A stretch of 64,000 bases of DNA from Haliovirga abyssi (lineage in GTDB: Bacteria > Fusobacteriota > Fusobacteriia > Fusobacteriales > Haliovirgaceae): contig NZ_AP027059.1 in the NCBI RefSeq assembly GCF_030295325.1, positions 2,363,923 to 2,427,922 of the forward strand, written 5' to 3'. Numbering within the stretch: the stretch's first letter is position 1; each line of letters starts with the position of its first letter. A program made the translations under genes and the position numbers. Shown here piece by piece: positions 1-64,000 of this stretch. The notes beneath the pieces were generated by a model, which saw nothing but the letters and a program-made list of their open reading frames with translations, did no database searches and was not told the DNA's origin.

Positions 1-98
1 CCCTTTCTACCTGCAAAGAATGCTTTTACTTTCAATATTATTGCTGCAAATAATGGTGAAATTAAAACAGTTAAAACAAATAATATTATAGATTTCAT
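1..98 (-). CDS. NuoH/HyfC-like membrane subunit, 5' end only
   Basis: Only the first 32 codons are in the window; the gene runs off the left edge. The visible peptide is a hydrophobic helix followed by KVKAFFAGRKG. This resembles the end of the first helix and the following GR(K/R)GP loop of the NuoH family (HyfC, HycD, EchB), the membrane subunit that contacts the catalytic module of complex I and group 4 [NiFe] hydrogenases. Its ATG overlaps the TGA of the preceding gene (ATGA at 95-98), so the two are translationally coupled. The family call rests on a short stretch plus context. Confidence 0.6.
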   Translation of the reverse strand, partial: MKSIILFVLTVLISPLFAAIILKVKAFFAGRK

Positions 99-2068
99 TT
101 TATTACCACCTCTACTATTAATAACAATACTATTCCTCCTACAATATATAATATGTAGGCATGAAGGTCTCCAGATTGTATCCATCTTAATTTATCCATC
201 ACTGCTAAAACTGGTCTTACAATGTATTTCATTATAAAATATTCTGCTATGTCTATTGTTTTAGAATGATATTTACTTTTTTTAGGAAATAATCCTTCAA
301 CTTCTATTGTTTTTTCTTCTATTTTTATAAATGGTTTAAAAAAATTAACTATCTCCATTGCATATGAACTACCTGTATATTGCATTTTTGATGTTCCATA
401 TTTATATCCACAACCCCAAGTAACACTTTTTTTATTCTTTGAATTTATATAAAATATTTTCCATAAAATATATACTACAATTAATACTCCTAAAAATATC
501 ATTGCTCCAAATGTTATTTCAGATGGAATTGTTAATGTTGGCATAACTGCATCTTTTGACACAAACCAAAATGTTTTTACAATATTTGACACTACATTAA
601 TAGGTAATGCTGGTAAAATTCCAATTGAAATACACACTAATGCCAATATTTCCATTGGAAGTGTCATTTCCCATTTACTTTCAACAGCTTTTGCTGCTTT
701 TTCATTTCTTGCATTTCCTAAAAATACCACTCCAATCACTTTTGTAAAACAAGCTGCTGCTAATCCGCCTATTATAGCAAGTGACAAAATTACAAATGTA
801 GCAAAAGCAAATGAAACTCCACTTCCACTGTTAATTCCACTAAATCCAGCAAAATATATTAAAAATTCACTTACAAATCCGTTAAATGGTGGTACTCCTG
901 ATATAGCTAATGCTCCTACTAAAAATGTTATTCCTGTAATCTTCATATTTTTCATCAAACCACCCATTTGTTCTATAACTTCAAGCTTAGTTTGATGTAA
1001 AACAGAACCTGCTCCCATAAATAGCAATGATTTAAACAGTGCATGATTTAATATATGTAATATCCCACCAGCAAATCCAAATATAGCCATTGTACTATTT
1101 CCAATAGAAACTCCAACCATTCCAATTCCTAATCCAGTGGTAATTATTCCTATATTCTCAATACTGTGATATGCCAATAATTTTTTCAAATTATGTTGTC
1201 CTAAAGCATATACAACTCCTAAAACTCCTGATATTGCTCCAATTATTACTACCATATAACTTATGGAAATCATATTTGTATGTAAAATAAGATACATTTT
1301 TATAATTCCATAAATCCCAATTTTTATCATAACTCCTGACATAATTGCAGATACTTGACTTGGTGCCACAGGATGTGCATAAGGCAGCCACACGTGAACA
1401 GGAAACAATCCTGCTTTTGAACCAAATCCAATAAATGCTAATATAAATGCAATTAATTTTATGTTATCAGGTATATTTCCAATTGTGTCAAATCCAAAAC
1501 TTTTTGTATACGCATAAATCAATCCAAATGAAGCAAAAATTGCCATTCCTCCAATGTGAGTAAATACAAAATATACATAACCTGCTTTTCTAACTTTTTC
1601 TTTATTATAGTCATAAATAACTAAAAAGAATGCTGATAAAGACATAACTTCCCAAGCAAATGCAAATGTAAGTAAATTATTTGCAATTACTACTAAAATC
1701 ATAGATACCACTAATATAGAATAAAAAAAGTAATTCCCAGCTACCCTTAATGCTTTTTTTCTATTCTCCATATATGAATACCCATATAAAGCTCCTAACA
1801 TACCAACAAAGCATATAATCGTTATAAAAAATGCTGATAATGGTGTTACTTTAAATTCCATTGGGAAATGCATTAGTCCACTGTATTTCACTATATCAGG
1901 ATAGTTCCCTGTTAATAACTCTTTAATAGCTGTAATAACTCCCAATATTGAACCTAATCCAATAAAAAAGACTGCTGTTACTCTCATAAAAGTAAAATTT
2001 TTATATAAAACTAATGGCAAACTGCCACCTAATAATATAAAAAAAATTACTACCCAAATAGTGCCCAT
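95..2068 (-). CDS. Antiporter-like membrane subunit of a group-4-hydrogenase or formate-hydrogenlyase-type complex (HyfB/NuoL family)
   Basis: 657 aa with about 14-16 predicted membrane helices, close in size to HyfB and longer than HycC. Proton-conducting family landmarks are present: the buried Glu in AFAWEVMS (E140), the Lys in GSKAGLFPVHVWLP (K218), and histidines H225 and H232 in the following broken helix. Together with the NuoH-like gene that overlaps its stop codon, this suggests a complex coupling ferredoxin or formate oxidation to H+ or Na+ translocation. An Mrp-type antiporter or complex I subunit is the alternative; the partner genes that would decide lie outside the window. Start is preceded by GGAGAGG (2071-2077). 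Confidence 0.75.
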   Translation of the reverse strand: MGTIWVVIFFILLGGSLPLVLYKNFTFMRVTAVFFIGLGSILGVITAIKELLTGNYPDIVKYSGLMHFPMEFKVTPLSAFFITIICFVGMLGALYGYSYMENRKKALRVAGNYFFYSILVVSMILVVIANNLLTFAFAWEVMSLSAFFLVIYDYNKEKVRKAGYVYFVFTHIGGMAIFASFGLIYAYTKSFGFDTIGNIPDNIKLIAFILAFIGFGSKAGLFPVHVWLPYAHPVAPSQVSAIMSGVMIKIGIYGIIKMYLILHTNMISISYMVVIIGAISGVLGVVYALGQHNLKKLLAYHSIENIGIITTGLGIGMVGVSIGNSTMAIFGFAGGILHILNHALFKSLLFMGAGSVLHQTKLEVIEQMGGLMKNMKITGITFLVGALAISGVPPFNGFVSEFLIYFAGFSGINSGSGVSFAFATFVILSLAIIGGLAAACFTKVIGVVFLGNARNEKAAKAVESKWEMTLPMEILALVCISIGILPALPINVVSNIVKTFWFVSKDAVMPTLTIPSEITFGAMIFLGVLIVVYILWKIFYINSKNKKSVTWGCGYKYGTSKMQYTGSSYAMEIVNFFKPFIKIEEKTIEVEGLFPKKSKYHSKTIDIAEYFIMKYIVRPVLAVMDKLRWIQSGDLHAYILYIVGGIVLLLIVEVVIK

Positions 2069-2093
2069 AACCTCTCCTCCATTTAAAATTAAT

Positions 2094-2774
2094 TTATATT
2101 TTTTTTCTTCTTTCCATTATTTCATCCCATTCAACTTTTTTTAATCTTATAAACTCAATAATTTTTTCTTTTGATTGAAGCTCCAGCATATCTAGAAACT
2201 CCTTATTACGAGATAAAAAAGATATTTTAGCCAATAATTCTATATGTCTCTCTTTTCTAGCACTCAAAATTAAAAATAATGTATGTATTTTTTTACCATC
2301 CAAAGCATTATAATCTATTGGCTTTTTTAAAAAACATACAAAAACTCTCTCATCTTCTATCTCCTCAATAACTTTCTCTTGAGGATGAGGCACTGCTATT
2401 CCATTTCCTATTCCTGTAGATATCATCTCTTCTCTTTTTATTAATTCTTCAATTAATTTATCTTTTTTCAAATTTACAGGCAATTTAATAATTCCCACCA
2501 TATTTTCTATTACCTCTTTTACATCATCTCCTTCTACTTCATAAAACCCACCTTTTCCCAATAAATCTGGCAAATTAATCGGTTCTTCATCTTCTATTTC
2601 TTTTTTTCTATTTACCATTTTATTTTCTGAAATCCACCTGTTTATCTCTTCTTCACTAAAACGATATTGCCCATTGATTTTATAAGCAGGTATTTTCCCT
2701 GATTTTATCCAACGGTAAATAGTTTTTTCCGATACATTTAAAATCTCCGTAATATCAGCAATTTTTAAGTTCAT
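2094..2774 (-). CDS. HTH (excisionase/MerR-like) plus PTS EIIA-type-2 regulatory protein
   Basis: 226 aa. Residues 1-50 form an excisionase-like winged helix (VSEKTIYRWIKSGKIPAY, then RFSEEEINRWI). Residues about 68-226 match the fructose/nitrogen EIIA fold, with the phosphorylatable His in GIAVPHPQ (H130). EIIA domains of this type receive phosphate from HPr or NPr; fused to a DNA-binding domain this suggests a phosphorylation-responsive regulator. It lies 25 bp upstream of the antiporter-like gene in the same direction and could control that operon; this is inference. Start is supported by AGGAG 7 bases upstream and by the promoter at 2835-2863. Confidence 0.75.
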   Translation of the reverse strand: MNLKIADITEILNVSEKTIYRWIKSGKIPAYKINGQYRFSEEEINRWISENKMVNRKKEIEDEEPINLPDLLGKGGFYEVEGDDVKEVIENMVGIIKLPVNLKKDKLIEELIKREEMISTGIGNGIAVPHPQEKVIEEIEDERVFVCFLKKPIDYNALDGKKIHTLFLILSARKERHIELLAKISFLSRNKEFLDMLELQSKEKIIEFIRLKKVEWDEIMERRKKI

Positions 2775-2834
2775 TTATCATCTCCTGTGCTTATTTTTTA
2801 TGTGTCCAATGCTAGCTTTATATAAATTGTCTCT

Positions 2835-2863
2835 ATTTTACTCTTAATTTCTATTTTTGTCAA
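2835..2863 (-). promoter_or_regulatory. Sigma-70-type promoter for the HTH-EIIA/hydrogenase operon
   Basis: Read on the minus strand: -35 TTGACA (2858-2863), 17-bp spacer, -10 TAAAAT (2835-2840), about 60 bases upstream of the ATG at 2774. Confidence 0.6.
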
Positions 2864-2938
2864 CAAATGTCTTTAAATGTCTAATTGTTTTTTTATAATT
2901 AGATTAAAAATTTAACCTTAACATATCGAAAATCTTCC

Positions 2939-2967
2939 TTGCAAAATTACTAATAAAATACTATAAT
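2939..2967 (+). promoter_or_regulatory. Sigma-70-type promoter for the 114-aa orphan gene
   Basis: TTGCAA (2939-2944), 17-bp spacer, TATAAT (2962-2967), 50 bases upstream of the ATG at 3017. It diverges from the promoter at 2835-2863. Confidence 0.55.
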
Positions 2968-3016
2968 AACTAATAAGAATATTATTATTTTTAATGGCTC
3001 TCCAGGAGATGATTAT

Positions 3017-3361
3017 ATGAATATTATTTTAGAATTAATTAATAAGAACTTTAGCGACTATTTATGTATCTATGAAATCAAAGATTCATTTTTTTTTAAT
3101 GGATTGGAAATTGAAGATAGTGAAATTGAAAAAATACTTTTTAAATATACTAAAAATAATAATGAAATTTTTGAAATAACCAATTATACTGATTTCCAAT
3201 TTTCTAATATAACCTTAAATGAACTTTCAGAAGATTTACAAGATTATATTCAAAACAAAAGAAAACAATATAGTATAAATAATAATTTAGATAATCTCTC
3301 TAACAATAACTATTTAGATACAGATTTTCATATAAAAAAGAAACAGCTCAAATTAATATGA
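3017..3361 (+). CDS. Hypothetical 114-aa protein, the only plus-strand gene in the window
   Basis: No family recognised. The protein is acidic and Asn-rich with no signal peptide or membrane helix. The first 90 residues look like a small alpha/beta fold (MNIILELINKNF, then LNELSEDLQDYIQNKRKQY), followed by an Asn-rich linker and a basic tail KKKQLKLI. It looks real: AGGAG 7 bases upstream of ATG, a good promoter at 2939-2967, and a strong terminator whose stem encodes the last residues and contains the stop. It is therefore monocistronic, and it is transcribed against the replication fork coming from the origin at the right end. Function unknown. Confidence 0.6.
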   Translation: MNIILELINKNFSDYLCIYEIKDSFFFNGLEIEDSEIEKILFKYTKNNNEIFEITNYTDFQFSNITLNELSEDLQDYIQNKRKQYSINNNLDNLSNNNYLDTDFHIKKKQLKLI

Positions 3362-3375
3362 GCTGTTTCTTTTTT
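3334..3375 (+). terminator. Rho-independent terminator overlapping the stop codon
   Basis: 17-bp perfect stem 3334-3350 with 3359-3375, 8-base loop, ending in a T-run. The TGA of the 114-aa ORF (3359-3361) is the first part of the 3' arm. Confidence 0.85.
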
Positions 3376-3506
3376 ATATACTCAAATATTTATTAAAATA
3401 TAATGATTTTAAATAAAACTATATTTTAACTTCTTTTTTAATCTTAAATCCATATTCTGATACATACACTCCAAATAATGTCATTATCCCACAAAAAATA
3501 AAAAAA

Positions 3507-3582
3507 TGGCTCCCTGAACCGGATTCGAACCAGTGACAAGGTGGTTAACAGCCACCTGCTCTACCAACTGAGCTATCAGGGA
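3507..3582 (-). tRNA. tRNA-Asn (anticodon GTT), last gene of the rRNA operon
   Basis: 76 nt including encoded CCA. Acceptor stem TCCCTGA/TCAGGGA, D-arm AGCTCAGTTGGTAGAGC, anticodon loop CTGTTAA, T-arm GGTTCGAATCC. It lies 21 bp downstream of 5S rRNA in the same direction, so it is very likely co-transcribed. Confidence 0.95.
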
Positions 3583-3603
3583 AACCAGTATGTATAAATT
3601 AAA

Positions 3604-3722
3604 GCTTGGCAGGGACCTATCCTCCCAGACCGCTACCAGTCAAGTACTTTCGGCGCATAAAGGCTTAACTACCAGGTTCGAAATGTAAACTGGGTGTACC
3701 CCTTTAGCTATACCCACCAAGC
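3604..3722 (-). rRNA. rrf: 5S rRNA
   Basis: About 119 nt, closed by the terminal helix AGCTTGG/CCAAGCT. Contains the conserved CCGAAAGTACTTGACTGG-type domain and the CGAACCTGGTAGTTAAG segment. Ends are estimated from the terminal helix. Confidence 0.95.
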
Positions 3723-3812
3723 TAAATAATAATTGGTTTATGAACGTTTAAAAATAAACTTACGTTATTCTTTAAACAGTTCTTTAATATTCTTTTTTTT
3801 AAAAGAGATTCA

Positions 3813-3825
3813 AAATTGTATAGTA
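3813..3825 (-). other. 3' arm of the 23S rRNA processing stem
   Basis: Thirteen bases perfectly complementary to 6877-6889 on the other side of 23S rRNA. Such flanking stems are the usual RNase III processing substrate of precursor rRNA. Confidence 0.6.
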
Positions 3826-3861
3826 ATATTACAAGCAGTTTTAATCAAAGAAACTATTTAA

Positions 3862-6800
<2,939 letters not shown>

Positions 6801-6876
6801 TATTTTTCTTCTTTTCTTCTGCTTATTACTTAAAAACGAATTAAAAATATAAAAATATTCTTCAAACGTTTTTTAC

Positions 6877-6889
6877 TACTATACAATTT
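6877..6889 (-). other. 5' arm of the 23S rRNA processing stem
   Basis: Perfect complement of 3813-3825. It is preceded in transcription by an AAAGGACATTG box (6892-6902) that also occurs in the 16S leader (8710-8720). Confidence 0.6.
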
Positions 6890-6904
6890 CCAATGTCCTT
6901 TTTA

Positions 6905-6980
6905 TGGTGGAGCTAAGCGGACTCGAACCGCTGACCCCCGCCTTGCAAGGGCGGTGCTCTCCCAACTGAGCTATAGCCCC
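6905..6980 (-). tRNA. tRNA-Ala (anticodon TGC)
   Basis: 76 nt with encoded CCA in the 16S-23S spacer. Acceptor GGGGCTA paired with TAGCTCC, anticodon loop CTTGCAA, T-loop GTTCGAGTC. The Ile-Ala spacer pair is the classic arrangement. Confidence 0.96.
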
Positions 6981-7006
6981 ATAAATGACAAAATCCAATT
7001 AAACTA

Positions 7007-7085
<79 letters not shown>

Positions 7086-7100
7086 CTAGGATATAAACCT

Positions 7101-7112
7101 AATAGAGAGAAG
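7101..7112 (-). other. 3' arm of the 16S rRNA processing stem
   Basis: AATAGAGAGAAG on the plus strand is the perfect complement of 8690-8701 upstream of 16S. This is the expected RNase III stem. Confidence 0.6.
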
Positions 7113-7126
7113 CTATTATACTCCTT

Positions 7127-8648
<1,522 letters not shown>

Positions 8649-8689
8649 TATTTTTTTACACCTTTTTGTCTTTTTCTTGGTTTGCTTTA

Positions 8690-8701
8690 CTTCTCTCTAT
8701 T
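8690..8701 (-). other. 5' arm of the 16S rRNA processing stem in the rrn leader
   Basis: Perfect 12-bp complement of 7101-7112. The rest of the leader (8649-8742) holds an AAAGGACATTG box shared with the 23S leader and a CCTCGAGAGAGG hairpin. Confidence 0.6.
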
Positions 8702-8742
8702 AAGTTTTCAATGTCCTTTGCCCTCTCTCGAGGACGAGATTA

Positions 8743-8771
8743 ATATTATCACACTTATCACATTTTGTCAA
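8743..8771 (-). promoter_or_regulatory. rRNA operon promoter
   Basis: Minus-strand -35 TTGACA (8766-8771), exact 17-bp spacer, -10 TAATAT (8743-8748), embedded in AT-rich DNA with T/A tracts upstream that could act as an UP element. About 95 bases before the 16S 5' end. Confidence 0.75.
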
Positions 8772-8830
8772 ACATTTTTTTGCTTTTTTTTAATTTTTTT
8801 TTTATAAATCTTATAATCCCTTTAAAACAA

Positions 8831-8876
8831 AGGCTTACACGAAAATAAATTTATGATTTTATTTTTGTGCAAGCCT
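8831..8876 (-). terminator. Terminator hairpin between the ion-transport operon and the rRNA operon
   Basis: Long imperfect inverted repeat (AGGCTTACACGAAAATAAA with its complement at 8858-8876), T-rich on both flanks, so it could work in either direction. It lies 30 bp past the stop of the PII-like gene. Confidence 0.7.
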
Positions 8877-8905
8877 ATTTTTTTTTAATTACTTTTAAAT
8901 AAATT

Positions 8906-9244
8906 TTAACTTTTTTCAATTTTATCAAAAATATAATCCACTTTCCACGCTACTACTCTTATTATATCATCATTTTCTATATCAATATCTGCTTCTTTTA
9001 ATATATTTATAAAATCATCAATTTGCTTTTTTTCTTTAACTAAAGCGGTTATTAATATTACTTTTTTAGATTTATCTTCTTCCGTTTTAAAAAATCCTTT
9101 GAATATTGGCATTTCATCTCTTAGTATACTATCTAAATTATTTCCTTCTACATAAGAAGCTTTATCTATTTCTACACTTTCTAATGCCAAAAATATATCA
9201 TCTTTATAATCTATATCTATTATTTTTAAAAACATAAAATACAT
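8906..9244 (-). CDS. Small PII-like protein encoded with the cation/proton antiporter
   Basis: 112 aa, no signal or membrane segment. The pattern of two beta-alpha-beta halves (FLKIIDIDYKDDIFLALE, then KKVILITALVKEKKQIDDFINILKEA, then IIRVVAWKVDYIF) resembles ferredoxin-like PII/CutA folds. Small PII-like proteins are known beside transporters, where they sense nucleotides or ions. It starts 11 bp after the antiporter stop, which is strong evidence of co-expression. The fold call is by eye from the strand/helix pattern, not from a diagnostic motif, and the ligand is unknown. Last gene of the operon starting at 13538. Confidence 0.5.
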   Translation of the reverse strand: MYFMFLKIIDIDYKDDIFLALESVEIDKASYVEGNNLDSILRDEMPIFKGFFKTEEDKSKKVILITALVKEKKQIDDFINILKEADIDIENDDIIRVVAWKVDYIFDKIEKS

Positions 9245-9255
9245 ATTATACCTCC

Positions 9256-10464
9256 CTATTCTTTTATTTCACCAGATTTTTTTAATACCAATTTTGTTAA
9301 AAACGGTCCAATCACTTCTGTTATCATTGTTGTAAATAATAATATGTTTATAACTACTAAAGCGATATCTTTACCTTTATCTCCATAAAGGGGTATGCTA
9401 AAGTTTTTCTTTATAGACAACGCTAACGCTAATGCTACTCCAACTTGAGGCAATAATGCAAAGCCTATATATTTTTTCACTTTATCTGTTGCTCCTCCAA
9501 TAACCGCTCCAAGGCTGGCTCCTCCTATCTTTCCTATACTTCTAGCAAAAAAATAAAGCATTCCAATTCCACCTATTTGCTTTACTACTCTTATATCTAA
9601 ATGCGCTCCTCCTAAAATAAAAAATGCTGCTAAAAAAATAGGAACAAAAAAATCGACTATTTTACCACTTCTTTTTTCTATTATTGGTGATAAATTTGTT
9701 ATAAAAGCTGAAAAAATCATTATTGTTAAAAGTTCCGATATATGAAACTGTTCTGTAACTCCTAATAACATTAGTATAAATGCTGTTATCATTAACTCTA
9801 TTGTATCTTCGTTTCTTATGTTCTTCATAATAAAAATATAGACATATGCTGCTACAATTCCAATAACAGCTGATAATCCAATGGATATTAAAGCATTAAT
9901 TAATATAGTGACGCTACTAATGTGTTCCCCTAGTATCATTCCTTTGGCAAAACTAGATGCAAATACATATATAATTAATGCTACTGCATCGTCTATTCCT
10001 ACCACTGCTATAATTGTTGATGTAAGGCTTCCTTTTGCCTTATACTGCCTTATTACAGCTACTGTCGCTGCTGGTGCTGTCGCTGCAGCAACAGACCCTA
10101 GTAATAGTGCTTTATACATTTCTCCTTTAAATACAAATGCTAAAGTAAAAAAAACTATTATAAAAGCTCCAAAACTTTCAAAAAAAACTATTGCAGTTAT
10201 TGATTTTCCAAGTTTTTTTATTGTAGACAGTTTCAATTCAGCTCCAATTGTAAATGCTATTATTCCTAAAGCTATAGTTGATAAATATCCTAATTTATCA
10301 ACTACATCATTTGTTAATATTTTTAATATTGATTCCCCTAACAACACCCCTACAATTACATAGCCTGTAACTTCTGGTATTTTAAATTTTTGAGTAAATT
10401 TCTTTGTCAAAAATGCTGCAAAAAACAGCATTCCTAAATAAAATAAAACATTTATTTCTTTCAT
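9256..10464 (-). CDS. CPA2-type cation/proton antiporter (KefB/NapA-like, membrane domain only)
   Basis: 402 aa, about 12-13 membrane helices, and no C-terminal RCK domain, unlike KefB or KefC. The paired acidic residues of the ion-binding site are in VVGIDDAVALI (D158, D159), the pattern of electrogenic Na+/H+ members. ATAPAATVAVI (129-138) corresponds to the unwound helix 4. Role: exchange of Na+ or K+ for H+ across the cytoplasmic membrane. It is 8 bp downstream of the ClC-EIIA gene, so the anion and cation exchangers are co-expressed. Which cation is used cannot be read from the sequence. Confidence 0.85.
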   Translation of the reverse strand: MKEINVLFYLGMLFFAAFLTKKFTQKFKIPEVTGYVIVGVLLGESILKILTNDVVDKLGYLSTIALGIIAFTIGAELKLSTIKKLGKSITAIVFFESFGAFIIVFFTLAFVFKGEMYKALLLGSVAAATAPAATVAVIRQYKAKGSLTSTIIAVVGIDDAVALIIYVFASSFAKGMILGEHISSVTILINALISIGLSAVIGIVAAYVYIFIMKNIRNEDTIELMITAFILMLLGVTEQFHISELLTIMIFSAFITNLSPIIEKRSGKIVDFFVPIFLAAFFILGGAHLDIRVVKQIGGIGMLYFFARSIGKIGGASLGAVIGGATDKVKKYIGFALLPQVGVALALALSIKKNFSIPLYGDKGKDIALVVINILLFTTMITEVIGPFLTKLVLKKSGEIKE

Positions 10465-10472
10465 TACCCCTC

Positions 10473-12269
10473 CTAAAATTCTTTGAATATATCAACAATA
10501 TCTTCCGCTTTTTTAGAATTAAATAGTTTTTCTCTTCTACTTTCATTTTTTACAAGTAACATTAATTTAGATATTATTTTTAAATATTTTTTTTGTTTTC
10601 CTTCTGGTCCCCCAATTAAAAATACCACTCCAACTGGCTTTCTATCTATTGAATCCCAATCTAATCCTTGTTTTGCTACTCCCACAATTATAAAAAATTC
10701 ATCTATATCATCTAGTTTAGCATGTGGCATTGCTATTCCTAATCCTATTCCTGTACTAACTATATCTTCTCTTTCAAAAATTGCATTTTTAAATTCTTCT
10801 ATATCTTTTATATGTCCTTTCTCTTTTGCTTTTGCTATCATTACTTCCAACGTATCCTTGACACCTGTTGTTTCTAAAAATGTTACATCATCCTCGTTTA
10901 TCAATTCATGTAATTTCACTTTTACCCCTCCTCCAAAATTAACCGATTTTAATTTTTCCATTATATCATCTATGCCATCATTTTGAAAATTAACTTCTGT
11001 ATTTTCTATCTCTTTTCCTATTTCTATATCCAAAGCTCCGGATTTTTTCATTGCTAATATTTGAGACGGATATACGCTTCTATGCCCAGAAATTAAAAAA
11101 CTAATTACACATGCAACTGCAGCATATGGAGAAATTTCTACTCCAAACAGTTCTATTGCCATTATACTGGCTGCTATTGGAGCATTCGTTGTTCCCGCTA
11201 ATACTGCTACAAATCCAATAGCAGAAAACAGTGCTATTGGCTCATTTATTAATTGGGCAAATAAATTCCCTGATGTAGTTCCTATATAAAATATAGGTGT
11301 AACAATACCTCCACTTCCTCCAAATCCAAGACTTAATGCTGTAAATATCATTTTAAAAAATGAGGTATACCATGGTAAAATTTCGCCTGTCAAACTTCTT
11401 TTTATTGTATCTATTCCTAGTCCTAAATAACTTTCAGAACTAACAAATACTAACCCTATTATTAATATTCCTCCTAAAAAACCTTTTATGCTTTCATCTA
11501 GTTTTATTTTTTCTATATTCTTCTCTAAAAATTTTAATATTTCTATAAACAAAAATGATATTACTCCAAAAAATATGCCAGCTAAAATTACTTTCAAATA
11601 CATAGTTTCACTAAAATTTGTAATACTAGAAAAATCTATTTTAAAATACGAATATTTTATTCCTAGTGACCTTGCCACTTGATACGCCATTACTCCAGAT
11701 ATAAATGATGGTAACAATACATCATATAAAATTGTTCCTATAAATAAGACTTCTACTCCAAAAATTGCACCTGCTATTGGAGTTCCAAAAACTGCGGCAA
11801 ATCCTCCACTAATTCCACATATAACAAATTTTTTTCTATCATTCTCTGAAAACTTAAATAAATCTGCTATCCAAGAAGCTGTTCCTCCACCTATTTGCGC
11901 TCCAGGTCCTTCTTTTCCAACTGAACCACCTGACATAATTGTCAATACTGTAGCCACTAACTTTACCGGTATTACTGAAAAATTTATTTTTCCATTATTT
12001 TTATGTACCGCTTCTATTACTTTTTCTGTTCCGTGTCCTTTTGCATCAGGAGCAAAATATTTTACCAATAAAATACTTATTACAATTGCAAAAGGAAGAA
12101 AATAATAATATTTAACAGGTAATACTCCTCTATATTCTATACTCTTATCTAAAATCATTAAAAATATTGTAGTTAACCCTCCAACAACAACACCTATAAT
12201 TGTAGCTAAAAAAGCCCATTTTAAAACACTTAGAAACATTACTGTTCCTTCTACCATTTTTTTCTTCAT
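10473..12269 (-). CDS. ClC chloride channel/transporter fused to a C-terminal PTS EIIA domain
   Basis: 598 aa. Residues 1-420 are a ClC domain: GHGTEK near 78-83 corresponds to the GSGIP helix, GKEGPG (118-123) carries the gating Glu (E120), and GGSGGIVTP corresponds to the GxFxP filter region. In FGTPIAGAIFGVEVLF (161-176) the position of the proton glutamate E203 of the E. coli protein is Val (V174), as in channel-type members. After a linker, residues about 440-598 form an EIIA type 2 domain with active His in GIAMPHAK (H516). This suggests anion flux tuned by PTS phosphorylation. It follows the K+ channel after a 219-bp gap holding a micro-ORF. Confidence 0.85.
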   Translation of the reverse strand: MKKKMVEGTVMFLSVLKWAFLATIIGVVVGGLTTIFLMILDKSIEYRGVLPVKYYYFLPFAIVISILLVKYFAPDAKGHGTEKVIEAVHKNNGKINFSVIPVKLVATVLTIMSGGSVGKEGPGAQIGGGTASWIADLFKFSENDRKKFVICGISGGFAAVFGTPIAGAIFGVEVLFIGTILYDVLLPSFISGVMAYQVARSLGIKYSYFKIDFSSITNFSETMYLKVILAGIFFGVISFLFIEILKFLEKNIEKIKLDESIKGFLGGILIIGLVFVSSESYLGLGIDTIKRSLTGEILPWYTSFFKMIFTALSLGFGGSGGIVTPIFYIGTTSGNLFAQLINEPIALFSAIGFVAVLAGTTNAPIAASIMAIELFGVEISPYAAVACVISFLISGHRSVYPSQILAMKKSGALDIEIGKEIENTEVNFQNDGIDDIMEKLKSVNFGGGVKVKLHELINEDDVTFLETTGVKDTLEVMIAKAKEKGHIKDIEEFKNAIFEREDIVSTGIGLGIAMPHAKLDDIDEFFIIVGVAKQGLDWDSIDRKPVGVVFLIGGPEGKQKKYLKIISKLMLLVKNESRREKLFNSKKAEDIVDIFKEF

Positions 12270-12346
12270 TATTTATTATCCCTTTCTCCAGTATATCATT
12301 CCAAAAGATTGTTTTTCTCAACTATCGCCTTAGTTTCTTAGCAAAA

Positions 12347-12375
12347 CTTAAAATAGAAAAAAGATTCTTTTTTCT
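12347..12375 (-). terminator. Hairpin between the K+ channel and ClC-EIIA genes (possible attenuator)
   Basis: Perfect inverted repeat AATAGAAAAAAGA/TCTTTTTTCTATT inside the 219-bp gap. It is flanked on its 5' side in transcription by TTTGAGAGCTA, which also occurs within the micro-ORF. It could be a terminator or attenuator reducing ClC expression relative to the K+ channel. There is little T-tract beyond the stem. Confidence 0.4.
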
Positions 12376-12435
12376 ATTAGCTCTCAAATAAACAAAGGTT
12401 GTACTCTTTTTTAATAAATATGAAAAACTAATTAA

Positions 12436-12477
12436 TCACGTTCCACCAATAATTATAATAGCTCTCAAATTTAGCAT
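12436..12477 (-). CDS. Micro-ORF of 13 codons with a very strong ribosome-binding site
   Basis: Encodes MLNLRAIIIIGGT and then TGA. AGGGAGGAG ends 4 bases before its ATG and overlaps the stop of the K+ channel gene, better than the site of any neighbour. It precedes the hairpin at 12347-12375 and the ClC-EIIA gene, so it may be a leader peptide or a tiny hydrophobic membrane peptide. No family recognised; translation is inferred only from the Shine-Dalgarno sequence. Confidence 0.35.
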   Translation of the reverse strand: MLNLRAIIIIGGT

Positions 12478-12488
12478 AATTCTCCTCC

Positions 12489-13538
12489 CTATAATTGTAT
12501 TTTTATATTTTCAACACCTCTGTCTTTTATATCTCCAGAAGCGATTTTTTTCAATTGTTCTATTTGCTTTTCATTTCCCATTACTAAAAGTTCATCCCCA
12601 TATTCTAAAATTGTCATTGAAAGTGGGTTTAATATCATTTTCTTTTCTTTTTTCATTCCAATTACTATTAAATCAGTTTTTTGTGGTATTCTTGCATCTT
12701 TTAATAATATATTATCTAAATCACTATCTTTACTTATTTTTATTAACTCTAATCTTAAATCTTCTCCGCCTATACTTGTTACAACATCTAAAAAATTAAC
12801 TACTCCCGGCTTTAATGCTGTACTTATAATTCTTTGTGCTGCTATTTCTACTGGCGATATTATAAAATCAGCCCCTGCCTTTTTTAATTTTCTTTCATTA
12901 TTTTGTTCTACTGCTCTAACAATTACTTTTAATTTTTTATTTAATGATTTTGCTGTTAAACTTAAGAATACATTTTCAGCATCTGTAGAAAGTACAGCTA
13001 TTAAGGTTTTAGCCTTTTCTATACCTGCTTCTATTAACACTTCATCTTTTGTAGAATCATCTTTTATAAATAACACTTTATCTTTGTATTTTGTTTCTAA
13101 TTCTAAAATTCCTTCATCTTCATTCTCTATTACAACAAACTCTTTACCTAATTTCAGGAATTCTTCTACAATTTTTCTACCTGTTTTCCCATATCCACAA
13201 ATTATATAATGATTTTTCAATTTTGATATCTTTTTTTTCATTTTTACCCCTTTTAAATAATTTTTCAATTCTCCTTCTATAAAAAATGAGGTTATTGAAC
13301 TTAATCCATAAAGAACTAATGTAACTCCACTTAAAATTAGAAACATTGTAAAAATTTTACCTGTATTAGATAATTTATGAACCTCTTCAAATCCAACAGT
13401 GCTAATAGTTATTACAGTCATATAAAGAGCATCAAATAAACTATATCCCTCTATCACAACATATCCTAAAACTCCTAAAATAAATATTAATACCAATAAT
13501 TCTATAAAAATTAATATTTTTTTTAATTCTCTATCCAA
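12489..13538 (-). CDS. Two-helix K+ channel with RCK (TrkA-N/TrkA-C) domains
   Basis: 349 aa. Two membrane helices (about 9-29 and 62-88) flank a pore loop with selectivity sequence ISTVGF (45-50), a TVGF variant of TVGYG. Residues 110-235 are a Rossmann TrkA-N domain with GYGKTG (115-120), and 255-345 a TrkA-C domain. The architecture is that of MthK-like ligand-gated K+ channels of the cytoplasmic membrane. It is the first gene of an operon with ClC-EIIA, the antiporter and the PII-like protein. The start at 13538 has a weak AGGGGG box. Confidence 0.88.
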   Translation of the reverse strand: MDRELKKILIFIELLVLIFILGVLGYVVIEGYSLFDALYMTVITISTVGFEEVHKLSNTGKIFTMFLILSGVTLVLYGLSSITSFFIEGELKNYLKGVKMKKKISKLKNHYIICGYGKTGRKIVEEFLKLGKEFVVIENEDEGILELETKYKDKVLFIKDDSTKDEVLIEAGIEKAKTLIAVLSTDAENVFLSLTAKSLNKKLKVIVRAVEQNNERKLKKAGADFIISPVEIAAQRIISTALKPGVVNFLDVVTSIGGEDLRLELIKISKDSDLDNILLKDARIPQKTDLIVIGMKKEKKMILNPLSMTILEYGDELLVMGNEKQIEQLKKIASGDIKDRGVENIKIQL

Positions 13539-13640
13539 ATTTTCCCCCTAAATAAAAAATAAGATACGCTTCATCTAATAAATAACATAATAACCATATC
13601 TTCTTTTCTAACATACACAATTTCCAAATCATCCCTAAGG

Positions 13641-13670
13641 ATAAAACCGGAATATAAATCCCGGTTTTAT
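13641..13670 (-). terminator. Terminator overlapping the amylase stop codon
   Basis: Ten-base arms ATAAAACCGG/CCGGTTTTAT with a 10-base loop; the TAA of the amylase (13667-13669) lies in the 5' arm as transcribed. The flanking T-tract is short. Confidence 0.65.
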
Positions 13671-16600
13671 ATTTTTTTTAATATTTTTCCTGTTTTTTTA
13701 TCTAAATTCACTATTATATTTCCTTGAGGCCCAGTTGCTAACTTTTCTGAATTAAGCAAATCTATAAATTTTTCATCTTGAAAATCTGTTGGTATTACTA
13801 TATTTTCTTGGTTTTCAAAACTATTATTCAAAATAATTAGAAAATGATTTTCATCATCAAATCTAGAATATGAAATTATATCTTTTTCATTATCCCAATA
13901 TATTTCTTTAAATTCCCCATATATTAAAGTCGAATTTTCTTTTCTAATCTTAATTATTTTTTTATACCAAGAAAAAAATTCTTTGTCTGGTTTCACTTTA
14001 TAATTTTCTTTGCTTTTTACTCCTAAAGTTCCATCTGTTTCATTTTCATAATCAAATTCTTCCCAAAGCATTGGTTTCCTACAATATGGGTCAGTTGCTC
14101 CCCACATACCCACTTCATCGCCATAATAGAGCATTGGAGCACCTATATATGTCATTTGAAATATTGAGATTAACTTTAATATATCTTTTGGTTTTATTTC
14201 TGATTTTTTCCAATTTATTGTTGTATTTTTATGTGAATTATCTGTTAAATCTGGTCTTTTTGTGTTGTATCCTTTATCTAGTTGTTTTCCTTCTTCTAAG
14301 TCTCTGCCTAATTTATCATTTACTATTCTTGATAATAACCTATCAGTATCGTGTGAGCCGTTTAAATTTTGAGATACTTGAAGAGACTGTATTGGATACC
14401 AGTATCTTTTTTCTTTTAATTCATTAAAAAACTGTTCTGCTGTTAATTTATATGAAGCATTGAATTCTTTACCTTGATTTATAAAATATCCAATAGTTGA
14501 TTTTAGCCATTCATAATTCATTACAGTGTCGTATTTTACTCCATCATTTATATCAGAACGAGCATCTCCCCAAAGTTCAGCAGTTATATATGCATCTTTT
14601 TTTGTGTCTTTTACTACTTTTCTCCATAATTGCCAAAAATATTGATTTTCTACACAATTTGGAACATCTAGTCTAAAACCATCTATTCCATCATCTTCCA
14701 TCCAATTTTCAGAATTTTTTCCATCAGGCCCTAACAACCACTTCTTTGTTATATTAAAAATATATTCCATATACTCTTTATTGTATGTATTAAATTCTGG
14801 TAAATCATTAAATCCTGCCCAACCTGAATAATGCACACTATTTTTATTGTGTAATAAAGTTTTATATGCTTCTTCTTCTGACATATCATCTTTTATCTCT
14901 TTAAATTTTGAAAAATCATGAAATTTATACCATTTTGCATATTTAGAATTAACTCCCTCTGCCATTGCTAATTCAAAACTCCAATGATTTTTCCCAGTAT
15001 GATTAAACACTCCATCAAATATAACTCTTATTCCATTTTTATGCAATTCTTTTATTAAATCAACTGCTATTAAATCTGATTCTGTCCATACCCAAGTTTC
15101 TGGATTTTCTGTTTCAAAATATCCATTTTTACCCTTGTTTTCTCCCTGGATTTTTACTCTTAAAAGTTTTAATTCACTCTCTTTTTCATATCCATTTGTT
15201 AATATATCTAAATAAGTTTTATTTCCATATCTGTTTTCTTTTGACACTTTTATATTATAATCTTTTCCTGTCATTTTTATAGTTCCAAAATCTGGTGAAA
15301 CATGTCTAAAATCAGATGTTCCATATTTATGATTTGAATCTGCAAAAAATATTGGATTTAACCAAATTGCATTTACTCCTAGCTCTTTTAAATATGGTAT
15401 TTTTTCTTTTATACCTTGTAAATCGCCACCATACATTCTTGAATATTTCACAGAGTATCCAACATCTTTTTCCCTTTTTTCTTCCCATTCTAATTTTGTT
15501 TCAAAGTCTGAAGTCCAATTATTTAATTTAAATTCTCCAAATTTATCTGTATATATTCCCCATTTATATTTTTCTATATCATCACTTCTTTTATTTGGAG
15601 CAATAAAATTTTCTGGTCCAAATTCATTATACAATGGGTCATTTTCTTTATTTCCGTTATAGAATCTTTCAGGAAAAATATTATACCAAATTGCTTCTTT
15701 TGCCCATTTAGGTACGTCAAAAATTGGAAATTCTCCTGTGGCATAATCAACTTCAAAAAAATCTATTGTATCATATACTAATCCTTTTGGAGTATAATAA
15801 GCAATTTTATTTCCATCTTTTAATTCAAAATAGTATTTGAATTTTTCAGAATTAATTCTAAATTTAATTATTCTTTTAAAGTAATCAAATTGATACCCTT
15901 TACTGTTTATTCTTTCTAATTCATATACCTCTTCTATACCATCTTCTTCTAATAAGTGCAGAAATATTTTTTCTACATCATTTTCTTGTGTTCTTATACT
16001 AAATTCTATATCATCCTCTACTTTATTTAAATAATCTAATTTATGCGGAATATGAACTATTGCTTTTATTTTATTATTCTTATCAATTGCATCATACACA
16101 AATTTTCCATTTCCTATTTCACCTTTTGGAAATAAACTACCTATTTCTCCAACTATTAATTTTAGATTATTGTCAAATGGAACCCAATCTCCATCTATTA
16201 CTAATTTGTATTCATAAACTCCTTCATCTAATGCAAGATAAGTTTCAAATATAGAATTAGATATTTTTGTTAAAACAGTTGTATGAATATTCCAGCCATT
16301 AAAATTTGATGGCATTTCTACTTTTTTAGGATTCTCATATCCATATCTTTTTGTATCTATTACAAACTTAGTAAACCTCATTTTTTTTAAAGAAACTTTA
16401 CTGTTTTTTATATCAAATATAATTAATATATCATCGCCTGATTTTATTCCACCAACAGGCTTTTTTTGCTCCAACTTTGAGGTATATGCTTCAAAAATTT
16501 TAGAAAATGGTGCTGTGTGCGAAAAAGTAATATTACATTTTTCGTTAGATTCTTTTTTTATAATTTCAAAACTGTATGCTCCATCTGTTTCTACATTATG

Positions 16601-16696
16601 CCATTTTCCTATATAAATTCCATTATTTATTTTTTCTAAATTTATCTCTTTATATAATTTTTTTTCTGATGTAAAAACCCTCAAAATCCTATTCAT
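13667..16696 (-). CDS. GH13 alpha-amylase-family enzyme (neopullulanase/cyclomaltodextrinase type) with N-terminal CBM48-like domain
   Basis: 1009 aa, no signal peptide, so probably cytoplasmic. The region around NFNGWN (131-136) and DGDWVPFDNN (168-177) is CBM48/20-like; a second beta domain spans about 205-320. The catalytic barrel has region I DGVFNH (561-566), region II GFRLDVPN with nucleophile D677, region III AELWGD with acid/base E707, and region IV SHD (781-783). A roughly 90-residue insertion separates the early barrel strand NAIWLNPIF (442-450) from region I. Likely role: hydrolysis of glycogen or maltodextrin alpha-1,4 and alpha-1,6 bonds. Last gene of the run from hisF; 7 bp from ribH. 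The unusual length may reflect the extra N-terminal domains. Confidence 0.9.
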   Translation of the reverse strand: MNRILRVFTSEKKLYKEINLEKINNGIYIGKWHNVETDGAYSFEIIKKESNEKCNITFSHTAPFSKIFEAYTSKLEQKKPVGGIKSGDDILIIFDIKNSKVSLKKMRFTKFVIDTKRYGYENPKKVEMPSNFNGWNIHTTVLTKISNSIFETYLALDEGVYEYKLVIDGDWVPFDNNLKLIVGEIGSLFPKGEIGNGKFVYDAIDKNNKIKAIVHIPHKLDYLNKVEDDIEFSIRTQENDVEKIFLHLLEEDGIEEVYELERINSKGYQFDYFKRIIKFRINSEKFKYYFELKDGNKIAYYTPKGLVYDTIDFFEVDYATGEFPIFDVPKWAKEAIWYNIFPERFYNGNKENDPLYNEFGPENFIAPNKRSDDIEKYKWGIYTDKFGEFKLNNWTSDFETKLEWEEKREKDVGYSVKYSRMYGGDLQGIKEKIPYLKELGVNAIWLNPIFFADSNHKYGTSDFRHVSPDFGTIKMTGKDYNIKVSKENRYGNKTYLDILTNGYEKESELKLLRVKIQGENKGKNGYFETENPETWVWTESDLIAVDLIKELHKNGIRVIFDGVFNHTGKNHWSFELAMAEGVNSKYAKWYKFHDFSKFKEIKDDMSEEEAYKTLLHNKNSVHYSGWAGFNDLPEFNTYNKEYMEYIFNITKKWLLGPDGKNSENWMEDDGIDGFRLDVPNCVENQYFWQLWRKVVKDTKKDAYITAELWGDARSDINDGVKYDTVMNYEWLKSTIGYFINQGKEFNASYKLTAEQFFNELKEKRYWYPIQSLQVSQNLNGSHDTDRLLSRIVNDKLGRDLEEGKQLDKGYNTKRPDLTDNSHKNTTINWKKSEIKPKDILKLISIFQMTYIGAPMLYYGDEVGMWGATDPYCRKPMLWEEFDYENETDGTLGVKSKENYKVKPDKEFFSWYKKIIKIRKENSTLIYGEFKEIYWDNEKDIISYSRFDDENHFLIILNNSFENQENIVIPTDFQDEKFIDLLNSEKLATGPQGNIIVNLDKKTGKILKKI

Positions 16697-16703
16697 TTTA
16701 TAA

Positions 16704-17171
16704 TTATATCTCCTTTAATAAATTAACTAATTCTATTGCTGTCATAGCTGCATCTACACCTTTATTTCCTGCTTTTGTTCCTGCTCTTTCTATTGCTTGT
16801 TCTATAGTATCTGTAGTTAATACTCCAAATATTATAGGAACTCCTGTTTTTAATCCTACACTTGCAACTCCTTTTGATACTTCTGAAGAAACAAAGTCAA
16901 AATGTGGTGTAGCACCTCTTATTACAGCTCCCAATGTTATAACAGCATGATATTTTGTAGATTCTGCCATTTTTTGAGCAACTAAAGGTATTTCAAATGC
17001 TCCTGGAACCCAAACTATATCTATTGTTTCTTCTGATACTCCATGTCTTTTTAATGTGTCTAATGCTCCTGATAAAAGTTTTGATGTTATAAATTCATTA
17101 AATCTAGCTACCACTATTCCTATTTTTATATTTCCACCTGTTTCAAATAAATTTCCTTCAATTATTCTCAT
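16704..17171 (-). CDS. ribH: 6,7-dimethyl-8-ribityllumazine synthase
   Basis: 155 aa, full length. Shows the substrate-binding ARFNEFI (22-28), the GAFEIP strand (57-62), and the catalytic His in [16 protein letters not shown] (H90). Condenses the pyrimidinedione with dihydroxybutanone phosphate in the penultimate step of riboflavin synthesis; forms a cytoplasmic capsid-like oligomer. No ribABDE genes and no recognisable FMN riboswitch are nearby, so this copy is detached from the usual rib operon. AGGAGG lies upstream of the ATG. Confidence 0.96.
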
Positions 17172-17248
17172 TTTTTATTCCTCCTCATTATGTTTTGTGT
17201 TTTTGTATAAGCAGTTAATTAATTCTAAAAAACAAATAATAAACTATC

Positions 17249-18280
17249 CTAAGGCAAATATCCTATTAAATTTAAACCTTCCATCTCATTAAATCCAGCC
17301 ATAATATTAAAATTTTGTATTGCTTGTCCTGAAGCTCCTTTTGTTATATTATCTATTGCTGAAGTTACTATTATTCTGTTTGTTCTTTTATCCAATTTTA
17401 CTGCTATATCTATAAAATTGCTTCCTCTTACATTTTTAGTCTGTACTACTTCTACTATTCTTACAAACTTTTCATTTTTATAAAAAGTTTTGTATAGTTC
17501 AACTATCTCTTCTTCAGTTTGTTCTGATATTAAATTTGAATATATTGTACTTAACATCCCTCTTGTCATGGGTATTAAATGTGGTGTGAAACTTATTATT
17601 ATATCTTTTTTTGCTAATTTTGATAACTCTTGCTCAATTTCAGGAGTATGTCTATGTGATGCTATTCCATAAGCTTTAAAATTTTCATTTGTTTCTGAAA
17701 AATGCGTTGTAGCTGTACATTTTTTCCCTGCTCCAGAAACTCCTGATTTTGAATCAGATATTATTGTATTTATATCTATTAATTTTTCTGATAACAGTGG
17801 AGCTAGTCCCAATATCACTGTTGTTGGATAACAACCTGGATTGGCTACTAATCTTGCTTTTTTTATCTTTTCTCTATTTAATTCTGGTAATCCATATACA
17901 GCTTCTTCTAAATATTCTTTTGCCACATGATTTTCTTTATACCACTGCTCATAAACTTCAAAATCATCTATTCTAAAATCTGCGCTTAAATCTATAACCT
18001 TTTTTCCCATTTTTAATAGCATTGGAACATATTCCATTGCTGCTTTATGTGGCACAGCTAAAAATATATACTCACTATCTTTTAATTCAACTTCTAAATT
18101 TGAAACTCCTATAAACTCTTTTTCAAATATATTTTTTAAATTTTGGAAAAGTTCACTTACTTTTTTTCCTTTATTACTTTCTGAAACTATTTTGTCAATT
18201 TCTACTTTTGGATGATTTAATAATATTCTTATTAATTCAATTCCTGTATATCCTGATCCACCAACTATCGAAACTTTCAT
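17249..18280 (-). CDS. argC: N-acetyl-gamma-glutamyl-phosphate reductase
   Basis: 343 aa. NADP-binding GGSGYTG (7-13) and the catalytic Cys in ANPGCYPT (C150) are clear; SGVSGAGKK and the substrate region HRHTPEIEQ are also present. Third step of arginine/ornithine biosynthesis in the cytoplasm. No other arg genes are in the window. It lies between the degenerate GGDEF gene (23 bp away) and ribH. Confidence 0.96.
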   Translation of the reverse strand: MKVSIVGGSGYTGIELIRILLNHPKVEIDKIVSESNKGKKVSELFQNLKNIFEKEFIGVSNLEVELKDSEYIFLAVPHKAAMEYVPMLLKMGKKVIDLSADFRIDDFEVYEQWYKENHVAKEYLEEAVYGLPELNREKIKKARLVANPGCYPTTVILGLAPLLSEKLIDINTIISDSKSGVSGAGKKCTATTHFSETNENFKAYGIASHRHTPEIEQELSKLAKKDIIISFTPHLIPMTRGMLSTIYSNLISEQTEEEIVELYKTFYKNEKFVRIVEVVQTKNVRGSNFIDIAVKLDKRTNRIIVTSAIDNITKGASGQAIQNFNIMAGFNEMEGLNLIGYLP

Positions 18281-18303
18281 ATTTATTTTTCCTTTCTAAT
18301 TTT

Positions 18304-19587
18304 TTAAAACTCTACAATTGTATTTTTCCCTAAAATTTTTGCTTTATACATTCTTTGTTCTAATAATATTTTCATTTCTCTTATTGTTTTTACACTGTCA
18401 ATTGGGATAGCAATTACTCCTGCACTAAAAGTTAATTTCACTTTATCATTTTTTACATTAAATTCTATATTAGAAAACTCATCTTTTATATTTTCTAATA
18501 TCTCTTTTGAAATATATTTCCCTCTATTTTCTAATATAATTATAAAGTTATTTCCTCCATACCTTCCTATAAAATCTTTTTTTTCTAACTTACTTTTTAT
18601 AAACTTAACAGCCTTAACTAATACAATATCTCCATTTAGACTTCCATAAAGTTCATTTATTTTTTTAAAATTATCTAAATCCAATTGAATTATCGTATAA
18701 AGAATCTGCTTTTCTTTACTATCTGCTAATACTTTTTTTATTTTTTTATCCACATAATTTTTAGATGGTATATCTAGCAAATCATCATATAGACTTTTAT
18801 TATAATAATTTAAATTTGAAATCGCTAATCCTAATACAGTTCCATAATTTCCTAAATTTTCTACATCTCGTTTAGTATAATTTTTAATATTATCCTCTAT
18901 ACTTATTATTCCAATAACCTCATCTCCACTTTTTATTGGAACTGATATAAATCTATTTAAAGAATCAATATAATTATTAAATCTTTTATCTCTTGAAGCT
19001 ATATTACTATAAATATTATTTCCATTTAAAATGTAATTCAAAAGGGAGCTTTCATTTTTTAAATTTTTTTCTAACAATTCCTTATTGATATTATTTTCTG
19101 TTGAAATAATCTTTTGTATAACTTTATCTTTTTTGATTAAAATTATACTACAATTTTTAGATTCAAATTTATCTTTTGTATATTTTACAATCTCATCTAA
19201 AAATTTATCAAGATTATCTCTTTCATAAGAAATTTCCATTATATTTTTATAAAGTCTAGAAACTAATATCTCTTTTTTTAATTTACTAAATATAAACCCC
19301 ATAAGTAAAGTATATATAGAGAAAAATATTTGGAAAATTCCTATTAATATAACCTCGTGATTAAAACCATATTTTTTTAAATTTTCTAAAAAAAAGTATG
19401 TAATTGTAAAATTTAAAAATAGTGTTGTAAATATGGATAAATCAAATTCAAAATAACTTATTATTGTAATTGGAATTAAAAATAGACTCATCAAATAAAC
19501 TATTGGAATATTATATATGATTTTGACAAATAACATTATTAAAATCACAACAAAATTTATTATTATTATACTATTTTCCTTTTTCAT
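18304..19587 (-). CDS. Membrane-anchored GAF-GGDEF protein with a degenerate active site
   Basis: 427 aa. Residues 1-105 hold four or five membrane helices, about 118-262 a GAF domain (ISVPIKSGDEVIGIISI), and about 270-427 a GGDEF domain. The metal-binding stretch QLDLDNFKKIN (301-311) and the final SAGV strand are kept, but the signature is GGNNF (344-348) instead of GG(D/E)EF. Loss of the acidic pair predicts no diguanylate cyclase activity; it could be a GTP or c-di-GMP sensor. It sits between hisIE (8 bp) and argC (23 bp), an odd place for a signalling protein. A PilZ protein is encoded at 48213. Confidence 0.8.
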   Translation of the reverse strand: MKKENSIIIINFVVILIMLFVKIIYNIPIVYLMSLFLIPITIISYFEFDLSIFTTLFLNFTITYFFLENLKKYGFNHEVILIGIFQIFFSIYTLLMGFIFSKLKKEILVSRLYKNIMEISYERDNLDKFLDEIVKYTKDKFESKNCSIILIKKDKVIQKIISTENNINKELLEKNLKNESSLLNYILNGNNIYSNIASRDKRFNNYIDSLNRFISVPIKSGDEVIGIISIEDNIKNYTKRDVENLGNYGTVLGLAISNLNYYNKSLYDDLLDIPSKNYVDKKIKKVLADSKEKQILYTIIQLDLDNFKKINELYGSLNGDIVLVKAVKFIKSKLEKKDFIGRYGGNNFIIILENRGKYISKEILENIKDEFSNIEFNVKNDKVKLTFSAGVIAIPIDSVKTIREMKILLEQRMYKAKILGKNTIVEF

Positions 19588-19595
19588 ATCATCAC

Positions 19596-20219
19596 CTATT
19601 TTTTCTCTCTTTTTCTTAACTCCTCCTCAACTTCTGAAGGTTTAATATCAAAATATGCTAACAGTACCAATGAATGGTACACAAGGTCCGACATTTCATA
19701 AATTACCTCTGCTTTATCTTCATTTTTAGCACCTATTATCACTTCTGCTGATTCTTCGCCTACTTTTTTTAATATTTTATCTAATCCTTGTTCAAACAAA
19801 TAAGTAGTATATGATCCTTCTACTGGATTTGATTTTCTATTTATTAATAAACTATATAAAGCGTTTACAACACTCTCTTTTTCTACTTTTTCAAATTCTT
19901 TTAATTTTCTATAAAAACAGCTTCTATTTCCTGTATGACAAGCTACATTTCCTACTTGTTCAACTTTTATCAAAAGTGTATCTCCATCACAATCATAAAA
20001 CATCTCTTTTACATTTTGAATATGTCCTGATGTTTCTCCTTTTACCCATAATTTTTGCCTACTTCTACTAAAATAAGTAGCTTTTCCTGTTTCTAATGTT
20101 AATTTTAACGATTCTTTATTCATATACGCCATCATAAGTACTTCGTTGTCTTTATAATCCTGCACTATTGTAGGTATAAGACCTTTTTCATCAAATTTTA
20201 ATTCTTCCCAATTTATCAT
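19596..20219 (-). CDS. hisI: Bifunctional phosphoribosyl-AMP cyclohydrolase / phosphoribosyl-ATP pyrophosphohydrolase
   Basis: 207 aa HisIE fusion. The HisI half (1-110) has the Mg-binding DCDGD (76-80) and zinc cysteines C77, C94 and C101 ([11 protein letters not shown]). The HisE half (about 113-207) has the [12 protein letters not shown] helix. Catalyses histidine steps 2 and 3. It follows hisF by 45 bp in the same operon; hisA is 28 kb away and the remaining his genes are absent from this window. Confidence 0.97.
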
Positions 20220-20264
20220 ATTAAAACCTCCTAAAATTATTTATAATTTAATTTATGATTTAAC

Positions 20265-21020
20265 TTATAATCTAACTTCTATCCCTTTTTCTTTTAAATA
20301 TTGTTTTGCTTCTTTTATTGTATATTCTTTAAAATGAAATATTGATGCTGCAAGTGCTGCATCAGCTTTTCCTAATGTAAATCCTTCATATATATGTTCT
20401 AAATTTCCCACTCCACCTGATGCTATTACTGGTATATTTACACTTTCAGATATCATTTTAGTAAGTTCTAAGTCATATCCATCTTTAGTCCCATCTTTAT
20501 CCATAGATGTAAGTAGTATCTCACCTGCGCCTAATTTTTCTACTGTTTTTGCCCATTCTAATACGTTTATTCCTGTTGGTGTTCTGCCACCATGTAAAAA
20601 TATTTCCCAAAATTCTCCATTATTTTTAGCATCCATTGCTACAACTATACATTGACTTCCAAAAATTTTTGCTCCTTCTGATATCAAATCAGGAGTATTT
20701 ACTGCAGCTGTATTTATAGCTATTTTATCTGCTCCAGCACTTATTATTGCTCTTATATCATCTACTGTTTTTATTCCTCCGCCAACTGTAAATGGAATAA
20801 AGACTGCTTCTGCTACTTTTTTTACCATCTCTACAACTGTTTTTCTCCTGTCAGATGAAGCTGTTATATCTAAAAATACTAATTCGTCTGCTCCTTCACT
20901 ATTATATATCTTTGCTATTTCAACTGGATCCCCTGCATCTTTTAATCCTAAAAAATTTATACCTTTTACAACTCTTCCATCTTTCACATCAAGACACGGA
21001 ATTATTCTTTTGGCTAACAT
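20265..21020 (-). CDS. hisF: Imidazole glycerol phosphate synthase cyclase subunit
   Basis: 251 aa, normal TIM-barrel length. Catalytic aspartates are in [12 protein letters not shown] (D11) and VVAMDAKN (D130); phosphate-binding GGGI and ASGGVG loops are present. With HisH it forms IGP and AICAR from PRFAR, linking histidine and purine metabolism. No hisH is seen nearby. AGGAGATGGG lies just upstream of the ATG. Confidence 0.97.
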
Positions 21021-21039
21021 TTTTACCCATCTCCTAACT

Positions 21040-21918
21040 TTAAAAATATGTTAATAAATATACTGAAAATATTGAACTTCTTATTAAAACATTTATAACT
21101 ATACTTTTATTATATTTTATATAAATATGTGAAAATGCAATACTCAATCCAAATAGTAGTAAAGAAGCTGGAATTAATCTATATATCATATCTGTCGTTA
21201 GCTCTGGAACAAGAAATACTTTAAGTGTAAATAAAATAGATGTTAAAAAATATGCTAATCTATAATTAATTCCATTTTTTATTAAATCTTCTAATAATAA
21301 TTTTCTAAAAAAAAGTTCTTCGCCTACAGAATAAAAAACAGACATAATTACAATGCCAATAATAACCTTTATATTTCCAGTTATATAAATTTTAAATCCA
21401 ATTAAATTTTGATAAGCTATATAATTTATAATAAAAAATCCACCTGCCAATATTCCCCTAAATATTTGTTGAGAAAACATCGTTAAGATTTTTAAATTTA
21501 TATTTTTTAATTTTTCTAAATTAACAATAATTATTGGAATAATATAGAATAATAAAATTAGTAAATTTACATTCCCATAAGAATTAAAATATTGTAACTC
21601 TCTATTATATATAAATCCATTAAAAATATTTTCTAATATTAACATCATTAATAAAACAACTAATATACTAAAGCTTATTTGTAATCTTTTTTCTTTTTTG
21701 GAATAAAAAGCGTATATTAAATAATACCCACCGAAAACAAAAACATCTATAAAACTATTTTTTAAATATATATTATCTTTAAAAAAAAATCTAATTAATC
21801 CTTCAATTCCAACTATAACAAAAGCAAAAAATAATATCATAAAATTTTCTTTATTAAAAAAGCTTTTTAAATAAAGTAATTTATTATTTTTTTTTAATAT
21901 TAAACTTTCTATATTCAT
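21040..21918 (-). CDS. CPBP-family (CAAX protease/bacteriocin-processing-like) membrane protein, active site incomplete
   Basis: 292 aa with about eight membrane helices. Motif 1 EExxxR is intact in [12 protein letters not shown] (E200, E201, R205). The second motif FxxxH appears as FTLKVF without the His, and the third HxxxN/D is not visible. Either a divergent member or a non-peptidase relative. It begins the hisF-hisIE-GGDEF-argC-ribH-amylase run; the 19-bp gap to hisF suggests co-transcription. Function unknown. Confidence 0.65.
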
Positions 21919-21990
21919 AATAAAAGCTCCTTTTTTTTAACAGCTTAAAAACTCTTCATCTATTTTATAATAAAATTTTAGAACAATATT

Positions 21991-22093
21991 TTTTAAACAT
22001 TCTTTAGGAATGGCTTAAAAATAACATTCCTATTTTGTTTTAAAATACGCAGTGATTCAAGCGTTTTTATAACAAAATTTTAAACATTCTTTA
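21991..22093. repeat. Short direct repeat TTTTAAACATTCTTTA (two copies)
   Basis: Copies at about 21991-22006 and 22078-22093; the second is the 3' end of the glycosyltransferase gene. The tract between holds a copy of the dispersed AGGAATGGCTTAAAAA repeat (22006-22021) and a hairpin (about 22037-22073) that may terminate the glycosyltransferase transcript. Confidence 0.5.
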
Positions 22094-23078
22094 ATACTTT
22101 TTTATAAATACTTTTTAATTTTTCTCCTATTATTTTTAAATCTCTTTCTTCTGCTGTTTTTCTTCCATTTTCAACTATATTTTTTATCTTATCTTCATCT
22201 ATCTCACTTATTATTTTTATAAATTCATCTATATTTTTACCTTTAAAAGCATTTTTATTATTATTTAACCATTTTTCATATACAGGAATATCTCTTACAA
22301 TTACAGGTGTTTTCATTGATAATGCTTCTAATACTACGATTCCTTCATTTTCTTCATATGTAGGAAAAAAGAAAGCTTTTGCTTCTGAATAAGCACCTAA
22401 AATTATTTCATTTGAAACATATCCTGGAAACTTCACATTTTCAGGTGGATTTTTCATTAATTTCTGTACATCTCTTGGTAAAAGTGATGCCATTTTAGCT
22501 CCAAACCATATAAATTGATAATCTGGTAATTTTTTTGCCACTTCACAAAAATCAAATATCCCTTTTCTTCTAAATGGCAACCCTACACATATAATAAGCG
22601 GTTTATTTAATGGATATTCTTCTTTAAACTTATCTGCTAATTCTCTATTTTTTATAAATTTGTTTGTATCCACTCCATTTGATACTACATCTATATTTTT
22701 ATCTATACCATAACTTTTTATTAAATTTTTTGTATATTCACTTGGAGATATTAAAGAATCTGCTTGTGAATATAATTTTATTAATCTTTTTTTTATAAAA
22801 GGTGATATCATATTACTTAATACAAAGCTATTTCTAAAATCTTCAAATGTTGTATGGGTATGATATATCACAGGAATTCCACTTTTTTTAGACTTCTTTA
22901 ATATTTTATCTGAGCCTGGACCTATTGTATTTATATGAACTACATCATATTTTTCATTTTCATCTGTTGTAAATTCAACACCTGCTTGTGTTAATGCTTC
23001 TTTTTGATGAGTTAACGCTCTTCCAACGCCTGATTTATTAAATAAACTTTTACCTTCTGAATATAATAATACTTTCAC
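22080..23078 (-). CDS. Family 4 glycosyltransferase (GT-B), probably of glycolipid or cell-surface glycan synthesis
   Basis: 332 aa. N-terminal NKSGVGRALTHQKEAL resembles diacylglycerol glucosyltransferases. Mid-protein SPSEYTKNLI and SNGVDTNKF are typical of GT4. The nucleotide-sugar EX7E motif is in TYEENEGIVVLEALSM. No signal peptide; likely a cytosolic face membrane-associated enzyme. Monocistronic: own promoter at 23111-23139 and a hairpin before it. Substrate cannot be read from sequence. Confidence 0.85.
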   Translation of the reverse strand: MKVLLYSEGKSLFNKSGVGRALTHQKEALTQAGVEFTTDENEKYDVVHINTIGPGSDKILKKSKKSGIPVIYHTHTTFEDFRNSFVLSNMISPFIKKRLIKLYSQADSLISPSEYTKNLIKSYGIDKNIDVVSNGVDTNKFIKNRELADKFKEEYPLNKPLIICVGLPFRRKGIFDFCEVAKKLPDYQFIWFGAKMASLLPRDVQKLMKNPPENVKFPGYVSNEIILGAYSEAKAFFFPTYEENEGIVVLEALSMKTPVIVRDIPVYEKWLNNNKNAFKGKNIDEFIKIISEIDEDKIKNIVENGRKTAEERDLKIIGEKLKSIYKKVLKNV

Positions 23079-23110
23079 TTTTCCTCCTAAGTTATATATT
23101 TGTTCATTTT

Positions 23111-23139
23111 ATTATACTCTTTATAATGGTTTTTTTCAA
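23111..23139 (-). promoter_or_regulatory. Promoter of the GT4 glycosyltransferase
   Basis: Minus strand TTGAAA (23134-23139), 17-bp spacer, TATAAT (23111-23116), 33 bases before the ATG. Confidence 0.6.
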
Positions 23140-23170
23140 GATTTAATTCTTGTCTTTGATGATATACAAC

Positions 23171-23225
23171 AAAATAGAACTATAAAAATCAATAATGGTA
23201 TGATTGATTTTTATAGTTCTATTTT
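23171..23225 (-). terminator. Perfect 23-bp hairpin, likely terminator of the MMPL operon
   Basis: Arms 23171-23193 and 23203-23225 pair without mismatch around a 9-base loop, with T-rich flanks on both sides. It separates the end of the MMPL transcription unit and its remnant region from the glycosyltransferase promoter. Confidence 0.65.
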
Positions 23226-23250
23226 ATAATTTTTTTATATAATTCTCTTT

Positions 23251-23310
23251 ATTATATTGAACTTTAAAATAATTAAAAATTTCTATAAATACAACTGGAT
23301 TATCTAGTAT
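23251..23310 (-). pseudogene. Decayed fragment of a second jetD (Wadjet TOPRIM) gene
   Basis: These 60 bases match 31371-31430 inside the intact jetD at 52 of 60 positions with no gaps. On the minus strand they translate as DNPVVFIEIFNYFKVQYN, against ENPAVFIEIFNYFKVEYN in JetD, covering the segment with the TOPRIM glutamate (Asp in this copy). No longer frame survives on either side. It lies in a 529-bp gap with no intact long gene. Confidence 0.7.
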
Positions 23311-23397
23311 AAAATCTGATTTGAATAGTTAATTTTTGTTAAAATTATTGAAATTAGCATTAGATTATTAAACTCCCAAATGGTAGTTTTCTAAAAA

Positions 23398-23450
23398 CCA
23401 CTACATATAGTTTCATAAAACCTTTTGAACACTACATGTAGCGGTATGAA
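23398..23450. repeat. Pair of imperfect direct repeats CACTACATRTAG in remnant DNA
   Basis: CACTACATATAGTTTCAT (from 23399) and CACTACATGTAGCGGTAT (from 23430) lie about 31 bp apart between the jetD fragment and the small ORF at 23456. Just left of them, 23368-23397 resembles 44310-44338 upstream of the first ATPase-nuclease gene (about 21 of 26 bases). Confidence 0.4.
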
Positions 23451-23455
23451 GAAAA

Positions 23456-23545
23456 CTAAATACTTTTTTGTGGGTCAATCGTTATATAATATATAATGAA
23501 TAGACTTATTAATTTGTGATGAATAGGGCTATCTTCTAAATCCAT
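23456..23545 (-). CDS. Small ORF (29 aa) downstream of the MMPL gene, possibly a truncated gene start
   Basis: Encodes MDLEDSPIHHKLISLFIIYY and nine further residues. GAGGGGGAA precedes the ATG at 23545, so translation is plausible. No family recognised. It lies in the same remnant-rich gap as the jetD fragment and may be the 5' scrap of a lost gene. Confidence 0.25.
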   Translation of the reverse strand: MDLEDSPIHHKLISLFIIYYITIDPQKSI

Positions 23546-23607
23546 AACTTCCCCCTCAAATTTTGATACTCTAAATTCGAACTGTTACTTTCCTTAATAG
23601 CTTATCC

Positions 23608-26016
23608 TTATTTATCAAAAGCTTTGAATTTTTTTATCATAAAAGGTGTTAAAAAATAATCTGTAAACAAAGCAAAACTTAGACCACATATCACAGTAAT
23701 TCCCAAATTGACATACATTTTCACAGGTGAAGAAATAAACATACCATATGTAAATATCAAAATCACTGTTGTAAGAGTAATTGCTTTTCCTATATCAAGA
23801 AATGTATTTTTTATCGCTATATCATACTCCCCTGTTTTTTCATAGTTAAATTTCATCTGATTAATAAAATGAATCGTATCATCAACTGAAATACCAATAA
23901 TCATAGGCATAATCGTAACAGTCATAAAATCAAGAGGAAAATCAAAGTAACCCATAACTCCACCGATAACAACCAGTGGCAATACATTTGGAATCATCCC
24001 GATTAATCCAACTTTTATGCTGCCAAAAACTATCATTAACAGTACAGCTATAACTCCAATTGCAACAAATAATGATATTAATTGTCCTTTCACTAGGTAT
24101 TGTGACATTTTTGCAAACTGAGTAGCTCCTCCTGTAAATTCCGGTTTCATATCTGGAAAATATTCTCTTACTTTTTTTGTTATTAAGTCATACTCATTCA
24201 TAAATTCTTTTGACTTAAAATCTGACATTTCAACTTGAATTCTAAAATATGAAGATTTATCATCACTTTTTTCAAGAGTTTTCACTCCTTTTTCAAAAAT
24301 ATCGAAACCTAAATCATCTACTTCTTCAGCGTAATTTATCCAACTTCTTGCTTCATCTCCACCTGAAGTATCATACAGAAACATTAGCTGAGAAATTGTT
24401 TCTTTACTATCTGGTATTTTGTAATATTCTTTGTTACCATCATTTACTACCTGGTTTAACTCCTTTAAAATGTCAATAAAAGATGTAGTTCGTTTTGTCA
24501 AAGGCTGCTTGTTTATATACTTAATAATTTTTTCCATATTTTTCATATTTTTAGGATTTTTTAAACTGTCAAAATCTTTAAATGGTAAAGTTATATCATA
24601 TGAATATATTGTCCCAATCTTTGAGTTTCCTGTTTCATATGCCTCTTTTACATACGGAACTTTTAGCCCCATTGTTTTCATCATATCAACATCTACATTT
24701 AGCTTTGTAATACCAAATCCAATTATTCCAAGAAAAATTGTCATAACAAAAAGTATTTTTGTAATATTTTTTTGTCCCCATTCACCAACATTCATAAAAA
24801 AAATATCTAATTTACTAAATTCCTTGATATTTTTATTTTTCTTCACTTTTCCAAAACTTAAAAATATCGGCAATAATATAAGTGTATAAATATATACTGT
24901 TGAAATTACAGCTCCGCATGTATAGCCGATCCATCTGATTGTCATTACATTTGTAAAAATCATTGAAAGAAATGCAACTATTGTTGTTAGCGCTGTAAAT
25001 AATAATGGCCAGCCTGTATGTTCTATTGCATAAATTGCAGCTTTTTTTCTATCTCTTGTTATTGCCAATCCTCTTTTAAATGTATTAAATATATGAATAG
25101 AGTACCCAACGGAAACACCTATTCCTAAATACAGCGGTAGTGTAACAGACATCATCTGTATTTTTATTCCAAGAAGTCCCATAAATCCAAACGGAATTAA
25201 AATACTTAGTATCATTGTAGCTGACGGGATTATAACTCCACGAAATGACCTTAAGGTTATCATCAGAAGAATTATTGAGGCTATAAGTGCAAGTATTATT
25301 CTCTGACCCATCTCCTTTCCTAAAAACTCTGTCTCTTCAAGTTCGAGAATAGGCGCTCCTGTTGCTCTGATTTTTATTCCTTTTTTATTAAACTCTGGCA
25401 TTTTTAGAATATTTTTTATTTCTTTAGCTACCATCGCTGATGGTGGATTCCTTATATCAAAATCATCTGGAAATGGTTTTAATTTTAGTATTAACCATGT
25501 TTGTTTTGAATCATCAGATACAATTTTATTAACAAGATTTTTCTTGCTAAGTACTTTTTTCCTAATCATTTCCAATTTCTCACTCTTTTTAGGAATAACG
25601 CTTGGCACGATATCAATTATTTCCATCTTGTCATTTGAGCCTTGAATATACTCAAATTCTGTAAGTGATATAACCGGATTCTGCGAAGAAACATAAGGTA
25701 CTTTTTCTACTAGAACATCCCCTAAATTTCGTATTACTTTTAACGTTTCATAATTAAATACATCTTTTGATTCAATTAAAAAAGCAACATATTCATTATT
25801 TCCAAACCTTTCTTCAAACTTTTCCTTTTGCTGTAAAAAAGGGTCTTTTTTATCAAACCAGCTGTCTGGAGAAACATCCATTGACATTTTGCCTAGACCG
25901 AAAAAAGCTATCATCGTGAGTAAAGTTATTATTCCCAGAAAAATGAATCTTTTTTTTATTAGTTTTTCTCCAAACTTTTTAAACCCTTTATTTATCTTTG
26001 ATATATTTATTCCCAT
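23608..26016 (-). CDS. RND/MMPL-superfamily exporter (HAE3-like)
   Basis: 802 aa, two repeats of one helix, a periplasmic domain and a block of five helices (helices near 25, 238-380, 420 and 640-800). The second block has GISVDDTIHFINQMK with paired Asp and the first has GIGVSVGYSIHIFN, the sterol-sensing-like core of this family. The family moves lipids or hydrophobic compounds across or from the inner membrane. With the adjacent barrel and LolA-like genes it forms a three-gene envelope module, probably for lipid or lipoprotein traffic; substrate unknown. Last gene of the EFR1-led operon; 10 bp after the barrel gene. Confidence 0.82.
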   Translation of the reverse strand: MGINISKINKGFKKFGEKLIKKRFIFLGIITLLTMIAFFGLGKMSMDVSPDSWFDKKDPFLQQKEKFEERFGNNEYVAFLIESKDVFNYETLKVIRNLGDVLVEKVPYVSSQNPVISLTEFEYIQGSNDKMEIIDIVPSVIPKKSEKLEMIRKKVLSKKNLVNKIVSDDSKQTWLILKLKPFPDDFDIRNPPSAMVAKEIKNILKMPEFNKKGIKIRATGAPILELEETEFLGKEMGQRIILALIASIILLMITLRSFRGVIIPSATMILSILIPFGFMGLLGIKIQMMSVTLPLYLGIGVSVGYSIHIFNTFKRGLAITRDRKKAAIYAIEHTGWPLLFTALTTIVAFLSMIFTNVMTIRWIGYTCGAVISTVYIYTLILLPIFLSFGKVKKNKNIKEFSKLDIFFMNVGEWGQKNITKILFVMTIFLGIIGFGITKLNVDVDMMKTMGLKVPYVKEAYETGNSKIGTIYSYDITLPFKDFDSLKNPKNMKNMEKIIKYINKQPLTKRTTSFIDILKELNQVVNDGNKEYYKIPDSKETISQLMFLYDTSGGDEARSWINYAEEVDDLGFDIFEKGVKTLEKSDDKSSYFRIQVEMSDFKSKEFMNEYDLITKKVREYFPDMKPEFTGGATQFAKMSQYLVKGQLISLFVAIGVIAVLLMIVFGSIKVGLIGMIPNVLPLVVIGGVMGYFDFPLDFMTVTIMPMIIGISVDDTIHFINQMKFNYEKTGEYDIAIKNTFLDIGKAITLTTVILIFTYGMFISSPVKMYVNLGITVICGLSFALFTDYFLTPFMIKKFKAFDK

Positions 26017-26026
26017 TTTTTCCCCC

Positions 26027-27205
26027 TTAAAAATTATAAGTTGTTTTTAAAGACAACTTTGTATTTTCTTGTTTTATTGAAATCCCTGTTTCAAAGTTAA
26101 TATTATCATTTATTGAATATTTTACCATCGGTGTTATCTCCCATACTTCAGATGATAGATTAATATAACCTGACATAGACATTGTCAGCAGGTCATTAAA
26201 TATTGTTTTGGAAAAAGATGATATTAAAAAAGGTTCCTCTTTTTTTCTTGAAATAGAGTCGTTATAATTAAATATTCTATCCCCTCCAAATGCCAAACTA
26301 CCTCCAAGGCTATTCCCAAAATTAAATTCACATACAAGAGCATAACCTATATAATCTTTTTCAATTGCTCCATTACTACCATTTAAACCTACTTTTTCAA
26401 AACTTTTTTCAAAAAAATACCCAGTTTCTCCTCTAAGCACCATACTGCCAATTTTTTTTGAAAAATCCATTCCTAGCATTTTCTCTTTACCAAAAGTTAC
26501 TTTCTTATTAATTTTATCATAAATAGGGAAATCATTTATCCCTTTAAATGCCATCAAGCTGATTTCAGTTGTACCAAGGTATTTTTTATATTTCACACCT
26601 ACTTCTATGTTTTTTAAATTCACTGAAGGAGTTATGACATTGTATTTCTGATTATCAATTTCTAAATTACTCACTGGTGAAACAGGAATTATAATAAAAT
26701 TCAATTCAGAACTATTTTTTAATATATCTACTTTTATTGCATTAACTGGAACTTTTAAATCATTGTATTCGAAACTATATCCAGAAACAAGATTTACAGG
26801 ATTTATTATATCAACAATCTGTGCACCATCTACAACTCCCCATTCTATTATTTGCCTACCTATTCTTATTGAAAAAACATCATTAACATAATCGTAATAC
26901 AGTTCTTTAAGATCAAGTGAAGGATTTTTCCTATTATCAAACAAAGTTTCCAATGAGATAAAAAGGTCCTTTTTTTTCAATTCCGAATAAAGCTTTAATT
27001 CTGAAAGATTTATTTTTCCAGATTTTTCTATTTCAACAATATTTGTATTTCTTAGCGAACCACTTATTTCCCAATTTGATTTTTCTTCATTATATCCTGA
27101 CTGCGAACTATTAATATCCAAACCTATAAAATCAAAGTTTTCCTCTCCAAAAGATATTAATGCAAAACTAAAAAACAAAATTGCTACTATTAATTTTTTT
27201 TTCAA
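26027..27205 (-). CDS. Outer-membrane beta-barrel protein (DUF1302-like)
   Basis: 392 aa with signal peptide (about residues 1-20, ending ALISFG), alternating amphipathic strands through the length and a C-terminal aromatic end LKTTYNF typical of barrels inserted by BamA. FSIRIGRQIIEWGVVDGAQIVD resembles the conserved early strand of DUF1302 proteins, which often accompany RND/MMPL exporters and LolA-like proteins. Likely the outer-membrane partner of the exporter encoded 10 bp downstream. The 11-bp gap to the LolA-like gene supports one transcript. Confidence 0.72.
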   Translation of the reverse strand: MKKKLIVAILFFSFALISFGEENFDFIGLDINSSQSGYNEEKSNWEISGSLRNTNIVEIEKSGKINLSELKLYSELKKKDLFISLETLFDNRKNPSLDLKELYYDYVNDVFSIRIGRQIIEWGVVDGAQIVDIINPVNLVSGYSFEYNDLKVPVNAIKVDILKNSSELNFIIIPVSPVSNLEIDNQKYNVITPSVNLKNIEVGVKYKKYLGTTEISLMAFKGINDFPIYDKINKKVTFGKEKMLGMDFSKKIGSMVLRGETGYFFEKSFEKVGLNGSNGAIEKDYIGYALVCEFNFGNSLGGSLAFGGDRIFNYNDSISRKKEEPFLISSFSKTIFNDLLTMSMSGYINLSSEVWEITPMVKYSINDNINFETGISIKQENTKLSLKTTYNF

Positions 27206-27216
27206 TTTTTCCTCCT

Positions 27217-28038
27217 TTATTTTCTATAAAAAGTTGAAGGTAAAAAGAGCTTTTTATCCATTTGTTTAGGATAATTTATCTCTAAAAGAAATATATAAGT
27301 AGAATGTCCTGTCTGGACATTTTTCATGGCCATATCCTTTATATACCAGTATTTTCCACTTTTATTTATACTGCTTCCACCTTCTTTTGATCTCAAGTTC
27401 TTTGTAGTCAACACTTTAAATAGTTTATTATCCCTATCATAATATTCTACTTTTGCTATTACCATATTATCTTTTCTAATCCAAAAAATTCTTTTACTAT
27501 AAATTTCATATTTATTCAATTGTTTTGGAATAGATTCTATTATGTAACATTCCTTACCATCTATAATACTCTCTTTGGAATTAACAAAATTAAAATTATC
27601 CTTCTGTAACTCTAATTCCCCCAGGTCATCCAGTGTAAAATCTGAACCCATAAAGCTAGCATTCTTGTCATTTCTTGAAGAGGATATCTGTCTTGGAGCC
27701 CCTTTTTTTATTCCCGGCAAAGATAACCATGTAATATCCTCCTTATTATTAACATCATAATCCCACATTAACATAGAAGTTCCTTTTACTTCAGCAGGAG
27801 CTATGAATTTAAAACAGCTTTCACTTTTATTTTCCCCATCTATTTTTTTAGAATAGCCAATAAATTCTCTCACTCTTTTTCTATTTTTCTTATCAACTAA
27901 AATCATTTTTTGCCTCGAATATTGGAATTCTGCTGCTTCTTTTCCTTTGGCTTTTTCCATAACTTCATAAGCTGACATTCCAAAAACAGTAGTTCCTAAT
28001 ATTCCCAACAAAGTTAAATAAAATAATACTTTCCTCAT
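27217..28038 (-). CDS. Outer-membrane lipoprotein-sorting (LolA-like) periplasmic protein
   Basis: 273 aa with signal peptide (MRKVLFYLTLLGILG, cleavage near 20). The body matches the LolA-like family that travels with MMPL exporters: MLMWDYDVNNKEDITWLSLP, then SFMGSDFTLDDLGELEL, then a DGKECYIIESIPK strand. The family forms an unclosed barrel that carries lipids or lipoproteins through the periplasm. It begins the envelope triad LolA-like, barrel, MMPL. A clear AGGAGGG lies before the ATG. Confidence 0.8.
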   Translation of the reverse strand: MRKVLFYLTLLGILGTTVFGMSAYEVMEKAKGKEAAEFQYSRQKMILVDKKNRKRVREFIGYSKKIDGENKSESCFKFIAPAEVKGTSMLMWDYDVNNKEDITWLSLPGIKKGAPRQISSSRNDKNASFMGSDFTLDDLGELELQKDNFNFVNSKESIIDGKECYIIESIPKQLNKYEIYSKRIFWIRKDNMVIAKVEYYDRDNKLFKVLTTKNLRSKEGGSSINKSGKYWYIKDMAMKNVQTGHSTYIFLLEINYPKQMDKKLFLPSTFYRK

Positions 28039-28194
28039 CTTTTTCCCTCCTAATTTTTTTATAATCCCTTATTACTAAAAACTATATCTAAGGAACGGCT
28101 TAAAAATTATTTACCCTTTTCATAACAACGTATACAATGGTTATAGCATTTTTGATATGAATTTAGAGTAAGTTATTCTTTCAACGTTTCTCAA

Positions 28195-28533
28195 TTAATC
28201 TCGACTTATAATTTCTTTATAGGCTTTTGTAGCTATTGACATCCCAAATATTGCAAAAATAAATAAAATTAGTATTTGAATTGTCAAATCTCTAGTAAAA
28301 ACAAATGATCCTTGCTGAGTAAACATTGTCCGAAGCCCTGCCACTAGATAGGTCATTGGATTTATTTTGACAATTATTCCAAATATTAATGGTAGTTTTT
28401 CTGTAGCATACAAAACATTACTAAAAAATAGAAGTGGCATCTGTAGCATAAATATCACCATATAGTATGCACCATTATTTTGGGCTTTTGATGCAAAATA
28501 AAGGGCAATTCCAGAAAAACCAAATCCAAACAA
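28195..28533 (-). pseudogene. 5'-truncated ABC-2-type transporter permease
   Basis: About 112 codons corresponding to the C-terminal half of an ABC-2 permease: helices, the hallmark KINPMTYLVAGLR, a periplasmic loop and a last helix before KEIISRD. Full-length relatives have about 250 residues. The frame opens only at a TTG with no ribosome-binding site, 42 bp from the EFR1 stop, and no ATPase gene is next to it. A deletion probably removed the ATPase gene and the first half of the permease. Confidence 0.75.
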
Positions 28534-28574
28534 TATTATTAATACTTAATATATTATTCATTAATACACCTTCC

Positions 28575-29324
28575 TTAAAATTTGTACTGCTCTTTTTCCT
28601 TTCCTTTTATTCTAAATGCATTTACAGGACAACTATTAACACATCTCATACACGCAACGCAATTTTTACCAATATTTACACTGTTGCCATCCACTTTCAA
28701 ATTGTCTACAGGACAATTTTCTTCACACTTTTTGCAGCCTATACAAACATTAGAATCAACTGACATATTTTTAGTTGCCCATTTTTTTAAATAATTTTCC
28801 ATCAAATTAACTAATGGTAAAGTTAACCAATATCTTAATTTCCATGGATTTTTTATCATCTTTTCATTATTAAAAAATTTTTCTATTATCTTTTCAACTT
28901 TAATTTCTGTTATTTCTTTTGATTCTTTGATTTTCTCTTCTGAAGGAACTTCTCCTGTCCAATTATTTGGCATAGTTATCTCTTGCTGAATTATTATCTC
29001 AAAACCTTTTTTCTCAAGTATTTTTGCCATTATTTTTAATGCTGGCGGAGTACCTTTTGATCCTAGAGTTGAGGTCAATATCGCCTTTTTTCCCTTTGAA
29101 ATATTTACATTTTTTTCAACCCAGTCAACATAAATTTTTGGAAAAAATTCTGCATAAATTGGTGCACTGAAAATATAAAAATCATACTTATCTTCAAAAT
29201 TTTCACTACTATCAATTGCCTGTAAATCTACACTTACTCCTTTCGCATCAAACTTTTCTTTGAATTTTTCCATAAGAAACTTTGTATTTCCTGTTCCCGA
29301 AAAATAAATTCCTAAACCTTTCAT
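28575..29324 (-). CDS. EFR1-type flavodoxin plus 2x[4Fe-4S] ferredoxin protein
   Basis: 249 aa. Residues 1-150 are a flavodoxin-like domain with FMN-phosphate loop FSGTGNTKF near the N-terminus. Residues 190-240 hold two [4Fe-4S] motifs, CIGCKKCEENCPV (194-206) and CVACMRCVNSCPV (222-234). An anaerobic electron-transfer protein of unknown partner. It is the first gene behind the MerR-type operator at 29416-29446, ahead of the broken permease and the LolA-like/barrel/MMPL module. Confidence 0.85.
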   Translation of the reverse strand: MKGLGIYFSGTGNTKFLMEKFKEKFDAKGVSVDLQAIDSSENFEDKYDFYIFSAPIYAEFFPKIYVDWVEKNVNISKGKKAILTSTLGSKGTPPALKIMAKILEKKGFEIIIQQEITMPNNWTGEVPSEEKIKESKEITEIKVEKIIEKFFNNEKMIKNPWKLRYWLTLPLVNLMENYLKKWATKNMSVDSNVCIGCKKCEENCPVDNLKVDGNSVNIGKNCVACMRCVNSCPVNAFRIKGKEKEQYKF

Positions 29325-29415
29325 TTTTTTAACCCTCCTTTTTTCATAACAATAAACTGCTTTCTTCCCACCTATTTTCTCTTCACTTTTTTATCGCCTC
29401 CACCTTATTAATAAA

Positions 29416-29446
29416 AGTATACACCGTTACGTTACGTAATGTGCAA
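29416..29446 (-). promoter_or_regulatory. MerR-type operator-promoter of the EFR1/MMPL operon
   Basis: Minus strand: -35 TTGCAC (29441-29446), 19-bp spacer containing the dyad ATTACGTAACGTAACG, -10 TATACT (29416-29421). The overlong 19-bp spacer with an internal palindrome is diagnostic of MerR-family control, in which the regulator twists the DNA to realign the boxes. Near-identical to 30907-30937. Confidence 0.82.
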
Positions 29447-29500
29447 GAGGCTTTTTTATTTTTTTAATAGGTATATAAAACATTATAATTTAACAAAAAT

Positions 29501-29555
29501 AAAAAAAGCTGACCCAAAAGTATATTATTGCATTACTTTTGAATACAGCCTTTTT
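29501..29555 (-). terminator. Terminator after the MerR-linked membrane protein gene
   Basis: Imperfect inverted repeat: AAAAAAAGCTGACCCAAAAGTA pairs with TACTTTTGAATACAGCCTTTTT, followed in the minus direction by a T-run. It isolates the merR unit from the next MerR operator. Confidence 0.7.
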
Positions 29556-29579
29556 AATTATTCGAATATAAATATATAT

Positions 29580-30140
29580 CTATTTATTAGTCTTTTTTCT
29601 TAATTTTAAAAATAACGTTTTTATTGGTAAAAATATTGTAAATAAACATGCAAATATTAATACAGGCATCTGAAATATTCCTTTGATTAAGGTAATCCAG
29701 AATTGTACTTTAAATATTAGGTCACTTGAATCAATTCCATTTAGTAATAAACTTCTTATAAAAACATCTTCTCCCATATCCAACATAGCAATTAACATAG
29801 GTAATCCCAGTCCCAGTAACCATAGTTTTCTTCCTCTCCACTTTAGTATGTTATATCCAAAGTATACCAAAACACATATAAAGAAAATGGAATAGAATAA
29901 AACAAATCCAAAATCCAGAGGAATAAGCTTAGAAATATATAGTTTTATCTCTGAAGGGGAATAAGATCCCAGTAATTCTATAATTTTGTCTTTTGGAGCT
30001 CCTATCTGATCGTCAATCATTCTTCCCATTAAGGATCCTGGTTGAGTGAAAAAGTAAGCAGAGTATAGACTAAACATAATAAGCGATAGAATTATTCCTT
30101 TCCACGTGGTTAATACCTTTTTAATTATACTGTTTTTCAT
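29580..30140 (-). CDS. Four- to five-helix membrane protein of unknown function, partner of the MerR regulator
   Basis: 186 aa from the ATG at 30140, which is preceded by AAGGAGGAG; an in-frame ATG at 30164 would add eight charged residues, overlap the merR stop and lack a ribosome-binding site. Helices lie near residues 10-30, 75-97, 104-125 and 145-172; the loop before helix 2 is amphipathic and ends in LIPLDFGFVLFYSIFF. No family recognised. It sits directly after the MerR gene, so it is probably part of the same stress response. Confidence 0.6.
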   Translation of the reverse strand: MKNSIIKKVLTTWKGIILSLIMFSLYSAYFFTQPGSLMGRMIDDQIGAPKDKIIELLGSYSPSEIKLYISKLIPLDFGFVLFYSIFFICVLVYFGYNILKWRGRKLWLLGLGLPMLIAMLDMGEDVFIRSLLLNGIDSSDLIFKVQFWITLIKGIFQMPVLIFACLFTIFLPIKTLFLKLRKKTNK

Positions 30141-30150
30141 TTTCTCCTCC

Positions 30151-30885
30151 TTATTTTTTTTCAATAAGCTTTTTACTAATAAACATTTCGAGTTTATCCA
30201 TGTTTATTCCTTTTATTTCTGGCATATCTTGAGTTTTAATCATCTCATTCAACAAATCAAAATTTTTCTTTATACTCTCTTGATCTACCTTTCCCCATAA
30301 CACTTTAATAAATTCTTTTAATGCATTCACAATTTCATCTCTATCTTCTTGTTTAACATTGTCAATCTCTGTTAAACTAACAACTTTTAATGCTGAAAAT
30401 AGTCTATCGTGTATTTCCTTATTTTGATCTTCAAGATGTAATACTTCTTGTAAAATATCTTCTGGAAAATATTTTTTCATAATTTCCTTATGACTTGCCA
30501 TCTTTAGCTTTTCATATATTCCAAAAATATCAAGTTCTCCACTTTGTACCTCATCTGTGTGTTCAATTGCAAAATCTATTTTTTTTACAACTGATTTAAA
30601 GTCTCTTATTTTTTCAAGCAATCCTTCTTTTTGAGCTTTTAAAATATTTACCAAGTTTACATCAGGTTTGATTAAATAACGGCTAATTTCCTTCAAGGAA
30701 AAACCAATCATTTTCATTCCCTGAATTATTTGAAGCTGTTTAATATCCTCCAGCATATAAGCTCTATGTCCATTATCCAATATTTTACTTGGTTTTAAAA
30801 GTCCTATCTGATCATAGTATCTAAGAGTCCTTACTGTTACACCAGCCATTTTTGCTAATTCCCCCGTTTTAAGCAATTTTTCCAT
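30151..30885 (-). CDS. MerR-family transcriptional regulator
   Basis: 244 aa. Winged helix at residues 5-72: KTGELAKMAGVTVRTLRYYD, then IGLLKPSKILDNGHRAY. A coiled-coil dimer helix follows (about 80-115), then a long effector domain (115-244) without metal-binding cysteines, similar in size to drug- or peptide-sensing TipA-like domains. It lies behind its own 19-bp-spacer operator (30907-30937); the same operator precedes the EFR1/MMPL operon. Its ligand is therefore probably an envelope-active or toxic compound; that is inference. Confidence 0.88.
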   Translation of the reverse strand: MEKLLKTGELAKMAGVTVRTLRYYDQIGLLKPSKILDNGHRAYMLEDIKQLQIIQGMKMIGFSLKEISRYLIKPDVNLVNILKAQKEGLLEKIRDFKSVVKKIDFAIEHTDEVQSGELDIFGIYEKLKMASHKEIMKKYFPEDILQEVLHLEDQNKEIHDRLFSALKVVSLTEIDNVKQEDRDEIVNALKEFIKVLWGKVDQESIKKNFDLLNEMIKTQDMPEIKGINMDKLEMFISKKLIEKK

Positions 30886-30906
30886 TTTTTATCACCTCCC
30901 ATATTA

Positions 30907-30937
30907 AGTATACAGCATAACGTTGCGTAACGTGCAA
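30907..30937 (-). promoter_or_regulatory. MerR-type operator-promoter of merR itself
   Basis: Minus strand: -35 TTGCAC (30932-30937), 19-bp spacer containing GTTACGCAACGTTATG, -10 TATACT (30907-30912). It has the same -35, -10 and spacer length as 29416-29446 and a closely similar dyad. Confidence 0.82.
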
Positions 30938-30995
30938 GAAAAAATTAAAAGCAACATTATTTATTACAATATTCCTAAATTTTGCGGTCAAATAT

Positions 30996-32309
30996 CTAAT
31001 CAATTTTTAATATATTCATCACATCTTTAATTATAACATTAATAAATTTTTCTTGAAAAGATTTTCCACCAACTTCTTTTAAAATTTCTGATATTTTTTT
31101 TAACTCTAAATCTTCAATTTTATTTAATTTTTTCATACTTGTATCTTTTATCTTCTCATCTGATAAATTTTTTATGTAATTTTCTCTGTTATATCCAATT
31201 AATTTAATATTTTTATTATAACGTTTTTTTAATTTATCTGCTATAATCAATCCTTCTGGATCTAAATCTCCAGAATATATAAGTTTTATGTCGCTTTTAA
31301 CTGCTAAATCCATTAAAAATAGTGCTGATGATTTTATATTACCATATCCACAAATCATAGGAATAATAATATTATATTCAACTTTAAAATAGTTAAATAT
31401 CTCTATAAATACAGCTGGATTCTCAACTATAATCAAATAATTATAGTTAGAAATAATTTTTTTTAATTTTGTAATTCCTGTCATAGGCATAATAAAATAT
31501 TCGCCATTATTATAAAATTCTCTCCAGCCAGTGTGCCTTCCTTTTGCTATTTCTGCTTCTAATCCTGATATTGCCACGCTATTTGAAATGTCATCTGTAA
31601 TTATACCTGCTTCAATATACATTTCAATTCTCTCTTCCGCATTTGTTGGATATTTCTTATTTAAATAATATGATATTCCATATAAAAGTAACTTTCCAGC
31701 AAAATTTTTATTGTCAAAAAAGTGTGGGTCTTTTGATATATCTGATGCAAATATTGCTAAAAGTTTATACTCTTTTTTGATTATAGGTAAATTATTTAGA
31801 CCTTTTATTATTCTTTCTATTATAATTTCAAATTCATTAAGATTATTTTCTTTTTCAAATTTATTATATTCTTTTATTAAAATATTATTCCCTTTATTTC
31901 CTTCAATTAAAAATTTTAAAAATTCTCCGCCTACTGTTTCTGCATACCATTCATATAAGTCGACAAAAAACTTTTCTCTTTGTTTTTCATAATTTTCCAT
32001 TTTATCTTTTTTGTATATAATATTTTCATTAAAATAAATTTCTAAAGCCAATTTAAAATTATCATTTGAAAAGTTCATATTATTAAAACTTTTTATTATA
32101 TTTTCTATTAAAATTGTTTTTTTACCTATCTCGTAATTTTCTCCTGTAATTTCAGAAAGAGCTGATTTCTCAGCTCTTGACAGTTTTTCTTTTTTTATTT
32201 TTCCTAAAAATTTTCCAAATGACTCATATTTATTTTTAATAATTATTAAAATTTTTCTTAAATCTTTTTTAGATTTTAAATATTTCACTAATTCCTGCTC
32301 TTTAGTCAT
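30996..32309 (-). CDS. jetD: Wadjet type II nuclease subunit JetD (DUF2399, TOPRIM)
   Basis: 437 aa. The C-terminal TOPRIM-like domain has the glutamate in VENPAVF (E296) and the DxD motif in YSGDLDPEG (D348, D350). Upstream GLEAEIAKGRHTGW fits the DUF2399 family. In Wadjet systems JetD is the DNA-cleaving subunit that acts after the JetABC SMC motor has recognised and extruded small circular DNA. It is the last gene of jetABCD, 38 bp after jetC. A decayed copy of its centre lies at 23251-23310. Confidence 0.9.
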   Translation of the reverse strand: MTKEQELVKYLKSKKDLRKILIIIKNKYESFGKFLGKIKKEKLSRAEKSALSEITGENYEIGKKTILIENIIKSFNNMNFSNDNFKLALEIYFNENIIYKKDKMENYEKQREKFFVDLYEWYAETVGGEFLKFLIEGNKGNNILIKEYNKFEKENNLNEFEIIIERIIKGLNNLPIIKKEYKLLAIFASDISKDPHFFDNKNFAGKLLLYGISYYLNKKYPTNAEERIEMYIEAGIITDDISNSVAISGLEAEIAKGRHTGWREFYNNGEYFIMPMTGITKLKKIISNYNYLIIVENPAVFIEIFNYFKVEYNIIIPMICGYGNIKSSALFLMDLAVKSDIKLIYSGDLDPEGLIIADKLKKRYNKNIKLIGYNRENYIKNLSDEKIKDTSMKKLNKIEDLELKKISEILKEVGGKSFQEKFINVIIKDVMNILKID

Positions 32310-32347
32310 ATTATTCTCCTAATTTTTTCTTCTCAACTCTTTATCCT

Positions 32348-35300
32348 CTAAAACATCTTCATATTCCCGCTTTTATTATCGTATAATTCTTTCCCCACTA
32401 CAGCTGTTCTTTTATTTCCATTCCATTTATATCTAAATACTGTTACTACATCAGAATTATTTGGTCTATATAATTCAGCTATTGCAAGATTTGGTATTGT
32501 TCCATAATCTCCCCATAAAACCTGAGAATTAACTATAAAATCAAATTTCATATTAACCATAAATTCAAACATTACACTAATATTTCTTTCATCTACTCCT
32601 GCAAAAGCTTCATCAAGAGATATTATTTTTGGCGCATCTTTTGAAGCATTGTCATATCTGGCACTTACTGCTGCGAACAGCGGAACATACATTGTCATTG
32701 CTTTTTCTCCGCCACTAAATTTATAAAATTCATTTTGAGTTAATTGTTTTTTTAGTCCCTCTCCTCTTTTTACTGATAATTTAAATTCATACCACTCTCT
32801 ATAATCCAGCAACTCTTTCATAATTGTATGAAATGATTTAATATTATCCTCTTTCTCCATCTCTTTTTTAGCTTCTGCTATTTTTGATTTAAAATGAGAT
32901 ACTATTTTCGTTATATCTTCTGTTCTTCTTGTAAATTCATCTTTTCTTAATAATTTAACAAGCTCACTTGAATTCATCTGTTCCTCATTATCTGGTTTTC
33001 TTCCAGCCCAACTTAATCCAAGTCTTATTGTATTAGTATTCATACTCTCCATTAATTTATTCATATTAAAAACCCAAATTTCGCTTTTTTCAATTTTTTC
33101 TGTAATTCTTTTACTAATTGTTTTTATTAATATCTCTTCAAAAAGCTCTCTCTCTTTATCTGCTAATAGTTTTTCATCTCTTAATATATTTTCTTCTATA
33201 TCTGATAATATATGTATAAGATTTGTCTTTTCTCCTCTTATTTTTCCTATTACATCAACTCTTTTTAATTCTCCTAAAACTTCATTAATAACTCCATTTA
33301 TAGGCTCATTAAATCTATATTCCATATTAAGTCTATAATCTGATAAATAGTTTTTTGATATTAAAAACTTATTATTAAGGTCATTAGAATACTCTATCCC
33401 TTTATCTATATCAATATTTCCTGATAATCTTTGTGATAATGCCTTTAATTCACTTTTATTGCTAATATCCAGCTCATTAACTACATACGCTAAATTTACC
33501 TCTTCATATAATCCTTTTTTCCAAGACGATTCTAACTCTTTTAAATTTTCGCTTTCTTGCTCTATTTTTATTAAATTTTCTTTTAAATTTTTTATTTCTG
33601 ATTCTATTGAGCTTATTCTCATTATAGTTTCATTAAAATTTTTCTCATTTTCTTTACGTTTTTCTTTTAATTGTGCCAATTGCTCTACTAAATTTTCTAT
33701 TCCTTCTTGTTCTGCTCTTTTTTCTAACTCTTCCAATATTTGCTTTTGTGTATCTAACGCTTTTTTAATTTTATTTAAATTTAATTTTATATCTTCAATT
33801 TCATCTTCTACATTTTCAATATTTTCTATTAATCTATCTATTCTTTGCCCAAAATCTAAAAATCTTTTATATTTATTTTCTATTTCCAAAATATTATATC
33901 TGTATTTTTCAATTAAATCCAAAGCTTCTGTAAATGATTCTAAATCTAAATTAATTTTTGTTCTTACTCTTAACTCGTTTACTTTTTCATTTAAACTATT
34001 TTTTCTCTGTCTAGCAATTAATTCTTCTTTCTCCTTTTCCTCTATTTGGTAAAATTTCATCTGTTTTTCTCTTTTTAATATATTTATATTTTCCATTATT
34101 TCTTCTATTTGAATAAAATCAGGTATATTTTCAAACTCTTTTTTTAACATCTCTTTTCTATTTTTTAGATTAGATAATTTTTCTTCTATTTTTGCTTTTT
34201 CTAAATTTAAACTCTCAATCTTTTCTTCAAGCAATTTTATTAGCTCTTTTTTATAATTTTCTCTTGCACTTATTCCTATAAATTTTGCTTTATTAATTTT
34301 TGTTGTTTTTCCTTCAATTGGACCATAACTATATTTTCCCTCTATACCAATAAAAAATTCTCCACTTTTTTGATTAACAGGGATAGATTTTAATATTTTT
34401 TCAATATACTCTTTCTCTTCTTCGTTATATTTAGCTTCTACTTTTAAATAATTAAATAAATTTTTATTTTCTCTGTTTTCTTCAGATATATTTTTATCAT
34501 CTCTATTTTTATTATACGTCTTTAATAATTTTATCCCCTCTTCAATATCCAATTTTGGCATTTCATTATCAAATAAAATTATTGAGCTAATTATATTTGT
34601 ATCAATTAATATCTCTTCAATTATCCCTTTTGTTTCCTCAGATATATTTTCTCTAAAATCAACTGTTTTCCAAAACATATCATATTTTATTTTTAGACTA
34701 TCCAACTTTTTACAATATTTTTTTTCTTTTTCTTCAATTTCATATATAGGGTCTTTTTTTGATTTCCACTCATCTATTTCATCACTTTTTTCTTGAATTT
34801 TTTCATTTAAATTTTCAATATGAAACCTGTTTTCAATAACCTCTTTTTCTATATTATTACTACATCTATTAAAAATGTTTTTATATTTATATTTAATATC
34901 CAAAATATATTTTTTTTCATCACAACTATTTACTGCTATAATTATATCTTCTAAATCTTTTTCTTGGAAATTCAATTCTTTAGTTTCACTTGCATATTTT
35001 TCTAATTTCTCTAAATATATCTCTTTAGAATTATCAGATTTCTTTTCTTCATTTACAATCTCTTCCTCAATTTTTCTTAATTCATCTTTTAAATCATCTA
35101 CTATTTTTACTATTTTATCATATTCTTCACAGCTTTTTTTATAATTTTCTATTATAATTTTTCCATTCCTAAAAAAATCTTTGAAAATATCTGTCTCTTT
35201 TTTTAATAATTCAAAATTATAATCTTTATCCAATTTTGAAAAAAACTCTTTTCTAAAATTTATATCTTCTGAAAAATTAATTTCATTAGCCCTCTCTCTG

Positions 35301-36472
35301 TTTTCATCTATTAAGCTGTTTAATTGACTATATAAAACCTCTTTATCATTTTTAAGAGAATTAATTTCAGAATATTTTATATTTCTATCCTCTTCTCTTC
35401 TTTCGAGTCTTCTGTTTTCTGTTTCAAAATCCTCTTTTTTCTCTTTTACATATGATTTTATATCTAAAATTTCTTTTTGTAATTGATAAAATTCGCTTTT
35501 TTCATATGTCTCTATTAAATGATTTATACTCTCTTTTTCAGCTTCAAGTTTATCTCTTTTTGTTATTGACTCATTTTTCTGATTATTAATATTTAAAATA
35601 TATTTTTCCGTTCTTTTTAATTCTGATATATTTTTGTCTAAGTTTTCTTTAGCTTGAATATATTTGTTTAATTTTTTTAATAAAATATATGAATTATATT
35701 TATCGTAAGCTCTTTTTATTTTTTCAGATTCTCGTTTTGCATTTTTTAAAGATTTTAAATTATCTTGAAGTTCATCCATATTTTCTACTGCTTCTGTTAA
35801 AGGTCTTAATTCATCATCAGATATAGGCTCTAATGAACCTTTTAATATTTCATAAGTTGCACTTGGTTTGAAATTTTTAGATAATTTTGGACTTCTAAGA
35901 TTTATTAATAGATTAACTAAATCTTCATATTCTTTTACAGTTTCAAATCCAAATATATATCTATTAACCATAGCCACATAATCGCTTTGTTTATCAACAA
36001 CTGTCCCGCCATTTCCAATTGCATTTTTTAGCTCCATTTTAGACAATGGAACTTTATTTACTTTCTCTTTATATAAATAAAAATCTCGTCCAATTCTTCT
36101 TCCATCATCTATACAAAAATACCATGTCCTTGTTGCAGTTCCACGTTTTGCTCTAATTCCCATACCAAATGAAATATACTCACCTGTTTTCTTCTTTAAC
36201 TCCATATAAAGATAACCTGTATTTTCATCATACTCTGTTCCTTCCGGAAGTATATATGAATCTATTCTTCTTGCTCTTGAACCAAAAGGATCTAATCTTT
36301 CAGGTCTTACACTTCCGTCAAGAAGCAACGGTATAAAACTCTGCATAGTTACTGACTTTCCAGAACCATTAGAACCTCTTAATAACAATTTTCCATCTTC
36401 TAATGTAAACTCTTCATCATCATAATACCAAAAATTTATCAACCCAAATCTCTTTATTTGCCATCTATTCAT
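32348..36472 (-). CDS. jetC: Wadjet type II SMC-like ATPase JetC
   Basis: 1374 aa, about the size of the TIGR02680 SMC-like family. Walker A GSNGSGKS (33-40) lies at the N-terminus. Long coiled coils fill residues about 240-620 and 720-1150 around a hinge-like region near 640-720. The ABC signature SGGEK (1253-1257) and Walker B IISLDEAFAGVD (D1287, E1288) are at the C-terminus. MukB-like architecture: a dimer with JetA (kleisin) and JetB extrudes DNA loops. Its start overlaps the end of jetB by 8 bp. Confidence 0.95.
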   Translation of the reverse strand: MNRWQIKRFGLINFWYYDDEEFTLEDGKLLLRGSNGSGKSVTMQSFIPLLLDGSVRPERLDPFGSRARRIDSYILPEGTEYDENTGYLYMELKKKTGEYISFGMGIRAKRGTATRTWYFCIDDGRRIGRDFYLYKEKVNKVPLSKMELKNAIGNGGTVVDKQSDYVAMVNRYIFGFETVKEYEDLVNLLINLRSPKLSKNFKPSATYEILKGSLEPISDDELRPLTEAVENMDELQDNLKSLKNAKRESEKIKRAYDKYNSYILLKKLNKYIQAKENLDKNISELKRTEKYILNINNQKNESITKRDKLEAEKESINHLIETYEKSEFYQLQKEILDIKSYVKEKKEDFETENRRLERREEDRNIKYSEINSLKNDKEVLYSQLNSLIDENRERANEINFSEDINFRKEFFSKLDKDYNFELLKKETDIFKDFFRNGKIIIENYKKSCEEYDKIVKIVDDLKDELRKIEEEIVNEEKKSDNSKEIYLEKLEKYASETKELNFQEKDLEDIIIAVNSCDEKKYILDIKYKYKNIFNRCSNNIEKEVIENRFHIENLNEKIQEKSDEIDEWKSKKDPIYEIEEKEKKYCKKLDSLKIKYDMFWKTVDFRENISEETKGIIEEILIDTNIISSIILFDNEMPKLDIEEGIKLLKTYNKNRDDKNISEENRENKNLFNYLKVEAKYNEEEKEYIEKILKSIPVNQKSGEFFIGIEGKYSYGPIEGKTTKINKAKFIGISARENYKKELIKLLEEKIESLNLEKAKIEEKLSNLKNRKEMLKKEFENIPDFIQIEEIMENINILKREKQMKFYQIEEKEKEELIARQRKNSLNEKVNELRVRTKINLDLESFTEALDLIEKYRYNILEIENKYKRFLDFGQRIDRLIENIENVEDEIEDIKLNLNKIKKALDTQKQILEELEKRAEQEGIENLVEQLAQLKEKRKENEKNFNETIMRISSIESEIKNLKENLIKIEQESENLKELESSWKKGLYEEVNLAYVVNELDISNKSELKALSQRLSGNIDIDKGIEYSNDLNNKFLISKNYLSDYRLNMEYRFNEPINGVINEVLGELKRVDVIGKIRGEKTNLIHILSDIEENILRDEKLLADKERELFEEILIKTISKRITEKIEKSEIWVFNMNKLMESMNTNTIRLGLSWAGRKPDNEEQMNSSELVKLLRKDEFTRRTEDITKIVSHFKSKIAEAKKEMEKEDNIKSFHTIMKELLDYREWYEFKLSVKRGEGLKKQLTQNEFYKFSGGEKAMTMYVPLFAAVSARYDNASKDAPKIISLDEAFAGVDERNISVMFEFMVNMKFDFIVNSQVLWGDYGTIPNLAIAELYRPNNSDVVTVFRYKWNGNKRTAVVGKELYDNKSGNMKMF

Positions 36473-37613
36473 TCTCTTTCTCCTTATAAAAATCTTTTGG
36501 ATAATTCCCTATATATTTAGATATTGCCGGTAATAATTCTATCTCGCCTTTATTCTCATTATTATTGTTCAAAAGATTGAATCCTTTCATATATTTAATT
36601 AAATCTTTTGTTATCCCTTCAACACTCATATTTCTATATTCACTACTCCATCCAGAACTATATTTTTCTTTACATAATTTTACTATTTCTAAAAATTTAT
36701 CATAACTAATAATAATTCTATCTCTTTCATTATACGAAATTTCTCCTACATTTACTTTATTAATTATTTCTCTACTAACCAATAAAACTATATCTGAAAT
36801 AGCTTTTGCTCCAGGAAAAACATCTTTATAATTATAGCTGTTTTCAATTTCAATCATTGCATAATTTTTTGTCAAATTAAATCCAGCTTCGAGATATTTT
36901 TCAAATTCAGATGCAATATTATGAGTTTGTTTTTTCATATAATCAAAATCTGATTCATTCTCATTATCTCTTGTTACAACTGCATTTATCAATAAATTTT
37001 TATATACTCTTTGAGCTCTTGCAGTTCCTCTATCTCTACTTTCATCTTGCCAAATCTCATTTTCGAAATCACTTATATCTTTATATTCAGAAATATCTCT
37101 ATTAAAATTTCTTATAAAATATCTGGATATTCCAGTAGATTCATATAAAACTTGCGCATTCAAATCGTTTTTAAAACTATCTTCTTCTCCAAAATTTATT
37201 TTAACTAATTTCATCTCAACTAAAAATTTTAAAACTTTAACAAAACTCTTTCTTAATGAATAACTATTCCAATCAATATAAAATTCTATTGGATAATTTA
37301 ACTCCACAAATTCTGAAATATCAGAAAGTATAAATTGGTCACCTCTGTCTTTATCTTCTAAAAATGCCAATACCAAAGAGAACATTATATATTGTTCAGT
37401 TTGATTAAAATCTGGAATTCCCATCCAATCTTCTGCTCTCTCTGGTATTTTTTCTAATTTAATTAAATGTTTATTTCTTATTACTGACAATCCACATTTT
37501 TCTTCTAAAAATGGTTTAAAAGTAGCTATTTTTTCTTTTATTTCAAAATATCTATCTTTATCATCTTCTTTTAATATCCAAAATTTTTCCAATAATATCT
37601 CAATCTCTTTCAT
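36465..37613 (-). CDS. jetB: Wadjet type II subunit JetB (DUF2398, KITE-like)
   Basis: 382 aa, matching the roughly 380-aa DUF2398 family. LEKIPERAEDWMGIPDFN (about 52-69) and the winged-helix-rich C-terminal half agree with a tandem winged-helix SMC partner comparable to MukE. ATG overlaps the jetA stop by one base (TAATG), tight coupling. The role as part of the SMC complex is from known Wadjet systems. Confidence 0.88.
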   Translation of the reverse strand: MKEIEILLEKFWILKEDDKDRYFEIKEKIATFKPFLEEKCGLSVIRNKHLIKLEKIPERAEDWMGIPDFNQTEQYIMFSLVLAFLEDKDRGDQFILSDISEFVELNYPIEFYIDWNSYSLRKSFVKVLKFLVEMKLVKINFGEEDSFKNDLNAQVLYESTGISRYFIRNFNRDISEYKDISDFENEIWQDESRDRGTARAQRVYKNLLINAVVTRDNENESDFDYMKKQTHNIASEFEKYLEAGFNLTKNYAMIEIENSYNYKDVFPGAKAISDIVLLVSREIINKVNVGEISYNERDRIIISYDKFLEIVKLCKEKYSSGWSSEYRNMSVEGITKDLIKYMKGFNLLNNNNENKGEIELLPAISKYIGNYPKDFYKEKENE

Positions 37614-39142
37614 TAGCTCTCACCTACAATTTTTATAATAATATCTGGCATATAAAATATCCCATCAATACAATTTAATCTGATTTGATTTTTATCATTC
37701 ATTAAAATTTTATATGAACTGTTATCTTCATTTTTTCTAATTGGAAATACCCTATATTTAATATTTTCAACTATTTCAAACTCTTTATTCCCGGGAGATT
37801 CAATTCCCCTTACTATCCATCTAAGCAAAGTTTTTCTAACATTTTCAGATATATTATCCAAATCAGAAATTTTTATCATTTCACTTTTTACAAGCTCTAA
37901 TATCTCTTGTTTTTCTTTTTCTAATTCTCGCTGTTTTTCTCTAATTATTTCAGCTTTTCTATGTGTTTTATCAATAATAGCTATTGATTGTCTTTTTTCT
38001 CTATATTTTCTTGTTCGTGGTTTTATCTCTAATTCTATTGGCTCTGTTTCAAATGCTCCTATATTTTTATCTGTAACTTCTCCTCTAATTTCACCTTTAA
38101 AATGTTTGGTATTAAAAGCTCCAAAAATCATTGCTGAAAGTTTATGAGCTTCATTAATAGAATTACAATTTGAAAACAGAGAAGCTATTTTTAAGCACTC
38201 CTCTTTTCTACTTGAAATTTGTCTACTACTTTCCGATATATGTAAAGCTATTCTTACTATTTTTCTTATAATTTCATTTGTCCTGTCATATAACATCTCC
38301 ATCTCACTTTTTCTATTTTCATTCCCCAAAAACCAAAGTAAAACAGCTTCCCATTTTCCAGTTAAATCCTCAAAAATATTTTCTTCTGTTATATCAGGAG
38401 TTAAAATCATAATTTTCTTTTTTTCTAATGAAATTTTCCTAAATATCTCTTCTATTTTTTCTTTATCTATATCTTTCAAAATTTTTACTATAGATAATCC
38501 ATATTTTTGTAATCCTTTGATGAAATTCCTCAAATAATCAATAAGATTATCTTTATATATTATAAATTGAGTTGTATTAAGTAGCTCTTCAAATTTAAAA
38601 CTATTAAGTTTCATTATATAGCTTTTATAATTATTATTTAATCTTTCAAAATCAGATATAATATTACTCCACAAAGAATTTATATCGGTAACTTTATTAA
38701 TCTCTTTTTTATCCAATTCCTCAAGACTATCTCTTAATCTCTCCATAAGAGATGGATCTAATTCTGCTTCTTGAAAAACTATTTTTTCTAAATCTTCTGA
38801 CACAAGTTTTTCTATAGTTATAGCTTTTTCTGTAATTTGATAAATATATTTTTTATTTTTAAATTCTTCTGGAGTGGTTGCTTTAGCTGTATCTTGAATT
38901 CCTATTATATTGCCCCATTCCATTAATTTATTTATATCCTGCTCACACATATCAGAACTATAATCTTTAAATTGCTCGCTTTCTCTCATAATTTTTACAA
39001 TCTCATCTTTATATAAAGTCCGATTTAATTGGTTATATTTTTCATAAAAAATCCTAATTATCGCTCTATATCTCCTTACATTTTCTGCATTCAGATATTT
39101 CACTTCAGTTATAGGTTTTAAATGTTTATTAAAAAATTCCAT
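37613..39142 (-). CDS. jetA: Wadjet type II kleisin subunit JetA (DUF2397)
   Basis: 509 aa, the length of DUF2397 proteins. The N-terminus has a winged-helix (VRRYRAIIRIFYEKYNQLN) followed by helical segments; a basic helix near 385-410 (RTRKYREKRQS) precedes the C-terminal winged helix. By analogy with MukF it bridges the two JetC heads. First jet gene, 69 bp after the stop of the nearest ATPase-nuclease gene, so read-through from that array is possible. AGGGGAT gives a moderate ribosome-binding site. Confidence 0.88.
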   Translation of the reverse strand: MEFFNKHLKPITEVKYLNAENVRRYRAIIRIFYEKYNQLNRTLYKDEIVKIMRESEQFKDYSSDMCEQDINKLMEWGNIIGIQDTAKATTPEEFKNKKYIYQITEKAITIEKLVSEDLEKIVFQEAELDPSLMERLRDSLEELDKKEINKVTDINSLWSNIISDFERLNNNYKSYIMKLNSFKFEELLNTTQFIIYKDNLIDYLRNFIKGLQKYGLSIVKILKDIDKEKIEEIFRKISLEKKKIMILTPDITEENIFEDLTGKWEAVLLWFLGNENRKSEMEMLYDRTNEIIRKIVRIALHISESSRQISSRKEECLKIASLFSNCNSINEAHKLSAMIFGAFNTKHFKGEIRGEVTDKNIGAFETEPIELEIKPRTRKYREKRQSIAIIDKTHRKAEIIREKQRELEKEKQEILELVKSEMIKISDLDNISENVRKTLLRWIVRGIESPGNKEFEIVENIKYRVFPIRKNEDNSSYKILMNDKNQIRLNCIDGIFYMPDIIIKIVGES

Positions 39143-39211
39143 CTTATCCCCTTTTTATTGTTTTTTAATTGTTAATATGTCGTATAAAGGTCAATTATCT
39201 TTCCCATCTTA

Positions 39212-40762
39212 TCACACAACTATCTCAAATATCTCTTTCCCTTCCACTATAACTCTATCCTTAATATACTTTTTCCCCTTATTAAAATTATAAAACACCA
39301 TATACCCCTTATCTAAATTTTGTGCCTCCAAATATCCACACAACTGCTCCCTACCCTCTTGTTCATACTGACCACCACGCCATATCTTTAACTCTATTAC
39401 ATATTTTTTCATATTGTAAGTTACAACTATATCCATTCTATTGGACTCTCTTGTTTCTGATTCCACAAAATAAAATCCCGTTCCATTTATTATTGGCTTT
39501 AAAAATGCTAAAAATAGAAGCCGTCCTTCTCGCTCTACAAATTTTTCATCTATTTTTCTATATTCTGCTTTCATTAGTTCTTGAAATTTACTTAATACTA
39601 ATTCCATATCCAAATCGCCATTATCATTTATAAATTTCCCCATATATTTATAATCAAGAACAGGCCCTTTTTTCATTTCTCTCATTGCTATCATATAGTT
39701 ATATAAAAGTATCTCAAATATCTTATTATTAATTATTAATTTATGTTTTTCATTTTCTCTAAATATTCCATACATTATTCCTAAATTATGAGCTTGTAAA
39801 TTATACTGTATTTCCTCTCCATCAAGGACTATTCTCTCTATTAGATTATATAATTCTTTATATCTATTTATATTTTTTATTACATCATCAAATAATGTAT
39901 TATTACTATTTAATATTATTTTTATAGCTTCTTCTAACCCTTTTTCACTAAAATCTCTATCTAATTTTTCATCTATTACTTTGCATAATTTACTTACTAA
40001 AAACGGATACCCATTTGTATACATATATATTTTTTCAGAAATATTTTTTATATCCATTCCTGTCTTTGCATCTACTTCATATTCAATTAACATTGTTGAT
40101 ATCTCTTCTGAATTAAAGCTCATATCTATATCAAAATCTAACGCTATATTCCACGGACTATTTAATGTCCTAGTTTCATCTGGTCTTAATTTCAATTTCA
40201 AATTTTTTACATCATGTACTCCTGCTAATATTACTGTATTAAATGTATAATCTTTTCCCATATTTCTTCTTAAATATTTATCTCTAAACATTCCTATAAA
40301 ATTTAAGAATAATTGATTATTACTGCTTTTATCTACTTCATCTATCATTAATATTACTTTTTTATTTGCTTCTAATATAAAGTCTGTTATAAATTCATCT
40401 AACTCTTCGAAATTTGTTACCCTATTATTTTCATCAATAAATTTTATTAATTTTGTTTCTTTTTTTAATTTTAACTCTTTTCTTAATAGTTTTATAAATA
40501 CTTTTGATAAATTTTTTTCATTTTCAAAAGGAACTTCTCCTATCCCTTCAAAACTTATTGATATTAATAAATATTCCTTATTATCTCTCAATTTTCTTTC
40601 TAATAAATACATTGTTGTTGTCTTCCCATATTGTCTTGGACGATTTATTGTAAAATATTTTCTTTTTTCTATTAATTTTATTATTTCATTTAATTTAGAT
40701 GTTGTATCTACCATATAATGTTCTTCAGGAATACAAGTTCCTGTTATATTAAATTCTTTCAT
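39212..40762 (-). CDS. AAA-ATPase with C-terminal PD-(D/E)XK nuclease domain, copy 1
   Basis: 516 aa. Walker A-like RPRQYGKTTT (41-50), Walker B VILMIDE (136-142), STAND/Orc-type lid region 170-280, a variable segment (about 284-380), and a C-terminal PD-(D/E)XK fold with RMDIVV (D444) and VIELK (E457, K459). The family is abundant in anaerobes, is often present in many copies, and its function is not established; a defence or mobile-element role is suspected. Start has AGGAGG 5 bases upstream. Nearest of the three copies to jetA. Confidence 0.85.
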   Translation of the reverse strand: MKEFNITGTCIPEEHYMVDTTSKLNEIIKLIEKRKYFTINRPRQYGKTTTMYLLERKLRDNKEYLLISISFEGIGEVPFENEKNLSKVFIKLLRKELKLKKETKLIKFIDENNRVTNFEELDEFITDFILEANKKVILMIDEVDKSSNNQLFLNFIGMFRDKYLRRNMGKDYTFNTVILAGVHDVKNLKLKLRPDETRTLNSPWNIALDFDIDMSFNSEEISTMLIEYEVDAKTGMDIKNISEKIYMYTNGYPFLVSKLCKVIDEKLDRDFSEKGLEEAIKIILNSNNTLFDDVIKNINRYKELYNLIERIVLDGEEIQYNLQAHNLGIMYGIFRENEKHKLIINNKIFEILLYNYMIAMREMKKGPVLDYKYMGKFINDNGDLDMELVLSKFQELMKAEYRKIDEKFVEREGRLLFLAFLKPIINGTGFYFVESETRESNRMDIVVTYNMKKYVIELKIWRGGQYEQEGREQLCGYLEAQNLDKGYMVFYNFNKGKKYIKDRVIVEGKEIFEIVV

Positions 40763-40886
40763 TTTTACCTCCTATTGCTTTATAATCTATCTTTAAATTT
40801 ATAACTATTTTTCTATTACTTTTCAAATTTGAAATCTATCCATATAAAATTTTATTAAATTTTTATTTTATTTTCTATCTGCCCCT

Positions 40887-40927
40887 ATCCGCCTTTATCT
40901 CGTGGTTAAAATTTATTTTTTCTTCTA
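40887..40927. repeat. Intergenic repeat shared with 44487-44527
   Basis: A 41-base tract containing TATCCGCCTTTATCTCGTGG and an A/T-rich tail recurs at 44487-44527 with about four changes. One copy follows ATPase copy 2, the other precedes copy 3, so the flanks were duplicated along with the genes. Confidence 0.65.
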
Positions 40928-40959
40928 TCTTCTCATTATAAATTTTCAATTATACTTTT

Positions 40960-42513
40960 TCACACAACTATCTCAAATATCTCTTTTCCTTCTACTATAA
41001 CTCTATCCTTAATATACTTTTTTCCCTTATTAAAATTATAAAACACCATATACCCCTTATCTAAATTTTGTGCCTCCAAATATCCACACAACTGCTCCCT
41101 ACCCTCTTGTTCATACTGCCCACCACGCCATATCTTTAACTCTATTACATATTTTTTCATATTATATGTAACAACTATATCCATTCTATTTGACTCTCTT
41201 GTTTCTGATTCTACAAAATAAAATCCCGTTCCATTTATTATTGGCTTTAAAAATGCTAAAAATAGAAGCCGTCCTTCTCGCTCTATAAATTTTTCATCTA
41301 TTTTTCTATATTCTGCTTTCATTAGTTCTTGAAATTTACTTAATACCAATTCCATATCTAAATTACCATTATCATCTATAAATTTTGTCCTAAATTCATA
41401 AGTTAAAACTACTCCTTTTTCTCTCTCTCTTTTTGCTATCATATGATTGTAAAGTAATATTTCAAATATTTTATTGTCTATCTCTACTTTTTTATTTTTT
41501 CCTCTTATTATTCCATACATTTTGCCTAATGAAGCCATTATATCTGTATGCACATAATCAACTTTCTCATTTCCTAATATAACTTTTTCTATAAATTTAT
41601 AAAACTCTCTATTATTTTCTATATTTTTTATTATATCATCAAATAGTGTATTTGGGGTTTCCAATATTATTTTTATAGCTTCTTCTAACCCTTTTTCTGT
41701 AAAATCTCTATCTAATTTTTCATCTATTACTTTGCATAATTTACTTACTAAAAATGGATACCCATTTGTATACATATATATTTTTTCTGAAATGTTTTTT
41801 ATATCCATACCTGTTTTCGCATTTTTCTCATAATCTATTAACATTGTTGATATCTCTTCTGGACTAAAGCTCATATCTATATCAAAATCTACCGCTATAT
41901 TCCACGGACTATTTAAAGTTCTGTTTTCATCTGGTCGCAATTTCAACTTTAAATTTTTTACATCATGTACTCCTGCTAATATTACTGTATTAAATGTATA
42001 ATCTTTTCCCATATTTCTTCTTAAATATTTATCTCTAAACATTCCTATAAAATTTAAGAATAGTTGATTATTACTGCTTTTATCTACTTCATCTATCATT
42101 AATATTACTTTTTTATTTGCTTCTAATATAAATTCTGTTATAAATTCATCTAACTCTTCGAAATTTGTTACCCTATTATTTTCATCAATAAATTTTATTA
42201 ATTTTGTTTCTTTTTTTAATTTTAACTCTTTTCTTAATAGTTTTATAAATACTTTTGATAAATTTTTTTCATTTTCAAAAGGAACTTCTCCTATCCCTTC
42301 AAAACTTATTGATATTAATAAATATTCTTTATTATTTTTCAATTTTTCTTCTAATAGATACATTGTTGTTGTCTTCCCATATTGTCTTGGACGATTTATT
42401 GTGAAATATTTTCTTTTTTCTATTAATTTTATTATTTCATTCAATTTAGATGTTGTATCTACCATATAGTGTTCTTCAGGAATACAAGTCCCTGTTATAT
42501 TAAATTCTTTCAT
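40960..42513 (-). CDS. AAA-ATPase with C-terminal PD-(D/E)XK nuclease domain, copy 2
   Basis: 517 aa from the conserved start MKEFNITGTC, which has GGAGG upstream; an earlier in-frame ATG at 42540 lacks one. Nearly identical to copies 1 and 3 over the ATPase and nuclease domains, with the same Walker and ExK motifs. The segment from about residue 284 to 385 is clearly different (for example KIILETPNTL, then VDYVHTDIMASLGKMYG), as if a specificity module was swapped. Middle member of the tandem array. Confidence 0.85.
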   Translation of the reverse strand: MKEFNITGTCIPEEHYMVDTTSKLNEIIKLIEKRKYFTINRPRQYGKTTTMYLLEEKLKNNKEYLLISISFEGIGEVPFENEKNLSKVFIKLLRKELKLKKETKLIKFIDENNRVTNFEELDEFITEFILEANKKVILMIDEVDKSSNNQLFLNFIGMFRDKYLRRNMGKDYTFNTVILAGVHDVKNLKLKLRPDENRTLNSPWNIAVDFDIDMSFSPEEISTMLIDYEKNAKTGMDIKNISEKIYMYTNGYPFLVSKLCKVIDEKLDRDFTEKGLEEAIKIILETPNTLFDDIIKNIENNREFYKFIEKVILGNEKVDYVHTDIMASLGKMYGIIRGKNKKVEIDNKIFEILLYNHMIAKREREKGVVLTYEFRTKFIDDNGNLDMELVLSKFQELMKAEYRKIDEKFIEREGRLLFLAFLKPIINGTGFYFVESETRESNRMDIVVTYNMKKYVIELKIWRGGQYEQEGREQLCGYLEAQNLDKGYMVFYNFNKGKKYIKDRVIVEGKEIFEIVV

Positions 42514-42703
42514 TTTTACAACCTCCGCTTGTTTTATCATTTATCTTTAAATTTATAATTGCTTTTCTATTATTATTATATCTTCTACTCCATTATTTAG
42601 CATATTTGGAATCTACTCCTACAAAAAAATTTTTTGAATTATCACTATATCTTCTATGCTTCTATCTTCTCATTGTTAATTTTTCATTATCAATTATCTC
42701 TTA

Positions 42704-44254
42704 TCACACAACTATCTCAAATATCTCTTTACCTTCCACTATAACTCTATCCTTAATATACATTTTCCCCTTATTAAAATTATAAAACACCATATACCCC
42801 TTATTTAAATTTTGTGCCTCCAAATATCCACACAACTGTTCCCTACCCTCTTGTTCATACTGACCACCACGCCATATTTTTAACTCTATTACATATTTTT
42901 TCATATTATATGTAACAACTATATCCATTCTATTGGACTCTCTTGTTTCTGATTCTACAAAATAAAATCCTGTTCCATTTATTATTGGCTTTAAAAATGC
43001 TAAAAACAGTAATCGCCCTTCTCGTTCTACAAACTTTTCATCTATTTTTCTATATTCTGCTTTCATCAATTCTTGAAATTTACTTAATACCAATTCCATA
43101 TCTAAATTGCCATTATCATCTATAAATTTCCCCATATATTTATAATCAAGAACAGAACCTTTTTTCATATCTCTCATTGCTATCATATAATTATATAAAC
43201 GTATCTCAAATATTTTATTATGAATTATTAATTTATGCTTTTTATTTTCTCTAAATATTCCATATATTATTCCTAAACTATGAGCATCAGAATTATATTG
43301 AATCTCCTCTCCATCAAGGACTATTCTCTCTATTAGATTATATAATTCCTTATATCTATTTATATTTTTTATTACATCATCAAATAATGTATTATTACTA
43401 TTTAATATTATTTTTATTGCTTCTTCTAACCCTTTTTCTGTAAAATCTCTATCTAATTTTTCATCTATTACTTTGCATAATTTACTTACTAAAAATGGAT
43501 ACCCATTTGTATACATATATATTTTTTCTGAAATGTTTTTTATATCCATTCCTGTTTTAGCATCTGCTTCATATTCAATTAGCATTGTTGATATCTCTTC
43601 TGAATTAAAGCTCATATCTATATCAAAATCTACCGCTATATTCCACGGACTATTTAAAGTTCTGTTTTCATCTGGTCGCAATTTCAACTTTAAATTTTTT
43701 ACATCATGTACTCCTGCCAATATTACTGTATTAAATGTATAATCTTTTCCCATATTTCTTCTTAAATATTTATCTCTAAACATTCCTATAAAATTTAAGA
43801 ATAGTTGATTGTTACTACTTTTATCTACTTCATCTATCATTAATATTACTTTTTTATTTGCTTCTAACATAAGCTCTGTTATAAATTCATCTAACTCTTC
43901 AAAATTTGTTGCATTATTATTTTCATCAATAAATTTTATTAATTTTGTTTCTTTTTTTAATTTTAACTCTTTTCTTAATAGTTTTATAAATACTTTTGAT
44001 AATTTTTTTTCATTTTCAAAAGGAACTTCTCCTATTCCTTCAAAACTTATTGATATTAATAAATATTCCTTATTATCTCTCAATTTTCTTTCCAATAAAT
44101 ACATTGTTGTTGTCTTCCCATATTGTCTTGGACGATTTATTGTAAAATATTTTCTTTTTTCTATTAATTTTATTATTTCATTCAATTTAGATGTTGTATC
44201 TACCATATAATGTTCTTCAGGAATACAAGTTCCTGTTATATTAAATTCTTTCAT
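42704..44254 (-). CDS. AAA-ATPase with C-terminal PD-(D/E)XK nuclease domain, copy 3
   Basis: 516 aa from MKEFNITGTC with GGAGG upstream; the longer frame starting at 44287 has no ribosome-binding site. Walker A, Walker B, D and ExK positions equal those of copy 1. Its variable segment is of the copy 1 type with scattered substitutions (YNSDAHSLGIIYG against YNLQAHNLGIMYG). First gene of the island in transcription order; a possible -10 TATAAT lies at 44372-44377 but no good -35 pairs with it. Confidence 0.85.
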   Translation of the reverse strand: MKEFNITGTCIPEEHYMVDTTSKLNEIIKLIEKRKYFTINRPRQYGKTTTMYLLERKLRDNKEYLLISISFEGIGEVPFENEKKLSKVFIKLLRKELKLKKETKLIKFIDENNNATNFEELDEFITELMLEANKKVILMIDEVDKSSNNQLFLNFIGMFRDKYLRRNMGKDYTFNTVILAGVHDVKNLKLKLRPDENRTLNSPWNIAVDFDIDMSFNSEEISTMLIEYEADAKTGMDIKNISEKIYMYTNGYPFLVSKLCKVIDEKLDRDFTEKGLEEAIKIILNSNNTLFDDVIKNINRYKELYNLIERIVLDGEEIQYNSDAHSLGIIYGIFRENKKHKLIIHNKIFEIRLYNYMIAMRDMKKGSVLDYKYMGKFIDDNGNLDMELVLSKFQELMKAEYRKIDEKFVEREGRLLFLAFLKPIINGTGFYFVESETRESNRMDIVVTYNMKKYVIELKIWRGGQYEQEGREQLCGYLEAQNLNKGYMVFYNFNKGKMYIKDRVIVEGKEIFEIVV

Positions 44255-44555
44255 TTTTACAACCTCCATTAGTTTGCCTTGTTTCAATTTCTTTTTTATT
44301 ATATTATGATTAGACCCCCAAAATGTAGCTTTCTAAAATCATATTATTAAGAGCTCAATTAACTTAATAGTATTATAACATATTTGAATTACAAAATAAA
44401 TTTTTTTATATTTTCCAACAGTCCCAAGTTTTTGTAGAAAAAAATTTCATTTAGTTTTCATTATTATTTTATCTTACATTACTTTTTATCCGCCTTTATC
44501 CCTTGGTTAAAATATATTTTTTCTTTTTTCTTCTATATTCTAATTGTCAACTATT
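44255..44555. other. 301-bp gap between the M18 aminopeptidase and the defence island
   Basis: No ORF of note. It holds a tract at 44310-44338 resembling 23368-23397 beside the jetD fragment, a possible -10 box (44372-44377, minus strand), and one copy of the 41-base intergenic repeat (44487-44527). Confidence 0.5.
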
Positions 44556-44585
44556 AAAAAAAGGACGGCTTTCGCCATCCTTTTT
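44556..44585 (-). terminator. Terminator of the M18 aminopeptidase gene
   Basis: Minus strand AAAGGATGGC, loop GAAA, GCCGTCCTTT with one G-U pair, then a T-tract. Starts 2 bp past the stop. Confidence 0.9.
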
Positions 44586-44586
44586 C

Positions 44587-45975
44587 CTATCTCTCATAAA
44601 AAACTTTATATGTTCTATAAGTCTCAAATAGATCAAATTTTGATGCTACTTCATAAGGTGAATGCATAGCAAGTAAAGCTGGTCCTGCATCAATTGTATG
44701 TATTCCAAAGTGTGCAAGATATTTTGCTACTGTTCCTCCTCCACCTTCATCTATTTTTCCTAACATTCCTGTTTGCCATTTTATTCCTGCATCATTTAAC
44801 ATTTTTCTAAGCATTCCTACATATTCTGCATCTGCATCATTAGAAGCACCTTTTCCTCCATGACCTGTATATTTAGTCATTACAATTCCATATCCTAATT
44901 TTGAAGCATTTTGTTCTTCATGAACACTTTTAAATATTGGATTAATTCCTCCATTTACATCTGAAGATAATGCATAACTATTCCATAAACATTTTCTTAA
45001 GAAATAATCATTATAATTATCTTTTAATTTATACATAATATCACTCATAAAGAATTCAAGATATCTTGATTCTAATCCAGTAGAACCAGTTGACCCTATC
45101 TCCTCTTTATCTGCTAAATAACATACTGCTGTATGTTTTGGAGTTTTTTCTATTTCTAAAATAGCTTTTAATGATGTATATCCACAAATTCTATCATCAT
45201 GTCCATATCCAGCTATCATACTTCTATCAAATCCTAAATCTTTTGCTTTAAATGCTGGTACAACTTCAAATTCTGCTGAAATAAAATCTTCTTCTTTCAT
45301 TCCATAATCACTATTTAATTTTTCTAAAATAGCTTGTTTTACTTTATCTTTTACCTCTTTATCTTCAATTGATGTAGGTATTGAACCAACTACAAGTTGT
45401 AACTCTTCCCCTTTTATAACTTCTCTAGCTTTTCTATCATCTTGTGCATTTTTAGATAGATGTGGCAATATATCTGGTATTGTAAATATAGGATCATTAT
45501 CATCTTCTCCTATTGCTAAATCTACTTTTTTACCATCTTCTAATATTACTGTTCCATGTAATGCTAAAGGAATAGAAACCCATTGATATTTTTTTACTCC
45601 ACCATAATAATGTGTTCTTAATAAAGCAAATTCTGTATCTTCAAATAATGGATTTTGTTTTAAATCTAATCTTGGAGAATCAATATGAGAAACTACAAAA
45701 TTAACACCTTTTTCTACTTCCTCTTCTCCTACAATAACTAAAACAAGATTTTTTTCTCTATTTACATAATAAATTTTATCTCCTGCTTTTAATTTTTCTA
45801 CATTTTCTGCATTTACAAATCCATTCTCTTCTGCAACTTTTATTCCATTTCTTACAAATTCTCTTTCTGTTTTAGAGTCATTTAAAAATTTCTTATATCC
45901 ATTTGAAAATTCAAATATCTCTTTTTTCTTTTCTTCTGCCATATTTTTCCATCCATTTTCTTTTTTTAATCTCAT
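44587..45975 (-). CDS. M18-family aspartyl-type zinc aminopeptidase
   Basis: 462 aa. M18 motifs: metal His in FVVSHIDSPRLD, ADKEEIGSTGSTGLES with the catalytic Glu pair, SSDVNGGINP, GHGGKGASNDADAEY, and a C-terminal AMHSPYEVASKFD with the last metal His. Removes N-terminal acidic residues from peptides; forms large cytoplasmic complexes. Start at 45975 is preceded by AGGAGGAG; the later ATG (MAEEKKK) has none. A terminator hairpin lies upstream after pgi, so it probably has its own promoter in 45976-46028. Confidence 0.93.
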   Translation of the reverse strand: MRLKKENGWKNMAEEKKKEIFEFSNGYKKFLNDSKTEREFVRNGIKVAEENGFVNAENVEKLKAGDKIYYVNREKNLVLVIVGEEEVEKGVNFVVSHIDSPRLDLKQNPLFEDTEFALLRTHYYGGVKKYQWVSIPLALHGTVILEDGKKVDLAIGEDDNDPIFTIPDILPHLSKNAQDDRKAREVIKGEELQLVVGSIPTSIEDKEVKDKVKQAILEKLNSDYGMKEEDFISAEFEVVPAFKAKDLGFDRSMIAGYGHDDRICGYTSLKAILEIEKTPKHTAVCYLADKEEIGSTGSTGLESRYLEFFMSDIMYKLKDNYNDYFLRKCLWNSYALSSDVNGGINPIFKSVHEEQNASKLGYGIVMTKYTGHGGKGASNDADAEYVGMLRKMLNDAGIKWQTGMLGKIDEGGGGTVAKYLAHFGIHTIDAGPALLAMHSPYEVASKFDLFETYRTYKVFYER

Positions 45976-46028
45976 TGTATTCTCCTCCTGTATATGTCTA
46001 TTATTACAATTTTGAACTGTAAATTATA

Positions 46029-46060
46029 AATTGTCGGGATTATTAATATTCCCGACAATT
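46029..46060 (-). terminator. Terminator after pgi
   Basis: Arms AATTGTCGGGA and TCCCGACAATT (11 bp) around a 10-base loop, 14 bp past the pgi stop. The following T-tract is short. Confidence 0.7.
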
Positions 46061-46073
46061 TTTTATGATTTTT

Positions 46074-47417
46074 TTATAATCTTTTTTCTAATTTTTCTTT
46101 TTCTTCTTCATAACCTGGTTTTCCAAGTAATGCAAACATATTTTTCTTATATGCTTCAACTCCCGGTTGATCAAAAGGATTTACTCCTAATAAATAACCA
46201 CTTATAGCACAAGCTTTTTCAAAGAAATAAAATAGATATCCTAAATTATATTCATTTATTTCTGGTATATTTATAACTAAATTAGGAACTCCTCCATCCA
46301 CATGAGCTAACATTGTTCCTTGGAATGCTTTTTTATTAACATAGTCAATTGATTTTCCTGCTAAATAATTTAATCCATCCAAATTATCTTTAGTTTCTTT
46401 TATAGTTAATTCTTCTACTGGTTTTCCAATATTTAATACTGTTTCAAATAATATTCTATTTCCATCTTGTATATATTGACCCATAGAATGTAAATCTGTT
46501 GTGAAATCCACTGCTGCTGGGAAAATTCCTTTTCCATCTTTTCCTTCACTTTCTCCATTAAGCTGTTTCCACCATTCAGCTATATAATGCAAAGAAGGTT
46601 CATAATCTACCATTATTTCTATTAATTTCCCTTTTCTGTGTAAAATATTTCTAAGTGCTGCATATTTATAACAATCATTTTCTTTAAATGGTGCTTTATA
46701 ATCTTCCATTGCATCAGCTGCACCAGCCATTAATTGTTCTATATCTATCCCTGCTGCTGCTATTGGTAATAATCCAACTGCTGTTAAAACAGAAAATCTT
46801 CCACCAACATCATCTGGAACAACAAAAGTTTCATATCCTTCTGCTGTAGCAAGTTCTTTTAAAGCTCCTTTTTTAGCATCTGTTGTAGCAAATATTCTAT
46901 CTTTTGCATTTTCTTTTCCATACTTTTCTTCTAATAATTCTTTAAAAATTCTAAAAGCTATAGCTGGTTCTGTAGTTGTTCCTGATTTAGAGATAATATT
47001 TATAGCAAAATCTTTATTTTTTATTAAATTATAAAGATGTTTTATATATGTAGAGCTTATATTATTTCCTACAAAATATATTTCTGGTGTTTTTCTATCT
47101 TCTTTTTTCATATTGTTATAAAAACTATCTGTTAAAGCTTCTATTGCAGCTCTAGCCCCAAGATATGAACCACCAATTCCAATTACTAAAAGTACATCTG
47201 AATTAGATTTTATTTTTTCTGCTGCTTTTTTTATTCTATCAAACTCTTCTTTATTATATGTTTTAGGTAAATCTACCCATCCTAAAAAATCACTTCCTGG
47301 ACCTTTTTTTGAATTTAATAACTCTTCTGCTGCATTTACTTGAGATCCCATAAACTCAATTTCATTTTCACGTACAAATTCTAATGCATTTGAATAATCT
47401 AAAGATATTTTTTTCAT
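46074..47417 (-). CDS. pgi: Glucose-6-phosphate isomerase
   Basis: 447 aa, the short bacterial type. [16 protein letters not shown] (about 79-94) is the phosphosugar site, [14 protein letters not shown] the SIS loop, [14 protein letters not shown] and the C-terminal [10 protein letters not shown] are family signatures. Interconverts glucose-6-P and fructose-6-P in glycolysis. It lies 22 bp after hisA in the same direction, an unusual partner. AGGGAGGAT lies upstream of the ATG. Confidence 0.97.
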
Positions 47418-47439
47418 ACAAAATCCTCCCTATATAAAT

Positions 47440-48177
47440 TTATTTTTGAGCCATTTCTAAATATTTTATAACTTCTTTTAAATTTAATCTATTTTCATAT
47501 ATTGCTTTTCCTACAATTACACCTTCAAGTTTTTCATTTTCTAATTTATTTAATTCTATAATATCATTAATAGTTCCAACTCCACCTGATGCTACTAAAT
47601 TTATTTTTGTTTCTTCTAATATTTTTTTCATTATATCCAAATTTATGCCTTCTAACATTCCATCTTTTGATATATCAGTATATATAACTGTTTTTACACC
47701 TAATTTTTCCATATCTTTTATAAATTCTATAGAATCTTTTTTTGTAATTTCTGTCCAACCAGTAATTGCAACTTTTCCATCTTTTGCATCAATTCCAATA
47801 ACTATTTTTTCTGCACCAAATTTCTCTACTGCTTCTTTTACTATTTCAGGTTTTTTTATTGCAATAGTTCCTAATATAACTCTACTTACTCCTAATTTTA
47901 ATAACTCTTCAATTCTGAATAAATCTCTAATTCCTCCTCCTAATTCTACAGGAATATTTATATTGTTCACAATATCTCTTATCAGTTCTCTATTTTTTAA
48001 TTCTCCTTCTAATGCTCCATCCAAATCCACTAAATGAATAAATCCAGCACCTTCTTCTTCAAATCTTTTAGCTACTTCAACTGGATTGTCAAAAAATATT
48101 GTTTCTTTCTTATAATCTCCTTGTGTAAGTCTTACACATTTTCCATTTCTAATATCAATTGCTGGAAATATCTTCAT
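47440..48177 (-). CDS. hisA: Phosphoribosylformimino-AICAR ribotide isomerase
   Basis: 245 aa from the ATG at 48177, chosen because GGAGGAG lies 3-4 bases before it and the protein then begins with the family-typical MKIFPAIDI; a frame from 48204 adds nine unlike residues. Catalytic aspartates D8 and D130, phosphate loops GGGIRD and ASGGVG. Amadori rearrangement before HisF in histidine synthesis; paralogue of HisF, encoded 27 kb away rather than in one operon. Confidence 0.96.
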   Translation of the reverse strand: MKIFPAIDIRNGKCVRLTQGDYKKETIFFDNPVEVAKRFEEEGAGFIHLVDLDGALEGELKNRELIRDIVNNINIPVELGGGIRDLFRIEELLKLGVSRVILGTIAIKKPEIVKEAVEKFGAEKIVIGIDAKDGKVAITGWTEITKKDSIEFIKDMEKLGVKTVIYTDISKDGMLEGINLDIMKKILEETKINLVASGGVGTINDIIELNKLENEKLEGVIVGKAIYENRLNLKEVIKYLEMAQK

Positions 48178-48212
48178 TATACTCCTCCACACCATTATTT
48201 TCAATTACTTTT

Positions 48213-48887
48213 TTAAAGTTCTATACCTTTACTTCTTCTATCTCTTTGAACTTTAAATAAATATGAAATTATTCTGTCTCTTAATTTTTCATTTATCTTA
48301 ACAAATTCTAAACCATAACCATATCTTTTTCCTCTATCATCTTCAAGAATATCTTTTCGTTTTATTGCTCCAAATATTTTTTTACATTCCACTCCATTAG
48401 GTAATTTAAATTCTATTTCAAATTTATCATTCATTTTCAGATTATTTAAAACTAAAATATAAATTCCACCACCACTTATATTTTTAGAAACTCCTTTTAT
48501 TATTTCAAATTTATCTTCCTCATTTTCAGGATTTTCTTTTTTCCTTTTTAAGGTAGCAATTACATTCATTCTTATTCTTACATAATTTCTTCTTTGTAAT
48601 CTTTCTATCTTCTCAGGATAATGCAACACAAAATTTGAAAAAGGTTTTAAATATCTTCTTACCACTTTTCCTGAAAATCCATAAACTCCATCTTTTTTCA
48701 CTTCACTTATTCTAACCATTTCTCCCACTCTTAATGGAATAACGTGTCCTTTTTCTATTGGTAATCCTATATGAACATCATTTTTTTCATCTATATCTTC
48801 TATTTTAGTTAAATATGGACCTTTTTTAGTTTCAGGAAGTTCTATCTCTATTCTATTTCCTATTTTTATAACATCTTCTATATTCAT
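48213..48887 (-). CDS. PilZ-domain protein (YcgR-like), probable c-di-GMP receptor
   Basis: 224 aa. N-terminal YcgR-N-like beta domain (1-95); PilZ domain from about 98 with the RxxxR-type motif in RLQRRNYVRIR and NISGGGIYI, corresponding to (D/N)xSxxG. Both parts of the c-di-GMP-binding motif are present, so binding is plausible. Its presence implies c-di-GMP signalling although the only GGDEF protein here (18304-19587) is degenerate. 9 bp after the SLH porin gene and 35 bp before hisA. Confidence 0.85.
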   Translation of the reverse strand: MNIEDVIKIGNRIEIELPETKKGPYLTKIEDIDEKNDVHIGLPIEKGHVIPLRVGEMVRISEVKKDGVYGFSGKVVRRYLKPFSNFVLHYPEKIERLQRRNYVRIRMNVIATLKRKKENPENEEDKFEIIKGVSKNISGGGIYILVLNNLKMNDKFEIEFKLPNGVECKKIFGAIKRKDILEDDRGKRYGYGLEFVKINEKLRDRIISYLFKVQRDRRSKGIEL

Positions 48888-48896
48888 AAGCTCCCC

Positions 48897-50573
48897 CTAG
48901 AACTCTATTTTCATCCCTATTCTTATCTCTCCGTTTTTATTATTTTTTATAAATTTATCTTCATTATCAAAATTTAAATTATAATCTTTATTGAAAAAAT
49001 CTTTTTCATTATCTATATAATCTTTATCACTTTTTATATATAATATGTATGTTTTGAAATTTTGATTTAATTCATACAACAATTTTAAGTATAATACATT
49101 ATAATTTTCTATATTGCTTTTTTTATTTTTATATCCTATATCAAAATTTAAATTTTTTAAAAAATCATATTTTATCTTACCATATATTTCAGTTGATTCT
49201 TGATTTTTTTTAAAATCATCTAAAACAAATGTTGTATTACTTTGTATTGTATCTATATTAAAACTTTCTTCATCGATAGATTTTTTATTTACACCTATAT
49301 AAATATTTGTTCCATAAATTTTATTTTCTATTATTATATAATGATTTATAAAAGTATCTAATATAGTATCATAATAATTCATTCTATAATGTATAAATCC
49401 GTTTTTTATAACTTCATATGAAGTTTCAGCAGATATTTTATTATAAAATTGTGCTTTCCCATCTTTTCTTTCATATCCAATTTTAAAATTTGAATATTCT
49501 GCAATTATATTATATATTTTCATATTGTTTGTCTCTGTAGTATTCGTTTTTGTATATCCTAATTTTAATTTTAAATTATCATCTAATATTTTTATCAATG
49601 ATAATTTTCCCAAAAGTTCATACTTTAAATTATTCTCTTTTTCGTTTGGAATATACTCTAAAAATATATCTGCATATTTTGTAGATACTTTATCCATAAT
49701 TTTTAATACACTATTATTTTTTTCTAAATTAAATATATTTATATCATTTTTTAAAATTAATCCATATGAATTAAATTCGTTATTTGTAATATCATAGTTA
49801 TCATATTCAATATTTCCTAATGATGAATATAATTTATTTTCATATCCTTTTGTATAAAATTGAAGCTTTAATTTCTCTATAATATCATAATCCATTTTTA
49901 ATTTTGTTACTAAATTATTATCAATACTGTTTTTTCCCATTACAAATTCATAATTATTTCCATATAATTTTAATTCTGAATCATATTTTGAATTGTAGTT
50001 TTTTGCATTAATATCACCGGTTGATATATAATAATCTAATGATAATTTATAATTACTATTAGATAAAAATTGTTTTTCTGTTGAATTCGAACTTACAGAA
50101 GTTGTATTTTTTAAGTTATTTGTTTTTATCATAGATTCTATTTTTTTTATTTTTAAATTTAGATTTTCTATCTCTTTACTATTTTTTGTTTCATTTTCTG
50201 TTTTTAAATTTAATTTTTTTTCTAAATCTTTTATTTTATTTGTATATTTATTTATGTTAAATCCAAAATCACTTAAATTTTTTGAAAAATCATATACTAA
50301 ATTTTCTATTATAAGCAGATCATCTTTACTTGCTTTTTCATCATCTAATTTATTTAAAACTTTTGATAAATAATATGCTAATTCATATTTTGTTATTTTT
50401 TGTTCTCCATTAAAAAAATCTGAGTCAACTGTTAAAACTCCTTTGTAAACTAAATTTTCTATTGCTTTATACGCCCAATGCTCTTTACTAACATCTTTAT
50501 ATAGTGCATCATCTTTAGCATAGCTAAGCAAATTTATTATTACAAATAAGATCATAAATATCTTTAATTTCAT
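48897..50573 (-). CDS. SLH-domain outer-membrane barrel protein (OmpM-like tether)
   Basis: 558 aa from ATG 50573 (GAGGTG upstream); an ATG at 50627 would put 18 residues before the signal peptide. Signal peptide MKLKIFMILFVIINLLSYA; SLH domain about 25-85 (DVSKEHWAYKAIENLVYKGV); a coiled coil about 95-150; then a long strand-rich barrel ending EIRIGMKIEF. The architecture matches porins that tether the outer membrane to the cell wall in diderms lacking Lpp or Pal. Preceded by the tRNA-Gln terminator; the 230-bp upstream gap presumably holds its promoter. Confidence 0.85.
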   Translation of the reverse strand: MKLKIFMILFVIINLLSYAKDDALYKDVSKEHWAYKAIENLVYKGVLTVDSDFFNGEQKITKYELAYYLSKVLNKLDDEKASKDDLLIIENLVYDFSKNLSDFGFNINKYTNKIKDLEKKLNLKTENETKNSKEIENLNLKIKKIESMIKTNNLKNTTSVSSNSTEKQFLSNSNYKLSLDYYISTGDINAKNYNSKYDSELKLYGNNYEFVMGKNSIDNNLVTKLKMDYDIIEKLKLQFYTKGYENKLYSSLGNIEYDNYDITNNEFNSYGLILKNDINIFNLEKNNSVLKIMDKVSTKYADIFLEYIPNEKENNLKYELLGKLSLIKILDDNLKLKLGYTKTNTTETNNMKIYNIIAEYSNFKIGYERKDGKAQFYNKISAETSYEVIKNGFIHYRMNYYDTILDTFINHYIIIENKIYGTNIYIGVNKKSIDEESFNIDTIQSNTTFVLDDFKKNQESTEIYGKIKYDFLKNLNFDIGYKNKKSNIENYNVLYLKLLYELNQNFKTYILYIKSDKDYIDNEKDFFNKDYNLNFDNEDKFIKNNKNGEIRIGMKIEF

Positions 50574-50802
50574 TATGCCACACCTCACATTTTTTTTAAT
50601 TATAACATAAAGATTAGTTATTATCAATAAACAATTCTACCATGAATGTGTTAATATTCACCTTATAATTCTTTTAATCCAATGAGTATATTTATTAAAA
50701 CTGTTTCTTAATTTAAAATTACTAAATATTTTTTTTATAACAAAAAAACTTTTTTCTAAATAAATTTATACTTTTACATTAAATAAATAAAAATATATTA
50801 AA

Positions 50803-50831
50803 AAAAGCTGAATATATTATATTCAGCTTTT
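50803..50831 (-). terminator. Terminator of tRNA-Gln
   Basis: 12-bp perfect stem AAAAGCTGAATA/TATTCAGCTTTT, 5-base loop, followed on the minus strand by additional T residues. 23 bp past the tRNA 3' end. Confidence 0.85.
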
Positions 50832-50853
50832 AAATTACTTTATTTTTTTTAAA

Positions 50854-50928
50854 TGGCTGGGCTGGCTGGATTCGAACCAGCGCATGCGAGAGTCAAAGTC
50901 TCGTGCCTTACCGCTTGGCGACAGCCCA
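50854..50928 (-). tRNA. tRNA-Gln (anticodon TTG)
   Basis: 75 nt with encoded CCA. Acceptor TGGGCTG/CAGCCCA, anticodon loop CTTTGAC, T-arm GGTTCGAATCC. Stand-alone gene with its own promoter and terminator. Confidence 0.95.
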
Positions 50929-50952
50929 ACAATTGCTAATTGCGCGAGAATT

Positions 50953-50981
50953 ATTCTACTATTTTTCTTATGTTTTGTCAA
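50953..50981 (-). promoter_or_regulatory. Promoter of tRNA-Gln
   Basis: Minus strand TTGACA (50976-50981), 17-bp spacer, TAGAAT (50953-50958), followed by a GC-rich CTCGCGC discriminator typical of stable RNA promoters under stringent control. Confidence 0.7.
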
Positions 50982-51004
50982 GAGTTTTTTTAAAAAACTT
51001 TTTT

Positions 51005-51289
51005 CTAAGCTTCTGCTATTACATCTACATTTACTAAATCTTGATATTTTTTTACAACTATTTCGTTTATTGATGTTCTTACATCTGTTTTTATTGGATG
51101 TGCAATATCTTTAAATTCTCCATTTGGCATCCTTCTTGATGGCATTGCTACAAATAATCCATTTTTACCTTCAATAACCTTTAAACCATGAATTACGAAT
51201 GCATCTTCAAAAGTTACATCAGCATATGCTTTTAATTTCACCTCTTCTTCTGCTCTAGAAATTCTTACTCTTACATCAGTAATGTTCAT
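51005..51289 (-). CDS. spoVG: SpoVG RNA/DNA-binding regulator
   Basis: 94 aa, full length. MNITDVRVRISRAEEEVKLK and MPSRRMPNGEFKDIAHPI are hallmark segments. In other bacteria SpoVG binds nucleic acid and post-transcriptionally tunes envelope and virulence genes. As in Firmicutes it lies close to ispE. AGGAGG lies upstream of the ATG. Confidence 0.96.
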   Translation of the reverse strand: MNITDVRVRISRAEEEVKLKAYADVTFEDAFVIHGLKVIEGKNGLFVAMPSRRMPNGEFKDIAHPIKTDVRTSINEIVVKKYQDLVNVDVIAEA

Positions 51290-51394
51290 TTTGTATACTC
51301 CTCCTTTTGGGAACGTTTAAAAAAACAACTTGCTCTAATTTTATATCAAAACTACTATAAAATCGCATCTTTATAATATAAAATCAACAAATAT

Positions 51395-51410
51395 TTTTTA
51401 AGCCATTCCT
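51395..51410 (-). repeat. Dispersed AGGAATGGCTTAAAAA repeat, one copy
   Basis: The minus strand reads AGGAATGGCTTAAAAA. The same or near-same 16-mer occurs at 22006-22021, 28091-28106 (one change), 59876-59891 (one change) and 59904-59919 (diverging near its end), always between genes. Confidence 0.55.
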
Positions 51411-51435
51411 CAGTAATTTTTGTAAACCGTTTTTT

Positions 51436-52299
51436 TTATATTATTTCATTAATATTTATAAAATAAGATGGAAACTCTTTTTTTAATTTTAATTCTATAT
51501 TTTTACTTTTATCTTTTCTAGCCAAAATATAATAACAGCTTCCACTTCCAGACATATTAAATCTCACATCTAATATATCTTTTAATTTTTTTTCAAAATC
51601 TCTTATATCTTTAGATTTTTTATACATATTTTGTTGTAAATTATTTTCTATGTTATCTACTATTAATTTTAAATTATCATTTTTTAACCCTTTTATTATT
51701 TTTTTTATATTTGATATTTTCATATTATCTTGCTCTAACACATTTTCATATGCTAATTTTGTACTTACTCCAAAATCAGGTTTTATTAAAATAATATCAA
51801 AATTTTTAATTATATTTATAACTTCTATTTTTTCTCCAATTCCTTTTACTAATGCTGGTTTATTTATTATGAAAAAAGGTATATCTGCCCCTATTTTCAA
51901 TCCTATTTCTAATAATTCTTCCTCTTTTAATATATTTTTATAATAACAATTTAACTCTTTTAAAAAAAATGCACCATCACTACTTCCACCCCCAAGACCT
52001 GCTTGTGATGGAATATTTTTTATTAAATTAACTTCTATCTTTTCTTTTTTTATCCCTATTTTCTTATAAAATTCATTGTATATTTTATAAATTATATTTT
52101 CTTTTCCAGTAGGAATATCTTTTTTATTAGAACTTATTATAAGTTCACCTAGCTCACCGCTAAATTTAATTTCTAATCTATCATATAAATTTATTGGAAC
52201 CATTATCATCTCTAATCTGTGATAACCATTCTCCAATTTCTCCAAAACATTTAATCCTATATTTATTTTAGCATTACTTTCAACTGAAACTGTCCCCAT
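51436..52299 (-). CDS. ispE: 4-diphosphocytidyl-2-C-methyl-D-erythritol kinase
   Basis: 287 aa GHMP kinase. N-terminal NAKINIGLNVL with catalytic Lys near 11; ATP loop PSQAGLGGGSSDGA (97-110); C-terminal MSGSGSCYY glycine-rich motif. Fourth step of the MEP isoprenoid pathway. It lies in a cluster with spoVG and the mazG/S4 pair, an order common in Gram-positives and fusobacteria. Confidence 0.95.
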   Translation of the reverse strand: MGTVSVESNAKINIGLNVLEKLENGYHRLEMIMVPINLYDRLEIKFSGELGELIISSNKKDIPTGKENIIYKIYNEFYKKIGIKKEKIEVNLIKNIPSQAGLGGGSSDGAFFLKELNCYYKNILKEEELLEIGLKIGADIPFFIINKPALVKGIGEKIEVINIIKNFDIILIKPDFGVSTKLAYENVLEQDNMKISNIKKIIKGLKNDNLKLIVDNIENNLQQNMYKKSKDIRDFEKKLKDILDVRFNMSGSGSCYYILARKDKSKNIELKLKKEFPSYFININEII

Positions 52300-52380
52300 T
52301 CACAAGTACACCCTTTCATTAATTATAGTATCATAATAAAAAAAAAAAATCAATATATTCTATATAATGATTTTTTTTTA

Positions 52381-52641
52381 TTATCCTTTTCGTGGATCAA
52401 TTATTATCTCTATTAATTTATCTGCATCTTTTTTTCCTACATTTCTTGTTGGCACTTCTAATATTTTAAATTTTATAATTTTATCATAATAACTAACTTC
52501 TATAATATCTCCCACTTTTACCTTTGTAGATGGTTTTTTTACTTTTCCGTTTATCATAATTTTTTCATTTTCAGCTACATTTTTTGCTACAGTTCTTCTT
52601 TTTATTATTCTTGAAATTTTTAAAAATTTATCCAATCTCAC
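52381..52641 (-). CDS. S4-domain RNA-binding protein, RqcP/Hsp15 type
   Basis: 86 aa. S4 domain at 1-60 (MRLDKFLKISRIIKRRTVAK, then KVKVGDIIEV). Length and position directly after mazG match RqcP (YabO) of Bacillus, which stabilises peptidyl-tRNA during ribosome rescue with RqcH; Hsp15 is the alternative. Its first 14 bases overlap the end of mazG, so the genes are coupled. Confidence 0.82.
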   Translation of the reverse strand: MRLDKFLKISRIIKRRTVAKNVAENEKIMINGKVKKPSTKVKVGDIIEVSYYDKIIKFKILEVPTRNVGKKDADKLIEIIIDPRKG

Positions 52642-53428
52642 TTTTTGCTTCCTCCCACAATTTTTCCATAGCTTCTAAATCAGCCTTTTCTATATCTGTA
52701 TTATCTTCTATATATCTAAACCTTTTTGTGAATTTTTTTATTGTTTTTCTCAAAGCTTCATCAGGATCTATTTTAGCCAATCTTGCTACATTTATTAGAC
52801 TAAACATTACATCTCCTAACTCATTTTCAAATTTTTCTTTATCCTGATTTTTATGCTCTACTTTTAATTCTTCTATCTCTTCATCCATTTTTTCAAGTGC
52901 ACCTTCTAAATTTTCCCAATCAAATCCTACTTTTGCTGCTTTATGTTGAATTTTATATGCTTTTAATATTGAAGGTAAATTTTTTGGAATTCCATCAAGT
53001 GCAGATTTTCTATTTTTATGAGATTTTTCCTCTTTTTTTATTCTATCCCAATTCACCAAAACTTCTTCTGAATCTTTTACTTTTACATTTCCAAATATAT
53101 GTGGATGTCTTCTTATTAATTTTTCATTAATAGCCTCTATCACATCATATACATCAAAACTATTAATCTCTTTTTTTATTTGCGATTGAAATACTATTTG
53201 TAATAATAGATCCCCAAGCTCATCTTTTAGCTTATGGTCCTCTTCTGACATAGCTTCTAACACTTCATATGTCTCTTCTATAAGATATGGCTTCAAGCTC
53301 TCAATAGTTTGTTCCTGGTCCCAGGGACAAACCCCAGGACCTCTTAATATTTCCATTATCTCTATTAAAGTTTCAAAACTTTTATTATTTTTTTGTTTTA
53401 GTTTGTGAACTCTTTGCAGTTTTTTCAT
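52628..53428 (-). CDS. mazG: Nucleoside triphosphate pyrophosphohydrolase MazG
   Basis: 266 aa with two MazG domains, each with EExxE and ExxD metal motifs: EETYEVLEAM followed by KLKDELGDLLLQ, and DEEIEELKVE followed by ENELGDVMFSL. The start of the core, LRGPGVCPWDQEQT, is a family signature. Hydrolyses NTPs/dNTPs, lowering mutagenic or alarmone pools. The start at 53428 lies 44 bp inside the parvulin gene, with AGGAG 10 bases upstream. Confidence 0.93.
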   Translation of the reverse strand: MKKLQRVHKLKQKNNKSFETLIEIMEILRGPGVCPWDQEQTIESLKPYLIEETYEVLEAMSEEDHKLKDELGDLLLQIVFQSQIKKEINSFDVYDVIEAINEKLIRRHPHIFGNVKVKDSEEVLVNWDRIKKEEKSHKNRKSALDGIPKNLPSILKAYKIQHKAAKVGFDWENLEGALEKMDEEIEELKVEHKNQDKEKFENELGDVMFSLINVARLAKIDPDEALRKTIKKFTKRFRYIEDNTDIEKADLEAMEKLWEEAKSEIG

Positions 53429-54332
53429 CTTTTTTAACTCCTAAATATTCTTTTTTCAAATTATCTATCCATTTAGTATATTCTGTTCTTCTCATATCAT
53501 TAGAAACTTTATCTTCTAAAGATTTTTTCACTTCTTCAAATGGTTTATATCCTTCAGCTTTTTTATCTTCTACTTGAATTATATGATATCCAAATTGTGA
53601 TTTTACTAATTCAGGATAAACTTTACCTTTTTCTCCTTTAAATGCAGCATCTGCAAATGATTTTACCATTTTTTTCTTTGTAAACCAACCTAATTCTCCA
53701 CCAGTTTTACCAGATGGTCCTTCAGAATATTTTTTTGCTAATTCTGCAAAATCTGTTTTTCCTGCTAATGCTTCTTTTAATATTTTTTCAGCTTTTGCTT
53801 TGGCTTTTGCTAATTCATCTTTTGTCATTTTTGAAGTTGTTTTTATTAATATATGTCTTGCTTTTACTTGTCCTTCTTGTTTATATTTTTCTTTGTTTTT
53901 TTCATACTCTTTTTTTAATTCTGCATCTGTAGCTTTTACTTTATCCAAAACATTTCTTTTTACTGCATAACTTGCAAGTAATCTACCTTTTTGTTTTTCT
54001 AAATCTGCTACAAATTCTGGATCATTTTCTAATCCTTGTTTTATTGCAACATCTTTTAATATTTTTTCTTCAACTAATCTATCTAATATTTGTTGTCTTC
54101 CTTTTTCATTATCATAATAAGCTTTGTATTGGGCTGGAATACTATCCATTTCAGCTTTTAAATCATTTTCTGTTATTACATCATTTCCAATTTTTTTCAA
54201 AACTTTTGAATTGTCTTTTTTTACATTAACTGCATTTCCTGCTTTTTTTGATTTTGTGGCGTTTGCCGTAGGATTATTACATCCTCCTACTAATGCTGCT
54301 AATATTAACATACTTACTACTACTTTTTTCAT
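53385..54332 (-). CDS. Parvulin-type peptidyl-prolyl isomerase lipoprotein (PrsA/SurA-like)
   Basis: 315 aa. Lipoprotein signal with lipobox LVGGC (Cys18). SurA-N-like helical region about 45-150; parvulin domain about 152-250 with ARHILIKTTS, FAELAKKYSEGPS, GGELGWF and FGYHIIQVEDKK. Periplasmic chaperone and proline isomerase assisting envelope protein folding. A Lys-rich C-terminal tail is translated in a second frame as the mazG start. Located between mfd and mazG, as prsA-like genes are in several anaerobes. Confidence 0.9.
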   Translation of the reverse strand: MKKVVVSMLILAALVGGCNNPTANATKSKKAGNAVNVKKDNSKVLKKIGNDVITENDLKAEMDSIPAQYKAYYDNEKGRQQILDRLVEEKILKDVAIKQGLENDPEFVADLEKQKGRLLASYAVKRNVLDKVKATDAELKKEYEKNKEKYKQEGQVKARHILIKTTSKMTKDELAKAKAKAEKILKEALAGKTDFAELAKKYSEGPSGKTGGELGWFTKKKMVKSFADAAFKGEKGKVYPELVKSQFGYHIIQVEDKKAEGYKPFEEVKKSLEDKVSNDMRRTEYTKWIDNLKKEYLGVKKDEKTAKSSQTKTKK

Positions 54333-54350
54333 CTTTCCACTCTCCTTATT

Positions 54351-57320
54351 TTATAATTGATGTAAAACCTCTTTTAAATTATTTTCTTTACTTAAAAAAA
54401 GTTTTTCTTCTTTTTGTAAATATTTTACTTTGTTATCTAATAATAGCACATCTAATTTGTCTAAATCAATTTTATTTTTATCAACCTCTAAATAAAATCC
54501 ATTTTTTAATTCTTTTATGCTAATTATGTTTTTTAAAGCACATAAAATTTTTATTTCAAAATAATCAAATAGATTTTCTACTTCTATTGGCATTTTTCCA
54601 AATCTATCTATTATCTCATTTTTAAGTTCTTTTAATTCTTTTATACTATTTACTCTTATCATTCTTTTATATACTCTATACTTTTCTTCTTCTTTTATAT
54701 AATTTTCAGGAATATATCCATTTTCTTTTATTTCTAACGTCACCTTCTCAATTGGTATAATATCTTCGTTTTTAATTCTTTTCATCTCATATTCCAACAT
54801 TTTAAGATACATATCATATCCTAAAAATTCCATTATTCCATGTTGTTTCTCTCCTATTATCTCTCCAGAACCTCTTATTTTCATATCTTCCATAGACAAT
54901 TTTAATCCTGAACCAAAATCTTCTAATTCATTTAAACTTAAAATTTTCTTTTCCCCTTTTTTAGTAGATTTCCTATTTTCATCTTTTAACAAATAACAAA
55001 ATGCTTTTCTACTTCCTCTTCCTACTCTTCCTCTCAATTGATATATTTGAGATAATCCTAGTCTATCATAATTTTCTATTATTATAGTATTTGCATTTTC
55101 TATATCTATTCCATTTTCTATAATAGTTGTAGTTACAAGAATATTAAATTCTTCATTCTCAAATTTTTCTATTTTATCTCGTATATCTTTGGGTTCCATT
55201 TGTCCATTAATATAATCTATCTTTACATATTTAGGTAATATTTTTTCCAATTCAGTTACTTTTTCTTTCATATCTTTTACTCTATTATACACATAAAAAA
55301 CCTGTCCATCTCTTGCAATCTCTTTTAATACAGAATCTCTTATTAAATCTCTCTTTTTATCTATAAAAATAGTGTCTATTGGAATTCTATTTTCTGGTGG
55401 AGTTTCTATTACTGAAATATCTTTTATTCCCATAAGTGATAAATTTAAAGTTCTTGGAATTGGAGTAGCTGTCAAAGTTAATACATCTATATTCGATTTA
55501 TATTTTTTTAATTTTTCTTTTACTCTAACCCCAAATTTTTGTTCTTCATCTATTACTAAAACTCCTAAATCTGAAAATTTAACATCATTTTGTATTAATC
55601 TATGTGTCCCTATGATTATATCTATTTTTCCATCTTTTAGTTTTTTTAATATCTCTTTTTGTTCTTTAGTTTTTTCTAATCTCGATAACATCTCTATCTC
55701 TACTGGAAAATTTTTATATCTTTCTTTAAATCTTTCATAATGCTGATGAACTAAAACAGTAGTTGGAGCCAACATCGCTACTTGCTTTCCATCCATTACA
55801 CATTTAAAAATAGCTCTCATTGCTACTTCTGTTTTCCCATATCCTACATCACCACAAACAACCCTATCCATACTCTTACTGCTCTCCATATCGGCTTTAA
55901 TATCCTCTATGGCTTTTAGCTGACCTTCTGTTTCTACATATGGAAATGCTTCTTCAAACTCCTCTTGCCAAATAGTATCTTTCGAAAAACTATAACCTAT
56001 ACTTGCTTCTCTTTTCGCTTGTATTGTTATCAGATCTTTTGCAAATTCTATTATCTCTTTTTTTAATTTTTCTCTTTTTTTATTAAATCCTTTTTTTCCT
56101 AATTTATATATTTCAGGTACTTTCCCAGGTTCTGTTATGAATTTTTCTATTCTCTCTATATGCTCTACTGGTACATATAGTTTATCTTCATCAGCATATT
56201 TTATTTTTACATAATCTTTATTATTTATGCTTTCTATTCCCAAATATATTCCTACACCATACATAGAATGTATTAAATAATCATCTTTTTTTAATTGATT
56301 TATATCTGTAAATCTAACTCCTTCTTTTCTTTTTTCAACTCTTCTTACTTTAATTCCTTTTAATTCTCTATCTGTTAATATAATCTCTTTTTCTAATTCA
56401 AATCCTTCAAAATATGGATATTCTATAATTTTTATACTTTTATGTTTTTTAAATATCTCTTTTAATCTTTTGTCTTCTTCTGTTAAAATAGTTACTTTTT
56501 TATCTTTAGATATTTCCATTACTTTATCATAATCTTTATATTGATTAATCTCACTATTTTTAAAACTTTTCAAATTAATTTTATCAGAATTATTATAAAG
56601 TTCTTCTAATTTCTCTCTAATTTTATCTTCATTTTCTCTTTCTAACAAAATCTTTTCTTCAACTCTATAATTTATTAAATCTGCATTTTCTAAATATAAT
56701 TTAACATTTTTTTTATCTATTAAATCTAATAAACCATACTCATTTTCTCTATCTAAATCAAAAAATATTTCTATTTTTTTTATATTTTTTATAGACTTTT
56801 GAGTGTTAATATCGAAATATCTAATACTCTCTATATTATCTCCAAAAAATTCAATTCTAATGGGATTATCTTCTTTAAATAAAAATATATCTAATATATC
56901 TCCTCTTAAACTATATTCTCCATGTTTTTCTATTAGATAATTTTTAACATAACCATTTTCTTCTAATAAATTCAATATTTTTTTCAAACTATACTCTTTT
57001 TCAATTTCTAATTTTAATGATCTGTAATTTTTATAAAAAGAGTCTAACGCTTGATTTATATCTAAAAATACAATAAACTTTTTTTTACTATTAATTAATT
57101 TTAATAGTTGCTGATTATTTATCTCTTTTTCTTTTTTATTATTATATTTCATATCTAACTTTAAAACTTTACCTTTAAAAATATCTTTTAATACAAAATA
57201 AAAATCATCTCTATTTTTTATTGTAGATGATATATATATAGCCCTTTTTTCATTTTTTAAATAAAAAGGAACTGCTCCTCTATATATCTCTTCATCTGTT
57301 AGATTTATTTCAAAATTCAT
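54351..57320 (-). CDS. mfd: Transcription-repair coupling factor Mfd
   Basis: 989 aa, shorter than the usual 1150. N-terminal UvrB-like region about 1-330 is reduced; RNA-polymerase-interacting domain about 340-400 (KKDDYLIHSMYGVGIYLG); translocase with Walker A GDVGYGKT (490-497), VIDEEQ, TATPIPRTL, ENGIDIENANT and GRVGRG; C-terminal TRCF domain. Displaces stalled RNA polymerase and recruits UvrA. The shortening lies mainly in the N-terminal UvrB-like part. 18 bp before the parvulin gene. Confidence 0.96.
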   Translation of the reverse strand: MNFEINLTDEEIYRGAVPFYLKNEKRAIYISSTIKNRDDFYFVLKDIFKGKVLKLDMKYNNKKEKEINNQQLLKLINSKKKFIVFLDINQALDSFYKNYRSLKLEIEKEYSLKKILNLLEENGYVKNYLIEKHGEYSLRGDILDIFLFKEDNPIRIEFFGDNIESIRYFDINTQKSIKNIKKIEIFFDLDRENEYGLLDLIDKKNVKLYLENADLINYRVEEKILLERENEDKIREKLEELYNNSDKINLKSFKNSEINQYKDYDKVMEISKDKKVTILTEEDKRLKEIFKKHKSIKIIEYPYFEGFELEKEIILTDRELKGIKVRRVEKRKEGVRFTDINQLKKDDYLIHSMYGVGIYLGIESINNKDYVKIKYADEDKLYVPVEHIERIEKFITEPGKVPEIYKLGKKGFNKKREKLKKEIIEFAKDLITIQAKREASIGYSFSKDTIWQEEFEEAFPYVETEGQLKAIEDIKADMESSKSMDRVVCGDVGYGKTEVAMRAIFKCVMDGKQVAMLAPTTVLVHQHYERFKERYKNFPVEIEMLSRLEKTKEQKEILKKLKDGKIDIIIGTHRLIQNDVKFSDLGVLVIDEEQKFGVRVKEKLKKYKSNIDVLTLTATPIPRTLNLSLMGIKDISVIETPPENRIPIDTIFIDKKRDLIRDSVLKEIARDGQVFYVYNRVKDMKEKVTELEKILPKYVKIDYINGQMEPKDIRDKIEKFENEEFNILVTTTIIENGIDIENANTIIIENYDRLGLSQIYQLRGRVGRGSRKAFCYLLKDENRKSTKKGEKKILSLNELEDFGSGLKLSMEDMKIRGSGEIIGEKQHGIMEFLGYDMYLKMLEYEMKRIKNEDIIPIEKVTLEIKENGYIPENYIKEEEKYRVYKRMIRVNSIKELKELKNEIIDRFGKMPIEVENLFDYFEIKILCALKNIISIKELKNGFYLEVDKNKIDLDKLDVLLLDNKVKYLQKEEKLFLSKENNLKEVLHQL

Positions 57321-57478
57321 TTTTCACTCCTAAATAAAGTTTGATGAAAATAAAAAAAATTTCATTTCTTATTGTATATATTTTTTAAAGACACGATAAA
57401 TCGCCGTCTATTCAGTACTATATTATTTTTTTCGGAATAACTGCCTATGTTTATATAAAATCAAAATGATAAGAGCGG

Positions 57479-57511
57479 GGTTTTCTCCAATGCTATCAAG
57501 TTAAGGAGAAA
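57479..57511. repeat. Short foldback with TTTTCTCC/GGAGAAAA arms
   Basis: Arms GTTTTCTCC and GGAGAAAAC flank TTAACTTGATAGCAT read on the minus strand. It is immediately followed by the larger element at 57519, and the pair may be one composite repeat. Confidence 0.6.
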
Positions 57512-57518
57512 ACTAAAT

Positions 57519-57616
57519 CATACCTCTCCGTCAGCTCCGCTGCCACCTCTCCTAAAAGGAGAGGCTTTTTGGCTCTCCCTCTGGGAGAGCTGTCACGCTA
57601 GTGACTGAGAGGGTGC
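57519..57616. mobile_element. MITE-like multi-hairpin element
   Basis: About 98 bp, much richer in G+C than its surroundings. Terminal arms (TACCTCTCCGTCAG and CTGAGAGGGTG complement) are imperfect inverted repeats; inside are two tight hairpins, CCTCTCCTAAAAGGAGAGG (57546-57564) and CTCTCCCTCTGGGAGAG (57573-57589), and a near-palindrome TCACGCTAGTGA (57592-57604). It looks like the non-coding foldback repeats dispersed in gut Clostridia. No transposase is present. Confidence 0.65.
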
Positions 57617-57698
57617 TTTTTGGCAAATTATAAGAAAACATGGCCTTTTTTCTTAGCTTGATGACATCGACTCTACATAGACATAATAAATATTCAAA

Positions 57699-59546
57699 TT
57701 ATTTTATATGCGATAAAATTATAGCTATATCTCCAGGCGAAACTCCAGATATTCTACTTGCTTGTCCTACAGAAAAAGGTTTTGTTTTATTTAAAGCATC
57801 TACTGCTATATTCGACAAACCATTCACATTACTATAATTAAAATTTTTAGGAATTTTAACATTTTCCAATTTTTTAAATCTTTTTATCTGTTTTTCTTCT
57901 CTTTCTATAAAATCTTCATATTTTATCTCTATTTCTACTTGTTCTATAACCTTTTTAGGATATTCTCTTATATCTACAAAATATTTCAGGTCATTATAAC
58001 TAAATCTATTTCTTTTTAATAATTCTGCTGCTGTAATAGCTTTTTTTATAGGCTTTTCTCCCATACCTTCTAACACTAAATTATTTTCTAATCCAGGATA
58101 AACTTTCAGATTTTTCAATCTATTTATTTCTACATTAATTGCTTCCTTTAATTCTTCAAAATGTTCTATTTGTTCTTTTTTTAGTATCCCTATCTCTTTT
58201 GATTTTTCTAACATTCTAATAAAACTATTATCCTGCCTTAAAATCAATCTATACTCTGCTCTTGAAGGTAAAACTCTATAAGGTTCTAACAACTCTTTAT
58301 TTATCAAATCATCAGTTAGTACACCTATATACCCCTCATCTCTTCTTATTATTATTGGTTCTTTATTTTCTATTTTCCTAACAGCATTCACTCCAGCCAT
58401 AAATCCTTGAGCTGCTGCTTCTTCATATCCAGAAGTTCCATTTATCTGTCCTGCTAAAAATAAATTTTTTACTATTTTATTTTCATAATTTGGATATAAT
58501 TGAAATGGTGGAATATAATCATATTCTATTCCATATCCATATCTCATTATTTTTACATTTTCCAAACCTGGTAATGTCTTTAACATTTTTTCTTGTGCAA
58601 AAGGTGGCATTGATGTAGTCATTCCATTTACATATATCTCATTTGTCTCTACACTCTCTTGTTCTAAAAATACTTGATGATTTTCTTTTTCTGGAAAATT
58701 TAAAACTTTACGATCAATAGATGGACAATGTCTAGGTCCTTTTGTATCTATCATTCCTGTTACAATTGGGGAAAATTTTAATAGTTCATTAGTCACTTTT
58801 ATAGTTTCTTTAGTTGTATAAGTAAGCCAAGTTGGAATATTTAAATTATGCTCTTTTTTTGTAAATATTGAAAAATAAACTGGATTATCTTCACCTTTTA
58901 ATTCTGTTACTTTTTCAAAATCAATAGTTCTTTTATCAATTCTAGGTGGAGTTGCAGTTTGAAATCTCTCTATTTTTATTCCATTTTTAATTAAGCTATC
59001 TGACAATTTTTCAGATGATTGTTCTCCTTGTCTTCCAGAATTATATTTTATATCTCCAATTACAACTCTTCCTTTTAAAAATGTTCCAGTTGCTAAGACT
59101 ACAGCTTTTGATTTATATTCTATTCCTAATGAACTTTTAACACCTACAATTTTTCCATTTTTTACTAATATTTCATCAATAACTTCTTGTATTACTTCTA
59201 AATTTTCTGTGTTTTCTAAAACTTCTTTCATTTTTACTCTATACCAATATTTATCAGCTTGTGCTCTTGTTACTCTTGCTGCCACTCCTTTTGTACTATT
59301 TAAATATTTTAATTGAATATTATATTTATCTGTATGTTTTCCTATCTCTCCACCTAAAATATCAACTTCTGATATTAAATGGCTTTTTCCAGGTCCACCT
59401 ATAGCAGGATTACAAGACATCATAGAAATACTATCTAAATATATTGTAAATATAGCTGTTTTTTTTCCTAATCTAGCTGCTGCTAATGCTGCTTCTACTC
59501 CAGCATGACCTGCACCTATTACAATAATATCATAACTATTTATCAT
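57699..59546 (-). CDS. mnmG: tRNA uridine-5-carboxymethylaminomethyl synthesis protein MnmG (GidA)
   Basis: 615 aa. FAD-binding GAGHAGVEAALAAARLG (11-27), SCNPAIGGPGKSHL, and GTFLKGRVVIG are clear; C-terminal helical domain ends QASRISGVSPGDIAIIL. With MnmE it installs the cmnm5 group at U34 of tRNAs such as tRNA-Gln and tRNA-Glu. Partner mnmE is 387 bp upstream, separated by parS and foldback repeats. AGGAAAA is a moderate ribosome-binding site. Confidence 0.97.
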   Translation of the reverse strand: MINSYDIIVIGAGHAGVEAALAAARLGKKTAIFTIYLDSISMMSCNPAIGGPGKSHLISEVDILGGEIGKHTDKYNIQLKYLNSTKGVAARVTRAQADKYWYRVKMKEVLENTENLEVIQEVIDEILVKNGKIVGVKSSLGIEYKSKAVVLATGTFLKGRVVIGDIKYNSGRQGEQSSEKLSDSLIKNGIKIERFQTATPPRIDKRTIDFEKVTELKGEDNPVYFSIFTKKEHNLNIPTWLTYTTKETIKVTNELLKFSPIVTGMIDTKGPRHCPSIDRKVLNFPEKENHQVFLEQESVETNEIYVNGMTTSMPPFAQEKMLKTLPGLENVKIMRYGYGIEYDYIPPFQLYPNYENKIVKNLFLAGQINGTSGYEEAAAQGFMAGVNAVRKIENKEPIIIRRDEGYIGVLTDDLINKELLEPYRVLPSRAEYRLILRQDNSFIRMLEKSKEIGILKKEQIEHFEELKEAINVEINRLKNLKVYPGLENNLVLEGMGEKPIKKAITAAELLKRNRFSYNDLKYFVDIREYPKKVIEQVEIEIKYEDFIEREEKQIKRFKKLENVKIPKNFNYSNVNGLSNIAVDALNKTKPFSVGQASRISGVSPGDIAIILSHIK

Positions 59547-59598
59547 TTTTCCTCCATTATATTTTTTGTTTAATTATTATTATTTTTAATAATTTTCC

Positions 59599-59626
59599 GT
59601 AGGGGTAAACTTACATATTCACCCTG
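59599..59626. repeat. Foldback repeat 1 of the GTAGGGG type
   Basis: GTAGGGGTAAAC then TTACATATTCACCCTG; the arms GGGTAAA/TTCACCC pair with a G-T. First of three related elements between mnmG and mnmE. Confidence 0.55.
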
Positions 59627-59711
59627 CTTTTTATATTTTTATTTGGAAATTATAAAATTAATCTCACAATCGTTTTTATGCTTTTATTTTATTCTGCTTT
59701 TAATTTAGAAT

Positions 59712-59739
59712 CTGGGCAAACACATAGGTTCGCCCCTAC
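59712..59739. repeat. Foldback repeat 2 of the GTAGGGG type
   Basis: GGGCAAAC and GTTCGCCC arms flank ACATAG, ending GCCCCTAC, the complement of GTAGGGGC. Confidence 0.6.
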
Positions 59740-59766
59740 AGTGTATATTATTTAATAATAGCACCT

Positions 59767-59794
59767 GTAAGGGCAATTCATGAATTGCCCCTAC
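59767..59794. repeat. Foldback repeat 3 of the GTAGGGG type
   Basis: Core GGGCAATTCATGAATTGCCC is a perfect 20-base palindrome (59771-59790), flanked by GTAA and CTAC. Confidence 0.7.
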
Positions 59795-59806
59795 CAGACA
59801 TAACAT

Positions 59807-59822
59807 TGTTTCACGTGAAACA
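59807..59822. promoter_or_regulatory. parS centromere-like site (ParB binding)
   Basis: TGTTTCACGTGAAACA is a perfect 16-bp palindrome identical to the conserved bacterial parS consensus. It lies between mnmG and mnmE, about 4 kb from oriC, the expected zone for chromosomal parS. ParB bound here would load SMC and organise origin segregation; parAB are not in the window. Confidence 0.9.
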
Positions 59823-59827
59823 ATAAA

Positions 59828-59938
59828 AAGCCTGTTTAAGAATATTTTACAAATTAATCACAATTAAGAACGCTGTTTTTAAGCTATTCCTATTTATAAT
59901 TAATTTGTAAGCCATTCCTAAATAACAGGCTCTTTATT
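59828..59938 (-). terminator. Long imperfect hairpin downstream of mnmE
   Basis: The outer arms AAAAAGCCTGTTTAAGAAT and ATTCCTAAATAACAGGCT, with inner arms TTACAAATTAAT/ATTAATTTGTAA, form a roughly 100-nt foldback. It carries two copies of the dispersed 16-bp repeat (59876-59891, 59904-59919). Terminator for the rpmH-mnmE run, or a repeat element used as one. Confidence 0.6.
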
Positions 59939-61310
59939 TTCCTACACAAAAATTTTTAAATACATGATCTAAAAGATCTTCTGATGAAATTTCGCCAGTT
60001 ATTTCACTTAATGAATCTAATGCTTCTCTTAAATCAATAGCAATTAAATCCATAGGCATTTCCATATTTAATGTATTAAAAATATTATCTATACTATCTT
60101 TTACTTTTTCAAGTGATGATTTATGTCTAATATTTGTTAAAATTAGTTTTTCCGAACTATTTTTTATATCATCTTCTAAAATAAATTTATATATGCTTTC
60201 TTCCAATTTATCTATATTTAAACCATTTATAGCAGATATTTCTATCCAATTATTTATTTTATCAAGCTTAGATATATCTATTTTTTTAGATTTATCTATT
60301 TTATTTATAATTCCTAAACATTTTTTATCATCAATATATTTATATATATCATAATCTTCTTTTGTCAACTCTTCAGAATTATCCAATACAAACAATACCA
60401 AGTCTGACTCTTTTATCTTAGTTTTACTTTTTTCTACACCAATATTTTCAACAATATCTTCTGTTTTTCTTATTCCTGCTGTATCTACTAATATTAATGA
60501 TATTCCATTTATATTTATAATTTCTTCAATAGAATCCCTTGTAGTTCCTGGTATATGTGTAACAATAGCTCTTTCTTCTTTTAATAAAGAGTTCAAAATA
60601 CTTGATTTTCCTACATTAGGTCTTCCAATAATTGAAGTTTTTATTCCCTCTTTTATCTTTTTTCCTTTGTCATAACTTTTTATTAAAATATCACATTCAC
60701 TATGAACTTCTTCTAAATTTCCCCAAAGTTCTTTTGGTAATGGCTCATCTATCCCTTCTTCAGGATAATCTATTACCACATTTACATGAGCTGCTACATC
60801 CAATAATTTTTTCTTTAGTTCTCCTACTTTTTCTTTTAAGTCTCCCCTTAATTGTTCTACAGAAAGAGTTAAATTTTTTTCAGATTTTGATTTTATTAAG
60901 TCAATAACTGCTTCGGCTTGAGTTAGATCAATTCTTCCATTTAAAAATGCTCTTCTAGTAAATTCTCCAGCATCAGCTAATTTTGCTCCATTTTTCAAAA
61001 CTATTTCTAAGATTTTTTCTGTTATTAAATAACCACCATGACAATTTATCTCAATAACATCTTCTTTTGTATAACTTTTAGGTGCTTTCATTACCATAAC
61101 TAAAACTTCATCAACTATTTCATTTTCATCATATATATGTCCATAATTCACACTATTGTGTTTTAAATCTTTTACATTTTTTTTTGATTTTGGCTTAAAT
61201 ATTTTTTCCAAAATATCAAAAGATTCATCTCCTGAAATTCTAACTATACCTATTCCACCTTCTCCAATAGGTGTTGAAATTGCAGCAATTGTTTCAAACA
61301 TTTTAATCAT
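59934..61310 (-). CDS. mnmE: tRNA modification GTPase MnmE (TrmE)
   Basis: 458 aa. N-terminal formyl-THF-binding domain ([20 protein letters not shown]), helical domain, embedded G domain with G1 GRPNVGKS (229-236), DTAG and NKID motifs, and the invariant C-terminal CVGK whose Cys is required for activity. Partner of MnmG in U34 modification. Its start region overlaps the khpB stop by 8 bp (ATGATTAAAATG), so translation is coupled; initiation could use the first ATG or the one three codons later. Confidence 0.97.
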
Positions 61311-61911
61311 CTGTTTTTTTCAATTTTATAATAACATATCTTTTGGGATCTCTTCCCTCACTATGTGTCTCCAATTCTTCATATTCATTTGCAATTTTAT
61401 GAATAATTTTTCTTTCTAAAGGTGGCATTGGATTTAATTTTACTGCTTTTTGTGTTGCTATAACTTTTTTAGCAAGTTTATGAGAAAGAGTAATCAACGT
61501 TTCTTCTCTTTTTTTCTTAAATTCCTCTACATCAACATATATTCTATTACCAAAAAATAGATTATTTAACAATTTTTCAAAACTATTTAAAGTTTTCCCT
61601 TTTTTACCAATAATAATTCCATTATCTTTTCCGCTTAAAAATATATTATATTTCCTAGCATCAACTCTTTCAGTTTTTACTTCTAAATCTAACCCCATTA
61701 ATTCTAACAGTTTTTTTGTTTTAGCTTCTATTTCATTTTTTAAAACTTTATAAAATATTTTAAATTCTCCTTTTTTAGGAAATAATCCTAAAAAACTTTT
61801 TGGAGCTTCTAATTCTTCTATTTTTACAATATCACTATCTTTTTTTTCTTCTTTAAATATTTTAATAGCTTCTTCTTTTGAGTTTGCTTTAATTTTTTCA
61901 AATATTTCCAA
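61303..61911 (-). CDS. khpB: RNA-binding protein KhpB (Jag/EloR)
   Basis: 202 aa. Jag-N domain 1-55 ([12 protein letters not shown]...[11 protein letters not shown]), KH domain about 75-140 with [19 protein letters not shown], and R3H domain about 145-202 with [12 protein letters not shown]. Works with KhpA to control cell elongation and sRNA-linked regulation in other bacteria. Conserved place after yidC (7 bp). Confidence 0.94.
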
Positions 61912-61918
61912 CTTATTT

Positions 61919-62539
61919 TCACTCCTTTTTCATAATGTAATATTGTTGCAAAAAACTTATTAAACTTGATGTTACCCAATAAATTTGAAGTCCAGAAGGC
62001 ATACTCATTGATATAAACACCATGAAAATAGGCATTGTATATGTCATCATTTGCATTTGTTTATTACCTGTCCCACCTTGTCCCATTACTTTTTGTTGTA
62101 AAAAAGCAACTATACCATTTAGTATTGGTAATATATAAGTTGGGTCATTTGCCGTAAGATTCCATATTAAAAAATGTGTGTTTGCAGGGATAAGAGCATC
62201 TGCTCCTGTTTTTCTTAGAACTCCAAATAAACCCCATAAAATAGGTAATTGTAAAACAACAGGTAAACATCCACCTAAAGGATTTACTTTATGTTCTTTA
62301 TATAATTCCATAACTTTTACATTTAATTCCTGTGGATTATCTTTATATTTTTCTCTAATTTTATCAACTTCAGGTTGAATTTTTTTCATTCCTTTCATTG
62401 ATTTATCTTGCTTTAGTGTTAATGGAAAAAGTATTATTTTTATTAATAGTGTAACTCCAATAATTGCTAGTCCCCAATTTCCTAAAATTCCATATAAATA
62501 TTTAATAACAGTTGCTACAATTGATTGTATAAAATTCAT
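61919..62539 (-). CDS. yidC: Membrane protein insertase YidC (short Oxa1 type)
   Basis: 206 aa with five membrane helices and no large periplasmic domain. The cytoplasmic helical hairpin between helices 1 and 2 ([20 protein letters not shown], then [20 protein letters not shown]) and [17 protein letters not shown] are typical. It lacks a lipoprotein signal. Inserts membrane proteins alone or with SecYEG. ATG overlaps the yidD stop by 4 bp. Confidence 0.95.
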
Positions 62540-62766
62540 TTAACCTCCTCTTTTTTTGGAACCGGATCATATCCTCCTGGATTAAACGGATGACATTTAC
62601 TAATTCTTTTTACTGACAATAAACTCCCTTTTAAACTTCCATGTATAGTTATTGCTTCTTTTGCATAACTAGAACAAGTAGGATAAAATCTACAAGTTTT
62701 AGGTTTTAATGGTGAAATTAATTTTTGATATATAAATATAAAAAATAGTAAAATCTTTTTTATCAT
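62536..62766 (-). CDS. yidD: Membrane protein insertion efficiency factor YidD
   Basis: 76 aa. N-terminal amphipathic helix, then [15 protein letters not shown] with paired cysteines and [14 protein letters not shown] at the C-terminus, all signatures of the family. Overlaps rnpA and yidC by 4 bp each. Known to assist YidC-dependent insertion. Confidence 0.95.
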
Positions 62767-63098
62767 TTTATATCCACCCTCTTTAATAGTTTTATAACTT
62801 CTTTAGAAAGAATATTATAATTTACAGTTTTAATATCTCTTCCAAAATTTCTTTTGGCAATAAATACAATATCATATCCTTTTGGAAAAATATTTTCATT
62901 TAATCTATAAGTTTCTCTAAATAATCTTCTAATTCTATTTCTTTTTACTGCATTTCCAACTTTTTTACTTGTAACAAACCCCAATCTATTTTCATTATAA
63001 TCATTTCTATAAAAGTATATAAGAAAATTTTTAGAAAAAAATTTAACTCCATCATTATATACTTTAGTAAATTGTTTTATATTAATTAAATGAATCAT
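62763..63098 (-). CDS. rnpA: Ribonuclease P protein component
   Basis: 111 aa. RNR motif [19 protein letters not shown] and [13 protein letters not shown] are diagnostic. Protein cofactor for tRNA 5'-end maturation. Ribosome-binding site AAGGAGATATA. The rpmH terminator lies upstream, so rnpA is expressed by read-through or its own promoter in 63099-63152. Confidence 0.95.
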
Positions 63099-63152
63099 TT
63101 AGTTATATCTCCTTAAAAATAGCTTAAACTATTAAGCCTTTTTTATTTTTTA

Positions 63153-63183
63153 AAAACCCGGTGATTATAACACCGGGTTTTAT
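63153..63183 (-). terminator. Terminator overlapping the rpmH stop codon
   Basis: Arms AAAACCCGGTG and CACCGGGTTTT with a short AT loop, T-tract after. The rpmH TAA (63180-63182) is within the 5' arm as transcribed. Probably partial, giving high rpmH and lower rnpA. Confidence 0.85.
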
Positions 63184-63314
63184 GCTGATAATTTATGTCT
63201 TCCTTTTGCTCTTCTTCTTTTTAAGACATCTCTACCTGATTTAGTTTTCATTCTTAATCTAAAACCATGGTCTTTTTTTCTTTTTCTTACATTTGGTTGG
63301 AATGTTCTTTTCAA
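63180..63314 (-). CDS. rpmH: Ribosomal protein L34, TTG start
   Basis: 44 aa: begins (M)[18 protein letters not shown] and ends [12 protein letters not shown], a full bacterial L34. The only possible start is TTG at 63314, preceded by AGGAGGTG at good spacing; the first in-frame ATG is inside the conserved core. Promoter at 63355-63383. Confidence 0.95.
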
Positions 63315-63354
63315 AATTTTCACCTCCTAATATATTTCTCTTAATCAGTTATCT

Positions 63355-63383
63355 ATTTTATTAAAAATACTGAAATTTGTCAA
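63355..63383 (-). promoter_or_regulatory. rpmH promoter
   Basis: Minus strand TTGACA (63378-63383), 17-bp spacer, TAAAAT (63355-63360), 40 bases before the TTG start. Confidence 0.7.
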
Positions 63384-63592
63384 CATAATAAATAAAAAAA
63401 TAAAAAATATATATAATTAGCTGTTTTATTTTATACTAGAAAAGTATAAAATTTATTCAGAAAAAGCAAGTATTCTATTTATTCAAGTATGTGATTTTCC
63501 AATGCAAAATTTTTTAGAAACTAAAAATTTAGAAAAATATTTATATTTTATCAGAATGAAGCACAACTTTTTTAAAGGATTTAGTTTATATC

Positions 63593-63629
63593 GTGAAAAA
63601 AGTATTTTGTAATGTGAAAAAAGTATTTT
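63593..63629 (+). repeat. Two-copy direct repeat GTGAAAAAAGTATTTT
   Basis: Identical 16-mers at 63593-63608 and 63614-63629, a 21-base period (two helical turns), 70 bp left of the origin unwinding region. Could bind a regulator; nothing more is visible. Confidence 0.6.
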
Positions 63630-63639
63630 AGAACTTATT

Positions 63640-64000
63640 TTATTTAATTTTATATGTTTTACACGTTTTTCAATTATTTATTAATTAATATAAATATATA
63701 GTAGTAGTAGTAGTAGGGGATGTGGAAATGTTAAAATGAGTGTGTTTATTGGTGTTGTTCTATATTTTATTTGTGTAAAGTTTGTATAAAAAAAAGAGTT
63801 TTACACAATTTATTTTAGCGGGGTTTTGTTTATCCACATAATATTATCATACTTTCAATCTTTTTTCTACATAAAATTGTTTAAAGTGGAAAACTTTTAA
63901 TGAATTTAATAAAATCAATAGTTGAAAAGTTAATAAAAAAAATATATGAATTGTGGAAAAAGGTTTAATTTCAGTGTTTTTACAATTTTGTATGTGCAAA
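63640..64000. other. Chromosomal replication origin (oriC), right part cut by the window edge
   Basis: AT-rich stretch 63640-63700, DnaA-trio 63699-63716 (six TAG triplets), GC-rich GGGA, and a DnaA-box-like TGTGGAAAT at 63721-63729. Further boxes: TTTTACACA (63799-63807), perfect TTATCCACA (63830-63838), TGTGGAAAA (63952-63960). It lies upstream of rpmH, the usual place between rpmH and dnaA; dnaA itself would be to the right of the window. Confidence 0.85.
63830..63838 (+). promoter_or_regulatory. Consensus DnaA box
   Basis: TTATCCACA, exact match to the bacterial consensus. Confidence 0.85.

What the first reader, a model, noticed from the sequence alone, without database searches (positions are those of the whole stretch)
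30996..44254. Type II Wadjet anti-plasmid system joined to three tandem ATPase-nuclease genes
A complete jetABCD set is directly preceded, same strand and 69 bp away, by three AAA-ATPase/PD-(D/E)XK paralogues. The pairing in one direction suggests a composite defence island in which a second nuclease family with its own variable region accompanies the SMC plasmid sensor. Wadjet is established; its link to this ATPase-nuclease family is, to my knowledge, not.
Basis: partly seen in the sequence, partly recalled or inferred. Interest (0 to 1): 0.72.

Follow-up and report, generated by a model that had tools for sequence, protein, structure and literature searches.

The report
Wadjet operon beside ATPase-nuclease gene array
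A standard anti-plasmid Wadjet type II operon lies directly behind three near-identical genes for a predicted ATP-driven DNA nuclease; this exact nuclease family is next to Wadjet nowhere else we looked, but its wider superfamily has landed beside Wadjet several separate times, more often than simple chance predicts, which makes a loose partnership worth testing.

Summary
jetABCD (30996-39142, minus strand) is a complete, ordinary type II Wadjet operon. Three AAA/PD-(D/E)XK paralogues (39212-44254) precede it on the same strand, 69 bp away, with no terminator in the gap. The array belongs to a 10-copy family in this genome. The seven other copies sit among housekeeping genes, and the family was found at none of 54 other type II Wadjet stretches. 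It is also absent from 97 other Fusobacteriota genomes. Yet genes of the wider AAA-PD-(D/E)XK superfamily (DUF1703 and a ~530-aa subfamily) lie immediately next to Wadjet, same strand, in 5 of those 54, plus one remnant. The expectation is 0.12-0.36 (P 2e-7 to 3e-5), and a JetA tree requires seven separate changes. Caveats: the placement null is uniform, the criterion came partly after seeing the data, and the replication batch alone is weak (1 locus, P 0.04-0.12). My reading: two autonomous DNA-interference modules, juxtaposed repeatedly but optionally; functional cooperation is unproven. A second result: paralogues share nearly identical ATPase and nuclease domains but carry discrete, exchanged winged-helix modules, as in clostridial arrays, which suggests an interchangeable recognition domain.

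The parts
42704..44254 (-). AAA/winged-helix/PD-(D/E)XK paralogue w3 (first of array; ORF opens at 44287, conserved ATG at 44254), module class alpha
40960..42513 (-). AAA/winged-helix/PD-(D/E)XK paralogue w2 (ORF opens at 42540, conserved ATG at 42513), module class beta
39212..40762 (-). AAA/winged-helix/PD-(D/E)XK paralogue w1 (516 aa), module class alpha
43118..43357 (-). swapped winged-helix/linker module of w3 (about residues 300-379)
41371..41616 (-). swapped winged-helix/linker module of w2 (about residues 300-381)
39626..39865 (-). swapped winged-helix/linker module of w1 (about residues 300-379)
39215..39607 (-). PD-(D/E)XK nuclease domain of w1 (residues 386-516; D444, E457, K459, Q473)
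39143..39211 (-). 69-bp gap between w1 and jetA; no hairpin or terminator; AAAAAGGGG ribosome-binding-like stretch before jetA
37613..39142 (-). jetA (DUF2397, type II)
   Evidence: PADLOC JetA2 1.1e-149, Pfam PF09660
36465..37613 (-). jetB (DUF2398, type II)
   Evidence: PADLOC JetB2 3.6e-131, Pfam PF09661
32348..36472 (-). jetC (SMC/MukB-like ATPase, 1374 aa; Walker A GSNGSGKS, SGGEKA, Walker B)
   Evidence: PADLOC JetC2 1280 bits, PF13558
30996..32309 (-). jetD (DUF3323/DUF2399, Toprim-like nuclease subunit)
   Evidence: PADLOC JetD2 1.1e-111
44556..44585 (-). intrinsic terminator-like GGATGGC-GAAA-GCCGTCC-TTTTTTT after the M18 peptidase gene; suggests that the array starts a separate transcription unit
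   Evidence: read from sequence
44372..44380 (-). extended -10-like TGTTATAAT upstream of the array; candidate promoter (inference)
   Evidence: read from sequence

Best explanation
The window holds two autonomous DNA-interference modules side by side. The first is an ordinary type II Wadjet operon. JetABC would extrude DNA loops and JetD would cut small circular DNA (established for Wadjet in general, mostly type I; inferred here). The second is a tandem array of single-gene ATPase-nucleases. Each has an Orc/STAND-type AAA domain, a winged helix and a McrC/restriction-like PD-(D/E)XK nuclease, so it is likely an ATP-gated DNA nuclease whose winged-helix domain decides what it binds (inferred). 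Gene conversion keeps the ATPase and nuclease domains of the paralogues alike, while discrete winged-helix modules are kept apart or exchanged. The placement beside Wadjet is non-random at the level of the AAA-PD-(D/E)XK superfamily but optional: different subfamilies have landed directly before jetA or after jetD several independent times, in about one locus in ten. In this genome the array probably arose by local duplication of one of ten dispersed copies. Shown: gene content, mosaic structure, superfamily adjacency above a uniform null. Inferred: nuclease activity, recognition role, cause of the adjacency.
For: Complete JetA2-B2-C2-D2. Ten intact copies at seven sites, only one near Wadjet. 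Family absent from 97 other Fusobacteriota genomes but about 500 relatives in other phyla, i.e. horizontally acquired and expanded. 0 of 54 other Wadjet stretches carry this subfamily; no jetA/B/D in 1.26 Mb around 75 family loci. Superfamily genes at gene slot +-1, same strand, in 5 of 54 stretches (72 bp after jetD in L026; 372 bp before jetA in L119; 172 bp before jetA in L129; 134 bp before jetA and 275 bp after jetD in L138; 122 bp after jetD in L157), remnant in L146. Expected 0.12 slot-1 adjacencies, P 2e-7; 0.35 within 3 kb, P 3e-5. The JetA tree forces seven changes, window included. Among 60 non-Wadjet DUF1703 loci no immediate neighbour family recurs more than twice, and PADLOC shows no excess of defence families next to them (69 families in 119 near genes vs 165 in 97 far genes). 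Folds: AAA plus winged helix, residues 2-355, match archaeal ATPase 2qen at Z 16.0, rmsd 4.7 over 319 residues; nuclease domain matches McrC at Z 8.9, rmsd 3.6 over 112 residues. dN well below dS in all pairs tested. Module discordance: holding w1-w2-w3 together is rejected for the winged-helix region (AU p 1e-49) but supported 99/98 for the rest.
Against: The null assumes uniform placement; if superfamily genes were about 6 times denser in the kind of region that holds Wadjet, the excess would vanish. The slot-1 criterion was sharpened after the first batch; the Lachnospirales replication alone gives 1 locus (P 0.043 by slot, 0.12 by the pre-stated 3 kb). The adjacent genes belong to three subfamilies sharing only about 17-28% identity with each other, so they may not share one function. 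No activity of any member is known.
Confidence: 0.6

Rival explanations
1. Functional composite: the AAA-nucleases are an accessory arm of Wadjet, co-transcribed with it, e.g. attacking DNA that Wadjet cannot handle (large circles, phage DNA) or degrading Wadjet products.
For: Same strand, 69 bp, no terminator in the gap, terminator and candidate promoter only upstream of the array. Recurrent, independent, immediately adjacent superfamily genes, on the same strand in all cases. Slot 1 is favoured: in all six other loci (remnant included) the nearest member is at slot 1, which is about a quarter of all slots.
Against: Some genes lie after jetD, others before jetA; about nine in ten Wadjet loci have none; seven of ten copies in this genome work, if at all, without Wadjet; same-strand neighbours are common anyway (78% at slot 1).
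Confidence: 0.25
2. Recombination platform: the multi-copy, gene-converting nuclease genes provide homology by which Wadjet operons are integrated, moved or lost; adjacency reflects how Wadjet arrived, not what the proteins do.
For: In L138 two 88%-identical copies flank jetABCD as direct repeats, with the central to C-terminal part almost wholly identical. The window array shares long blocks at 95-100% nucleotide identity among its copies. Copies recombine visibly. Paralogue recombination is also reported for DUF1703 in Cardinium (PMC6387759).
Against: In the window all three copies lie on one side of jetABCD, so there is no flanking repeat pair; L119 and L026 show a single copy.
Confidence: 0.25
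3. Coincidence: in this genome a 10-copy family happened to abut the only Wadjet operon.
For: Seven sites in a 2.7-Mb genome; the subfamily is adjacent to Wadjet nowhere else; the window was picked because the arrangement looked striking.
Against: Sister subfamilies show the same adjacency repeatedly.
Confidence: 0.25

Closest known systems
Wadjet type II (JetA2-JetD2)
   Same: All four subunits, order A-B-C-D, overlapping or closely spaced genes, same strand; PADLOC type II models score far above the others
   Different: Nothing in the operon itself; only the neighbouring nuclease array is unusual
DUF1703 proteins: AAA-ATPase_like (PF09820) + PDDEXK_9 (PF08011); Knizewski 2007 (PMC1913061), Cardinium cCpun expansion (PMC6387759)
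   Same: N-terminal AAA with RPR-type Walker A and DE-x-D Walker B, helical/winged middle, C-terminal PD-(D/E)XK; multi-copy, horizontally spread, recombining paralogues
   Different: Window copies have RPRQYGKT, no PF08011 match, and only about 18-21% identity to canonical members; paralogues here are homogenised at both ends, whereas the Cardinium paper reports no apparent homogenisation
AAA-like domain-containing proteins (AAA_35, PF14516) as in Clostridium, Butyrivibrio and Bacteroidales
   Same: Window copies 2 and 3 exceed the PF14516 cut-off; relatives at 47-59% identity in other phyla
   Different: Ten-copy expansion seen in no other Fusobacteriota genome searched; function unknown throughout
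McrBC (AAA+ motor plus PD-(D/E)XK McrC)
   Same: Nuclease domain is closest in fold to McrC (Z 8.9); ATPase-coupled nuclease logic
   Different: One polypeptide; Orc/STAND-type ATPase rather than the McrB GTPase; no McrB-type DNA-binding domain identified

Membership tests
Wadjet type II | JetA DUF2397, JetB DUF2398, JetC SMC-like with Walker A/B, JetD DUF2399/Toprim, contiguous on one strand | tested here: met
Wadjet type II | restricts plasmid transformation or conjugation | not testable with these tools
   needs a plasmid assay; shown for a native Wadjet in C. cellulovorans (PMC12287153)
DUF1703 (PF09820 + PF08011) | PF09820 AAA-ATPase_like above cut-off | tested here: met
   29.2, 27.3, 31.1 bits vs 26.1
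DUF1703 (PF09820 + PF08011) | PF08011 PDDEXK_9 nuclease domain | tested here: not met
   no PF08011 match to the window copies at E 0.1; two dispersed relatives below cut-off. Filed as a relative, not a member
PD-(D/E)XK nuclease superfamily | restriction-endonuclease-like fold with D...ExK | tested here: met
   fold of isolated domain: McrC Z 8.9, BamHI Z 7.7; D444 and K459 invariant, E457 at least 90% in 74 relatives
Orc/STAND-type AAA ATPase with winged helix | AAA core with following winged helix | tested here: met
   2qen Z 16.0 over residues 2-355, 2fna Z 15.2
Composite Wadjet + AAA-nuclease system | recurrent adjacency across independent lineages, this subfamily | tested here: not met
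   0 of 54 other stretches
Composite Wadjet + AAA-nuclease system | recurrent adjacency across independent lineages, wider superfamily | tested here: met
   5 of 54 vs 0.12-0.36 expected, seven changes on the JetA tree
Composite Wadjet + AAA-nuclease system | co-expression and functional dependence | not testable with these tools
   needs RNA-seq and deletion assays

The most novel reading that the evidence does not exclude
AAA-winged-helix-PD-(D/E)XK nucleases are a recurrent, interchangeable accessory of type II Wadjet: a second ATP-driven nuclease with exchangeable winged-helix recognition modules that widens the range of foreign DNA the Wadjet locus can destroy.
Probability: 0.2. Interest if true: 0.75.

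Novelty: new variant of a known kind. Interest (0 to 1): 0.48.

Why it matters
The DUF1703-type AAA-PD-(D/E)XK proteins are widespread and often multi-copy but have no known function. Repeated independent placement directly beside an anti-plasmid system is a guilt-by-association lead towards DNA interference, and it can be tested at once. The exchanged winged-helix module between homogenised ATPase and nuclease domains points to where specificity would lie. In the held library no paper among those listed mentions both Wadjet and DUF1703.

Tried and rejected
1) Subfamily-level linkage to Wadjet: rejected (0 of 54 stretches; nearest full or partial family copies 50-97 kb away on shared contigs). 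2) A conserved operon partner for the family: 142 immediate neighbours of 75 family loci show no recurrent partner beyond syntenic sets in related gut Bacteroidales. 3) General defence-island residence of DUF1703 genes: no PADLOC excess in near versus far genes (crude, as the tool lists families, not hit members). 4) Mobile-element cargo: no phage record and only two distant plasmid records match. 5) Similarity between dispersed copies stops at the ORF, so no transposon-like unit was found. 6) Promoter scan at background level (113 found, 110.6 expected), so it cannot decide co-transcription. 7) Sequence search of solved structures gave nothing usable.

Full report
WHAT IS THERE. The window is the last 64 kb of a 2.43-Mb contig in a 2.73-Mb genome that is alone in its family within Fusobacteriota. 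By size, base composition and taxonomic isolation it may be Haliovirga (my inference, not shown; one search gives only the taxonomy). On the minus strand lie, in order of transcription, three AAA/PD-(D/E)XK paralogues (w3 44254-42704, w2 42513-40960, w1 40762-39212) and jetA, jetB, jetC, jetD (39142-30996). PADLOC type II models match all four jet genes at 1e-111 or better.

TRANSCRIPTION. The gap has no hairpin (z 0.19) and the scan finds no terminator there. A terminator-like sequence follows the upstream peptidase gene at about 44585-44556, and an extended -10-like TGTTATAAT lies at 44380-44372 (read). One transcript from the array into jetABCD is possible; nothing here tests it.

THE NUCLEASE FAMILY. 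The genome holds ten intact copies at seven sites; only the window site is near Wadjet, and there is one jetA. The other six sites lie among genes such as prfB, an amylase, a LeuA-like synthase, a glycosyltransferase, FtsX-like permeases and a histidine kinase. 97 other Fusobacteriota genomes have none, while 502 stretches in GTDB genomes encode relatives, mostly in Clostridia and Bacteroidales among the 75 loci kept, which indicates horizontal acquisition and expansion. All pairs tested show dS well above dN, so copies are kept functional.

FOLD. The AlphaFold2 model (pLDDT 82.3) matches the archaeal AAA ATPases 2qen (Z 16.0) and 2fna (Z 15.2), and Orc/Cdc6 and NLR proteins, over residues 1-355 or less. 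The separately modelled residues 386-516 (pLDDT 85.8) match McrC (Z 8.9) and BamHI (Z 7.7), i.e. PD-(D/E)XK. Z near 8 is modest by itself, but the conserved D, E and K support it.

MOSAIC PARALOGUES. w1 and w2 share 95-100% nucleotide identity in the first 180 codons and 94-99% in the last 125, but 51-71% in codons 301-390. There w2 is 92-97% identical to a copy elsewhere in the chromosome (L005). Three discrete module classes exist in the genome. The same pattern occurs in tandem arrays of Clostridium weizhouense, C. uliginosum, C. algifaecis and C. ljungdahlii, where module classes are shared between species while ATPase and nuclease parts are often more alike within a genome. In 204 similar pairs the module identity is spread widely with two peaks, against one narrower peak for a control segment. 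Tree tests: for C. uliginosum the within-genome pair is rejected in the module (p 2e-6) but fully supported in the rest, and its two cross-species pairs are rejected in the rest (p 1e-4 and 5e-5) and not rejected in the module. The clades tested were partly chosen after seeing identities, and the C. algifaecis/ljungdahlii cross-species pair is not rejected in the rest (p 0.09). The module coincides with the winged helix and linker. Recombining paralogues are known for DUF1703 in Cardinium (PMC6387759); exchange of one discrete winged-helix module between homogenised ends is, as far as I found, not described.

LINK TO WADJET, SUBFAMILY. 54 other type II Wadjet stretches were read (7 Fusobacteriota, the rest mostly Clostridia including Lachnospirales; two of them, L129 and L130, are probably halves of one operon split by assembly). 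None carries the window's subfamily (a 124-aa fragment in L146 scores only 17 bits with its profile). In the other direction, 75 family loci (1.26 Mb) contain no jetA, jetB or jetD.

LINK TO WADJET, SUPERFAMILY. Unexpectedly, Pfam found PF09820+PF08011 genes among Wadjet neighbours. Reading all 54 stretches with profiles shows superfamily genes at gene slot +-1, same strand, in five (L026, L119, L129, L138, L157), with a remnant in L146. The five are also found by PF08011 whole-genome counts, so observed and expected use one detector. With 175 copies in 52 genomes, 0.124 slot-1 adjacencies are expected (P 2e-7), or 0.353 within 3 kb (P 3e-5). The Lachnospirales batch was counted as a replication after the 3-kb criterion was written down: 1 locus against 0.126 (P 0.12), or 0.044 by slot (P 0.043). 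That locus has two copies before jetA and one after jetD. The JetA tree requires seven separate changes, window included (long branches near the window). Apart from ABC transporters, which are scattered over all slots, this is the most recurrent neighbour.

CONTROL AND LIMITS. Sixty DUF1703 loci away from Wadjet in the same genomes have no immediate neighbour family recurring more than twice, and their neighbours match fewer PADLOC families than genes two slots further out. This speaks against a general habit of sitting next to defence genes, but the measure is crude. A sixfold local density of superfamily genes would remove the excess. The adjacent genes span three subfamilies at about 17-28% identity.

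VERDICT. Each component is a known kind. The juxtaposition is real, optional and, at superfamily level, probably not chance. Its cause (cooperation, recombination platform, shared islands) is open.

Noticed in passing
L138 (G686:C1:719700-739200), 2551-4155 and 14206-15810: Two 88%-identical ATPase-nuclease genes flank jetABCD as direct repeats, nearly identical from the middle onward; a natural test case for excision or exchange of Wadjet by recombination.
   Followed up: partly
L041, L042, L048, L049 (Clostridium): Tandem paralogues with near-identical ATPase and nuclease domains carry different winged-helix modules whose classes are shared between species.
   Followed up: yes
G000 (whole genome): Besides the ten-copy family the genome also has six canonical DUF1703 genes above the PF08011 cut-off.
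   Followed up: partly
L005 upstream of the gene and window about 44295-44345: A palindromic, MITE-like element lies upstream of one dispersed copy, and a similar half in inverse orientation upstream of the window array.
   Followed up: no
window about 40860, about 44500; upstream of L007: An intergenic repeat resembling AACCACGAGATAAAGGCGGATA occurs next to several family copies.
   Followed up: no
L021:10546-11427: One dispersed copy is followed directly by a PDDEXK_2 (Rpn-like) nuclease gene on the same strand.
   Followed up: no
G121 contigs C33, C93, C21: One metagenomic Bacillota genome shows three jetA matches; C93 and C21 are probably halves of one operon at contig ends.
   Followed up: partly
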